This document shows, in pieces, positions 1 through 64,000 of a stretch of 64,000 nucleotides of DNA. Position 1 is the stretch's first letter; each line of letters starts with the position of its first letter. A model generated the notes under the pieces. It ran no database searches and was not told where the DNA came from. It saw only the letters and a list, made by a program, of their open reading frames with translations. Location of the stretch: the NCBI RefSeq assembly GCF_004011695.2, contig NC_082422.1, forward strand, positions 1,302,001 through 1,366,000, in the 5' to 3' direction. The translations under genes and the position numbers were made by a program. This DNA comes from Ascochyta rabiei (taxonomy: Eukaryota; Ascomycota; Dothideomycetes; Pleosporales; Didymellaceae).

Positions 1-494
1 GTTTGAGCAAGCAAACGCGCGTGGCTCTAGGCACCTGTGCGAGGTGAGGTGAAAGTAGGTCTTCCGACGACTGCGCCGCATTTCCCGTGAGGTCATACAG
101 AGGGGTCTAAGAGAAATATTTGCTCAAGCCGCGACCAGTTTTCAAGGATACAGAAGCTCAGATGAACGTCTTCCCGAAGCGGGACAAATGTTCTCCTGCA
201 GCGATCTCATACGTAGGGTTGCGAATCAATCTAAGCAGTTGTGGATCGGCGATGTCTGGAGGTAGGAGGTCAGTGACCATCTGTGCATTTCTTTGTCGAA
301 GATGGAGGGCTGCGTAAAGGTGAATGCGAGTTGGAGACAATTTCACTCACCACAGTGCAGTCTTGATTGATAACGCTCGACGTTAGTTTACGCTGTCGCC
401 AGAAATCTAGTCTACTCCACTTTGTGTTCGTCTATGTGGTTGTCTTCACACCGCAGCCATGCAACAACACCCTTGCCGAAAAGATAAAACCATC

Positions 495-1522
495 CTACAG
501 CTCATTCGAGCAGATCTTGAATTTGTCATGCATGACTCGCGTCTCTCGATGGAACTCCCCCTTGTACCGTGGGAAGAGTTCGACAAGGTCGTTGAAGTAG
601 TTGTCCATGACCAAGTCCACCATATAGCGCGTCTGACACGGCCTCAGCTCCCCAAACTCGGAGAACTGGTGCAGTGCATCAACACCCCAGGTCTCGATGT
701 GCCAGAAGCTGCTGGTCAAAAGCGGCACGGACACTTCACTCGTCGAGGGGAGGTTGACCTGGTAAAATTAGCGATCGTAAGTTGGTGCATTCGGATTGAG
801 AGAGACCTACTCGTACGAACTACGGAACATTGCAATAGTAGCCGCCTGAGTCGCTGGGGACCTCGTAGCAGTTGCGATGCTTCGATACCCTTGTGTACGC
901 GCGCAGCGTAAGGGCAACAATCCAAGCCATCACGATGCGGATGCCCTCGTTCTACCAACAAGCTCCCTCCGTCTTGACACGAGCCTTACGCAGCACTACC
1001 TTCCACGAAGCAGCGCCTTTGATTAGTGCTTTGGTTGCGAACATCTTCCAGTCCGAGTCCTTGCAACACGTCCTCCCTAGGGACGACTTGTCTACAGGAC
1101 AGGCTGCGTTCAAGAGCTTGGACACTTTGTCAGAGAGCGCGGAGCCACGAGTGTCACCGAAGTTGACGGGTGCACCTGAGTGATCAACAGTCCAGACTTC
1201 GACAGTAGCTCATCCGTGGTACTACCGGGAGGGATCGTACCCGAGTGCCTTGATGGTTTCGGCAGAGGTACCGTCTGGGTCAGGTGTAAGCAGCGATTTC
1301 AGTCAGAGAACTGAGAGGAAAACACTTAGCGCGACCGTGATGTTGAAGGTTTCCCCCTCAGAAGAAAGATCAACCGCCTGAGGCAGACTCGACGTCCTTG
1401 ATGGCGGGGTGGCGGTCACCGACGCTGGATTGAGGACCGTTGGTAGTGGAAAGAGCAGCGTAGACCAGTGCAGCAAGGCATAATGTCAGGCTAAGGAGGA
1501 GTATGTAGAAAAACTGCTTCAT
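495..1522 (-). pseudogene. Decayed small secreted protein gene
   Basis: On the minus strand an ATG at 1522 opens a clear signal peptide (MKQFFYILLLSLTLCLAALVYA), followed by a Ser/Thr-rich stretch. Coding-like sequence continues to about 495 but needs frame changes and crosses in-frame stops. A plausible 51-bp intron (1275-1325, GT-AG) restores a good frame, giving ALNGTSAETIKALGYDP. Later segments carry paired cysteines (TCCKD, NCYEV, YYCNV) and a tryptophan-rich strand (ATVEVWTVDHSG), suggesting a cysteine-containing extracellular protein. I do not recognise the family. The multiple frame breaks, with no single open frame of more than about 80 codons, make a pseudogene the best call; a gene with several unpredicted introns is the alternative. 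Confidence 0.45.
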
Positions 1523-2282
1523 AGTGATGTAGGAGAGGCTGAGCGGGGCTGACGGTGGAGAGTCTTGGCTGGCTGTGGCGGTGTGGAGGAAGAAGGGAAG
1601 ACAATGATTCTGTAGGCAGTATACACGAAGGATGTCGGCACAGTGACCCGCTTTTTTTCAGCATTGGGCGCGGGTGAACGTGCTGTCCGGGGTTGCCGAT
1701 GTGAAGTGAAGTGAAGTGAAGGTATATGGCTGAAACTGACACAGACACCACCGGAGCGAAGCAGACCAATAGCAATAATCGAAAACACCATCCATCTAGA
1801 GATAAGAACAGTCTTCTTTCGTTGCTCAGCAAAGGCAATTCACCTGGTAGAAGAAAGGGGGTGGCCGGCCTAGGAAGATGTTGCCGTGTCTCAGGCTGCG
1901 AAGTGATTGACACAGAAAGTTGTAACGAGTCAGATCAAGCGCCTGCCTTCGAAGATGAAGTCGCTATCCTTATGCCTTAAGCACTGAAACACCTATAACC
2001 AAGCAGCGGAGCCGGTAAGCTTTCTGAGACACGGAATTGGTAGTATCTCAACTGCGTTGCAACACACTACGAACCGACCTCTAAAAATGTTTCTCAACAT
2101 CAATCACATCTCGTCACAGTTATTTTGCTCACTGACTAGATCATCATCAAGGTCAGACAACCCATCATGGCCAAGGCTAGATGTACTTGACGCAAGAGCC
2201 GGACAAGAGACATCAGCAAGAACTTTGTGGCTGCGTCCAATCCGACTAATAACTTCGTTGACATCAACTCCACAATTATCTC
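1523..2282. other. Intergenic stretch
   Basis: Upstream region of the decayed secreted-protein gene. It holds pyrimidine-rich runs and a short GAAGT tandem near 1704-1720, typical of fungal promoters. Short open frames on both strands (for example 1726-1980) show no recognisable domain. No gene is supported. Confidence 0.4.
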
Positions 2283-2675
2283 GATTACTGTGACAAGCAT
2301 CCCAGCTTTCATGGTTCAGAGGCGTACAATTATGCCGAAGCAGAGGCCATAGATCGACGTCTTTGTATTCGGCTTTTACACATGTATCGTGCCCGACTGG
2401 AGGCTAAATCCTTGCGTGAACTTGCAATCAGCATCGTCTGTGCTGTATCCTGCATGCCGGAGCTCAGATACATGAATGTTGAATTCAAAGCAATCCATTG
2501 AAATGACGCCGGCAGTGGACGATACAAGCATTCCATTTTTACAGCCGCTGGGCATACTATTTTCGATCCCGACGAAGACAGGTTCAGCGTATGGGAAAGG
2601 CGTAGAGAGGGACGTACGTTGAATCGCTCTCCCAAATTGTACCGAGGACCGAGAGCGTTTCCAATGACCTTGTGA
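2283..2675 (+). pseudogene. Gene relic, unrecognised protein fragment
   Basis: One frame stays open from about 2283 to the TGA at 2673-2675 apart from a single internal TGA at 2499-2501. The translation looks protein-like: an acidic/basic amphipathic stretch (AEAEAIDRRLCIRLLHMYRARLEAKSLRELAI broken across residues), then HTIFDPDEDRFSVWERR. It lacks a start codon and obvious splice sites, so it reads as a decayed exon or truncated gene. I do not recognise the family. The opposite-strand open frame (2635-2330) is probably its shadow. Confidence 0.3.
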
Positions 2676-4472
2676 GATTCTAAAATGTGTGAATCAGTCG
2701 TTTAGGGTTAGTGCACGGAAGAGTTGCGGGAGAGGACAAGTCTCCCGTACCGCGCGAAGAGGGGTTTGTGATATCACAATACATAACTACAGGCATACTT
2801 TGTGAACTTGGTATTTTCCAGTAGTTGAAGTGATGCTACCCCAACTTCAAGGCTGTCGAATTTTAAAGTTGAGACTCTATCTTGACTATATTATGTCATG
2901 GTCTGCCAATCTCCAGATATAGAGGGGAGGAGCCGCCACCCACTACCTGTTGCCATCTACCTGCTGCTACGTACTGAACAGCATATACGTATAAAAAGAA
3001 CCGTGGCTTAGTACTCAATATAGTATACGTTTACTCTGCCCACGCTAGTGATGCGTGCAGTCCTGTAATGTTAAAAGTAAAGGAGTAAGGCTCTACCCAG
3101 GCATCCAGCTATAGGACTCTTTAGCTAGATTGCAGCGCAGCCCTAAAAGTACGTAAAATAGCAAATTATCAGCGTCTAATTAAAATTTATTGTCCTAGAT
3201 CAATTTCTTAAATTTATTAGGGGCTTGTAAAGCGCTGGTCCTAGTAGATTGCACGCTGTTAACAGAAGTTGGAGGTCAAAATAGTGTAGAGAAGAATCTA
3301 GGGGTCTTGAAATATCCACAACACTAATCTAACGCTAAGATAATATCAAGGTCACATCGCAGAACCCCTATTGCGCGGTACGGTCAGATAAACCTTAATA
3401 AACTTTTAAGCCACAGAGAGATCTATCAACCGTTGTTAATGAATCCAACGCTGCACTTCTCACTTGAGTAAAGCATGAAAAAACCTACACATTTGACCAG
3501 GCGGTTTACGCCCTTCATTAATATCACCAGCGCCGTTGTGTGTTGCTGGTCCACTCGCGCCACATATCTTGAAACCAATGTTACTCACCTGTGATAAAAC
3601 ACTAATTTAGCTAATAGGAAAGAAAAAACAATATTTAAACTCTATTTTATCCTTCTTGTTATTAACTCTTCGCTGCCAGCATCCAGATCACGACTCCCAT
3701 AATACAAAATCTGACATGCAGCCGTGGCATGCGACTGTCCAGCACCAAGCTATCTAGGTGTTGCCAATCTTTCATGCCGGTAGCAGTGCAGATGCATGAC
3801 GGGCTTGCTGTCAGCAGAAGTAATAGCTTCATTCGCGGTTATTGTTAGGGTGTTGCAGGTGCGCTCGAAAAAGCATCTTTTATTGATGGATGAACGTTTT
3901 TAGGGTAATTTTATAATTATGGTAAACGCAACAAATCTTGCAATTACAGACACGAGCGTCGGCCAATCTGAAAGATCTATTTAAGGGAAAATCCTTGTAT
4001 CTGTTGTAACGTTTACGATCCTCATTACTGGCGGTTATGGTGACCAACCAGAACAAGTCTTATAGCTGCGAGCTAGAGCGAAATAGGTTCACCACCGTCA
4101 TCGATGTTTGCTGGTCGCAGTGACCTGCATTCGTTGCTAATAACCCTGCGATTACAACCTTGACTCTGAGAACTGATCCCAACGCTTACGCCCACACAAT
4201 CAGTAGCCGTTCACCTCATCACGTTTATCTTCGATAGCGACCCGTGGTGGTGACGTTCGGCGTTGTGAAGCTACGAGCTTCTGTTGGATGTTGCACCGCC
4301 TTGGTACCTCGGATTTCATTCAGTCCGCGTGCGCTGCGTACGGACACTCGGACACCGCAGCTCATGTCCATGGCTGTTTGGCTCGACAAATACAAATGCT
4401 CTCTTTCTTTCTATTACATCAACTGTCTACATATCGGAACTGACGGCAGACACCAACGACACGAATAAGCTT
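2676..4472. other. Gene-poor intergenic region upstream of the ABC gene
   Basis: About 1.8 kb without a supportable gene. It is somewhat AT-richer than its surroundings between roughly 2800 and 4000 and may contain old transposon debris, but I could not match it to any element in this window. The last few hundred bases are presumably the promoter of the ABC transporter. Confidence 0.4.
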
Positions 4473-7400
4473 ATGCGGAGCCCCGATACAATGACCGCGC
4501 CCAATGAGCGAGCGATAGCTGAAAATGTTGTCCCCAACAAAGTCGACACAGAGAAGAAATCTGCGGGCGACGAAAAGTTGAACGAAGCGTCGAAAGACGG
4601 CTTAATCACAGAAGACAAGGAAGGAAGCTTGAAAGACTACTTCGTAAGTTACAGACAGATCCAAGATGTTGGAAGCAAGCTCACATGCACGCTTGCAGCG
4701 TATATTCACGTATGCTAGCACCAGCGATCGAATTCTGTATACTGCTGGGTTTGCAGGTGCTATCGCCGTCGGCGCTGCCCTACCATTAATGACTTTGATT
4801 TTCGGCAAATCTACTGCGGAGTTCAACCAGCAGGCCACAAGTCAGGACAGCTCAAATTTTACGAAAAACATTAACAGTCTTGTCCTCTATTTCATATACT
4901 TGTTTGTTGCTCGCTTTGTCATCGGCTATCTGAGTACTTTGTGCATTTGCATCGCCGCGGCCAGAACGACATGCGCCTTACGAGAGGATTTCCTAGACAA
5001 GCTGCTACGACAAGACGTAGCGCATTTCGACAAAGAAGGTAGCGGATCTGCTGCGACCCAGGTAACCACAAGTAAGAGATGCTCATCTGATACTGAACTG
5101 GCCTTTGCTAACGCTATAATCCAGATGGCAACAGAATCAACCAAGGCATCGCCGAAAAATTGTATACGTGCATTCAAGGCATGTCACTGTTTTTCTCTGG
5201 CTTCATTGTAGCGCTGGCCGTTCAATGGAAGCTTGCTCTGATTGTGATGAGCATAATACCTGCTATTTTCCTGATCACTGGAGTGTGTATCGGCCTTGAT
5301 GCCCCAATTGAAGCTAAAGTGGTCAGCCCAATCAATACCTGTTATTTTGACCAAATTTAACTAATGAACTCCCGTTTAGACCAAGATCTACTCTCAAGCT
5401 GGTACATTAGCTCAAGATGCAATCAGCTCGATCCGGACTATTCATGCCTTCGGGGCGCACGAGAAAATCGTCGCGAATTACGAAACCTACCTGCAGAGAG
5501 CGCACAAAGAAGGCAACAAGAAGTCTGTCATCTACGGAGTTCTGTTCTCTGGACAGACTTTCCTGGTCATGTCTGGTACTGCCTTGGCCTTCTGGCAGGG
5601 CTTCCGGATGTTTCAAAGTAGAGAAATTGGCGACGTGGGCACAGTATTCACCGTTGTGCTGAGCGTCGTTCTTGGTGCTACTGCAACCCTTCTCATTTTC
5701 CCACAGTTTCAGGCCATCACAAATGCTTCGTCAGCTGCTGGCGAGCTGTTTTCAATCATTGACAGTCCACCTACGCTCGATCCATTGTCAACCGAGGGTT
5801 TACAGCCCTCCAGCTGCACTGGAGAAATCGTCGTTAATGATCTCCGCTTCGCTTATCCTGCCCGACCGAGCGCCCAAGTTTTACAGAGCCTGAGCTTATC
5901 TATACCAGCTGGAAAGACAACAGCCCTAGTTGGACCTAGTGGCTGTGGAAAATCGACTTTGGTGGGTCTACTCGAGCGATGGTATCAGCCCACATCCGGT
6001 CAGATCTTTCTCGATGGTCTTGATATTGCGGAGTACAACACAAAGTGGTTGCGAAGCAATATTCGCCTTATACAACAAGAGCCCACCCTGTTTCAAGGAA
6101 CGATCTACGAGAACATTTCCAAAGGTCTGATTGGGGCCCAAAAACATCTATCAGAAGAAGAAAAGATGGAAATTATCCAAGAAGCCTGTAAGACCAGCAA
6201 TGCGCATGACTTCATCGAGGCAATGCCGGAAGGCTATCACACGCAAGTCGGCGAGAGAGCAAGCATGCTCAGTGGTGGTCAACGACAGCGTATTGCTATC
6301 GCTCGAAGTATCGTATCGAACCCCAAGATTCTGCTATTTGATGAAGCGACCAGCGCGTTAGATCCCCGCTCAGAGAAGGTCGTACAGAGCGCACTGAATC
6401 GTGCTTCAGTAAACAAAACCACTTTGATCATCGCTCACAAGCTTGCTACTGTTATGGCGGCCGACAATATCGTTGTCATGAAGGATGGCCAGATCCACGA
6501 GCAAGGCACACACTATAAACTTATTGAGAGTGATGGTCTCTATGCCGCGATGGTACGTGCGCAAGACCTTGGTACAAAAGTCAATGACCAAGATACCCAA
6601 GATGAGCTATTGAAAACTGCATATCTTGAGGAGGATCTGGCCCCCAAAGCCACATTTCAAAGAACGCGATCTCACAAAGACACGACTGAGCTCGAACGCG
6701 AAGTGGAACAACTCGCTGCCGGCACTCTTGGCTATTCTCTTACCAGATGCATCTGGATAATGCTGAAGGAAAACAAAGATGTCTACTACTGGTATGCTGC
6801 CACGATTGCTGGAGGGGTCATCGGGGGCGGCACCTACCCAGCACAAGCCATCATCTTTTCCCGTCTTGTTCGAGTGTTCACGTTACAAGGATCCGAAGCA
6901 CAGGACCAAGCCAACTTCTGGGCGTTGATGTTCTTCGTTTTGGCGCTGGCCAACCTCTTCGCGTACTTTACCATTGGACTTGCATGCAATAACATCGGAC
7001 AAACTTTGACACACCGATATCGCAGAGAGATGATCGAGCGTATCATCAGCTTTGATCAAGACTTCTTCGACCGCCCAGAAAACTCATCTGGTTCATTGAC
7101 CTCAAAGCTGTCATCCGCGCCTACAGCGCTACAAGAGCTCATGTCTGCGAATCTAGGTCTTATGTTCAACATCTTAGTCAACATCACTGCCAGTAGTGCG
7201 CTGGGCATAGCTTACGGATGGAAGCTTGGAATCACTCTTGTGTTTGGAGGACTGACCATCATTGTGGCTGCCGGATACTATCGAATTCGACTCGACCAGA
7301 AACTCGAAGCTAGTACAGAAGAACATTTTTCAGGTAGTGCTGGACTAGCGACTGAGGCCGTCACCTCCATCCGAACAGTCAGTATGCTTACACTCGAAAC

Positions 7401-8550
7401 GTCTATCATACGTCGATACAGCCACATACTTCGCATCATCACGAACAAAGTCGTCAGGAATCTTATCTTTACGCTCATTCCATATGCACTCTCACAATCT
7501 GCAGACTTTTTAGTTATGGCACTCGGCTTCTGGTATGGATCACAGCTTATCGCAAAGGGCGAGTACGACACAACGCAATTCTTTGTTATCTTCATAGCTA
7601 TTGTCTTCGGCGGCCAGGGCGTTGCACAATCCTTTATGTACTCGACATCGATCACAAAAGCGAAAGGAAGTGCCAACTATATCCTGTGGTTGCGTTCTAT
7701 CAAACCTACTATTCGAGAATCCAACGAGACAAATGGTAAAGGCCCGTCCTCAGATGGAATCATAGCAATGGAGGAAGTCGAGTTCAGATACAAGCAGCGT
7801 AACACGTCTAGGGTGCTGAGGGGAATCTCTATGAAGATCAAGCCTGGCACATTCGCCGCCTTCGTTGGCCCGTCAGGCTGTGGCAAGAGTACGGTCGTCT
7901 CCCTGCTGCTTCGCTTTTACGACCCAATATCCGGCCGCATTACAATGAACGATCAGGACATATCCCTCATGTCTCCCCAACTCTATCGACGCTACATGTC
8001 TCTTGTCCAGCAAGAGCCACCGTTGTACCTTGGCTCTGTGCGCGAAAACATATCCCTCGGTCTCGAACATGAGCCTTCTGACGCAGAAGTTCAGGAAGCA
8101 TGTCGTCAAGCCAACGCCTTAGAGTTTGTGACTTCGTTACCTGAAGGCTTCAACACACCTTGTGGATCAAAAGGCCTGCAATTTTCTGGCGGGCAGAGGC
8201 AGCGCATTGCAATTGCTAGAGCACTGATACGCGAGCCAAGATTGTTGCTGTTAGATGAGGCCACGTCGGCATTAGACACGCAGAGCGAAAGAATTGTGCA
8301 GAAAGCGCTGGATGAGGCCGCGATGACGCGGACGACTATCGCTGTCGCACATAGGTTGTAGGTATAGTATACTCAGTACAAGGGTGACGATCTTGCTGAC
8401 AATAAATGCAGGAGCACAATTCGGCATGCTGATATCATCTTTGTTATGGAAGACGGGATAATCGCGGAAATGGGCACACACGAGGAATTGCAAGAACTAA
8501 GAGGAAGGTACTTTGCTACTTGTCTTGCACAGTCGCTTGATCAGGCATGA
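4473..8550 (+). CDS. ABC-B (MDR/P-glycoprotein type) full transporter
   Basis: Five exons: 4473-4643, 4699-5071, 5125-5318, 5380-8357, 8412-8550, giving 1284 codons plus stop. All four introns (53-61 bp) are GT-AG and restore the family reading across junctions. The product has the (TMD-NBD)x2 layout of multidrug exporters. NBD1 has Walker A GPSGCGKST near residue 431, signature LSGGQRQR near 543 and Walker B ILLFDEATSALD near 563. NBD2 has Walker A near 1076, signature FSGGQRQR near 1181 and Walker B LLLLDEATSALD near 1201. The charged N-terminus is cytosolic. The length is normal for fungal ABC-B pumps and all catalytic motifs are intact, so it is probably functional in the plasma or vacuolar membrane. 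The start could be 4491 instead. Substrate unknown; efflux of a toxin, drug or self-made metabolite is the family role. Confidence 0.95.
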
Positions 8551-8562
8551 GCAGGTAGATTT

Positions 8563-9007
8563 TTAACTGGTATGATAGAACTTTGAAAAATTCAAGACTA
8601 AAAGGTATGCGCAAATGGACCATTTGATGAATGCAACTGCCATGATGTTGATGATCTGCGCGATCCACAGGTAGTATGCAAAGCGCATGAGATTGGGCAG
8701 TACCGACGGGTCCATGAAGTGACGCCCAAGGCCAGCTTCAATTTGGACTTGCGACATGGACTGGGCAATGATATTGAGCGCCTGGAATCGTCAGATCCCA
8801 ACAGCAACCGAGATCTAGGGATGATCAACTCACAGCGGCGATGATCAACAGGTAATCAGATGCCATGAACCTACGCTTTTGCACAACGCCATACACGCCT
8901 CTCCAGACAAGAAAAACGGTACTAATGATCAACAGTGTCCATGTAGGAATCATAATCCTGAGTCGCTGGTCTGGCCATGATTGCGAAGCCGCCAGGATGT
9001 TGTCCAT
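8563..9007 (-). pseudogene. Truncated SAT4/rhodopsin-like integral membrane protein
   Basis: Two exons on the minus strand (9007-8834 and 8781-8563; 52-bp GT-AG intron at 8782-8833) encode about 130 residues. The order TM helix - VWRGVYGVVQKRRFMASDYLL - helix - GLGRH - helix with KWSI is the N-terminal third of the fungal SAT4/rhodopsin-like family (usually 350-400 residues, seven helices). The frame stops at 8563-8565, only 13 bp from the convergent ABC stop codon, so the remaining four helices are missing. I infer a truncated relic, perhaps cut when the ABC gene or a rearrangement arrived, though the surviving part is undamaged and could be expressed. The family call rests on the motif pattern; function of the fragment is unknown. 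Confidence 0.6.
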
Positions 9008-11080
9008 TGTGATGGGTGTCGTTCATGTGAATATGTGTGGATGCAACAAACGCTTAAGGGAGTTCTGTCAGTCCGTGGGAGTCCAGTGGGATTGAAAATA
9101 TCCCCCTGAAATCAGAAAAAAGAGCGGCGTCTACCAGTCATCAGCTCGGACAGGTGTCTCGAACACGCAGAAATGTAGCCAGGCAGAATACAGTACGATT
9201 GAGGTCATCTCGGTCCAATTTCTCTTACGGTCTCCTTCCTGAGCGGCTCATTAGCCTTCCTTCGCGTCAATCAAGCAGGACCAGGAACAGCAGCCAACAG
9301 CTTTTGTTGTATTGGCTCGGGACCCTAACTCCATAGTCATCGAACTGCAGAGCGGGAAAAAGTACAGACATAATGCGTCACTTTGGCATTAGTACATATG
9401 CTTGATTCGTGTGTAGATACGAGATTAGTATACACTATGTATAAGTGAATTGCAAGTGTACTAAGAGGCATTGAGCACTCAGGTAGGGGTTAGCGAGGAG
9501 CTACCGGTAACGCGTTCAAGCGAGCCCAAGCCTGTACGAAGGAGCTGTTGTCTGATGCCGTATGTACTGCACATGAAATTGAACTAAGCTTGTTCGGTGC
9601 AAGACCTGGCAGATGTTAGCTCCTTCATACTCGATGTAGGCAAAAGCCTAAGTTGAGATTGCTCACGCACGGTATCGATAGAGTTATATACCAAGAATCG
9701 GCAAAGAAACGCAAACACACACGCTGTGTAGATCTATGTGTGCAGTATTGTCGCAAAAATTTGAGATAGGTGGTTCACTTAGTATAACAATTACTGGAGC
9801 GAGGACGTGGGGACTGTATGGCGTGTGTGGCGAAATTCACGTGGTTTTACAAAAGATACTACTCAAACATCGGGACATTGACAACCGATGCGTTGGCAAT
9901 CGGCAACATGGACAGAAAAACCTCTCGATAAATCTTTGGCTTTTTTGATCGCTCATCATAGAGACATACTGTGTCCTATCAGCCAACTGCGTGAGCAAGG
10001 GTAGAGAAACGAGGCATATGGCCTCGTCCGTCCCAAGTTAATTTCGACACGATACTAGGTGAAGAGATGGCTAGATTTCCGGAATGCAAGGAAGAGTTCC
10101 TTGAGGATTCAGAGCCGAGCCGTCTCTTATTGCTGCTCGGCTGTGGCGAAGCGCCACGTTTCGCTGTGTCGCAAGTCAAGCTATTTGGATAGTGTCTCCT
10201 TAGTCGCGACAATTGACCGTTTGTGCAGCTTCCCTGGAAAAGTAATGAACCATTGCGGGAAGCATGCCGCAACTGAGCACGACACAGGTTTTTGGGATAG
10301 AACCAGCCCAAAGGAGTATTGTTGGCAGATGCGGGATGCGATGAGGCCTTGATGAATCCTGGTAAGGGCAAGATTCCTGAAAAGGGTTGTGCTCCGCGCG
10401 TTGGCCTGCAGGTGCGGCTGCTCATTTATTGAAGGATTGCGTGGCCACCAGATCGTCAATGCCGATGACAAAATTTCACAATTATCAGTCGACATCATTG
10501 CGTGAAATTGAAATTGTGATTGAACAGATGTGTTCTCCAGCAGCAGATATAGCTTTTAGCATCTCACGTGATTTAGGCAAGACACCGTACCGTGCGTTCA
10601 TCACAATCGCTAGGCCGCCGCATGGTCCGCGCTATCTTCAAGGAAAATCTAAGAAACAAATAGCCTGTAGATTCATTACCCGTAGGAGTGACTGCTTGCC
10701 GTGCCGTTGGTGCGAAGGTTGCGATGCGAAATCGAGCCCCTAACAACACATCCATTTCAGGCAACTCGCGAAATTCTTCCTTGACATGCGAGTCCACTCA
10801 GATCATTTGTTAGTGTGGGCACAAGTCATTTCTGGAATAAGTGTTCCTTCGCAAGGCCGATAGACCCTGCCCCGTCGAATTCTTTTCGCCTTACGTCGCC
10901 GTATAGACCCAAGGGGATGGGATAGCATGAAACTGCCGACCATATTCACGTGGCGTCGGGAATACTTCATAGAGGCTCAAATATCCTTCACTTTGTATAA
11001 AGTTACTTGTAATTGCGCACTCTGACTGATCACTATCTTAAACTAGTATACGCTCGTTGACACTCCACCTGGGTTTCCGG
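9008..11080. other. Intergenic region, no supported gene
   Basis: About 2 kb between the SAT4-like fragment and the GMC gene. Overlapping open frames at 9979-10797 on both strands (up to 148 codons) show no domain, no signal peptide and no convincing splice structure. The final 100 bases before 11081 are the presumed GMC promoter. Confidence 0.4.
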
Positions 11081-12977
11081 ATGCCTTTATTTTCCCGTTT
11101 GACCGCTGCCGTGCGGGTCTTTACTCTGTTCCTCTTCCCTGTTCTTGCTGCATCAGTTTCACAAGAGTATGACTATGTCATCGTTGGAGGTGGACTTACG
11201 GGGTTGGTCGTTGCGAACCGATTGAGCGAGGACAAAACCAGTACGCGCCATAGAAACCGAGCCCAGAGAACATCAATTAACAGCGAGTCTAGAATCAATC
11301 CTTGTCATTGAGAGCGGTGAATCTGTCGACAATGATCAGACTATGGTTCCATACAAGGCCAACGATTTCGCTGGAAGCGCCAGCTTATTGTGGGAAGGAA
11401 TTAATTCAAATCAAGAGCCAGGACTTGGTAACACGAGCTATCCTGTCGTGGTAGCCAAAGTTCTTGGTGGTGGATCTGTCGTCAATGGCATGGTCTACGA
11501 CCGAGGCTCAGCAGCTGACTACGACGCGTGGGAAGCTCTAGGGAACAATGGGTGGGGCTGGGCTGGTATGGAGCCATACTTCAAGAAGGGTGTAACCTTC
11601 CAGCCCCCCTCCAAGAAAATTGCAGAAGAGTTCAACATTACATGGGACCTAGGCACATACAGCAACGGTCCACTGACAGTCAGCATCACGGACAGCCAAT
11701 TCGAGGATGTGAAAGATTATTGGAGCGCGTGGAAGGCCTCTGGTGTTCATGTTCCTGTAGACGGCAACAAAGGCGAAGCTTACGGCGCTTCATGGTACCC
11801 TAATACTATGGACAGGACAACTGGCCGACGAGCTCATGCGCGCTATGCCTACCTGGATCCCATCACATCGCGTACCAATCTGAAAGTTCTCACGAAGGCA
11901 ACTGCAACTAAGATCATTTTCGACGACGAGAAAAAGCCTACCATGGCAAAGGGAGTTGATATCACCTACGATGCTACTGGCCAAGCCCGCACAGTCTACG
12001 CCAAAAAAGAAGTCATCATCGCTGCCGGTGCCATTCAAACTCCCAAACTCCTACAGCTCAGTGGGATTGGGCCTAGATCTGTTCTCAATGCCGCTGGTGT
12101 GAAGGTTCGAGTCGAGCTTGATGCAGTAGGCTCCAACTATCAGGATCACCCGTACGCGACATTACTCTACAAAACTACTACGGGCAATATAACGATAAAT
12201 TCCCTGCTTACTGACGCTACATATAATGCGTCGGCTTGGGGGGAATACGTCAAGAAAAAGACCGGCCCGTACACCTATGCTCGCGGTAACGCTCTTGCAT
12301 TTGTCCCTTTGCCCAACATGGTCAATAACACGAACGACATTGTTAGCACTATCAACAGTCAGAACATCGAGGCCTATCTACCTGCTATTTACAAGGGCAA
12401 CAAAAAGCTAATTAAGGGGTTCACTCGCCAGCGCGAGATCATCGCCAACCTATTCACGCGCCTTGACGCCGCTGTTGCTGAGTATGGCGTTCAGTCTGAC
12501 GGATCCTTCAACGTCATAGGTATTGAGAAGCCTTTGTCACGTGGCACAGTCTACCTCAACCCATCGAACCCCGCAGGTCCACCAGATGTGACCCACAATG
12601 CCTTTGTCAATCCCGTCGATCGTAGCATCATTGGCATTGGTCTTCGTTTCTACCGCAGTATCATGGCCGATCCTGTGCTCCACCGCTTCCAGATCTCTGA
12701 GCTTGTCCCTGGCTCACAATACTCCACAGATGATGGGATCTTCAATGCGCTGCTCGCCCAGGGCTCTCTTTCTCCCACCCTTGCGCACTCTTCTGGCTCC
12801 TGCCCCATGATGCCTGAGCATGCAGGTGGTTGTGTCAGTGACAAACTTCTTGTTTACGGTACTCAGCATCTATCCATCATTGATGCATCAATCATTCCTC
12901 TTATCCCGGCTTGCCATCTGCAAGCTACTATGTATGGAATAGCAGAGAAAGCAGCTGATATTATCAAAGCTAGGTAG
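11081..12977 (+). CDS. Secreted GMC (glucose-methanol-choline) oxidoreductase
   Basis: Exons 11081-11240 and 11284-12977 (43-bp GT-AG intron) give 617 residues, normal for the family. An N-terminal hydrophobic signal (VRVFTLFLFPVLAAS) precedes the FAD-binding Rossmann motif YDYVIVGGGLTGLVVANRL at about residues 30-48. GMC signature 1 lies around AKVLGGGSVVNGMVYDRG, and signature 2 is GAIQTPKLLQLSGIGP. The C-terminal catalytic block has HSSGSCPM, then GGCVSDKLLVYGT and ATMYGIAEKAADII. These mark a flavin-dependent alcohol, aldehyde or sugar oxidase/dehydrogenase acting outside the cell or in the secretory path; several potential N-glycosylation sites agree. The second catalytic region reads PACHLQATMYG, close to the usual His/Asn pair. 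The upstream TTG at 11057 is in frame, but ATG 11081 places the signal peptide correctly. The exact substrate cannot be read from sequence. Confidence 0.93.
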
Positions 12978-14299
12978 ATGAAGTCATAGTTGCAACCTAA
13001 TGCATCTGTTCTGAATAGCAAAACCTCATCCCCCTCAATTCATGCGGACATTACATGAGACAAAAGAACGTGTGAGATACGCAGATGACGCAAAAGTTCG
13101 AGCTCTAGAAAACTCGGAAAAACTGATACATATCTATCTTGAAAGAGAAACAGGAAGAATTGACGTCAGCCTGCAAATAAGACTAGGAGGTAAGGATATT
13201 ATGACACGCAGATTGATGGTCGGGACCAGTCAAGTTCAAAAGTAAAACAAGATAAATCGTAACCAGGACAAACAGTAAGATCGTCAACACCACATTAAAT
13301 TTCTTCTCTCGCCGCGATCGGAAATTCCGGATTGGTCATACGCTCGTGGTGAGATCGCTGAGACAGTCGAAAACGACTGTAAACGATGTAGCGCTTGACA
13401 GGCTTTCTGGAGATCCCACGCGGTGATCTGGAATGCAGCGCCCCCTCTAAGAACAGCTTTCCTGGAAACAGCTAGTGATGACCATTGTTTTGCCAAACTG
13501 TCTCTTCTGGATTACAAGGCTGTAGATGACGTAATAAAAGAAGGCACGTCAGACCCTTCGGCTATTGGGCCTCAGATGAGCCGAACGGTACTACTTAGCT
13601 ATTCAGGTGGTTTCAATCATGGTGGGAATCTTCAACGTCTTGTAGAATTTCTTAGCCTCATTCTTTAGTACACTGGATTCAGTCAGTCCAGGACGGCCGG
13701 GAATGAGCCTGCTATCAGTAGAGTGTACAAAACGCTTGACTTGCGCATTCTGGCTCATTAAGAGAGAACTCGAATGAACTCCAAGCCAAAATCACCCTGC
13801 AGCACCGCTGTCTGGCTCCAAATCTTTTGCTTGAACCTCTCTAAGCAATGTGGAACAAATGATGCTGTGGCTGTGTTGAGTATCTGACACTGGTTGCCGA
13901 AAGAGTAGATATCGACGTCGAGGAAGTCAGCGATCGTGAAAGCAGGTTTTGGTTTAGTGTTAGCGTTCCAAGGTTGAGATGATCAGCGAAGATCCAGTTC
14001 CAGGTATGGTGCACCCCAGACACTTACACTATCATGTAGCCTAAATCCTGAGACACAACCGCTATAATAACTGCGGCTCCGCCACGCAGCCGTCGAGCGG
14101 CACTATTGTCATCAGTTGGGCAAGAGGGCCCGATCGATCAAGATTCCTTGCAGTCGAGGGAAGTCATAGATGAGGAAGGTTTTGCAGTAGCGGCTGAGTC
14201 GAACGCAACCAGGTAATGAGTCCGAGCCGGGGGTTGTGGATGACATAGAAGCACAAGTCTTTCCCCCATAATCTTCTCAAGTGACGTGGGATCTGGGAT
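12978..14299. other. Intergenic region, no supported gene
   Basis: Short frames at 13042-13245 and 13423-13668 (+) lack domains and start-context support. Nothing recognisable on either strand. The first stretch is the GMC 3' region. Confidence 0.4.
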
Positions 14300-14542
14300 T
14301 TGCAGGGTGGCTTCAATATTGATAGCAACTGCTTCGTGCTCGGTGCAAGTTCAATTCGTTGTGGCAGCCACAATATTGACTTTTTGTGCGGAGTTCCTGA
14401 CTGTGAATCATGTGGCCCGACGTGTTCTGTGGGTGGTAGGGTCACTTTTGGCGAATGCAAGTGTTTCCTTGGTGTACCTGTCCCAAACACACCCCATTCA
14501 AGCATGCAGCTCCACTTTTGGCTGATGTTTAAGAAGCCATGA
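14300..14542 (+). CDS. Short cysteine-rich open frame (possible exon or relic)
   Basis: An 80-codon frame with ten cysteines in about 50 residues, in a spaced pattern (NCF...IRCG...FLCGVPDCESCGPTC...GECKCF) suggestive of a disulfide-rich extracellular module. The ATG at 14300 does not start a signal peptide, so if real this is an internal or last exon of a secreted protein whose 5' exons I could not find, or a relic. Overlapping frames on both strands (14286-14525 +, 14164-14505 -) have no such pattern. Family not recognised. Confidence 0.25.
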   Translation: MQGGFNIDSNCFVLGASSIRCGSHNIDFLCGVPDCESCGPTCSVGGRVTFGECKCFLGVPVPNTPHSSMQLHFWLMFKKP

Positions 14543-15263
14543 TCTAGACTTCAGACGAATTGTTCTATCCGTGTGTTCCTTTTGATACGCGTTAAGTTTC
14601 CTTCACATTGTCCCCTCGCCGCGAATCCCTCCAACACAAGGTTCGATCCGCCTGACCAACTTCTTTAATCGAGTGGTAGATCTCTAACTTCTTTTAGTAA
14701 TAGGTGTTGTGCGAAATACCAGCCCCAGCCAACTAGCGGGACCTTTAGACTTTTTTTGCACTTATCTCTTTATCTACAGGTACCTTTACCTCTGTCTACA
14801 CAAAACTATAATATGGACCAAGTACAATATAACAGATATAATCTTTCATATAGAAACTTTTTTTTTTGAAAATAGAACTACTCTACTTTAACTATGAAAA
14901 GGCGATAAGAAAGTATTACAGAAGGAAATGAGGAAAAATGCATTTACACTTAAAAAGAGACTAGACAAGATGACTGAAAGTTAACATCGCGCTACAAGTA
15001 ACACAATACTTAATTTTTTTTTTACCTATAGAATAACATTCTGCGTACAAAACTAGCTTTATTAACCTATACTAGAGCTTATACAACTGCGTTATGTAGG
15101 TGTGTAGTGTGTGTCTATAGAGGTGCACTATAAATAGAAACTCTGCCTAACCTGTTAGAAGAGTAAGCCAGGTACTTCGCAATTTGTTAGACTTATCTTA
15201 ACTCCGCTAATACCTCTACAACACACTTTTCTCCATAATCTTCCAGTCAGCGCCCACTCCCGA
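14543..15263. other. AT-rich intergenic region
   Basis: Contains T- and A-runs (14750, 14863, 15014) and no credible gene. The last part is the upstream region of the DUF7136-like pseudogene. Confidence 0.4.
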
Positions 15264-15950
15264 ATGCACACTATTACTTTAGTTAGCTGCTTCCTCGTGA
15301 CCTGTGTAGGGCTTGTTAATGCAGCCGCCAGCGATTGCTTAGGCGTTGTGGAAGTAAACTTGGTCTTCCCGCGCAACATATTGTATACGCCAGCGCCATA
15401 TGTGCCCTTTGTTTTTGGTTTTCAAAACACCAAATACGCGCAACTACTCGATCTCAGTATTGAAATCAATGTCTGGAATATAACCGACTGGTCAATCATC
15501 AATCAGGAGAGCTTCAGTGACTTTCATGATGACCTGAGATGGACAAAGATGTCCAGCACTGACCCTTACCTCGGATACCGCCATTACAATCATTTCAATA
15601 CCAAGTGTATCTGGGGATAAGACTGAACCCTGTCCTGGTCCCATCGAAACCAAGAGCTCTATTAGGAAGAGTCAAGTCTAATTGGCTACACGCAAAATAC
15701 CGAGGACGCTTCTAACAGTGCTGAATGCTGTAAAGTAGTGGCCAACTATACTGCCACTCTCAATTCTTGTTGGGTTTTGACTGACTCTGCTGCTGCTTTC
15801 AACCCATCGGCTTCCTTACTTGAACAACGATGATCTTGTCGTAAACCACCAATCAACTACCCGTCCGACAAGGATGCCGCTGTACAACTGCTTGTTGGGA
15901 GTAAGTGCCTAATAGCTGTGTTTGGAGCTTTGGGTTCCTTTCTCATGTAG
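15264..15950 (+). pseudogene. DUF7136-like secreted protein, broken by nonsense mutations
   Basis: ATG 15264 opens a signal peptide (HTITLVSCFLVTCVGLVNAAA) and then CLGVVEVNLVFPRNILYTPAPYVPFVFGFQN split by family-like spacing, which I recognise as the start of the fungal DUF7136 family of secreted, C-terminally hydrophobic proteins. The first stop is TAA at 15618, but the same frame continues to a TAG at 15948-15950 and retains the family's cysteine-containing middle (AECCKVVANYTATLNSCW), the DSAAA segment and a hydrophobic C-terminal tail ending GALGSFLM. Four in-frame stops (TAA, TGA, TAG, TGA) and no frameshift are needed. Stops without indels point to C-to-T type damage rather than random decay; leakage from the hypermutated transposon block about 4.5 kb away is possible. 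A short truncated protein from the first ORF cannot be excluded. Confidence 0.6.
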
Positions 15951-16025
15951 ACATATCCTAGGTTGAGGGATTTGGGGGAATTGATATGTCTTTTGCTCTA
16001 AATTGTAGTAAACAAGGAATCCCTT

Positions 16026-16406
16026 GTGACTGCTCAACCAAATAGGAACTTGACTTCTTCCATTACTTTGAGCTGCTTAAATCCGATTTCCACACCCAGA
16101 TTACACCACAGGTTCCTTCAGCCGAGACCGAACGTACCTTGCAGATCCTTCGTGCTTTCAATATGGACAATCGCCGCTGCGCAGGCCGCCGCATTACGTG
16201 GGCTGGTGCCTATCGATGCCCAAGGGCTGTACGAGACGTTGACTCCCTGGCGCGATGTTGCGGGCACGATGTGCGAAAAGTGCAAGCTGCTGGTCAGCGA
16301 GGCGTTGTTAGTGCGCCCAGACGGCTTCAACTCGCCTTCAGACGGTTGCCATGGCGAGGCACTGCAGTCGGCGTTGCAAAAGCTGCTTAGGAGCCCGAAC
16401 TCGTGA
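16026..16406 (+). CDS. Unrecognised 126-codon open frame, possibly a 3' exon or relic
   Basis: The C-terminal two thirds are protein-like: an alanine-rich helix, then PIDAQGLYETLTPWRDVAGTMCEKC and LLVSEALLVRPDGF, ending SALQKLLRSPNS. A CxxC pair lies in the middle. The N-terminal part is low quality, so the true start is uncertain. It resembles a terminal exon of a larger intracellular protein; I do not recognise the family and see no clear upstream exon. Confidence 0.25.
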   Translation: MTAQPNRNLTSSITLSCLNPISTPRLHHRFLQPRPNVPCRSFVLSIWTIAAAQAAALRGLVPIDAQGLYETLTPWRDVAGTMCEKCKLLVSEALLVRPDGFNSPSDGCHGEALQSALQKLLRSPNS

Positions 16407-18311
16407 TCGCCTAAGCCCGTGATGGCCGATGGCTGATGTTTGGTCGCTATTTATGTTAGATAGACGGTATGTGTGAGCGGAGGTCGGTCGCATGTTGAGC
16501 CACCGGAACCGCCGCCGCACGTCTTGCCTGTCTCCTTGCATTGATCCCTGCACCTCCGCAAATGGCAAGTGCCCCCTTCCGCTATTTGCGGGGACGGCGG
16601 AATCGGAACGGTGTAGTCCTTATCCCGGTGGGACAGCCGATGCGTGGGACAGCTAAGGGATCGACCCAGCAGCACTTACAGGCGCCATTAAGGGACACGA
16701 GTTTATGCAAGGTTTGATTGTACCCTCCGTACTTTACCCTAAGACTAAGACAGACCCATTCTTGTTTCACCCGATACACATCCTTTGAAAATATCATAGC
16801 CACCATTGTCGTCACAGCTACCTAGCTATTCCGCTCGCACCAAAAAGTCCTGTTTGTCCTTGAGAAGTTGGACTTTCCTCATGGATTGCAGAACATTGAT
16901 ATACAACAGGATGGAAACTGCGTAATTAATCAGCCATGAACGCGCTGAAAGTGCTGCTGAATCATCCGTCAATCTTATGAGCGCGTGTGGCTCTAGACCG
17001 CCAACTTCATCGCTTCCCATCACCCTTTTGCCAAGCTTCCAGCCATTCAAAACGAAAAAACCAATCTTCTAAAATCTTCGTTTCTTTACTTTGTTTCCCG
17101 GGCGTCATAGATAGCGTTGGTACAAGGTAGCGGTACGAATACCTAGGTAGTGTTGTTGCCCAGAAATGCTGGCGGCCTGTGTTGCACGAGGATCATGCGG
17201 GGAAAGAATAGCCCACCAGGTAGCCAGCCACACAGCCAGCCACGCTTGCGCCAAAGGATCGGCTCCACAAATTTGTTACATCTCATTCTGTCCCGTATCG
17301 CCCTCGAAAATCATCCCACGACTGTGTGTACCCGCTAGAATATGGAGCGGAAGGAGCATAGCATTCCGAATTAGGACGCGTACACAGGCGTCGTGCGGAA
17401 ACTGGACATTCACTTGACACGTGACTTCAAAATGAGGACTGGATCCGTTAAGCAGAAGACACAGGTACGATTGCAACAGCTGCAGGCATGACGCACTACT
17501 TCCAATACTCCGCTTTTGATAAAACTGAAATTCACGTACGATAATCAATGTGAATTTTTAGGTGAATGAGAAGATATCGGAACTACTATACAAGCTCTCA
17601 ATGGTCGATCTCGTGAAGTCTGTAATCAACATCATTGCCATCCATCAGCTACAAAGACGGGAGTAGTTGCCAAGCCTGGGGAATAAACGTGGACGAAGCC
17701 ACTGCAAAATATCTGTTCGGTGAGGTCCCGCCAAAAAGAAAGGTAGGGGGGAAGGGGGACCAGAAAGGGACTGGAAGGTGCGGTACTGTTGTTCCACAAA
17801 TCATGAGTAAATGTGGTTTATGTCAATTGAATCTATCAACTTGGTTACAGTACAAATGAGAGCAGCTACAAGTACTGACTGCACAAGTTGGTCTGCTGAA
17901 GAATCGGTTCAAATTGTGCCAGCATGTCTTCGGTGGCACTTATAGTCTTGGCAGCATAGTCAACATGTGAACGTAAGAGTACATAGTTGGCTTTACACGA
18001 ATGATTTAGTTTTGGTTGATACCAAGATTGCGATAGAGGCCAGAAAGCCACCCCCAAGCCGCCAAGTCGGTTTTTGCGGGGAAGTCTGGGGTAGAGCTGC
18101 GTAAGCTGTAAGGTAGATTTCCCCACCGGATGTAGTGAGCGCTCACCTCAGCTATACGCCAATGAAAGAAACGGAATTTCTCCGTCAGGGGCTTTTAAAT
18201 GCGTTCCTGCCACCCATCCTGTGTCGAGATTCTCCATTATAATACGACTGAAGCAGTGAATGTACACAGTTCTTTTCAACCAATCACTTTTTCTTTGTAC
18301 CCATTATCACG
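16407..18311. other. Intergenic region with short gene fragments
   Basis: About 1.9 kb without a supported gene. Two stretches look like fragments. One is plus strand around 17635-17730, reading ISYKDGSSCQAWGINVDEAT, which recalls the N-terminal ATPase segment of fungal Hsp70-like proteins. The other is minus strand 18126-17866, containing KLNHSCKANY, faintly like the NHSC motif of SET domains. Both are too short and isolated to call genes. The last 150 bases are the MFS promoter. Confidence 0.3.
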
Positions 18312-19953
18312 ATGGAACCCACGCATGATAACGAGAAGGCCGAAAACATCATGATCGAGAAGGTTGACGACCTTCCTGGTGAGAGCAACTTGAGTAACAT
18401 CCAGGGTCACCCCAAGGTCATTACAAATTCCATCTAGCTCTCCTTTTGCAGTACTGACAAGAATGCAATCAGCTCTGGCCAGGTTCTCTCAAAACAGCGA
18501 TCCTATTCAATATCTGTCTGATGACGTTCAACGGACAGTTTTTTGCCTCAGGTCCTTCAACCAGCCTCGTATACTTTGTCCGGGAGTTTCGCGTTGGTTA
18601 TCCAGATGTAGCACCTCTTATCTCCTATGTCGTGCTAATGATAGGCATCAGCAGCCTCATCTGGATACCGACGGCCAGCATCTTCGGCAAGCGTATCGTA
18701 CTAATCGTCTCAAACTGTATCTTCCTTGTGGGCTGCATCTGGGGTATATATGCGACGTCGCTTAACAGTCTTCTTGGTTCGAGAATTCTTGCAGGCTTTG
18801 GAGGGGGTGCTGTGCAGGCTATTGGACCTGCGGTGATAGGAGGTAAGTTGCCATTCATTCAGTATCGTTAAGTGAACAAAGCAATTCTAAATCTTGCAAA
18901 GATGTGTTTTTCGAGCGAGACTACTCCAAGGTGGTTGCCATTTACTCCATGTGTCTCTGCATAGGCGCACAATTGGGTCCTTTGTTTGCAGGACACATAG
19001 CGCTACACATGGGCTGGCGATGGATCTTCAAAATAATCGCTGTCCTGATCGGGTTCAATCTCCTCACCACAATCGTACTACTACCAGAGACAACATTCAC
19101 TCGAAAGGGCTCCACCGGTGTCACAGCAGGAGTCCTAGATGAAGGGCTTTTTGAAGCCGTTTCCGGTCAAAACCTTCGCAAGCCATTGCTCCCAGCACTC
19201 TCGAAAGGGACTCTCTATTGGAAACACCCACATGTACAAGAAGGAGGCGCCAAGCAATGGATAGCAGCATTGGTGCGACACTTAGTTTTCATCGCTGACC
19301 CCATTGTTCTCTGCTGCGCTGGTCTTTGGGGCGTCATTCAAAGCTGGGTCATTGTCATATCTGTCTGCTCTTCACAGATTTTCGCTCCTCCGCCGTTCCT
19401 TTTCACGCCAGCGCAATTGGGTAACTGGACCGGTACAAGCATGATAGGAATCATCATTGCTGCTCCTATCGCCGGCCCAGTGGTAGACGCAATGTCGCAA
19501 AAGTTCTCAGAAAGGCGAGGCGGGCATCAACCAGAATACCGCTTGTACAGCATGATTGTTCCCTTCGTCGTCTGCTCCCCTGGATTGTTGCTCTTCGGCT
19601 ATACTGTTCTCAAAGGATCATACATTGGTCCTGCTGTTGGCTTCGCGATGCAAGCTGCAGGCCTTACATTGGCACCCTCTGCAACCATCGCATACGCTAT
19701 CGACAGTTATCCGTTCCACGCAGCTGAGGCTGTAGCATCTGTCAACCTACTGACGCATCTTATTTCGTTCGCTCTTTCTAGAACAGCACCAGATTGGCTA
19801 CTACGCGTAGGTGTGAAACGACTCTTTATTGATATGGCGGTAATTCAGTGGGCAATGTTTATTGGATTAACCATCCCGCTATTGCTGTTTGGTCAGTGGG
19901 TTCGTTCACATACCACCAGATTCCACGAAGGGATTAGTAGTAGGAAACACTAG
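18312..19953 (+). CDS. MFS transporter (DHA/drug:H+ antiporter type)
   Basis: Exons 18312-18416, 18473-18842 and 18902-19953 give 508 residues plus stop. Both introns (56 and 59 bp) are GT-AG; the first has a TACTGAC branch-like site. A short acidic cytosolic N-terminus precedes about 12 hydrophobic helices. Helix 2-3 carries PTASIFGKRIVLIVS (motif A region). GSRILAGFGGGAVQAIGPAVIG is the helix 4 R-G-x-G block. CIGAQLGPLFAGHIALHMGWRWIF is the motif-C/helix 5-6 signature of antiporters, and a long central loop runs to about residue 290. This is typical of fungal drug/polyamine or small-metabolite exporters. No frame damage is visible, so it is probably functional, although it sits only about 500 bp from the hypermutated transposon block. 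Substrate unknown. Confidence 0.93.
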
Positions 19954-20463
19954 CCTAGAAGTAAACGGCGACGGAAGCAACGTAATGGCAATGTTGCGGG
20001 TGCTGTCCGCCTCCCCTCATATGAATATGTGCGCGTGCTGTCGTCCAGGGAGAATTTACCAAAAGTCGTTACCTAACGGCAAGCGTGCATTTAGCCTTTA
20101 GGTTTAGAACTTCCTGCAACTTACTACTCTTGGAGTACCTTTAAAAAAGCCAGGTTAGATTGCGCTAAGATAAACACTTAGAGATTATTAAGAACCTACC
20201 TAAATTCGATTACTAGTAATGGTAGGTACTACTACTACGTCTAGTTTAAAGGATCCTATTAGAATTCTACTAGGATTTAGGCAACAGTGCCTCCTAAAGG
20301 ATTAGGTAATAAGCTATTTATTAACAGTAAATTAAGTAAAGACTTAGATTAGGACAATCTACGTACAGAGATAGACTAACTACAAGCTAAAAAGCCTAGC
20401 TTTAAGCTACATCCCCTCTGCATAAAGATAACCCTATATCTACTTATTAGGTGGTATAATAAA
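19954..20463. other. Transition from genic to hypermutated DNA; transposon-like fragment
   Basis: Base composition changes near 20,100. From about 20,140 the plus strand contains a coding-like, stop-peppered frame (DNLRTEID then LQAKKPSFKLHP) that looks like the tail of a transposase or another mobile-element protein. It is too short to classify and ends at the left LTR of the next element. Confidence 0.35.
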
Positions 20464-21072
20464 TGTGTGATGAGGTAACTTGATGATATTAATGATGATT
20501 GTGTGTTACTGTCCCCCTGTGTTCAGTGAGATTTAGCTTCTTCGCTAGTGTGCTAAGCCTATTGGTCCCTGCTCGATTGTACAGATCTGTCCTTACTAGA
20601 TCTTGTTCTATCTAACACACCCCTTTAGCTTAGAGGATTATTAAGCTAGTAGTTATATAAGTGTAAGGTCTTTAAGTTACTCTTAAATTCCCTTAAGAGG
20701 CATAGTATTTGTTACCTGTACTAGCTCTGTAATAACTAGGCTAAGTTATTAAAGGAAGCCTTCTTATTTGTTTGCTAGTAGGACCTTTATTATACTGTCT
20801 GCAATTATATCTTTAAACTACGCAAATTTATCTTAATTATACCCTTAGATACTTCTTATCTAATCTAATATTTGTAGATATCTATATATTAAAGCTTAGT
20901 TAAAAGATAAGAAACATTCTCTGTTCCTAAGAGTATAGTTTATTTATTATTATACTAGATAGTAATAGTACATATATCTATTTTTATTTAGAGTTTACTA
21001 AGTAGTCTTAATGTAAATAGTACTTCTTTAGCTACTTATAAGGAAGCTAGTAGCTCTGCTTTAGTAGTTAAT
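20464..21072 (-). mobile_element. Truncated copia-like element (Copia-D): LTR plus RNase H end
   Basis: A probable LTR (20464-20617, starting TGTGTGAT and ending ATCTAACA) is followed by a reversed polypurine tract (CCCCTTTAGC) and then minus-strand copia pol 3' sequence. Reading right to left just before 21072, the RNase H block LTTKAELLASL is recognisable and parallels the RNase H of Copia-B. The element is cut at 21072 by the left LTR of Copia-A; no continuation was found beyond 58,790. Heavily C-to-T mutated. Confidence 0.55.
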
Positions 21073-21240
21073 TGTTAAATGAAAGGTATTAGAGAAATAG
21101 GTTAGGCAATATACCTGCAAAGAAACCGTGCAGGGGCCCCCACTAGAACCTAGATAAGACAAAAATCACCCTTACATAGAACAAGAACAGAACATTAATA
21201 CATTATTATTAACTTATTACTATTACTATCTAATCTAATA
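21073..21240 (+). repeat. Copia-A 5' LTR
   Basis: A 168-bp repeat from TGTTAAAT to the mutated end AATCTAATA, matched by a 170-bp copy at 58621-58790. The right copy keeps the unmutated end ATCTGACA, whose complement TGTCAGAT explains the left end TGTTAAAT. The differences are mostly C/T and G/A transitions. Confidence 0.8.
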
Positions 21241-22858
21241 ATTAAGAGTCTTACTGCCGCTACAATAAGCGCTAATAACAAGCAAAATAGTAACTAGCTA
21301 AAGCTAGAGGGACGCAACAGTTATTCTTACTAACTTAAGAGACTAGGTCTCCTAGTACTGCTAACTTAAGATTAAGTGCCAGTTACAAGATACATAGCTG
21401 CTAGCAGACCCTAAAGAGGTGCAACTCTAACACATATAACTAGAGGCGCTACTACCTTTAGAAATTATGTAATATAAACTAGTAATAAGTATAAGCAACA
21501 CCTTAACTACGTTATTACAGACTATCTAAGTAGGTTAAAGCAGAACGCACAGAACAACATACAAAGTAATAAATATATTAATAACTATACTGTAAACACC
21601 TATAATCCTAATATAGGTATTTAACCTCTTAGAAAAGGGATAAGAGGTATATAAGGAAGATTGTAAAGACTATAAGCTTTACCTTAAGTTATATAAGATA
21701 CTTAAGAAAGACTATTAAGATAAGAAAAGTAAAATATTAAGAATAGTTAAGTATATTCTTATAACAGTAACACTATATCTAAAGCTAAGTTGCTGTATAA
21801 AAAACAGAACACTGCATAAATAGATAACTACCCTCTAAGACACTGTTAGAGTAGATATAGACAAAGAACAGGCGTAAGTACAAGAAAGATACTATGCTGC
21901 ACTTAGACTAATACAAACAAGTACAAATTAGGAGACATAGCTAAGTAAATATAATTAGGTAGTAAGTTAAGCTAAGACCCTTAAGGTAGCTAAGGTTATG
22001 TAAACACAAGCTGTTATTAATAATTTTCTAGGCTCTGTATCTAAGATAGCATTAACCTAGACTACAGCGTTCTAAGGGCTAGGATACAATAAAAAAGCTA
22101 TAAACAGAAAAAGAATAATAAAACTCTTCTATAATTATATAAGCCTTTAACATCTACTTAGAAGGAAGCCTAAGAGCGCCTTTGCAGTAGGAGAGGCATT
22201 ATACGCAGTAAGCAGTAAATCTAACTTAAACTTATTGAGGGACACCTTTAGTAGAGAACTAAGAGCGCTATCTAACAACAATTATTAAGGCTAGGGAAAC
22301 CCTAGGCAAAACAAAAGAAAGATAGATAGCTAAAGTGCTAGAACTAAGCAGTTCCTAGAGAGGAATATAGTAAGAGCTAAAGACATATATCCTACCTGTA
22401 TATAGTGTTATAATATATCTAACTACTACTACGTAAATACAGCTAAGGCACCTAAGTAGTTTAAGCTAAATAGAGGTGTTATAAAACTAGTATAGTATAA
22501 GCTTAAATATAATAGTAACTTACAAAAGAGAATATAGGCAATGTCTTAAGGGACTAAGCAACTGCAAATAACAACAGCGTCTTAATTAATTGCTCTACAT
22601 ATTAAGACGCCTTAAACACTAGACAAGATTATTAAGTAACTAGATAGCTAAGAAATTACTTAGGTTAATAAAGGTAGTATAAAAGCAGCATATAGCGTAA
22701 GCAATTAAGGATATCTATTAAAGAAGGTATTTCTTCTAGATTCTAGCTTAACTACGTATATCTATAATAACCTCTTAAGAATTAGAGACGTACGCTAGCT
22801 AGCAATAGGAGACTATATCTAGACTAGGAACTCTAAGGTCTAGATATAAGGATATAGT
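21241..22858 (+). mobile_element. Copia-A internal segment 1: gag, zinc knuckle, protease
   Basis: Hypermutated plus-strand copia sequence. The PBS region ATTAAGAGTCTTACT lies directly inside the LTR. A gag-like region follows, then a decayed zinc knuckle near 22,395-22,450 (CIQCYN...). The protease start is near 22,735, with DSSLTTYI where copia proteases have DSGAT.H. Dozens of TAG/TAA codons interrupt it. It is split at the five bases ATAGT (22854-22858) by insertion of Copia-B, and the reading continues at 47,111. Confidence 0.75.
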
Positions 22859-23020
22859 TGTTAGATAATATGCTTAATGTGCAAAGATAATAATAAAGGT
22901 GATTAATTAATAATTATCTGTCTTAATGGCTGATTTTATGTGTGTGTGCCGCTAGCCCCTAAGTTAACCAAGGTTAACCCTAAACCCCTAACTTAGTTTA
23001 GCAAGGTTAGTTATCTAACA
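22859..23020 (-). repeat. Copia-B left LTR (3' LTR of the minus-strand element)
   Basis: 162 bp from TGTTAGATAA to TTATCTAACA, a perfect 10-bp terminal inverted pair. It matches the equally long copy at 46944-47105. The flanking five bases ATAGT (22854-22858) recur at 47106-47110 as the target duplication. A reversed polypurine tract (CACCCCCTTAGC) follows. Confidence 0.9.
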
Positions 23021-23909
23021 CACCCCCTTAGCTTTAAGGCCCTATTAAAGCTAGACACAATTAGCTCTTATTATACCTCTAGGTTAGCAAGCTTTTAGTT
23101 AAGTAATTCTATCTAGGTGTTAGCTGGCTTTCTTTGTTTAGTATGTTTCTCTAGTCCTAGCTACCTTAGAAAGGTTAACTACTTGCTTGTAGGCAGAGCC
23201 TTTGTAAGTCTGTTAGCTAACATCTTAGTAGATAGGACATAGGTTACTGTTATAGTGCCTTTATTTACCTCTTATTACAGCTAGTAGTTGTAAATGTCTA
23301 TATGTTATAGTTTAGTTTAGAGTTTTAAGACTTCCTTATTAATTAATTAGATAGTCTAGGTATTATTATATTAAATAGTAATTAATAATTATAAGAGGTG
23401 TATGCTAAGTTCTAATAATAGTTGTAAGATAAAGATAGCTTCCTTAGCTACCTATGCTAGGGCAAGTAGCTCTGCTTTAGTTGTTAATGTGGTAACTGTG
23501 TCTTGTTTATTAGCTCTCTAGGTAATAAGTCCTCTGTATAGTTTAATAGTATATCCTTAGAAGCTCTTTCTGTTAAGAGTATTATTAGTAAATAATGCAT
23601 TACTAGTAACTACTAGGTGCTTATTACCTCTAAAGGTAAGGGATAGGTCTTATGTTCCTTGTAGGTATAATAGCACTTAATCTGCTGCGTTATAGTGCTG
23701 CTGTCTAGGGTTAGTTAGAAACTGTGCCAGCCTAGATGTAGTAAAGGCAATGTTAGGCCTAGTAGTAACTGCAGTAAAGAGGAGAGATCTAATCTTTCTC
23801 TAGTATTTGTTAATTTCTAATACTACAGCTTCTTCTTTATTTAGTAGAAGCTTAATACTTAATATTAGTGTGTTATGTTATATGTTTGTCTTATCTGCTA
23901 GGGAGCTAA
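23021..23909 (-). mobile_element. Copia-B internal segment: RNase H
   Basis: Minus-strand copia RNase H relic. Near 23,460-23,510 the reverse reading gives ANKQDTVTTLTTKAELLALA, the characteristic copia C-terminal block. Stops come from hypermutation. It is cut at 23909 by Gypsy-B; the reverse transcriptase continues at 42,966. Summing both pieces gives about 5.2 kb, the normal size for a copia element. Confidence 0.8.
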
Positions 23910-24164
23910 TGTTCCAGTATAAGTATCGAAGCATCTTGTTAGCAGGCACATTAGGAAGGATACTTATCATTATCATTGTTAAGAGTTAAAGAGACGGTTA
24001 ATACAGTAGTTAAATTCTATAAGTAAGTAATTCTAGTTGTTGTTGTAGGTGTCCTACCTTAACAGTTCCTGTTAAGGTCTCTTATACCCCTCTGCTAGCC
24101 AGATTACGTACACTAGCTAAGCATCCTAGTTCTTACTAAGGAAGTTACTGTATGCACTGGCACA
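23910..24164 (-). repeat. Gypsy-B left LTR (3' LTR)
   Basis: 255 bp from TGTTCCAGTATAAG to CACTGGCACA. It matches the 273-bp repeat at 42689-42961; the length difference is largely a GA microsatellite in the right copy. A reversed polypurine tract (AACCTCCCCCCCC) follows at 24165. The four bases CTAA before it (23906-23909) recur after the right LTR (42962-42965). Confidence 0.85.
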
Positions 24165-26767
24165 AACCTCCCCCCCCTAAGAGCTTAGCCCTATTAAGCA
24201 AATAAACTAAGTTAAAACTAAACTCTAAACTAATCACAAACCCCCCTTATTACTCCACTTGTTCCTTTCCCTTGCTACCTCCCTGTTTCTGCAATCTTGT
24301 TAAGGCCCTAGTTTCCTAAGTAGGTTGTTAACTAGAGTCTTCTAATAGCTTAGGGGTAGGAGAGTCTAGTACGTGTCTTAATAAACTCTAGTCTAAGGCA
24401 CTGCCTAATTTGTATGTTATCTAGGTAGTAGCCTCTGTTGCTTTAACAGTAAGACTGTTAAATAACTTATTAAGAGCACCTTCCTGTGTATGCTGCCTGT
24501 TCTATAACTCCTATCCTTTCTTATATTCTAGTACTACTCCTTTGTTAGTAAAGAAGGATTAATTAGGGATACCTAACTCTTTATTAGCCCTAAAGCAATA
24601 CTTCTTAGACATCTTTACCTACTGCTAATGCCTCTTTACTATAGCAACGTTGTTATCCCTACTCTTCTAAAGAAACTTTACAAGCTCCTTGTTATTAAGA
24701 CTAAAAATGCAGAGTATCTCTTGCTAGACTAGGTAAGAGTTGTACTAAGCCTAGCAATAAATAGCTTTAGAAATCTAGGAAGAGAAAGTTAGTATTATGT
24801 CTGCTAGGAAAGCATAGGGAGCACTACTATACTTATTTAAATAACCTAACAGTAATAAGGGTCCTAGCGTAAGCATCTAATAAGAACTGGCAATGTCCTT
24901 ATATAATCCTATTTCTAGAATCTCTATAGTTTCTCTGTCCTCTATAACTAGCACGTACTAAGGGAGTATAGTTCTACGCCTTATTATAGACAGTCTAGTA
25001 GACCTATGTAGCAGTGCTAGGTAGAAGATCCTAATGTCTCTATACTTGCAAGGATACTTCTTCTACTTAGCACCTACTACGTCTTATGCTAACTTAGGGT
25101 AGTTAACTGTATCTACCTACCCCTTAATATAACTATTATATTATTTAATTCTATTATCTTTCCTCTAAGCTAAGTATTCTAGAACTAAATTATAGAAGCC
25201 TTCTAGAGTAATAGTACAGTTGTCTGTATCTTTATTATTAAAGGATACTAAGCCCTATATTATGTCTATTCCTCTACCTAACTCTATAGTGTTGTAGAGG
25301 TTACAATCTACATGCTTAAAGAACGTCTAATCCTTAGGCTTAGTGTATTTAGTGTAGTATAGGTAGGATATTAAGTTAGTTTGTTAACAGAGTACTGTAT
25401 AGTAAAGCCAGTACTGCAGATTACCCTTTACTAGCTATTAGATAACAGAGTAGTACATAATCCTACACTACCCTAGGTTACTTTTGCTATGCTTTATACA
25501 AGTATAATAGTTATATATATTAAAGCATTTATCTACTATTTTCTAAAGTTCTAGATTATTTTAAAATATAGAGGCAAACACAGAGACTATAATAGTGCCT
25601 TTCTAGTTTAGACTGTCTGCCTTAGCTTAAAAATGTTAAGATAGGTGCCTAAAGATAAAGTTGTTCTAGTTAAGGTTAAGTACTATAGGAACTAGGTGGA
25701 ATTAATAGGACTGTAGACTATCTATCATGTTTAGTGTATAGAGCTGCTTTTAAAACAGGATCCTAGTTTTTAGGTTGCTCCTCTACTTTCTCTAGCTAGT
25801 CTTATTCTTGTGTATTAGCATAAGCAGGTTAGATATTATAGTAGTGTTAAGAGTGCAGACTAGCAAGCTAAGTTTACTAGTAGTGTACTAGAAATAAGGA
25901 AAGTAAACTTATAACAGGTTAACTGTGTAGTAGGTAATTATTGTTTTACTAGCACCTTCCTCCTTTTAAGTTTCTCTTCTCTTATAGCACTCTTAGACCT
26001 ATACATCTAGGAGCTTTACACGCTCTAGATCCTTAAGGAGCTTCTAGCTAATCTTTATGCAGAGGAGAATAAAGGCAGATTAGCTGTTAGTGCATTTGCA
26101 CTTAGCGCTATCCTAGATATTGTTTATTACGTCTTTACTAATCTCTACGTCTTCCTGTATAGACTAAACATCTAATGTTAATAGGTAGTTAACTTTAGGG
26201 CTTATAACATCTTAAAATAATCTAAATTCTAATAGCCTAATTAACAATTGTTTCCTAGTTAAATAGTCCTCTAGCACTAAAGTAACAGAGCTAAATTGCG
26301 TTCCCCTAGACTGTTAGTACTCCTAAATTGCATCTATTATGCAGCGCTGCTTTCCTGTTTTGTTAACACCTAACTTAAAGGCTATCTAGTTAAGGTTGTT
26401 AGGTGTTGCAGATAACAGGTCCCTTTAGTGTTCTTATTTAATACTTTTAATAATATCCTTAGGGAATTTGTTACCTGTTAGGAATAGCTTTGTATTAGTC
26501 TATGGCCTTATTAGAGTAAGGGATAATCCTCCTAGGGAAACACTTAATTAGCCTGTGGTCCTTATGCTTGTTGCTGGCTTAGTAAGCAACTGTAACCTAG
26601 ATAGTAATGCTAAAGGGGCTAGTGTCTAAACTCTGTTAAGAATGTACTCTAGCGCCGCTTATATTAGTGTAAGGAAGTTCTTAGAGCTAAACGTCATAGC
26701 ATTTAATACTGCCCACTCCTAAGTAATCCTTTCTTTTAGCAAGTAGGGTGTCCTAACACCTTTTAGG

Positions 26768-27404
26768 TGTCAAGGCCACGGCTCTGCCCACCGTGCCAAG
26801 CATGCCAAAAAGGTAACAATGCTCACTTTGATAGTGAGACAGCGGCCAGAACAGTACTTATTGCCATAAGGCTTGCCATTACAGGTCAGAGGTGCGCGCC
26901 ACATGCCTGAGGCTTAAGAGTCTGAGGCTGAGAGCCTAACAATATCTCCCCTTCACAATGAGGGCCTGACCCGGGCCTGACAGGCAGGCATCTGTGGTGC
27001 CAGGATCTGACGCACGCCTATGGCTGCTCAAAGAGATCTCTCTCTTAGGTATCCTAAGTACTAGACCTTCTAGCAGCTACAGCACTAGCCCACGTGGGGC
27101 TGTGCCTCAGCTCACGGATAAGTTGGCTCGGCTGAGACTAGACCCGTGCGGGGTCAACCATCTGCAGGTAGGCCAGGTCTGCCAGCATGATTCGAACCCA
27201 CGCACGCTACAGCTATCAAGGTAAGCATAATGTCAAGGCCACAGCTCTGCCCACTGTGCCAAGCATGCCAAAAAGGTAACAATGCTCACTTTAATAGTGA
27301 GACAGCGGCCAGAACAGTACTTATTGCCATAAGGCTTGCCATTACAGGTCAGAGGTGCGCGCCACATGCCTGAGGCTTAAGAGTCTGAGGCTGAGAGCCT
27401 AACA
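26768..27404 (-). mobile_element. TRIM (terminal-repeat retrotransposon in miniature) with pol III-like boxes
   Basis: A complete 637-bp non-coding element. Two 174-bp LTRs (26768-26941 and 27231-27404; TGTCAAGG...AGCCTAACA) flank a 289-bp core, and the 5-bp target duplication TTAGG lies on both sides (26763-26767, 27405-27409). A polypurine tract (GAAGGGGAGATAT on the minus strand, 26942-26955) adjoins the left LTR, so the element runs on the minus strand. The LTRs differ at only about three sites, all transitions, and the element keeps many TCA, CCA and TTCGAA sites lost around it: a young insertion, or one too short to be hypermutated. On the minus strand, TGGCACAGTGGG (A-box-like, in the 5' LTR) and GGGTTCGAATCA (B-box-like, in the core) are about 60 nt apart. 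Confidence 0.85.
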
Positions 27405-28022
27405 TTAGGTTAAAGATTAGTGCTAGTAGTTAGGTCTTCTACAGTGCAAGTGCCTGCATCTACTATTAGTATGTTTTTAAAGTTAGGTCCCTAGTTAGGC
27501 ACACGTCCTACTCTGTTGCTTTTAGCTTTAGTACGCCTTTACCTAGTGCTTTTGCCTTTACTATAAGTAGGTAGGTCTTGTTGTTTAGGTGCGTAACAAA
27601 GTTTATTATGTCCTGCTAGAGCATGTTAAGGGCTTAGTAGACTATATTCTAGTTACTTAAGTTATAGAACTTATCCCTCCTCTTTTGTAGCATAGATAGG
27701 CGTTAGTAAATTGCTAAGTTAATAAACTTAGTAAGGTTGTTAGTGTCTACTTAGTAGACATAGTATATAATTAAGTTAAGTGTTATATACTCTATAGCAG
27801 ACTATAGGTAGTATAGTGTTACTATGTTTACTAGAATGTTTTTACTATTGTTATTTTCGCAGATGTACTTTATAGCTTGTGCTATTTCTGTTATCTTCCT
27901 CTAGTTATAGTCTGTTGCTGATTAGATTGCTAGGTATTAACTATTAAAGTTGCTTATGCCTCTGTATTGTGTAACTAGGTTTAGGGTTTACTAGATAATG
28001 TCTAATATTAAGTGTATTATAG

Positions 28023-28509
28023 TGTTACGATCCTGTGCTAGGGCACAGCACAAACATAAGTACCAGCCAACCAAGACCCCTAACTCTGCTCTAAAGGAAC
28101 GAACAGTAGAGAAGGACAGAACAGATAGGGATGTTACGTGACTGCTTGTTAATAAGCATAACACACGTAACTGCTTATTAACAAGTATAGTACAATATGC
28201 TTGTCCACAAGCACCCTTATATATTTTATTAGACTAACTCTAGTTACTTATTAATAAGCACTGTATCTCCTTAGTATATAGTTAGTAGGAACACAACCCT
28301 TATAGTTTGTGTTTAACCTTATTAATTAAGTTTGTCTTTAGAATCTTAACCTGCTCTTAAACTAGACAGTCTACTCTGTACTATTTATTGCACCCTATCT
28401 TTACAAGCTTTGCTTAGTTAATAACCCTTACTAATCTAGTAACTGTACTTATCTCTAAAAACTAATAGAATTAGTACTTACAGTCTTTAACTAAAGTACA
28501 ACTTTAACA
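28023..28509 (+). repeat. Gypsy-A 5' LTR
   Basis: 487 bp from TGTTACGATC to CTTTAACA, the same length as the 3' copy at 34527-35013, with only about 19 differences, all transitions. Most differences lie in the last 200 bp and leave this copy the more mutated. Flanked on the left by TATAG (28018-28022). Confidence 0.95.
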
Positions 28510-29520
28510 TTTTAAACACCCCTAAGATAAGTACCTCTACAGGATCCTGTGCTACCCCTAGCAGCTCTAACATAGACGTTAACGTAGACCTACTAGTCTA
28601 CACCTTAGGCATAAACGTTAATAAACCTAACCTTTACTATAGAGACTGCAGCAAGCTTAATAACTAGCTTATTTAATAGGATCTCTTCTTCACCTTCTAA
28701 GGCAAGAAGGTTCCTGAGATTAAACAAGTAGTCCTTGCAGCTAGCTACATGCGTAGCAAAGCGTTTACCTAGATTAAGCCCTTTGTACAGCAGTACTAAG
28801 CTGGCAAAGCTCTAGACAACGTAGATGTATAGATAAGAGACTTCAACCTATTTAAAGAGAAGATTAAGCTAATCTTTAGAGTCTCTAACGAACCACACAT
28901 TGCCTGCTGCAACATTTAGAAGATTAAGCAGGACAAGTTAGCCGCCGACTACGCCGCAGAATTTCAGCAGCTTGCTGCTAACACTAACTAGGACAATACT
29001 GCTCTAATTACTATGTTTTAACAAGGATTAAAGCCTAAGGTTAAGGAAGAACTTATGCGCACCAGCGCGAGTACAGAAACCCTTAATAAGCTTATTAACA
29101 CTGCCATTAATATTAATGTACAACTCTACAAACTTCAGCAGGAACTTTAAGACAATCCTAGAGCGCGCACTACCGTTATTGCTACTAACTAACTGCTACT
29201 AAGGAACCAGTAGCGCAACAACCTGAACTAAGGACAGCAAGGAGGCTGTAACTAGCCAAATACCGGTTGCTGTATTTATAGCAACACTTAGAGTAGATAC
29301 TACAGACCTAAAGCAATAGACCTCTCAAACCTCAACAAAGGACCACCTAAGCAATGGAATGAGAAGCCTAGAGGGGGCAAGCAATCAGGAGGTAGCAAGG
29401 ACTGCTACAACTGTGGCAAACCAGGCCACTTTGCCAGGGACTGCTGGATAAATAAGGTTCACCGCCAGTTAAATGTACTTGCCTGTGATTATAACAACAC
29501 AGAAGCTAGTAAATAGGAAA
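28510..29520 (+). pseudogene. Gypsy-A gag with CCHC zinc knuckle
   Basis: Plus-strand gag relic. A retrotransposon-gag core is legible at about 28,730-29,120 (YAAEFQQLAANTN and KPKVKEELMRTS). An intact CCHC zinc knuckle, CYNCGKPGHFARDC, lies at about 29403-29444 in a patch with little mutation. Gag would form the virus-like particle and package element RNA. Many TAG/TAA codons, mostly from CAG, CAA and TGG, make it non-functional. Confidence 0.8.
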
Positions 29521-30680
29521 TTCTTACTAATAATATAGGACGACTGCTGGAAGACCTAGAGTCTGGTCTAGAGGACGATAACAACTGTATCGTACCTCTA
29601 ATTCGTGTAGCAACACCTTACCAGGATGCCCAGACAGGCGAAGAGACGGAGTACTACTCCAACAACGATCAATAATACCACGCGGTAGAATACAAGAGGA
29701 CCTACAGCAGAGTCTAAATAGGCAAGAAGTACAATAGGCCCTTCCACAAACAAGGAACGCGTTACTTCACCCCTAACAGTAGAGAATTAATGGTTGTAGA
29801 ACCAAAACCTAAAAGCGCGAAGAAGGACGACAGGCTTAACAACATCCTAGCCTACAAGGAAACAGAAGACTACCAGCAGAAGATAGACAACCTGCTAGAC
29901 ACTTTAGGACAAACACTTAGCTAGATTGCTAAAGCAACGCGCAAACAACAGCGCTTAGCTTAGCAACACCAGAAGCAAGAAGACGAAGAAGCCTATTGCT
30001 GAATGTGTTAGGAACTCGTTAGCCCTATCAAAGGACCCGAGATAGCGGAAATGACACTAGAGCTCCAGGAGCTCGTCCACCAGTTTAAGAAAGAAATCGA
30101 CAACAGCGAAAAGTTCGCTAACAACCTAGAAGAAGCTAAAGACCAGCTTTAGTGTAAGCGAGAGACACAGCTCAGCCTAGAACGTATGCGGAAGCAGAAA
30201 GAAGAGCTACTGCTAATTAGCCTACAGCTACAGTACATCCTAGACCACCAAAACCTAAAATATAGAAACCTTACGTAGACAGCATGCTCTAAGGACAGAT
30301 GCATAATCTATTATAACAAGAAGCTTAGTGCAGGATGGTTCCTGGCACAACAAGGCCTCTGTTGCAACTAATGGTACTAGTGTCACAATGACCTGTATAA
30401 ACTTCATCTTATTAACAAATGCCAGAAAGCACACTTTCCTGGTACAGATAACCCACAGGCCACGATACAAATGCAGCTAGTAGTTAACAGGAGTTGCTAC
30501 AACGCACACTGGCAGAACTGTCTTAATGCAGACTGCAAGAAACACCGCACTACTAAGGAATACGAAGGGTTCAGTAATAAGGGGACTTTTTTAGGCCAGC
30601 GCCTACAAGCCCTAGGGATCGATCTATTAATAGTATTAGGACTAATTACCTTATTAAACTACCTATTAAACTAAATAGAG
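29521..30680 (+). pseudogene. Gypsy-A gag/pol linker region
   Basis: Coding-like but unrecognised, glutamine- and charge-rich sequence with a predicted coiled-coil character (around 29,850-30,230). A Cys/His-rich segment at about 30,350-30,560 (CCNxxWYxCHND, NCLNADCKKH) may be a second metal-binding module. It contains the only longer open frame in this part (30471-30674). Function unknown; its homologue is present in the second copy at 59,8xx-60,6xx. Confidence 0.5.
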
Positions 30681-33600
30681 TAGTCTTTTTAGCACTCTTA
30701 GACTTAGGAGCACAAGCGAACTATATATCCCAGACAACAGTGTTCTAAGCTAAACTTAGATTATATCACAAGAAACACGCTTACTTGCTCTAAGTAGCTA
30801 ATAGAGAATTGATGCTGGACAAACTGCTGATTATGTTTGAAGTGATAGCAGCACCCCTACAGATACAGGGGCACTACAAGGAAATAAACCTAGACGTCTT
30901 TGTAAAGGCCACGCACAATGTTATACTAGGACTCCCCTAGTTATAAAAGTACAACCTAAAGATAGACTAGGCACAAGAAAGACTTTTGCTAGAAGGATGC
31001 AAATGCGGCACTAATGCATCTACGCCTACGCAGCGCACGCAGCAGCTGGTAGATAAGAAGGAGATTAACAATGTCTCTTCAACACATAAGACGCGCCAAG
31101 ATAGAGCAGTCAACTCTGCAGATACTAAGAGCCCTACGGATCACAAAGCGAGAGTTAAGGAGGAAAAGAGTGCACCTCCTGTTATCCCTAACGTTTACTA
31201 ACAGTACGTAGAGATGTTTAGAGAAGAGCTTACAGTAAAAGCCCTGCCTAAGCATAAACCCTAGGATTACAAGATCAAGCTCCAGGAAGGAAAGACACCA
31301 ACTTTTGGGCCATTATACTAACTATTAGAAAAGGAACTTAAAGTACTTTGCAAGTACATTAAGGAGAACCTTAAGAAGGGATTTATTAGAAGATTAGAAT
31401 TACCTGCAGGGTACCTAATCATGTTTGTTCCTAAGAAGGATGGCAAGCTACAACCTTGCATTAACTTCAGGAAGCTCAATAAAATCACTATTAAGAACCG
31501 CTACCCGCTCCTGAACATCACAGAGTTGCAGGACTGGCTAGCAGGAGCTTAGTACTTTACAGCGTTAGATCTATAAGGCGCGTACAACCTTATACGCATA
31601 AAGGAAGAAGAAGAATAGAAAATAGCATTTAGGACGCAATACGGACTCTACAAGTACCTAGTTATGCTGTTTAGTCTAACAAACGCACCAGCAACGTGTC
31701 AGGAGTTAATTAACAACGTCCTTAGAACACACCTTAACAGAACTGTGGTAGCGTACCTAGACAATATCTTAGTGTACTTAAAGACACTAAAAGAGCACAC
31801 GCAACACGTTACAGAAGTGCTAGAATGCCTATAGCAGGCAGACCTACAGCTTAAACCTAAAAAGTACAAATGGCACAAGGAGGAAGTTGAATTCCTGGGG
31901 TACATTGTAGGACAACACAGAGTCAAGATTAGTCTAACTAAGGTGGAAGTAGTCAGGACCTGGCAGACGCCAAAAACGGTCAAGCAGATCCAGGAATTCT
32001 TAGGATTTGTTAACTTTAACCGACGCTTCATTAAGGACTACTCCAAGATCGCAATCCTGCTGACAAAGCTCACGCGGAAGGACACACCATTTAAGTAGGG
32101 ACAAGAACAAGACAATGTGTTTAAGGCACTTAAGCAAGCCTGTATTGCACCTCCTATATTAATTATATTTTGCAGCAGCAAACTAATACGCATAGAGACT
32201 AACGCCTTAGATCTTACATTAGGCGCATGTATCACGTAAGAAAAGGATAGACTATAGCACCCTATTGCATACTACTCACGCAAGTTCTTAGGACTAGAAG
32301 AACGCTACAATGTGCACAACAAAGAATTACTTGTAATTATATCAGCCCTGGAACATTAGCAACCATATGTAGAAAGTTGCTTAGTACTTACTATCTATAC
32401 TAACTACAAGAACCTGGTATACTTTACTACAAGTAAAGTCTTAAATAGACGCCAAGTACGTTGGTCTAAGATGCTTAGACAATACAAATTCAGGATACTA
32501 TACACTCTAGGCAAGGACAATAGCAGAGCTAATGCACTTAGTTAACGACACGACCTTACTAGAGAAAAAACAATTAACCAGTTCGCAGTGTTAGGAATCA
32601 ACAACGATGGATCCCTAGGACTATTGCAGCAGCTCAACAACATAATGCGAATCGAAATTAACTAGCGCATCACATCAGACGTACCAGAGGAACTTTAGGA
32701 TAAAATTATAGCTAATTACTATAATAACCTGCTACACAGACACCCTGGAATTACACACACAATAGAACTTATTAAACAACACTACAAGTTTAGCAACATA
32801 AAGGATAAGGTTACTAAATACATAAAAACTGTGTTAACTGCCAGTAAAATAAACACAGTACACACGCAAAATATAGAGAAATACAGGCAATAGAGCCGCC
32901 AACAGCACTATAGACGAACATTACAATAGATTTTATTACTTAGCTGCCTATCTTAAGAGACCCTGTTACTAGATACGACTACGACTCAATCTTCGTTATA
33001 GTCGACAGATTCACCAAGTACGCTAAAATAATACCGTTTTGACATAGTTACACTGCAGAGCAGCTTATACAAGTGTTCCTAGATTGACACATAAGGCATT
33101 ACAGCATACCTGAATTAATTATTAGCAATTAAGACAAGCTCTTTACGTTAAACTACTGGACTACGCTCTTGGCAGCTATCGGTACCAAGAAGAAGCTCTT
33201 AACAGCCTATCATCTGCAGACGGATGGACAGACTGAAAGAACTAATCAGACCATAGAAACATACCTACAGATTTACAGCAACCAGCAGTAAGATAACTAG
33301 GTTTTGCTGTTACCTATAGCACAGATTGCATATAACAACAAATTGTTAGAAGTAACAGGTAAATTGCTGTTCTTCCTGAACCACAGGATGCACCTAAATC
33401 TCTTTACCAGAAGTCTGGATACGCCAATTCAGACTAAATTAGCAATATCCTTAGTAGCAAGACTGAAGGAAGTGCACAAGAAGGTACTAGAAAACATTAG
33501 TAAGGCTTAAGAACAAGCAATCTTATATGTTAACCAGAAAAGAAAAACAGCACCTTAGCTGAAAGAGGGGGATAAAGTCTATCTCCTTACTAAAAACCTT

Positions 33601-33980
33601 CGCACACAAAGACTAACAAAAAAACTGGACCACGTTAAAGTCAGACCCTTTTTTATTTCTAAGCAGATAAGCACAGTTAACTATAGACTTAATCTGCCAA
33701 AGGATGCAAAGATCTATCCTGTGTTCCACATATCGCTATTAGAACCAGCCAACCTAAGAACGCCTATCTAAAAGAACTTCCATTATTAAGCCGACGGCGA
33801 AGATGAATAGGAAGTTGAAAAAATAGTAACACATTAAGGGAATAGCAACTAACAAAGATACCTGGTTAAATAGTTAGGATACCTAGACTTAGAAAACACA
33901 TAGGAACCACCTGCGCACCTTACAAGTTGCTACTAATTAGTACGCAAGTACCATAATTCGCAACAGACTCTTTGATTAAA
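30681..33980 (+). pseudogene. Gypsy-A pol: protease, RT, RNase H, integrase, chromodomain
   Basis: Order of domains: aspartic protease near 30,690 (ALLDLGAQANYI, mutated DSGA); reverse transcriptase 31,260-32,040 with [19 protein letters not shown] and the catalytic box YLDN at 31754-31765 instead of YLDD; RNase H 32,140-32,545; integrase 32,690-33,500 with IDFITQLP-like D1, SNQDKLF where D2 should be (Asp lost) and ERTNQTIE with the final Glu; a C-terminal GDKVYLL...PVFHISLLEP module; then a chromodomain at about 33,805-33,960 (EVEKIVTH, RYLVK, ENTQEPPAHL). The order PR-RT-RH-IN-chromodomain makes this a chromovirus-type Ty3/gypsy element. Stops and lost catalytic residues make it inactive. 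Confidence 0.9.
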
Positions 33981-33991
33981 CCAAGAGCCCC

Positions 33992-34426
33992 CTAGGTAGC
34001 TGGCGAGGCACACATGCCAATGGACGCAGCAGGACAGTTAGGATTAACTTCCTTAGCCAGGTCCAACTTGCCAGCCTTAACCATCCCATTTGCTAAACAC
34101 AGCGCCTTTTGCCGCGCGCGTTTATTTACCTGTTTTAGGATTTTCTTATTACGCAATAATTGCGCAATAACAGTTGTAAGGAGCAACTTGTCTTCTTCTA
34201 CTTTTTTCTTATACTCCTTACAAGTCTTATCTAACAACGCCTAAGACATGTTTATATATGGCTTGCCGGCCTTTATACACTTAGCACACTTTAGACCTTT
34301 TAGACTACCTAGCATAATATAGCACTTATAGCCGCTAAAGAAACAATAATTATAGGGGACTTTAGTGGGTGTATTAGCTTGGCAGATTTCTAATGCAAGA
34401 CGGATGTTGCAGGCGTACAAGGACAT
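33992..34426 (-). CDS. Antisense ORF of Gypsy-A: CxxC plus coiled-coil protein (one nonsense codon)
   Basis: Between the chromodomain and the 3' LTR, on the strand opposite pol, one frame is open for 144 codons apart from a single TAG at 34241-34243 that fits a mutated Trp codon. It starts MSLYACNIRLAL at 34426, has LKCAKCIKAGKPYINMS (CxxC), then a highly charged helical region (CKEYKKKVEEDKLLLTTVIAQLLRNKK split), ending in a Pro/Cys segment. Its near-intact state contrasts with pol, which has dozens of stops. I recall comparable small Cys plus coiled-coil ORFs near pleosporalean retroelements, but the function is unknown. It might be an accessory or regulatory protein of the element, or a passenger. 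Confidence 0.55.
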
Positions 34427-34505
34427 CTTAACTTACAGGTTACTAGATGCAGAGATCGCAGATTATATAAAACTCTAACAGACAATTATATAGTTTAAGG
34501 ACAAA

Positions 34506-34526
34506 CTAAAGGGGAAGGGGGGATAG
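34506..34526 (+). other. Gypsy-A polypurine tract
   Basis: The purine run AAAGGGGAAGGGGGGAT lies immediately before the 3' LTR TGTTACG, the position for plus-strand priming in LTR retrotransposons. Confidence 0.8.
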
Positions 34527-35013
34527 TGTTACGATCCTGTGCTAGGGCACGGCACAAACATAAGTACCAGCCAACCAAGACCCCTAACTCTGCTCTAAAG
34601 GAACGAACAGTAGAGAAGGACAGAACAGATAGGGATGTTACGTGACTGCTTGTTAATAAGCATAACACACGTAACTGCTTATTAACAAGTATAGTACAAT
34701 ATGCTTGTCCACAAGCACCCTTATATATTTTATTAGACTAACTCTAGTTACTTATTAATAAGCACTGTATCTCCTTAGTATATAGTTAGCAGGAACACAA
34801 CCCTTATAGTTTGTGTTCAACCTTATTAATTAAGTTTGTCTTTAGAATCTTAACCTGCTCTTGAACTAGACAGTCTACTCTGTACTATTCATTGCACCCT
34901 ATCTTCACGAGCTTTGCTTAGTTAATAACCCTTACCGATCCAGTAACCGTACTCATCCCTAAGAACCAATAGAATTAGTGCTTACGGTCTTTAACTAAAG
35001 TACGACTTCAACA
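34527..35013 (+). repeat. Gypsy-A 3' LTR
   Basis: 487 bp, ending CTTCAACA. It is followed by TATAG (35014-35018), the exact copy of the left flank, so the element is a complete 6,991-bp insertion. This copy keeps CpG and TCA/CCA sites that are mutated in the 5' LTR. Confidence 0.95.
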
Positions 35014-35556
35014 TATAGCTGCTAATTTGTTAAACTTAGTAACTGCTCTACTTATCTAGAAGTTAAGCATTTCCCTTTACGCCTGTAGCTCTCCTTAAGT
35101 AATCTCTATTATAAACTAGCTAACTGTAGATCCCTCTATATATAGTATTAGGATATTAGCAACCTTAGTAATGTCCTTACTCTTAATAGCCTTTAAGACT
35201 AATAACTACCACACTACCCCCTCTCCTAGTTCTAGCTCCTTCTGTGCAATTGCCCTTTGCTGCAATATTATAAACTTTATGTGTAGTAAAGTAGATATAA
35301 AGAAGTTATAAGCTAATGTTATAAGGGGGAGAGTTAGAAGTAACAGGGTAGCTCTGCTTTAAGAGTGTCCTAGGCAGCTGTAGGCCTGCTTTTCTTCTAC
35401 ATTTTTACTTACTATTTATGTTTTTTACTTACTTTTACTTGCTATAATTGTTAATTGTTTATAAACAGTTATTTTAGTTATAAGCTGTTAGCTTACACCT
35501 TTCTCTATACTTAGTAAGTGCCTAGGCTAAGTTATTTTTACTAGCGTTAAGTTTTA

Positions 35557-35601
35557 GCTAATTAGGAGTCAACTAGTAAGACCTGGTAACTGCTAATTAG
35601 C
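35557..35601. repeat. 45-bp palindromic repeat, copy 1
   Basis: GCTAATTAGGAGTCAACTAG at the left and CTGCTAATTAGC at the right form an imperfect hairpin. It is the reverse orientation of copies 2 and 3. It lies in the non-coding part of Gypsy-B after integrase. Confidence 0.8.
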
Positions 35602-38600
35602 TTGTAGCTTCAGTAGTTAGGATGTTACCCCTTCTATCTTTAGCAGTCTGTCCTATAGACTACACTGCTATTCCTTATTATTAGAGTCTAAATTTAATAA
35701 TTTATTATATATTTTATATTACAGTCTTTTGTACTGCGTAAGAGGTTAAGAGTAGATTTTAATACTTAGTAAATTGCAACTAGTAGGTGTTCTTCCCTTG
35801 TCTGCTAGAATAGGGGTGCTTAAATTCTTAGCAACCTTACTTTTTCTACTCTATAGAAACATGTCCTTATAGTTTTAATTCTAGGTATCTTCTCTCTATA
35901 CCTTTATAAGTCCCTTCTCTTCTAACTAAATGTCCTCTAGTAAACGCTTACAGAACTTCTTTATTCTCTACCCTAGTACTGTATGTAGCATACTAGTCCT
36001 GTTAAGGTCTTTAAGTAAATAGGTGCCCCTGTCTAGCTGTATTCTGTTAAGTGACACTTAGTATAGCCTAAGCCACTTCTTTCTTAACTTCTTATCTCTA
36101 GACATGTTAATTTGTCCTACTAAGTCCTACAGTAGAACTAGGTCTCTAGGGTTAATCTACTTATGCCGAACTTTGTTGTTATCGTCCTAATATTCCTTTT
36201 TTAACGCTCTTAGTTAATTAGTTATGCTAACTGCATCTTTTAGGAACTAATTCTAGAGATCTAACTACATAGCCCTAATTGCAAGTAGTTAAGCCCTGTT
36301 CTTAACCTTCTAGAATAGTAGTGTTTGCTATATTAGTAGTAACAGTTTAATTAGAAGAACTAGGTTCTAGCTAGTAATAAGTTAATATGCTAAGTATCCT
36401 ATAGATTGTATAGAGATCCTGTTAGCTAAGAGCACTGTTAGTAGGTTATCTACCTATAACCCCTTAAGCTTTGCAAGTACGTTAACAATAGGTTTATGTC
36501 CACCCTCTACTTTTCCTATTACTTAAGGGTTGTGTGCGGAGGCCTGTACCCTCTTAATACCGTAGATTAAAGTAAGCCTCTTAACTACTTTAGTAAAGTC
36601 TAGTCTGCTGTTAACTATAAGTCTTCTTATAGTGCTCTACCTATAGACAATGTCTTTATATAGGAACTTTACTACTGTTAACAACTTGTTATTATAAAGT
36701 GCCCTTACCTCTATCCACCTACTTAAGTATTCTCTAGCTGCAACTAGGTACTAGAAGCCTCTGCTTATTAGCATGTGCACAATATTAATAGCAACTAACT
36801 CCTACAGTGTATAGAAGTAGGTACTAGTTAATATATCCTTTATAATCTTAGTTACTCTAAGTTAGCACTCCTTACACGTAGAGATTTTTCTCTTAACACT
36901 TCTGTACATATTAAGCTAGTAGTATTATTAAGAGACTATAGAGAACACCGCATTTATACCCCTATAACTAATAGTTTAGTAGATATCCTATATAACTGTA
37001 GTTTAGATATCTACATTATTAACTATACGCCTAATAATAATATTCCTTAATATTTTTTAGAATAAGTAGCTGTCCCTCTTAAAGAGGTTTATAGCTCTCT
37101 TCTTCTAAGCCCTACACTCTTTCCTACTTAACCTAACTAGGGTCTTTAGGAAGTATAGAAAAACAGCAATGTCCTCTAATTTCTAGAAGTATTCCTGTCT
37201 TAGAATCTAGGTAGTCCTTATGTTAACCTGGTTACCTAATACTACGTTTGCTATTAGGTTTTTAACAAACTCTTTAACGTCAGATTTAGGTTTATCTAGG
37301 TTCTCCCACCCCTCTAGCTTTTGGTATCTTAATAGTGCATCTGTAACTATATTCTTCTTTCCTAGTATATAGCGTATTTTAAAGTCCTAGAGTAGAATTA
37401 CAGCAAGCTACCTGTTTATAACTAAGCCTAGAAGGTCTAACAACAACCTATTTAGCTAGGTAATTAATATTTAGGTGTTATTCTTAATAATAAAGTGTAT
37501 ACTATATAGCTACATCCTAAACTTCTTAAGTGCCTAAACAACTACATTGCATTTAAGCTTTGTTAAGTGCTACCTACTTTCTACCTTAGACTAGATAGTG
37601 CTTTTAAATCTGTATAGGTGTTATTTTCTGTCTAGGCCTATTTGTTTAAGGCATGCTCCTGCGCCTTTATTACTTGCATTAACTAAGAGAAACACTAAAC
37701 TGGGATTTTTGTGAGATATTGTTATAAGCGCAGGTGTATTAATAATATGCTCTTTTAGGAGTAATATTAAGCTCTGTTCTGCGTTGCCCTATTGCTATAC
37801 TGCATTATTCTTTAATAACTAGAATAGTAGCTTTACTTTTAAGGCAAATAAGAGTATCTAGATATAGTAGTAAACTACAATTCCTATAAACATCTAGACC
37901 TCCTTTAGGTTCTAACACTCTAGCTAATTTGTAATTTTATTAACTTTCTTTTGTGCTGGATATTGTCCTTCTACCAAAACTTTGTAGCTAACCACCCCTA
38001 ATTGATCGTGTCCCTAGTAGCATTTAAGTCCTAACACTGTGCCCCTAGCTCTTTCTACGTCTGTAAGGACCCTATCTAGTTACTAGATGTGCTTAAGCAT
38101 ATATCGCCTAACACTAGGTAAAGCCTCCTTACTATTATAATCTATCTTTAGGCTACTGCTAGTAATATTATTAAGGAAAGGAAGTGTATCTAGCTAGTAA
38201 TCCTTAAGAATCTTTGTTATAATTCTTTAGAAGACAGCTACTAAGTTAGTAGCCCCTTAAACTAGGGTACATAATTATAAAAGGCTAATTAGCGTTATAA
38301 CTGCTGTTATGTCTCTACTATCTTTGTGCAGTATTATCTAGTTATAACTAGAGAAGAAGTCTATAAGTAACATAATCTTATAGCTAGTAAACCTCTTAGA
38401 GAACTTGTCTGTAGTTAGAGGGGTTCCTGCATCTTAAACAGAGACCCTGTTTATGTGTTTAGCGTTGTTAATAAACTAGAATCTACTGTCTTTCTTAGAT
38501 ACTAAATGCTATAGGTTTCTGTATTAGCTGTTGTATTGCTTATGTGTTCCTTATTCTAATCTTTTGTTTAACATCTAAATAAGTTCCCCTTCTAGACTTC

Positions 38601-39988
38601 TTATAACAGGGAAGGTCTTAACCTGCTAAGCTTTGTGTAGAATTGTCCTAATTTAGTATAGAGGAGAAACCTCCTTCTAAATCTACCTAGATTTAGAAAA
38701 AGTAAAAGCTATAGCTGCTTCTCTGTTTAGGATTATTTCCTTAAAGAGCGCTATCTCTGCTAGGAATAGAGTATTGCCAAACTTCTAATCTTTTATTCTC
38801 TAGGGAGTAAGCCTTTTTCCTCTTAGGAACAGGGCATATTACCTTTTAAATAAGTAATTAAAAGGCCTAAAATTATATAGCCTTAAACTAACTATTAGCT
38901 GCTGTTGTTTATATGCAACTCTTTTCTAGTCTTCCTAAGTAAGTTCTATAGGTTTATTAGGTTATAGATTATTAACATGTTAAACCTTTACCCCTACTTG
39001 TTTATAGAGTATATTAACTTCTTAGTTTTTAACTATATTATACTAACTTCTTGTCCTTAATAATTATAAGTTTATTTAGGATAGTAAGATAAGGAAGTCC
39101 TTATCTGCATGTACCTGCCTAGGGTCCCCTCCCTTAGAGATCTATTAGAGACTGCTGGCATCGTTCTGTGTAAAGATAAAACTACTTAGGCCTTTTAAGA
39201 TTCCTAAATCTATAGTTATACATAGGAAGTAGTAGTTTACTTCTACTAAGTAACAGACCTTTAGTGTTGTTAGGTCTTTACTAGTATCAGAACATCCTAG
39301 CCTAATTAAGGAGTTCCCCTAACTTTTCCCTTATCCTAGTTATGCTTAACTAGGGTAGAGTAGTAATGAGATAGGTCTAATGCAATAAAGGTAGCGTTCC
39401 TCCTACTATTATTAGACATAATACAGTACATAGTTCTTCTAAAAACGTTATACTGTATAGCTAGTCTTACTAATAAGCACTATAGCATTCTAAGGATAAC
39501 TAATCTTATTAGGTTCCTTACAAGTCTGAAGTGCATTAAGGTTATAACTTCTCTAATCTAGACTAGGACATTCTACAACGTTCTAACAAATAGATCTATG
39601 CTACTATTAGCTGTAATAACGCCCTGCTCTTTTCCTATTAGGTGTGTTATTTCTTTGTACACTATTCCTAGCGCTTAAGAAGCACTAAACCTTATTATAC
39701 TTATCTAAGCTCTAGTATTAATTAAGCAGCTAACTGTATGTAACCTAATACAAGCCTAGCATGTTAGTAAGACTTAGTACACTAGCGTCTCTAACCTAGT
39801 AGTTTCTATAGTTTTAGCTAGCTTATTTAGAGGATCTTTATTTTCCTATGTATTGCTGTGTGCTTCCACTTAGTAGCTTCTGTAAGCATTCCTCTCTAAT
39901 CTAATATTAAAGTATTAAGCCCTGCTGTTCTTAATTATAGGGTAATTTTTTCTAAACTTGGCGCTAGTGCGGACCCTTATAATTTCTA

Positions 39989-40033
39989 GCTAATTAGCAG
40001 TTAACTAGTAAGACCTGTTAACTCCTAATTAGT
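39989..40033. repeat. 45-bp palindromic repeat, copy 2
   Basis: GCTAATTAGCAGTTAACTAG on the left, TTAACTCCTAATTAGT on the right. The arms pair with one mismatch and extend a few bases outward (TCTA/TAGA). Sits between gag and pol of Gypsy-B. Confidence 0.8.
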
Positions 40034-40080
40034 TAGAACCTCTGGCCCCTAGGATCGCTACGTTAACGCTCCTGCTAACT

Positions 40081-42424
40081 ATTAGGTTAGAGTCTAACTC
40101 CTTTATAAGCTTCTGGAACATTGCTTAGATATAACGCTAGGAGACTAAGTCTCTAACAGTAATCCCTTGTACTTCTTAACAAAGAATTGCAGTTAGAATC
40201 TTGTTTTTAGATAGTTTAAGTAGGTTAGCTATTCTATTGTCTAAGCTAGTTATTAAGTGCTTCCTCTTTTGCTAATTCAATAGTAGAATAGTTTCTAATA
40301 CCTTTTCTTATAATAGTAGTTTAATAATAGCATACAGCTAACTGTAAGGTTAACTAGTAAAAGGTATTATTTACTTGTTCTCTATTAGCAAAGGGCTTAA
40401 CTCTAACAAGTCTTTAATATCTACTACTAACTTATCTCTAGCATTATTGTATACTTGCTTAACTGTAGCTTATAAAAACGTTAAAGGTCTTTCTTTCCTA
40501 ACTACAGCTCTCTAAGCTCTTTATAGGATAGTATTAACTTAGCAGTCGCGTGCCTTGTCTAACCTAGTTACTGCGTTTAAGGAGGAGCTATCTTTAACGT
40601 TATATGCCCCTAGTACAATATCCCTGTTATTAATGTAATTAAGACTATACACTTTGTAATAGTTATTGTTAAGGATTTAGAAGTTCTAAAAAGAGTGCAA
40701 TAACTTATAGTCTGGCTTATAATTATCTATTATAGTTAGTGCGCTAACACTTCTAATAATCTTTCCCTATATATCTAGGCCTGGGCTAGATCTATACATT
40801 ACCCCTCTAGGCCTAGAGTCTACACCTTTAAATAGATTAGGCTTAACTACAGAGGCTGGCTAGTCTAAGACATCCTGTAAAACTTTAAAGCACTCTTAAA
40901 TCTTCTGTTTTAACTAATTAAGTTAATAAGTAGGCAGGACAGATCCTTAGATAGGTTTAATTTAATAGTAAGTAGGACCAAAGTAGTATCTGCATTAACT
41001 GTCTTAGTTAAGCTAAAAGCTGCACTACTCTATGTAGGTAAGTGCTCTGTATAATTTACACTTGTAGGCTTAGTAGTTTAGCTCTCTACACATGTTACAG
41101 GAGTTACTATACTTTCTTCCTTAGGAGTAGTTTACTTCTTGTCTTAGGTTAACGTTCCTAGGTGCGTTAGTAATGTAAGAGCCATTGTTCCTTTCCTAGG
41201 TAGCACTAGCTCTAGTTGCTTAAGAAATAAAGTAAGTATAATTAGTAGGAGACTAAAGGATCTCTCTTATCTAATTGTTGGAGTTTATAAGGGTGCTAAC
41301 CTCTGCTAGGGATAACTTCTATCCGCCTATTGCCTAGACAAGCTCTTTAACGTCTTTATTAATACTAGAAGGTAGAGGTGTTTTACTCTTACTACCCTAA
41401 CTAGCCAGTTAATCCTTAGCCTAGGTAATAATAGACTTAGCGTTAATTAGCTCCTTAGTGCTGTTTATAAGGCGCTAGGTTTCCTTATAATATTTATTAT
41501 CCCTTCTAAGCGCTAATTTCTTTAAGCGTTAGCGCTGCTTATGCACCCTTTTTATAAAATTATAGATGTTATTAAGTATAAATAAAGATTAATCTTTTAT
41601 GTCTAGCCTGTTTTGCATGTTAAATAGGACAAGGTCTTTGTTAACCTTTAGCAGTCCTAAGAAGAAGTAGTATCCTTCCTTAGAGGTTAGAATTTAATTA
41701 TTCTTTTAATATATATTACTGTACACTACAAAGTTAGTATAGTAGTGTAATAGTCTAGGGAAGGCTTAAGAGGTTTCTTTAATATAGGCTTTAAGGAACG
41801 CTTAATTGCCTATACGTTAAGCAGTGTCCTAGTCTTTCTAGTAATCCTTTATAGCAATCTAAAGCTTAACCTAATTATCTATAGCATATAGTTTTAGGCG
41901 TTTAATAAACCTCCTGCAGTAATTATAGCAGTAGTTAGGGAGAACCCTAACCTTCTGCTTATTACTTAACCCTCTGTTTTCTGCTATATAGTTATAGTTA
42001 TTAAGGAACTCTATAACCTCCTTTTTATTAAAGGATAGTTAGATAGACCTTCCCTTTATTAGAATAACAACCTAATAGCTGTTTCCTGTTAGGGAAGACA
42101 GTGTCTCTATAGAGTCTAAAGGGTTATCTATAGTAGTGTACATTAATCCTTAGTAGTCTGTTATATTAAGTAGATAATAGTTTCTTATAATTAAAGTAAT
42201 CTTAATTGCTCTGTCTGTTAGAGCAGCTTAGTCCCTGTCTTTTATGTTCCTCTTGTCCTAAGTCCTAAGGAATAGGGCTAAGCAGAACTATGCGGATAAT
42301 ATATATAATAAGCATTAGAAATTAGACTAAGATAGTCCCTTTACTAAGGCTTTTCTAGGTTAACTAGACGCCTACCTTGTTTTAAGCTTGTTTTTCTTGT
42401 TTTCTAAATAATAGGTCTGATAGT
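40081..42424 (-). pseudogene. Gypsy-B gag and N-terminal polyprotein region (putative)
   Basis: By position between the 5' LTR leader and pol this should hold gag. The minus strand has coding-like, stop-peppered sequence but no domain I can name; no CCHC knuckle could be picked out. Assigned by location only. Confidence 0.45.
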
Positions 42425-42645
42425 AACGTCCTAGTCTAGAGTTAACAGGATAATTCCTAGGCCGTGCCCCAGCCTTTAGAGTGGCAGATATTTACATAAT
42501 AACGTCCTAGTCCAGAGTTAACAGGATAATTCCTAGGCCGTGCCCCAGCCTTCAGAGTGGCAGATATTCAGATAATAACGTCCTAGTCTAGAGTTAACAG
42601 GATAATTCCTAAACCATACCCTAGCCTTTAGAGTGGCAAAATTTT
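42425..42645. repeat. 76-bp tandem repeat, nearly three units, in the Gypsy-B leader
   Basis: Units begin AACGTCCTAG at 42425, 42501 and 42577 (period 76 bp); the third is shorter and more mutated. Each contains AGAGTTAACAGGATAATTCC and a GCCCCAGCC core. They lie between the 5' LTR and gag of Gypsy-B, in its transcribed leader on the minus strand. The first two units keep more GC than their surroundings. Confidence 0.85.
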
Positions 42646-42688
42646 GATGTTGCCTGCTATACCGTGCCCCCTGGTTAGGTTACCATTT

Positions 42689-42732
42689 TGTTCCAGTATA
42701 AGTATCAAAGCATCTCGTTTAGCAGGCACATC

Positions 42733-42817
<85 letters not shown>

Positions 42818-42961
42818 ATAGATTAATAGTGAGGTAGGTGGTAAGGTGTCCGTCTATTAGATGGATGGATGCCCCTCTTATACCTAGCATCTAAGGGATT
42901 GCCAAGGTTATCCCCCCTGTTCACCAGCATTACCAAGGTAGTTACTCTATGCACCAGCACA
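42689..42961 (-). repeat. Gypsy-B right LTR (5' LTR)
   Basis: 273 bp from TGTTCCAGTATAAG to CACCAGCACA, matching 23910-24164 and (reverse-complemented) the LTR at 59360-59577. Followed by CTAA (42962-42965), as before the left LTR. Minus-strand sequence just inside reads AAATGGTAACCTAACC, the expected PBS position (TGG-containing). Confidence 0.85.
42735..42815. repeat. (GA)n microsatellite inside the Gypsy-B LTR
   Basis: About 40 GA units, uninterrupted. The left LTR lacks it, and the 59.4-kb LTR copy has only a short CT run at the same place, so the tract expanded in this copy. It produces meaningless Arg-Glu and Leu-Ser open frames. Confidence 0.95.
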
Positions 42962-45900
42962 CTAATTTTGTTAATGTATAACGCCTGTAAGAGGAGGATC
43001 CTTAGGTTATCTTAATCTTAGGTTATCTCTACTCCTAGGAACTATTGCAGATTATTTCCTCCTGTAACAGAGTATTTGTTAGTAATATAGCTAAGGGCCT
43101 TATCTGCCTTATATTTTCTAGTTAGATAAAAAGCTATAATAATATTGTCTATATAAAAGAAGATAGTAACTCTATCCTTAAGTAAGCAGCAGGGTTTATA
43201 GGGAATAACTGCAAATCTATAGCTTGTTAGAGTAGATGTAAATTCCTTCTGCTAGAGGAGTAGAGAGATTCTTAGTCTATATAGTGCCTTATGTAGCTGT
43301 AGGACTATACCTAGTTTCTAATACCTGCATAGCATCCTTATATAGACCTCTCTATTAATTAATATATAAATAAAAGCGTTTATAATATTAAACTACTTAA
43401 GTTCTAGGTTATATACTGCTGAAATTACTATAAGCATTCTAAAGGTCCTGCTAGCTAGTGTCGCTGCGTAGGTATCTTTAGAGGTAATATTTTGTTGCTA
43501 GTTACCTTAGACTACCAGTTGCGCCTTATATTTAAGTAGGTAGTAGTTCTTATTAAGCTTATACGTGTATACCTACATATAATTAAGTATCCAGTGTCCT
43601 TCTACCTTAGTCTTTGTTAGGGGTACTTTAGACTATAACTTTATGTTCTAATAGCTACTAAAGTGTTCTTACGTAGCGTCTTTAAACCATTTATAAAGCG
43701 GGTGGTCTTCTAGGTTTAATTGTGCTGTTAGCGCTAGTAGAAGTTAGCTTTAATAAGGCTTAAGCCCCTTTATTAGCATTTATTTTAACCTAGCCCTATT
43801 AATATTATTGCCCTAGTATATGCCTATGTATCTGCCTAATATGCTAGCTATAAATGCAGCTTTCTACAGAATAGTTTATAAAGTTCCTTAAGATTGCGCT
43901 AGCGTTAATTCCAACTAATTAGCAGTTAACTAGTGCTACCTGCTAACTCCTAATTAGCTGTTACCTCTTACTAACTAGGATAATAACAACATGTTTATTA
44001 ACAACATATCTAGTAGTAGAGTTAGAGGAGGAGTTAGATATATATGTCTAGCTTTCTGTCTATTCTTATATTCTAGTTAATTATCTATAGTATTTAAGTG
44101 TGTAATAGTGTTGTCCTTATAGAATAACTAGATTTTAGCCTTATTTTAGGGTAGAGGTAGAAGCTCTATACTTCTTGTCTATATTGCTATCTCTTTAAAA
44201 GTGCTGTGCATAAGGTTGTCTATTAGGTCCTAAGTCTAGCCACTAAAGACAGTATCCTTATTAAAGATTACATCTCTTGTGCTAATAACTTTTGCTAAGG
44301 TTAGAATCTATATCTAATATATGTTTAAGGATTAGTATCCTACTAGGTATCCTACCTATACTCTTAGGTTTAGTTACTAGAGTTATAATTTTCCTTAAAG
44401 GGTGTTACTTGTAAGAGCAAAGGTTTTACATCTATATGCTTTTAGATATACCTAGTTTAGTTTTCTACTTTATATGTTTAGGCTAGCTAGTTAAGCTGTA
44501 TAGGTAAAGAATATATTATAGGGTATTTTCTAGTTATTTAATAACCTTAGTGTTTAGTTGTGTAGGTATACTGCTGCCCTTATATTTTTAGCTATATTTC
44601 CTATAGTAGGTTTGCGTCTAATCTTATAGTGCGTGCCTTATCTTTTATTACACCCCCTAAGCGTTTAGCACCTCTATTCTGTGCTTAGGTGTCTAGTGCA
44701 GAAGGCTTAAGCCTAATTAATTGTGCAGCGCACTATTGCGATACTTCTAGTTTTATTGTAGTGACTTTACTATTACACTTAATTACCTTAACCTAGATCT
44801 TGTATTATTTTAACAGGAATTGTGTAAGAGTGTCTAGGAAGTAGATAATTGTCTTTCCTAGTTAATTATCTTTAAAATAGAAGTCCTAAAGGAAGCTAGA
44901 TTACCTATTAACAGCAAGTAATTAGCTCTTTTTCTTATTAAAGCTTCTTTCTTTATATAAGTGGAAGTTAATTGCTATGCGTTCTCCTAGTCCTTTATTG
45001 CTTATTTGTGGTATTTAACTAATTTGCCTCTTAGTCGTAGCCTGTCTGTAAGCATTATATTAGACTATAGTAATACCGCTAACTCTTACCCCCTAAGATT
45101 ATTAGATAAGGTGTTTAATTGTAGCAGCTCTAGGGTGCCCTATTTGCTTGTGCTATAGCAGGGCAGTAGCAGTCTTAGGCATTTAGCTTTGTGTTAATTA
45201 TATTGTAAACACTGTCTGTAGCTGTTCCCTAAGTACCTATTATCTATGTTTTTTATCTAAGGGGGTAATAGCTGTGTTGTCTACTTGTCTAAGCTAAGTT
45301 AGATCTCCTTTTGTGTCCTACTAGATGCCCTGTTAACGTAGTTGTTAGAAAGAGATAAGGTTGCAAAGTATGTCTAGGCACTATGCTATATTGTGTAGTT
45401 TAAGAGTAGTTAGTTAGCTTATGTTTAATAGATAGAGGTAGACAGTGCTATATCCCTGTATCTATACCTAGGAGTCTCCTACCTATAGGTAGTTGTTTAA
45501 TGTAGGTAGAGTAAGGTCTTATATCTAGTCCTTGTTGTTTATAATATAGATTGTTAATCCTAAGTTAAGGATAAAGAAGTTCCTAAGAGGGTAGCTTAGT
45601 AGCTCTATATTGTATAATTCTTTAACTAGACATATGTTAATTATTAATATCTTTAGTCTCTGTAGTTACCCTAGAGGTGCCTCTAGTGTTAGGATGTCTT
45701 AATAGCTATTGTCTTAGTATAAGCTTGTTTTGCAGATCTAACCTAATCTTAAAGGTTAGCATTTTGTTCTATCCTAAATTATACTATCTTAGCAATTCCA
45801 TTACATAGACTAAACTATTCTAGTGCTTAATCTTTATAGACGTAGTAGCAATCTTCTAGTTTATAGCGTTGTCTACAAGTAGGGTATTTTACTCCTCTAG

Positions 45901-46943
45901 CTGCCGCTGTATCCCCTCTTAGGGACTGCTTAGATGTAGTTATTTAACTAATGTTCTGTTTTAAACAAGGTCTTCCCTAACTCCCCTGTGTAGTAGGAGT
46001 AGATAATACGTCTTTAATAACATAAGAGGCGTCCCTGTTAGTGTCTAGGGTAGATTTACTACTAGTAGCAAGAGTTAAGTTGTTCCCTGCAGTAAAGGCG
46101 CCCCTTTACTGTCTTCCCTTAGGGTAGTACTTGCTTATATGCTCTTAGAAGCGTTTTATTATTTCTTTATAAGTTATAGTTTGTTATTATCTGCTATAGT
46201 CCTAGAATGTTATTACCTAGGTTAGCGCTATTTTTATTACTAAATCTAAGAAGTCTTAGATAGTGTCTTGTATATTGTATATTTTAGTAATACCCTTAGT
46301 TTTAGCGTTAGTTACAGCATAATTATATTTAAGGAGCTAGGTATCCTAGGTCCTAGGTTGTCTTAATAGTTTAAGGGCTGCTAGGTATTAGTAGCGTGTG
46401 CGTAATTGTTCTTCTTTAGCATTAATGCTAACTGTATATTTAAGGCTAATAAGCTATATTAAAATTACTTTACCTAGTTAGTAGCAGTTCTTTATAAGGT
46501 AAGGTAATACTAAGCTTTAGATAAACATTAATACCTTGTCTAGGTTAGTTTGTTCCCTATAGTAGTCTCTATCTGCTAACTTATAGGATTTAAGGCAGCT
46601 CTTCTAATAGTTATTATCTTCCTTCTATGCCTTTAGGCTGTTAGCTGATAGTTTAGATAGGATTTCTAGAAGCTAAGGGTTTCCTTCTTTATTATTGCTA
46701 AGGGCTAGCCTCCTCTTATAGTTAGTAATGTCTAGGGCGATAGGTACCTATAGCTTAGTCCTTAGAGGGATAGTCTAATTTAGGTCTATTTTCTCCTATA
46801 CGTCTAGAGAGGCGCAGCAGGTCTGTAGTTAATATAACTAAGGTGTGTAGGTTATGTAGTCTATAAGAATTATTGTTAAATTGTGCATTATTAATAGCGA
46901 CATATTAAAAGGGTATTTTGGTAGTGTTAGTAAGACTCTTAAT
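42962..46943 (-). mobile_element. Copia-B internal segment: RT, integrase, gag
   Basis: Minus-strand copia polyprotein relic. Reverse transcriptase at about 43,700-43,050 reads VYTYKLNKNYYLLKYKAQLVV, YAATLASRTFRMLI, ALYRLRISLLL and FFYIDN (43,144-43,158; the YVDD box with the last Asp lost). Integrase/GAG-preintegrase sequence lies at about 44,100-45,600. Gag occupies about 45,700-46,880, beginning near a reverse-strand ATG at about 46,900. Sequence just inside the right LTR reads ATTAAGAGTCTTACTAAC on the minus strand, the same PBS motif as Copia-A. The 45-bp palindrome at 43914-43958 lies between RT and integrase. Confidence 0.8.
43914..43958. repeat. 45-bp palindromic repeat, copy 3
   Basis: ACTAATTAGCAGTTAACTAG on the left, CTAACTCCTAATTAGC on the right, same arms and length as copy 2 but inside a different element (Copia-B, between RT and integrase). 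Confidence 0.8.
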
Positions 46944-47105
46944 TGTTAGATAATATGCTTAATATGCAAAGATAATAATAAAGGTAATTAATTAATAATT
47001 ATCTGTCTTAATGGCTAATTTTATGTCTGTGTGCCGCTAGCCCCTAAGTTAACCGAGGTTAACCCTAAACCCCTAACTTGGTTTGGTAAGGTTGGTTATC
47101 TGACA
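46944..47105 (-). repeat. Copia-B right LTR (5' LTR)
   Basis: 162 bp, TGTTAGATAATA to GGTTATCTGACA. It is less mutated than its partner at 22859-23020, differing by roughly ten changes, nearly all transitions. Followed by the target duplication ATAGT (47106-47110). Confidence 0.9.
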
Positions 47106-47110
47106 ATAGT

Positions 47111-49753
47111 ACTATTAATATATTAGCAGAGGGATCTTAAGGCATATAAGTACTACACTTAGACAATGTTGCGTAGTGCCTAGATTTCCTCTGTAACCTA
47201 GTATTATTTAGGCTACTCTAAAGACAAGGAATATAGTAAGATAACTAAGAAGATCTAACAACGCTATGTTAAAGAAACAGCAACACTATAGCTATCCTAA
47301 TAGAAAGCTTTAGATAGTAGGTTATTAAATAACTAAATATAGCTATAGTAGCACTCTATATACGTATAAATTATAATAGAAGATTACTATAGAGAGTAAC
47401 AGCTATAATGTAGTATAAGAGGCTTAGACATCTAGAACTATCTGTAATTAAGTACCTTATATATTAATCTAAGGGGTTAAAGATTAAAGGTATTATAACT
47501 CTATAATATAACATATATAGATAATTAAAATTAAAGCATTAAATAAAAAGAACCCTATAATTAAATAATAAAGGCCTATATAAACAAATAGATATAGACT
47601 TCTATAAATATAAAGTAGGAAGCTTTAATAAGAAAAAGACTTAAATACTTTTTACCTGCTAAAACTCTTAGTATGTGTAGGACTTCTACTTTAAGGACAA
47701 CAGGCCTGTAAGATCTATTATCTGTCTACTTAGGATCTTTGTCTAGTTCTTAAAGAAACAGTTTAATATTACAGTTAGGGTAATTTAGATAGATAATAAA
47801 ATTATTATCGTTAAATAAGAGGTTAAGAGATAGTGCACGTCCCTCTTAATAAGAATTAAGCATTCTGCTCTAGACACATAACCTTAAAATAGAGGAGCTA
47901 AACGCTTAGGGGGTGTAATAAAAGAGAAGGTATGCACAATTAATCTAGACGTAAATCTACTATAGGAACTCTAGCTAGAAATTACTGGAGTAGTAGTATA
48001 CCTATACAATTAGACGCTAAATTATCTAAACAAGTAGAGATTACTGTATAAAATATTCTTTACGCGCGAAGCTGCTATAAAAAACATAGTTACTAGACCT
48101 TAAAAACTAAACTAGGCTTACTTAAGAGCATACAGATGCAAAGTATTTACTATAACTAATAATACTTATTAAAGAAAATTAAGGCTATAAAGACTAGACC
48201 TAAAGGTATAGATTAGATACTTAGTAGGATACCAGTCTACTAACATATACCAAATCTAGGTCCTATTAATAGCTAAAGTAATTAGTACCTGTAATGTGGT
48301 GTTTAATAAAGAAACAATATTTAATAGTAAAATAGAGGATATTATAGATAACCTAATATATAATATATTAGAGGAAATTACAACTTAGATTAGTATAGTT
48401 AAACTCCTAGCTATATAGAGCTATATACCTAAAACTAAAACGTTCTATAAGGATAAGATAATACAGAAGGATACTTTGCGTGCTAAACAACCCTAATATT
48501 ACTAAGGCAGGAAATTTATTAAGGTATACCTAACGCCTCTACTAACTCCTCTACTAGCAGCATTCCTAACTAAATAGATAAGCTACAATAAGACAACAGA
48601 CTAACTTAAATAAGACTAAGGAACATCTGTAACAATGCTGTAGGCAGTTACATTTATAGCAGGTGCTAAGGCAGGACACCTTAGTTAATATAAAGGAAAA
48701 CCTTTTAACAAAGCTTAATTAAAGAGGATTATAGCAAAGGGATTTAAACTGCATTAGAACAAACTCCTGCTATTACCTACAGCATACTTAAAGCTAGAGA
48801 AGCACTCTCTCTATAAGATGTTTAAATAAGCAGAAAATAAACACCTATAAAGCTATGAATACATAGAGTTATAGACTAAAGTTCTAGCAGCTCTAGTTTA
48901 GAAGTCTAGATAATAAATACTTAACTGTATATAGGTCTATACATACAAGTTTAATAAACACTACTACCTTAATAAGTGTAAAGTAAGGCTTATAGTTAGA
49001 GGAGACTAATAATATAATATTATGTTATAAGACATATATATAGTAACACGTACAGGCTAATTATTTAGAATGCTAATAGCAATTACTATAAAATATAATC
49101 TTAAACTAAAAAATAGGATGTTATATATGCGTTTATTAATATAGCTATTAACTACAAAATATACATAAGGATGCTAAGAGGATACTAGAAGACAGGTACC
49201 TTACTAAAGGTACAGAAAGCCCTGTAAAGACTCTGCATCTCCCCTCTACTATAGCAGAAGGAATTTAGAGTAATATTAGCTAGAATTAGATTTAAACAAG
49301 TACTATAAGAGCTATACTGTATAATTAAGGATAGAATAATTATCTTCTTTTACGTAGATAATATTATAATTGCGTACTACCTAAAGCACAAATAAGAGGC
49401 AGATAATGCTATTAAACAGATACAGGAGAAATACCTGTGCACTAGAGGAGACAACCTTTAATAGTTCCTTAGTGTAGAAGTCTAATATAATAGATAGTAA
49501 TAGACAATTTAATTGTTATAAGCTGCATACATTAATAAGATTAGTTAATTAGTAACTATACAGGACGTAAGGCATAATAAGCTAATAACTAGAATTAAAC
49601 TTAAGCCTAGAAACAGTCTAGCTAAACTACTAGAGATTAATTAATATTAGTAAAAGTCTAGATCCCTGTTATTTGCAGTAGTAACTACTTAACCTAATAT
49701 AGCGTTTGCTATGTCGCAACTTACACGCTTTCTAGTTAACCTAAGTAATAAAT
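47111..49753 (+). mobile_element. Copia-A internal segment 2: integrase and reverse transcriptase
   Basis: Plus-strand continuation of Copia-A after the Copia-B insertion. It starts with protease/GAG-preintegrase-like sequence, passes through a heavily damaged integrase, and reaches reverse transcriptase around 48,900-49,500 with IIFFYVDN at about 49,340-49,362 (YVDD box, last Asp lost). Nearly every tenth codon is a stop. Cut at TAAAT (49749-49753) by Gypsy-C. Confidence 0.75.
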
Positions 49754-49946
49754 TGTAAGGGCACTGTAGGCAGGCAATAGAGCAGAGCGATATGGGATGA
49801 AATAATAGGTGATATTAATAGATAAGACAAATCCTTAATAGATAAGTCTTTAGGTGTGTAGATGTTATATACTGGTTAGTGGGTCTCTAGGCTTAGCCTA
49901 GGACCTAACTAAGGTATCCCCTGCTGTAGGGAGAACACCTGTAATA
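49754..49946 (-). repeat. Gypsy-C left LTR (3' LTR)
   Basis: 193 bp, TGTAAGGGCACTG to CACCTGTAATA (mutated GTAACA). Matches the 193-bp copy at 57749-57941. The flanking TAAAT recurs at 57942-57946. Confidence 0.9.
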
Positions 49947-51090
49947 ATAGCCCCCCCCCTTCTAAAGGTTCGTCCTAAACCGCTTTAGGGAATCCCTAGG
50001 GCTATTATTAAGCTCTAGAAAAACCTCCTGTAGAGGGAAAAACTTAGCAGGAGAAATGTAGTGTAACCTAGGGTAACTATCTAGCATTAAGTAAGGCTAG
50101 GTAGCTGTTAAAAGCAATCCCTTAGATGCCAGCTACGCTGTTGTCACGATGCCTCCTTAGTACTCTGCTAGGGCAGCACTGCTGTACTGCTAGGCTACTA
50201 GGTTTTTCTGTATTAAGTAAGGCTAGGTAGCTATTAAGAGCAATCCTATAGATGCTAGCTACGCTGTTGTTACAACGCTTCCTTATTTGTTAGATTCTTA
50301 ACGCAGGTTAAGTCTGCAATTGTCAGCTCTATGGCTTAACAGGTAAGTAGTAGCTTAAACCAGACGTTACAAAGGTTAACGCTGAGGCAGTCCTTAGCTT
50401 AACCTGTAGGGAGCGTAACTGTTAGACGTTAGACGTGTAGGGGCTATTGGCTCCCTACGTCTTGTAGGTGGCGACTAGCACTAGGCCAGGGCCTGCCCTG
50501 CGTGTAGACGTTTGTTTATACTCTCTACAACCCCCTAGGTAGTTAGGTGCCTTATGCTAGGGATTAAAATCCCTAGGGCCTAAGTAGTAAGTAAGTCCCT
50601 AACTAGTAACGTCTGTAAGAGGATTGCTAGCGGCTTCTGCAGCCTATTCCTGCGCGAACTAGCTTGCGGAATTTGCTTATTTACAGGGGATCTCCTCTAC
50701 ATGCTAGCTTATAACAGTAAGCTGCTAGCCTTACTATGCATAATGCCTTACCTAGACCCTTACATAGTATAGTCTAGGCCCTAGCATGTTTGTAATGTAA
50801 ATCTTAGGTAAGAATATTAGACATCTTCTAATTAGTTAATAGACGCGTGTTTAGATATAGCAAACTTTTGTTTATTTGCACAGCGCGTTACGTTAGGTAA
50901 GGGAGTAGTTAGAGGTTAGGTTGTTGCTAGGTGCCTGCTGGGCTGCTGGGGCCTAGGTGTATATAAGGACTGTATTTCCCCACCTATAGTGCCTTATTAC
51001 ACACCCCTATCCTTATCTCTTGCCTGCTTACTCCTGTTCTCTAATATAACTCCCCCGCCCCTGTACATTGCCCGCTAGGCCCTACCTAAC
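49947..51090. repeat. Gypsy-C 3' non-coding region with hairpin and direct repeats
   Basis: Next to the LTR lies a C9-10 tract (reversed polypurine tract) inside a hairpin: AATAATAGCCC at about 49943 pairs with GGGCTATTATT at about 49999-50009. A block beginning ATTAAGTAAGGCTAGGTAGCT occurs twice, near 50,081 and 50,212 (period about 131 bp). No pol domain is visible here. Confidence 0.6.
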
Positions 51091-51700
51091 TACGTCTATT
51101 AGCTGCCTAACAATGTGCAGCCCTAGCCCTTGCTCTTATAATACTAGTGCCGCTGCAGTATTACGTGCCTAACTACTTACTCTAAGTACAATCCTAAAGG
51201 CACTATTAAGTTGTTTATGTACGTCTTCTATTAACCTAGTAGGTATAGGCTCTGTAAGGACAACTTTAGTGTGTGCGCCAGCTGCGTAGAGGCAAAGGTT
51301 AGTAAGTGCGTTAAGGTATTTCCTATGCTGCTCTAGTATCTATCTGTAACTAATGCGTATAGATTAACCCTGTCTTCTACTAAGCTGTTAACATACTTAA
51401 CTTCCTTATTAATTAAGCTGTACGCAAGATTAACAAGGAGACTATTAGGTAGGGTAACTAGGCAACTAAGGACTCTGTTAATAACGCTGTTTAGTTATTC
51501 TAGCAGACTGCCTGTAACTACGCTCTAGGCTGTTATAACAGCTTTGTTGCCTATAATGCTATAGTTTGTTACTACGTTAACAAGTCTAGTCTCTCTAAGA
51601 CCAAGTACGCCTAGGTGCGCTAGGTTTCCTAGTTATATAACCTCTAGCAGTATATTATAAGTATTGTTTTCCTCCCCTCTTTTCTTAAGGCTAATATAAG
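51091..51700 (+). pseudogene. Cysteine-rich ORF relic, antisense to Gypsy-C pol
   Basis: On the plus strand, opposite to Gypsy-C pol and between it and the 3' LTR, a frame with a few mutational stops reads CRCSITCLTTYSKYN, then RYRLCKDNFSVCASCVEAKV and SKCVKV: a zinc-binding-like cluster of cysteines. A longer helical-looking tail follows but the frame is uncertain. Its position and polarity mirror the antisense CxxC ORF of Gypsy-A. The family is not recognised. Confidence 0.4.
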
Positions 51701-54700
51701 TAGGCTGTAGTTAGTACAGTTAGCGCAAAGCTGCCTAACAACGTAGTTATTAATACTGTAATTAAAGAGCACTTCTAGAAGACGGGTTATGTAAATAAGG
51801 CGGAGAAGCGCTGGTACTACTATAGTACTAACCTGCTGTTGTCTGCCTAGGCTCCTACTGCTGCCTTTTAGAGGGTATCTGCGTTACCTACAAAGCTTAC
51901 TCTAGGTAGCTGTTAACGCTGTAGCCCCTCCTTTAATATAAGCCTAAGTGCAGGTTATAGCAGTCCTTCTGCCTAGTGTGGTAGTAGTTGTAAAGACTCT
52001 CTACTTCTATAGTAACTTTTAATAAACCTTATAATTAGTCTTCTCTTCTAACTTAAACGTGCTATTCTTGCTAGTAATGTATTAGATAGACGCTAGGCCT
52101 CCTTCAGCTACTAGCTGCACTTATTCTAGGAGCGTCTATCCTTACTTCTTAGCCAGGTTAGAAGGATATCCTTTTTAGGAGGCAGACTTCTTAGGACGTC
52201 CTCTCTTACGCTTTAGTAGCGTTGGTTCCCTAGGCACTGCCTAGTCACCTGCTAATAGATCACCTGCGTAAACACTTTAGTAATAATCCTAAAGGATCTT
52301 ATTACAGTAGTTGAGATAGTTAAGTGGTTTCTAGGTTGCCTCTTTGTTAGGCTAACCTAGCTACTTAACTCTGTACTCCCTTCCTTAGGCTATAGTGTCT
52401 TAGTGTGACAGTATACCTTTAACCTTATACCTGTTACTAGGTAGAATGTCTTCTAGTATGCTAATAGGACCTGGCTAAAACCTACTATTCTCTAGGGGTT
52501 CCTTCTAGCGCTTAAGTAATAATACATTAAACACTAGGTGCACTCTGTCTATTAATAGGGGGAGCTTCAGCCTGTACGCTAGCTTTCCTATCTTCCTAAG
52601 TACTATAAATAGTTTAAGGTAGTAAGCGTTAAACTTCTTTAAAGAACAGCTTGTTATTAGGTTCTTAGCCTGCAGGAGGACTAAGTCCCCCTTAGTAAAG
52701 TGTTGTTCTAACCTCTTTGTATTGTACTACTAGGCGTTACCCTTTTATGTGTACTCTAAGGCCTCTTTTGCTGTTCTCTACATATTATACCAGCGCTCTA
52801 AGCGTCTAGTAACCTGCCTACGCAGCTCTAGTGTAGTTCTGTCTTTGTCCTAGACAGCTAGGGGCTTTTAGAGCTAGTGCTTATTAGGCATCCTGTTAAA
52901 TCCCTTAGGGTTAGTGCTAAAGGTAACCTTAATAGGAGATTCTCTATGTGTAGAGTAAGCTTTAGAGTTATAGGCGTACTTAGTATATAGTAGGAGGTCT
53001 ACCTAGTTATCCTGTTAGTAGTTTATGTATATGCGTAAGTACGTCTCTAACTCCTAATTCTAACGCTCTGTTTGCCTGTCTGTCTGGGGATAGAACGCTG
53101 TACTAAGCTAGTGGTTAATTGTTAGGTAGTAGCAAATATTAGACCAAAATTAGCTAGTAAATACTGAACCTTAATCTAACAGCAGCGTATCTAGTAGTCC
53201 TTGCTTTAAGAAGCTCTGTTCTATTAACAGTTTAGCTAGGCGCTAGGCAGTAATTGTCTTAGTACAGGGTAGGTACTAGACGTACTTACTAAACTAGTCT
53301 ATAAGGACTAGTATAGCGTTATACTTGTTCCCCTTAGCGTCCCTTAACTTTAGTAGGTCTGTTACAAAGTTAAGGGAGAAGTGCTGCTAGGCTGTGTTAG
53401 GGACTAGAAGTAGTGTAAGTAATCTCTATAGTTTATGTCTCCTAATTTTATAGAGTTAGTACTTAGAGCACCTTTAGATGTAGTAATGTACGTCCTTTAT
53501 TAGCCCTAGCTAATAGTACTTCTTCTTAAGTACTTTAGTAGTCTTATCTACGCTATAGTGACCTCCTATAGGGTTATTATAGTTCCTTAATAGGATAGTG
53601 TAGCGCAGAGTAATATTATTAGAAATCTAAACTTTCCTACTCCTGCGTAAGGTCCTACTTAGGTTAACCTCCTAGTAGTGTTGTGCCTTCTTCGCTCCGC
53701 TATCTGTCCTAGTTGTTAGTAACAGCTTTCTAGGGTATAGTACGTCCTGTTACTAGACCTGCTTAACAAAATCTGCTAGGATTACTAGTGTCTCTAGGGT
53801 ATAAGTGGAATCCCTCTGCGTGGCTTCGTTTAAAAGGTTTGTAGGGGCACTAACTCTGTTGTCTAGGCTACAAAGGAGAGCTTCTGCAACGTTAAAGTCT
53901 AGTCCCCTAGCTTTAGTGTCTTTAGATTAACCCTGGCTCTAATGGCTATTAGATGGAGGGTTAAGAGCTAGGGGAGACAAGTCTCTAAGGCTAATCTAAT
54001 ATTAGCGGAATTCCTTAGAGACAACTTTAGGTGGTTACTAGACTGCTGCTAGGTCCGCTACAGGTACGTTAAGCCCAGATATTACCTATACATTGTTTTA
54101 AGCCCTAGACTTACAAATTGTCTAGATTTAAAGCTTTTATTGTAAGGTAGGCAGCATAGCATCCTACAGGGCCTGCTGTTCTCTAACCTTAAGACCTTCT
54201 GCGTAATCTAGACGCCTTAATAGGCTGTCTGCTGCGTTTTTAGGTCCTAGCTTGTATTTAACTTTAAAGTTAAATCTTGCTAGCTCCTCCGCCTATTAGG
54301 CTTACTTAGAAGAGAGCTCCTTTGTTGTTATAAAGTACCTTAGGTTATTATAATCTAAGAGTACTCTAATTGTTACTAGGGCGTGTTTAAGATAGTGTCT
54401 CCACTGCCTAAAGGCTTTAACAATTGTAGATAGTTCTTTATTATAGGTATGCTATCTAATAGATAGGCCTGTAAACTTCTAGCTCTAAAATGCTACAGGC
54501 TTCTAGTGTAGCTCTGTGGCTACTTTAGACGTTTAGGGTTGCAACAGGATAGCTGCTATAGCAAAGTCTAACGCGTTAGTAAGGACTATAATAGGCTTGT
54601 TTAGGTTAAAGTGCTAAAGCACTAGAGCCCCTGTAAACTTCTCCCTAATTGTAAGGAACGCTGTGCGCGCTTCTTCTAGCTAGTGCTATAGTTTATACTA

Positions 54701-56300
54701 TTTTATTAGTCCCTTCTAACTCTTCTTTAGTCTTACCCCCCCCTTTTCTTAACTAGGGACCCTCTAGTCCTCTACTAGGTGTTGGGCGGCTATTATATAG
54801 TTAATAAGCGGCTAGACAATTCCTAAGTAGTTAAATATAAATTGCTAATAAAAGTTAGTAAAGCCTAAGAACACTTAAATATCCTTATAACTGGATAGTT
54901 TAGGCTATTTAGTAATAGTGCGGACCCTCTTAGGATCTATTACTACACCATCTAGGGTAATAACAAATCCTAGAAACTCCACTAACTTGCTAGAGAAGAC
55001 GCACTTGCTTGCCTTTGCAAACATCCCCTATTTAACTAGGCAATTAAGGACCTCTTTAACGTGTCTGTTGTGGTCTTTCTTGTCCTAGGAATAGATAAGG
55101 ATGTTGTCTAGGTAAACTACGCAGATCCTATCTAGTAGGCCTTCTAGGGCTCTGTAGATATAGGATTAGAACGTGGCTAGTACGTTGGCCAAGCTGAACA
55201 GCATTACTAGGTATTTAAAATAACTGTATTGCGTCTTAAACGCAGTCTTCTACTTGTTGCCCTCCTTAATCTAGAGCCTATAGTAGGCGTTATGTAGATC
55301 TAGCTTAGTAAAGACCTTTGCTTTTAACAGATAATCCATTATCTCGCTCACTAGCAGAATAGGATACTAATTCTTAATAGTTATCTTATTTAATCCCTAA
55401 TAATTAACACATAATCTTATAGTGCTATTAGGTTTAGGAACAAACAGAATAGGTACTTCTGCTAGCGACTTGCTTAGGCAGATCTAGCCTTTCTCCTGTG
55501 CTGCCTTAAGGTATTCCTAGAGTATATCTAGTTCTTAGCAGAACAGGTTATAGATTAGGAGGTTAGGAACCTTAGCACCTGCCTTAATCTCTATAGAGTG
55601 ATTATACTCCTAGTAGGGCGCTAATACACTTGTCTAGCGTTTACTAAACGCAAACTACTTATAATAGAGGTGCTTAGGCACGTATTTAAGCTCTTCTATG
55701 TCTAGGGCGTCTGCCTCTAGTATAGGGCCACTATTAATTCCTACTGCTATAATCCTTAACTACTTAGTAAGGGTTGCGTCTAGCGTCTGTCTGTTGTCCG
55801 TCTAGTGGACGTCTGTTGGACCCCCTATGCTTAGACTCTTAGACTGTAGTAGGTATAGATACTTACCTAGGTCCAGGTTACTAAACAATTGTTTAGCAGT
55901 TACTAGCTAGACTCTCTTAATATTGTCTGTAAACCACTTGTAGGTTTCTACAGAGAAGCAGATATACAGGTCCGCCTTAGCTAGCTATAGATAACCTAAT
56001 ACTAGGTTATATCTAACAAATAATGTAGACTAGAATTTAGTTAGCCTAACTGTCTTAGGCGTTCCCTTGCTGTTGTAGCAGACTATTATTAACTAGTACT
56101 GCTCTATCAACAACAGCTTTATATCGTCCAGGACCACCACGTTTAGTCGCTGGTTAGTTCCCTCTAGGTTAAGCCCTAGGTCTCTAGTTACCTGTTTAGT
56201 AATAAGGTTTAGCTCTAAACCTAAGTTGTACAAGGCCTGGAGAGTCCTAGAATTGCCCTTAGAGTTAATTAGCTGGATAGTAACTGCTATACAGGTTTGT
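51701..56300 (-). pseudogene. Gypsy-C pol: RT, RNase H, integrase, AT-hook-like tail
   Basis: Minus-strand Ty3/gypsy pol relic. Reverse transcriptase lies at about 55,500-54,950 with ICVVYLDNILIYS near 55,100 (YLDD box, last Asp lost). RNase H follows around 54,900-54,250 and integrase around 53,600-52,650. Near 52,210-52,180 the reverse reading gives a basic RKRGRPKKSAS-like stretch, which resembles an AT-hook (RGRP core read through mutated codons), so the C-terminus may bind DNA. A chromodomain could not be identified with confidence. Confidence 0.75.
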
Positions 56301-57669
56301 TTCCCTTTAGTCTCTAGCCCTAGTTATAGGTAGAAAAGGTTAGCAACTAGGGCTTCCTATTTCCCTAGTTGCTACTAGATTATTAATTACCGCCTCTGCG
56401 GCCTCTCTAATAGCTCTGTTGCTAATAGCCCTAAGGGTTTTGCCCCTAATTTAGCTAATAATAACTACCCCTATTAGATTGTTAGTAGTAATTGCCCCTA
56501 TAGGACCTCTTGCCTCCTACTAAATTACCATTATTAGTTGCTAGCTAGGAGTCTCCTGGCTGCTTTCCGGCGTTGCTCCTAGAGGGGGTTAAGGCCTAGC
56601 TGTAGTGCTTTTTAAATCCTCCCCTATTAGGAGAAGAGTAAGGTATTTTGTTTCGACTACTGCCTTTAGCCTAGAGGATTAAATATAAGGGGACTGTTAC
56701 GGTCTCTGCGTTACAGAGGGCCTGTTTAAACTCTATCTACTTAGTAATATATTCTAGGCTGCTATTACGCTAGATCTTATATTAGAGTTTATAGGGAGTA
56801 AGGCTCTATACAAACGCTATTTTAAACTTATAGTTATCTGTGCTGTTGTTAAACTTAGCAAAGTTGTAGGGCAGTAGAGACTCCTGCTTGTTTAACTTTA
56901 TTAGGAAGGTGTTGACAGAATTGTTAGCCTTCTACTTATAGTTAAAGTACTTATTGTAGTTCTTATACTAAGTAAAGACTAGGTCTTATACAAGCTACTC
57001 CTCCTCTGCACAGAGGTTAGCCTAGGTTCAGATTAATCCCTTGTTAATATGTTGTTAGATTAATTCTTAATAGACACAATAGTAGATAGTGCCTATAATC
57101 TAATAGGTGCAGGTTACAGAGTCTTTAACTACTTAAGCGTACTAGAACGCTGTGTCTATGTCCTTAATCTACTAGTCCACCTACTAAGTTAATAGAGGCT
57201 TATTATCTGTCCTAAGTTTTAGCTTAGGTTAGACGTTGTTAAGGACTTACATTATCTTACTAGCCTTATTAAACGCTGGGTAGTAGCTACCTAGCGTAGG
57301 TCTAACGTGCGTCTGCTGCAGGGTCTCCACTACCTAGTTAAATTGCTACTGCTAGATTTTAATTTCTTGTTTAGGGGCGCTGGACAATTCTGCCTTGTTA
57401 AGTGCCATTAGCAACAACAGGATAGAAGCCTGTAGCAACTCTATTTGTGTAACGCGTGGCGTTAGGACGTCTAGCGTTGCATTGCTTGCTGCTGTAGTAG
57501 CTAACCTGCCCCTAATGTAAGGGTTAAGCGGTGGCTCTATAGGTGCCAGCAATACCCTAGGCGCTTTGTTGCGGCGTTGCGCATCTGGCTCCTAACCAAG
57601 GTTGTTGTAGAGGGGCAACTCCTCTACGTTGCTAGTGGTTAAGCAGAGGTTGCGTTGTCCTCTAGCCAT
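56301..57669 (-). pseudogene. Gypsy-C gag
   Basis: A minus-strand ATG at 57669 starts MARGQRNLCLTTSNVEELPLYNNLG, and the region 57,550-57,352 is an undamaged 66-codon stretch (APIEPPLNPYIRGRLATTAA). A gag-like domain (VNTFLIKLNKQESLLPYNFAKF) lies near 56,920-56,860, followed by a Gly/Asn/Arg-rich tail around 56,600-56,450. Downstream stops make it inactive. The 5' end is markedly less mutated than pol. Confidence 0.7.
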
Positions 57670-57748
57670 TGCTGATGGCTACGTTTTTTCCCGTCTCTCT
57701 GCTGCTAATTAGCTGCCTGTTCTAAGAGGAAGTATAAAGGATTTGAAT

Positions 57749-57941
57749 TGTAAGGGCACTATAGGCAGGCAATAGAGCAGAGCAATATAGGATGAAATAA
57801 TAGGTAATATTAATAGATAAGACAAATCCTTAATAGATAAGTCTTTAGGTGTGTGGATGTTATATACTGGTTGGTGGGTCTCTAAGCTTAGCCTAGGACC
57901 TAACCGAGGTATCCCCTGCTGTAGGGAGAACACCCGTAACA
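57749..57941 (-). repeat. Gypsy-C right LTR (5' LTR)
   Basis: 193 bp, TGTAAGGGCACTATAGG to CACCCGTAACA, followed by the target duplication TAAAT (57942-57946). The complete insertion is 8,188 bp. Confidence 0.92.
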
Positions 57942-57946
57942 TAAAT

Positions 57947-58620
57947 ACTAAGACGCTGCTAACTAAGTGCTCCTATACCTATAGAAGACAAGAAATCTGT
58001 TACTTAACTTTAGATAGGGTAAAGAACTTAAAGTTGCAAGAAACGCATTATTTGCTAATAACACTATAGACTTAAAGAGTTCCTAAGGATACGCTATTAA
58101 GCTATTTAGAGGACTTATTACCTAGAGAGTAAATAAACAAGATACTGTTACAACGTTAACTACTAAGGCTAAGCTCCTAGCACTGTCCTAAGTAGCTAAG
58201 GAAGCAATATTTACCTCTTAACTAATAAAAGAGCTTTAGGTAACCCTAAGTAATCTAACAAGAATAATTAAATGTAATAATATACAGACAATATGTCTAG
58301 TTACTATAGATATTACTAAGATATAGACTAAACTTTAGCATATTAATATACACAACTACTAGTTATAATAAGAAGTTAACTGTAAAATAATTAAAGTAGA
58401 ATATATCCTATTAAATAATATAATTGTAGATAGATTTATAAAGTTGTTACTAATTAGTAAATAGGCCAGCTTTTTTAATTAGTTAGGACTTATTAAGGGC
58501 TAGAAGGGCACATTAAGGGATATCCCGCTTAAGAAGATGCAAGAGCAACTAAAGGACCTTATGTTAAAGAGTTAATTAACTAGTTTGCGTATCTTGTAAT
58601 AGGATTCTAAACTAAGAGGG
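57947..58620 (+). mobile_element. Copia-A internal segment 3: RNase H and 3' end
   Basis: Plus-strand copia RNase H relic: ANNTIDLKSS then INKQDTVTTLTTKAKLLALS at about 58,130-58,190, the canonical C-terminal block. A polypurine tract (AAACTAAGAGGG) sits directly before the 3' LTR. The three Copia-A pieces plus LTRs sum to about 5.3 kb, as expected for one intact-length element. Confidence 0.8.
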
Positions 58621-58790
58621 TGTATTAAATAAAAGGTATTAGAGAAATAGGTTAGGCGACATACCTGCTAAGAAACCGTGCAGGGGCCCCTACCAGAACC
58701 TAGATAAGACAAAAATCACCCTTACATAGAACAAGAACAGAACATTAATACATCATCATCAACTCATTACTATTACCATCCAATCTGACA
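58621..58790 (+). repeat. Copia-A 3' LTR
   Basis: 170 bp ending CCAATCTGACA. The second half is less mutated than the 5' LTR. Unlike the other elements, its outer flank (AGTAG) does not match the bases directly left of the 5' LTR (TTAAT). Confidence 0.8.
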
Positions 58791-59359
58791 AGTAGGCAGA
58801 GAGAGAGACCCTTATTCATACTACGTTGCTCAGCACCTCTCCCAGCACATCCGGCGTATCCGTCAGCACTCAGATCCAGCACATCCGGCGGATCCGGCGG
58901 ATCTGTCAGATCCCAAGGCATGCCACATGCCAGCTAATCAGCACCTGCCAGGTGACACCTGGTAGCATCTAATTGGACAGGAGAAACTGCATCTGCCTAT
59001 TGTCAGTGGCCATCCGTGGATCACACCTCAGCACCGTCTCTCTGCCTCTATCTATCTGGCTATCCGTGGATCAGTCCTCTTGCATCACACACCGCTCTCA
59101 GCACCCCTCAGCATCTCTCCTAGTACGTTGCTAATAGCTATTAGTATTAGAATTAGTATTAGTATCAGTATCAGTATTAGTATCAGGATCAGAATCAGGA
59201 CCAAGATCAGGATTGTTTGGACTATTTGGAAGGTCAACATCTGTCTGTATCAGAGTCAGTATTAGTATCAGTATCAGTATTTTTAGGATCAGATTAGGGT
59301 TAGTATCAGTAGCAGCTATTGCAGCCTGATGGGACCATGCTGTTAAGGTGGGGGAGGTT
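58791..59359. other. GC-rich, unmutated island with (TCAGTA)-type microsatellite
   Basis: This stretch keeps abundant TCA, CCA, TCG and CCG and so escaped the hypermutation around it. It contains short repeats (CAGCACATCCGGCG at two places near 58,845 and 58,879) and an imperfect hexamer array of ATTAGTATCAG-type units at about 59,145-59,300. It ends in a polypurine tract (GGTGGGGGAGGTT) before a Gypsy-B-type LTR, so it is probably the 3' end of another such element, truncated on the left by Copia-A. Confidence 0.5.
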
Positions 59360-59577
59360 TGTGCCGGTGCACAGAGTAACTACCTCGGTAATACTGGTGA
59401 ACAGGGGGGATAACCTCGGCAATCCCTTAGATGCCAGGTATAAGAGGGGCATCCATCTATCTAATAGACAGACACCTTACCACCTACCTACCTCTTAATT
59501 AACCTCTCTACATCTACTCTTCTTCTCTTTCGTCTCTCTCTCTCTGCCTACTAACGGGTGCTTCCTACTCCTGTTCA
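59360..59577 (+). repeat. Gypsy-B-type LTR, plus orientation
   Basis: 218 bp from TGTGCCGGTGCACAGAG to CTCCTGTTCA. It is the reverse complement of the Gypsy-B LTRs (shared blocks around GGGGATAACC, CTTAGATGCCAGGTATAAGAGG, and the CT run) but less mutated. It directly abuts the second Gypsy-A copy, which therefore starts at a broken junction. Confidence 0.7.
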
Positions 59578-62500
59578 CTACAACTGTAGTAAACTAGGCC
59601 ACTTTGCTAGGGACTACTAGATAAATAAGGTTTACTGCTAGTTAAATGTACTTACCTGTAATTGTAATAACATAGATGTTAGTAAATAGCAAATTCTTAC
59701 TAACAACATTAGACAAATGCTAGAAGACCTAGAGTCTAGTCCTAAGGACGATAACAACTGTATTGTACCTCTAATTTGTGTAGCAACACCTTACTAGAAC
59801 GCCTGGACAGGTAAGGAGCTAGGACGTCTTTTCTACAGCAACATTATCGCCTATAAGGAAACAGCATATTATTAGCAAAAGATAGATAACCTACTAGACA
59901 CATTAGGACAAAGGTTTAGCTAAAGTAGTGTAAAGGCAACACGCAAACAAGAACGCATAGCTTAACAACGCCGGAAGCGTAACAATAAAGAAGCCTACTA
60001 CTAAATATGTTAAGAACTTGTTAGTCCTATAGAAGGAACTAAAATTGCAGAAATAACACTAGAACTCTAACAGCTCGTTTATTAGTTTAGAAAAGAAATT
60101 AACAATAGCAGCTAGTTAATTAATAACCTAGAAGAAGCTAAAGACTAGCTTTAGTGTAATAAAGAAACATAGCTTAGCCTAGAACGTATGCGGAAGTAGA
60201 AAGAAGAACTACTAATAATTAGCCTATAACTACAGTATATCCTAGACTACTAAAATCTAAAATATAGAAACCTTATATAGACTGTATACACTAAAGACAA
60301 ATTTATAATCTACTATAATAAGAAGCTTAGTGCTAGATAGTTTCTGGCACAATAAGGCCTCTGTTGTAACTAATAGTACTAGTGTTACAATAACCTGTGT
60401 AAACTTTATCTTATTAACAAATACTAGAAAACACACTTCTCTAGCACAGATAACCTATAGGACACGATACAAATACAGCTAGTAGTTAATAGAAGTTGCT
60501 ATAACGCACACTAGTAGAACTGCCTTAACGCACATTGTAAGAAGCATTCCAGTACTAAGGAGTTTAAAGGGTTTAGTAACAAGGGGACTTTATTAGGCTA
60601 GCGCCTACAAGCCCTAGGGATCGATCTATTAATAGCATTAGGAATAACTATCTTATTAAGCTACCTATTAAACTAAATAGGGTAGCCTAAACAGCACTCT
60701 TAGACTTAGGAGCATAAGTAAGTTATATATCTAGAACAGCAAAATAGCAAGCTAGACTTAGATTATATTATAAGGAGGACCCTTACTTACTCTAAGTAGC
60801 TAATAAAGAACTTATGCTAGATAAACTACTAATTATATTTAAAATAATAGCAGTACCCCTACAGATACAGGGGCACTATAAGGAAATAAACCTAGATATC
60901 TTTGCAAAGGCTACGCACAATGTTATACTAGGACTTCTCTAGTTATAAATACACAACCTAAAGATAGACTAGGCATAAGAAAGACTTTTAATAAAAGGAT
61001 GTAAACGCAGCACTAATGTATCTACGCCTACAGAGCGCACGCAGCAGCTAGTAGATAAGAAGGAGATTATTAATGTCTCTTTAACACATAAGATGTGCTA
61101 AGATAGAGCAGTTAACTCTGTAGATGCTAAACGCCCTATAGATTACAAAGCAAGAGTTAAGGAGGAGAAGAGTGCACCTCCTGCTATCTCTAACATTTAC
61201 AGACAGTATGCAGAGATATTTAGAGAAGAGCTTACAGCAAAAGCCCTGCCTAAGCATTAACCTTAAGATTATAAGATTAGGCTCTAGAAAAGAAAGCTAC
61301 TAAATTTTAGGCTGTTATATTAGTTATTAAAAAAGGAACATAAAGTACTTTATAAGTATATTAAGGAGAACCTTAAGAAGGGATTTATTAGAAGATTAGA
61401 ATTACCTAAAGGGTACTAAATCATGTTTATCCTAAGAAGGATAGCAATCTACAACCTTGTATTAAATTTTGAAAGTTTAATAAAATTACTATTAAGAACT
61501 GCTACCTGTTCCTAAATATTACAGAGTTCTAGGACTAGCTAGCAGGAGCTTAGTACTTTACAGCGTTAGACTTACAAGGCGCGTACAACCTTATACGCAT
61601 AAAGAAAAAAAAAGAAGACAATAGTAATTAGGATATTATATAGTTAGACTCTATAAGTACCTTATTGTCCTATTTAGTCTAACAAACACACTAGCAAAAT
61701 GCTAGGAGTTAATTAACAATATCCTAAGAGCACACCTTAACAGAACTGTAGTAGCGTACCTAGACAATATCATAGTGTATTTAAGGACACTAGAGGAGCA
61801 CAAACAACACGTTATAGAAGTGCTAGAATGCCTAAAGCAGGCAGACCTACAGCTTAAACCTAACAAGTGCAAATAGTATAAGGAGGAAGTTAAATTCCTA
61901 GGGTATATTAAAGGACAACACAATGTGAGGATAAGTCTAACAAAGGTAGAAGTAGTTAAAACCTAGCAGACGCTAAAACCAGTTTAACCAATCTAGAAAT
62001 TCTTAGGATTTGTTAACTTGAACTAACGCTTTATTATGGACTACTTTAAGATTTTAATCCTGCTAATAAAGATTACGCAGAAGGATACGCTATTTAAGTG
62101 GGGATAAGAACAGAATAATATGTTTAAGGCACTTAAGTAAGCCTATATTACACCTCCTATATTTAATCCATTTTACAGCAGCAAATAAATATATATAGAG
62201 ACTAATGCCTAAGATCTTACATTAGGCGCATGTATTACATAAGAAAAAGATAGACTATAGCACCCTATTGCGTACTACCTACATAAGCTCTTAGGACCTA
62301 AAAAACGCTATAATATGCAAAATAAAGAATTACTTATAATTGTATTAGCTCTAGAACATTAGCAACCATATACAGAAAGCTGCTTAGAACTTTCTATCTA
62401 CACTAACTATAAGAACCTAGTAGACTTTACTACTACTAAGGTCTTAGATTTATAATAAGTACGTTAGTCTTAAATACTTATGTAATATAAATTCAAGATA

Positions 62501-63216
62501 TTGTATAAACTAGGCAAGGACAATAGCAGAGCTAACGTACTTAGCTAATAACATAACCTTACTAGAGAAAAAAAAATTAACAAGTTCGCAGTATTAGGAA
62601 TTAATAATAATAGGTTACTTAGACTATTGCAGTAACTAAACAATATAATGCAAATTAAAAACAAACAGCGCATTACATTAGATGTACTAGAGGAATTTTA
62701 GGACAAAGCTATAGCTAATTACTACAATAACCTACTATACAGACACCTTAGAATTACACACACAATAGAACTTATTAAGTAATAATGTAAGTTTAGTAAT
62801 ATAAAGAACAAGGTTACTAAGTATATTAAGAACTATGTTAACTGTTAACCAAATAAATATAGTACATAAGCAAAATATAGAGAAATATAGGTAATAGAGC
62901 TGCCTACAGCACTATAGACAAACATTACAATATATTTTATTACACGGCTGTGTTATAGGCTCAGACCTTGTCTGAGCCTTAAGCGAGACGGGACGGTTAC
63001 GTGTTCTACAGACATATTAGAAGGACACGCGACGTGCTACCTCCTTAAGAGATACAATACCATATCGACCCTTATTGCATCCTACCCTAAGGCCAGTCCA
63101 TAACAAGCTGCCTATCTTAAGAGACCTAGTAACTAGATACACCTACGACTTAATCTTTGTTATAGTTTACAGATTTACTAAGTACACTAAGATAATACTG
63201 TTTTAACATAGTTATA
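59578..63216 (+). mobile_element. Second Gypsy-A copy (5'-truncated, heavily decayed)
   Basis: Homologous to Gypsy-A from its zinc knuckle (about 29,407) to the middle of integrase (about 33,047), in the same orientation. Mutation is much heavier: most TGG, CAG and CAA codons are now TAG/TAA, the zinc-knuckle Cys/Gly codons are changed, and small indels shift frames. About 180 bp corresponding to 29,650-29,830 is missing. RT is still recognisable near 61,720-61,780 (RTVVAYLDNIIVY). It is interrupted at 62951-63105 by a solo LTR and ends at 63216 where a Fot1-like transposon begins. Confidence 0.85.
62951..63105. mobile_element. 155-bp solo LTR (or tiny LTR element) inserted in integrase
   Basis: Comparison with the intact Gypsy-A integrase shows an insertion of 155 bp, TGTTATAGGCTC to CAGTCCATAACA, with inverted ends TGTTAT/ATAACA. 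It is flanked by GGCTG (62946-62950) and AGCTG (63106-63110), a 5-bp target duplication with one transition. It has no coding content and retains many CpG and TCA/CCA sites, so it arrived after the host copy was hypermutated or is too short to be targeted. Confidence 0.75.
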
Positions 63217-64000
63217 ACGTACCCTACAGACGAAAGAATTAACAGGCAAGAGAATCACTTTTGCTAAGCCCCTACCAAACCACCCTTTACATAATAATGC
63301 CTTCTTAACAACACTTTCTAGACGCGTTAAAAGAAGCTTAGATACAGCTTGCGCTCTAGGCTCTTAAATAAGACGCAACTCTCTCTTAGCAACGCGCTGC
63401 TGCTATCTACAGAGTTCCTTAAGCTATACTAAGTAAGTAACACACAGAATAACCTTTACACGCTAATTCTATAGCTAACTTACAGAAGCTAGACAATAAT
63501 AAGAAAAAGGTAATTATTAAATATGTCCTTAAGCTAGACGCGTAAGGATTTTCCCCTTAGCTCTTAGATATAGCTACTATAGCTAATTCTTTGCGCGCTA
63601 AGCATAATCTAGGCCCTATTAGCACAAACTAGCCTAGTATGTTTATTAAGCAACACCTAGGGCTTAAAGTTAAGTTTAATTACAAGTATAACTATAAGAG
63701 AGCCCTCTGTAAGGATCCTAAGGTTCTGTAGGGCTAGTTTAGCTTAGTAGTAAATGTTAAAGCTAAGTATAGCATCTAGAATAAAGACATATATAACTTT
63801 CACAAAACAGGCTTTATAATAGGCTAGATCTTCCTAGAAGTAGTTGTTATAGCTTTAGAACAACAAGGTTAGCTAAAGGCAGTCTAGCTAGGCAACTGTA
63901 AGTGGGCTACAGCTATAGTAGGCATTAATGCTAAAGGATAGGCTATTCTAGCCTTTCTTATCTTTAAGGCCTACTACTACCTCTCTGCCTGGTATAAAGA
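63217..64000 (+). pseudogene. Fot1/pogo-like DNA transposon, 5' part of transposase
   Basis: At 63217, right after a TA dinucleotide in the Gypsy-A homology, unrelated sequence starts (ACGTACCCTACAGACG, a likely terminal inverted repeat). The plus strand encodes a stop-peppered transposase of the Fot1/pogo (Tc1-mariner superfamily) kind: a CENP-B-type HTH (ANSIANLQKLDNNKKKVII, MFIKQHLGLKVKFNY), then YNFHKTGF where the catalytic FDETGF box should be (the first Asp is now His), then CKWATAIVGINAKG and FKAYYYLSAWY. The 3' part and right inverted repeat lie beyond the window. Mutated and inactive here. Confidence 0.8.

What the first reader, a model, noticed from the sequence alone, without database searches (positions are those of the whole stretch)
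24250..35330. LTR retrotransposon carrying a 2OG-Fe(II) dioxygenase-like accessory ORF
Seen: inside the LTRs of Gypsy-B, on the pol strand and downstream of integrase, a relic ORF of about 3.4 kb shows FFKHVD, then DNCT, PC..RD.R, a His about 100 residues later and RRRTILP. Known: HxD...H...R is the metal/co-substrate signature of double-stranded beta-helix dioxygenases, and some of these (TET/JBP) oxidise methylated bases. Inference: the element may have carried an enzyme that modifies methylcytosine or histones and so countered RIP or silencing. Its extra load explains the unusual 11.4-kb size after removing nested insertions.
Basis: partly seen in the sequence, partly recalled or inferred. 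Interest (0 to 1): 0.85.

Follow-up and report, generated by a model that had tools for sequence, protein, structure and literature searches.

The report
Fungal retrotransposon carrying a dioxygenase gene
A broken family of jumping genes in a fungus carries, besides its own copying machinery, the remains of an iron-dependent oxygen-using enzyme; other fungi still hold open relatives, which may help such elements against the host, though the enzyme's target is unknown.

The parts
23910..42732 (-). Outer Gypsy-type LTR retrotransposon ('Gypsy-B'); 5' LTR truncated, interrupted by two nested elements; an uninterrupted copy elsewhere is 11,416 bp
23910..24164 (-). 3' LTR, 255 bp (starts TGTGC, ends GGAACA), preceded by a G-rich polypurine tract at about 24165-24178
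24252..26767 (-). Accessory ORF relic, 3' part including the catalytic domain; the frame with the fewest shared stops on this strand
24841..25323 (-). Catalytic core (dioxygenase-like) used as query; HxD, distal His, Arg
25306..25314 (-). HVD = HxD iron-ligand motif
   Evidence: H in 39 and D in 38 of 39 homologues
25006..25008 (-). distal His, 102 residues after the first His
   Evidence: 38 of 39 homologues
24976..24978 (-). Arg, the expected 2-oxoglutarate-binding residue, 10 after the distal His
   Evidence: 39 of 39 homologues
27405..28018 (-). Accessory ORF relic, middle part, between the two nested insertions
35015..35247 (-). Accessory ORF relic, approximate 5' part, beyond the nested Gypsy (end mapped from L039)
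36202..36999 (-). Integrase region of pol (relic) used as query
36000..38997 (-). RT-RNase H-integrase frame of pol, with stops
26768..27404 (+). Nested TRIM-like element, 177-bp terminal direct repeats (strand arbitrary)
28019..35014 (+). Nested second Gypsy element on the opposite strand, 492-bp LTRs 96% alike
42689..42732 (-). Remnant of the 5' LTR; putative primer-binding site just inside it

Best explanation
A lineage of Gypsy-type LTR retrotransposons of filamentous ascomycete fungi carries, between integrase and 3' LTR, a separate gene of roughly 1,000-1,200 residues for an Fe(II)/2-oxoglutarate dioxygenase with a DUF1479/phytanoyl-CoA-hydroxylase-like core, a largely helical N-terminal region and a conserved CxC...CxxH motif. 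SHOWN (sequence, models): place, strand, HxD-H-R, fold class of the predicted models, constant position in this genome, homology to open proteins. STRONGLY SUGGESTED: linkage to pol in two other lineages (contig lengths). INFERRED: the enzyme serves the element, most likely by hydroxylating or demethylating a chromatin protein, RNA or modified base and so easing expression or integration under host silencing (about 40% for this role; the substrate is open). In this genome the gene was probably already broken before the amplification now visible, so it explains nothing about these copies' present state.
Against: Sequence profiles do not confirm the subfamily: phmmer of P0003 gave no PDB match at E<=10, a profile of A1 gave 7 weak PDB matches, none a dioxygenase, and hhalign against E. 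coli YbiU failed (probability 0.83%). Of the ten homologues scanned singly, only P0017 passes PhyH's curated cut-off. No substrate evidence. 16 of 67 ORF loci have no upstream integrase within 30 kb and 6 of 54 integrase loci were not paired with an ORF. Every match scored in this genome is broken. No test showed selection on the ORF during the amplification.
Confidence: 0.62

Rival explanations
1. A host metabolic dioxygenase gene was captured once and copied as a passenger without benefit to the element.
For: Every match scored here is broken, many stops shared by 30 of 30 copies; transversions among copies in the catalytic frame are near even over codon positions, 29/34/44, p=0.19, so no sign of selection during the amplification; no substrate known.
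Confidence: 0.2
2. It is a TET/JBP-type enzyme that oxidises methylcytosine and protects the element from methylation or RIP.
For: HxD-H-R core; fungal DNA transposons carry TET/JBP genes (PMC12730594, abstract and passages).
Against: Tet_JBP profile: no match in 39 homologues at E<=0.1 nor in this genome at E<=1; DUF1479/PhyH-type structures rank first; the copies have RIP-type composition.
Confidence: 0.08
3. The dioxygenase belongs to an independent mobile element that inserted into the Gypsy element.
For: 16 of 67 ORF loci have no integrase within 30 kb upstream.
Against: The common edge of 27 copies is the LTR edge; spacing to integrase is constant in 30 loci; ORF and pol lie between one LTR pair with polypurine tract and target duplication; contig-length match with pol elsewhere.
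Confidence: 0.04
4. The protein kept the fold but works non-catalytically, for example as an RNA-binding or structural partner.
Against: Near-complete conservation of HxD, His and Arg.
Confidence: 0.06

Closest known systems
Orchid (Phalaenopsis) Gypsy elements with an AlkB (ALKBH5-like) m6A demethylase ORF (PMC9289625; abstract and passages seen)
   Same: Gypsy LTR retrotransposon with an extra ORF encoding a 2OG-Fe(II) dioxygenase domain
   Different: Plant, 25-kb elements; AlkB family, activity shown in vitro there. Here: fungal, 11.4 kb, DUF1479/PhyH-like fold, no activity shown
TET/JBP-carrying fungal DNA transposons (PMC12730594; abstract and passages seen)
   Same: Fungal mobile elements with a 2OG-Fe(II) dioxygenase, proposed there to counter silencing
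   Different: DNA transposons and Helitrons with TET/JBP genes; [quoted passage not shown] Here: LTR retrotransposon, no TET/JBP match
DUF1479/YbiU/GIG2 proteins (PDB 7twe, 4rgk, 6akz by title; 2csg, 2dbn, 2dbi taken as YbiU by recall)
   Different: No sequence-profile similarity to E. coli YbiU; chains of 397-451 residues rather than ~1,000; not known to me from mobile elements (recall)
Phytanoyl-CoA dioxygenase family PhyH (PF05721)
   Same: Weak profile matches over the core in 14 of 39 homologues
   Different: Below the curated cut-off in those seen singly except P0017; long extra N-terminal region
Stemphylium lycopersici putative gag-pol polyprotein (P0051)
   Same: A named relative of this element's pol, 46% identical over 93% of the query
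   Different: Whether a dioxygenase lies beside it could not be seen

Membership tests
Gypsy (Ty3-type) LTR retrotransposon | Paired LTRs with TG..CA-type ends, polypurine tract, target-site duplication | tested here: met
   (LTR pair and duplication read by eye in one complete copy; LTR edge in 27 copies)
Gypsy (Ty3-type) LTR retrotransposon | RT, RNase H, integrase in this order | tested here: met
   Three open pol relatives have RVT_1, then RNase H, then Integrase_H2C2; the relic aligns with nine relatives over 93-100% of the query
2OG-Fe(II) dioxygenase superfamily | HxD...H...R in a double-stranded beta-helix | tested here: met
   Residues. Fold: predicted models of homologues only. Superposition of the ligands was not done (no coordinates)
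2OG-Fe(II) dioxygenase superfamily | Iron- and 2OG-dependent oxidation | not testable with these tools
   Needs biochemistry
DUF1479 / YbiU / GIG2 | Sequence-profile similarity | tested here: not met
   hhalign of A1 with the single E. coli YbiU sequence: probability 0.83%; no DUF1479 family in the Pfam list for the 39 homologues at E<=0.1
DUF1479 / YbiU / GIG2 | Same fold | tested here: met
PhyH (PF05721) | Profile match above the curated cut-off | tested here: inconclusive
   14 of 39 match at E<=0.1; of ten scanned singly only P0017 passes
TET/JBP (PF12851) | Tet_JBP profile match | tested here: not met
   None of 39 homologues at E<=0.1; none in the genome at E<=1
TET/JBP (PF12851) | TET/JBP fold details | tested here: inconclusive
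   Not among the listed fold rows, which excludes nothing

The most novel reading that the evidence does not exclude
A fungal LTR retrotransposon lineage encodes its own counter-defence enzyme: a dioxygenase of a class that I do not know from mobile elements, which removes or alters a methyl mark (on histone, RNA or DNA) used to silence it.
Probability: 0.3. Interest if true: 0.85.

Novelty: new variant of a known kind. Interest (0 to 1): 0.66.

Why it matters
Mobile elements with mark-erasing enzymes are reported from fungal DNA transposons (TET/JBP) and plant Gypsy elements (AlkB). A third pairing, with another dioxygenase class, in fungal LTR retrotransposons would suggest that acquiring a 2OG dioxygenase is a repeated answer to host silencing, and it gives a family of open proteins whose unknown substrate can be tested. 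In ascomycetes, where RIP kills repeats, it makes testable whether any retrotransposon fights back enzymatically.

Tried and rejected
TET/JBP: rejected as filing; TET, AlkB and JmjC structures were not seen among the 50 rows listed per run, which excludes nothing. DUF1479 by sequence: failed. PDB by sequence: nothing useful. Pfam on the X-marked window piece: no family. PHROGs: none for two homologues. Context of the homologues: one scan of viral contigs gave no relative; no scan of metagenome contigs was allowed; contig lengths were the substitute. Other dioxygenase loci in this genome: P0003 and P0028 as queries returned matches that carry stops in 45 of 45 (of 106 candidates) and 46 of 46 (of 68) cases; an intact host homologue was not seen but the lists are capped. 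Independent-element reading: rejected. Convergent RIP as sole source of the shared stops: disfavoured, since at CpA/TpA and TpG/TpA sites the mutated fraction is two-peaked (the fixed class includes sites that were always TpA) and in the core 5 stop codons are shared by 30 of 30 copies while 5 others are in 1-19 of 30; not excluded. Rfam: no match at E<=0.1 in 20000-64000. Species: left open; a guess of Ascochyta came from recall and the passages neither bear it out nor exclude it. Papers: PMC9289625 and PMC12730594, abstract and passages; PMC6431247, PMC3538342, PMC4210507 and PMC11893274, passages; others seen only in search listings. That no fungal retrotransposon with a dioxygenase is in print rests only, of which 62 and 69 list 20 of 163 and 15 of 231 papers; subscription journals are largely missing from that library.

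Full report
WHAT IS THERE. The window lies in an unnamed 40.9-Mb, 23-contig genome. Blast against other copies shows a sharp common edge at about 23906-23910, seen in 27 copies. Three further copies (L039-L041) show the outer element to be continuous where the window copy is cut by a TRIM-like element (26768-27404) and by a second, opposite-strand Gypsy element (28019-35014). A neighbouring stretch of the C4 copy holds the other LTR. In that copy the element is 11,416 bp, with LTRs of 255 and 253 bp, a G-rich polypurine tract before the 3' LTR, a likely primer-binding site after the 5' LTR and a 4-bp duplication with TA at its centre (the primer site and the duplication are my reading of the printed ends). 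In the window the 3' LTR is 23910-24164 and a 5' LTR remnant is 42689-42732.

THE ORF. One frame runs about 3.5 kb between pol and the 3' LTR. Over the 2.6 kb aligned in 30 copies (23 of them near full length) it has 49 stops shared by at least 90% of copies, against 94 and 84 in the other two frames of that strand, as expected of a relic gene. A search with the window copy (X at stops) found one protein among 726 candidates, P0003, 1024 aa, 48% identical over the whole query region, E 3.3e-65. P0003 in turn matches the relics; the top match covers residues 2-1021 at 37%.

IS IT PART OF THE ELEMENT. In this genome 76 core matches merge to 67 loci. The integrase query gave 74 matches: 57 close ones merge to 54 loci; 17 distant ones (30-38% identity) were set apart as another family before the count. 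51 of 67 ORF loci have the integrase upstream on the same strand within 30 kb, 30 of them at 4,022-4,063 bp; 16 do not; 6 integrase loci were not paired with an ORF. Elsewhere, a pol search gave 9 proteins; for 2 of 9 the longest contig has exactly the length of that of a dioxygenase homologue (14,013, with 8 contigs on both sides; 12,508, with 2 and 1) and 7 of 9 show no such match. These pol relatives have RT, RNase H and integrase zinc-binding domains in Gypsy order (three scanned). I read the equal lengths as physical linkage, without having seen the DNA. In a tree of the catalytic core the own copies, P0003, P0008 and P0010 lie on one side of a 100/100 split, 18 of 41 rows (the own rows have a deviating residue make-up), so the pairing probably predates their divergence.

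STATE OF THE COPIES. All 30 aligned copies are AT-rich (GC 0.31-0.38) with TpA/ApT of 1.96-2.23, a RIP signature. Stops of L039 and of L040 in homologue columns that are at least 70% conserved lie in Gln, Trp or Arg columns in 7 of 7 cases each, against 21 of 132 such columns overall, as RIP-type transitions would give. Many stops are shared by all copies and the site spectrum is two-peaked; in pol, 56 of 83 codons that are a stop in any of 4 copies are so in all 4. So the founder of the visible amplification was probably already mutated and its copies moved by borrowed machinery; this is inference, and convergent RIP is not excluded. Codon-position bias is absent among transversions in the catalytic frame (29/34/44, p=0.19). 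The one LTR pair compared differs at 20 of 253 sites, 8 of them in RIP context.

HOW IT MAY WORK. From the fold and residues, an intact relative should bind Fe(II) and 2-oxoglutarate and hydroxylate a substrate. That a retroelement lineage appears to keep such an enzyme as a separate gene downstream of pol suggests a role in its life cycle. The precedents are orchid Gypsy elements with an AlkB m6A demethylase active in vitro (PMC9289625) and fungal DNA transposons with TET/JBP genes (PMC12730594). Anti-silencing is my leading guess (about 40%); protection of this family from RIP is not visible in this genome.

VERDICT. New variant of a known kind; the substrate is the open question.

Noticed in passing
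window 26768-27404: TRIM-like element with 177-bp terminal repeats, 98% alike, G+C-rich and apparently little RIP-mutated; 45 matches listed genome-wide (40 of 115 candidates scored), many only about one repeat long.
   Followed up: partly
window 28019-35014 and 59578-63214: Second Gypsy family on the + strand, nested in the first, with a partial relative 83-86% alike further right.
   Followed up: no
window 43028-45120 and 47446-49478: Two diverged inverted copies (66-67% identity), with copia-like RT words in the translation (recognised by eye).
   Followed up: no
window 35548, 39980, 43905: A ~60-base near-palindromic repeat in three places, two of them inside the outer element.
   Followed up: no
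window 42420-42647: Three 76-base tandem repeats just inside the 5' LTR, also present in the C4 copy.
   Followed up: no
homologues, P0003 residues 411, 413, 475, 478: Near-invariant CxC...CxxH set ahead of the dioxygenase core, possibly a zinc site.
   Followed up: partly
G000 contig C3 near 1.40 Mb and 2.02-2.03 Mb: Pairs of ORF copies with identical scores in inverted orientation, suggesting local inverted duplications.
   Followed up: no
17 integrase matches at 30-38% identity (16 merged loci) in G000: A distant related Gypsy family, also full of stops; 2 of 16 loci have an ORF locus within 15 kb, and P0003/P0028 brought no dioxygenase of its own.
   Followed up: partly
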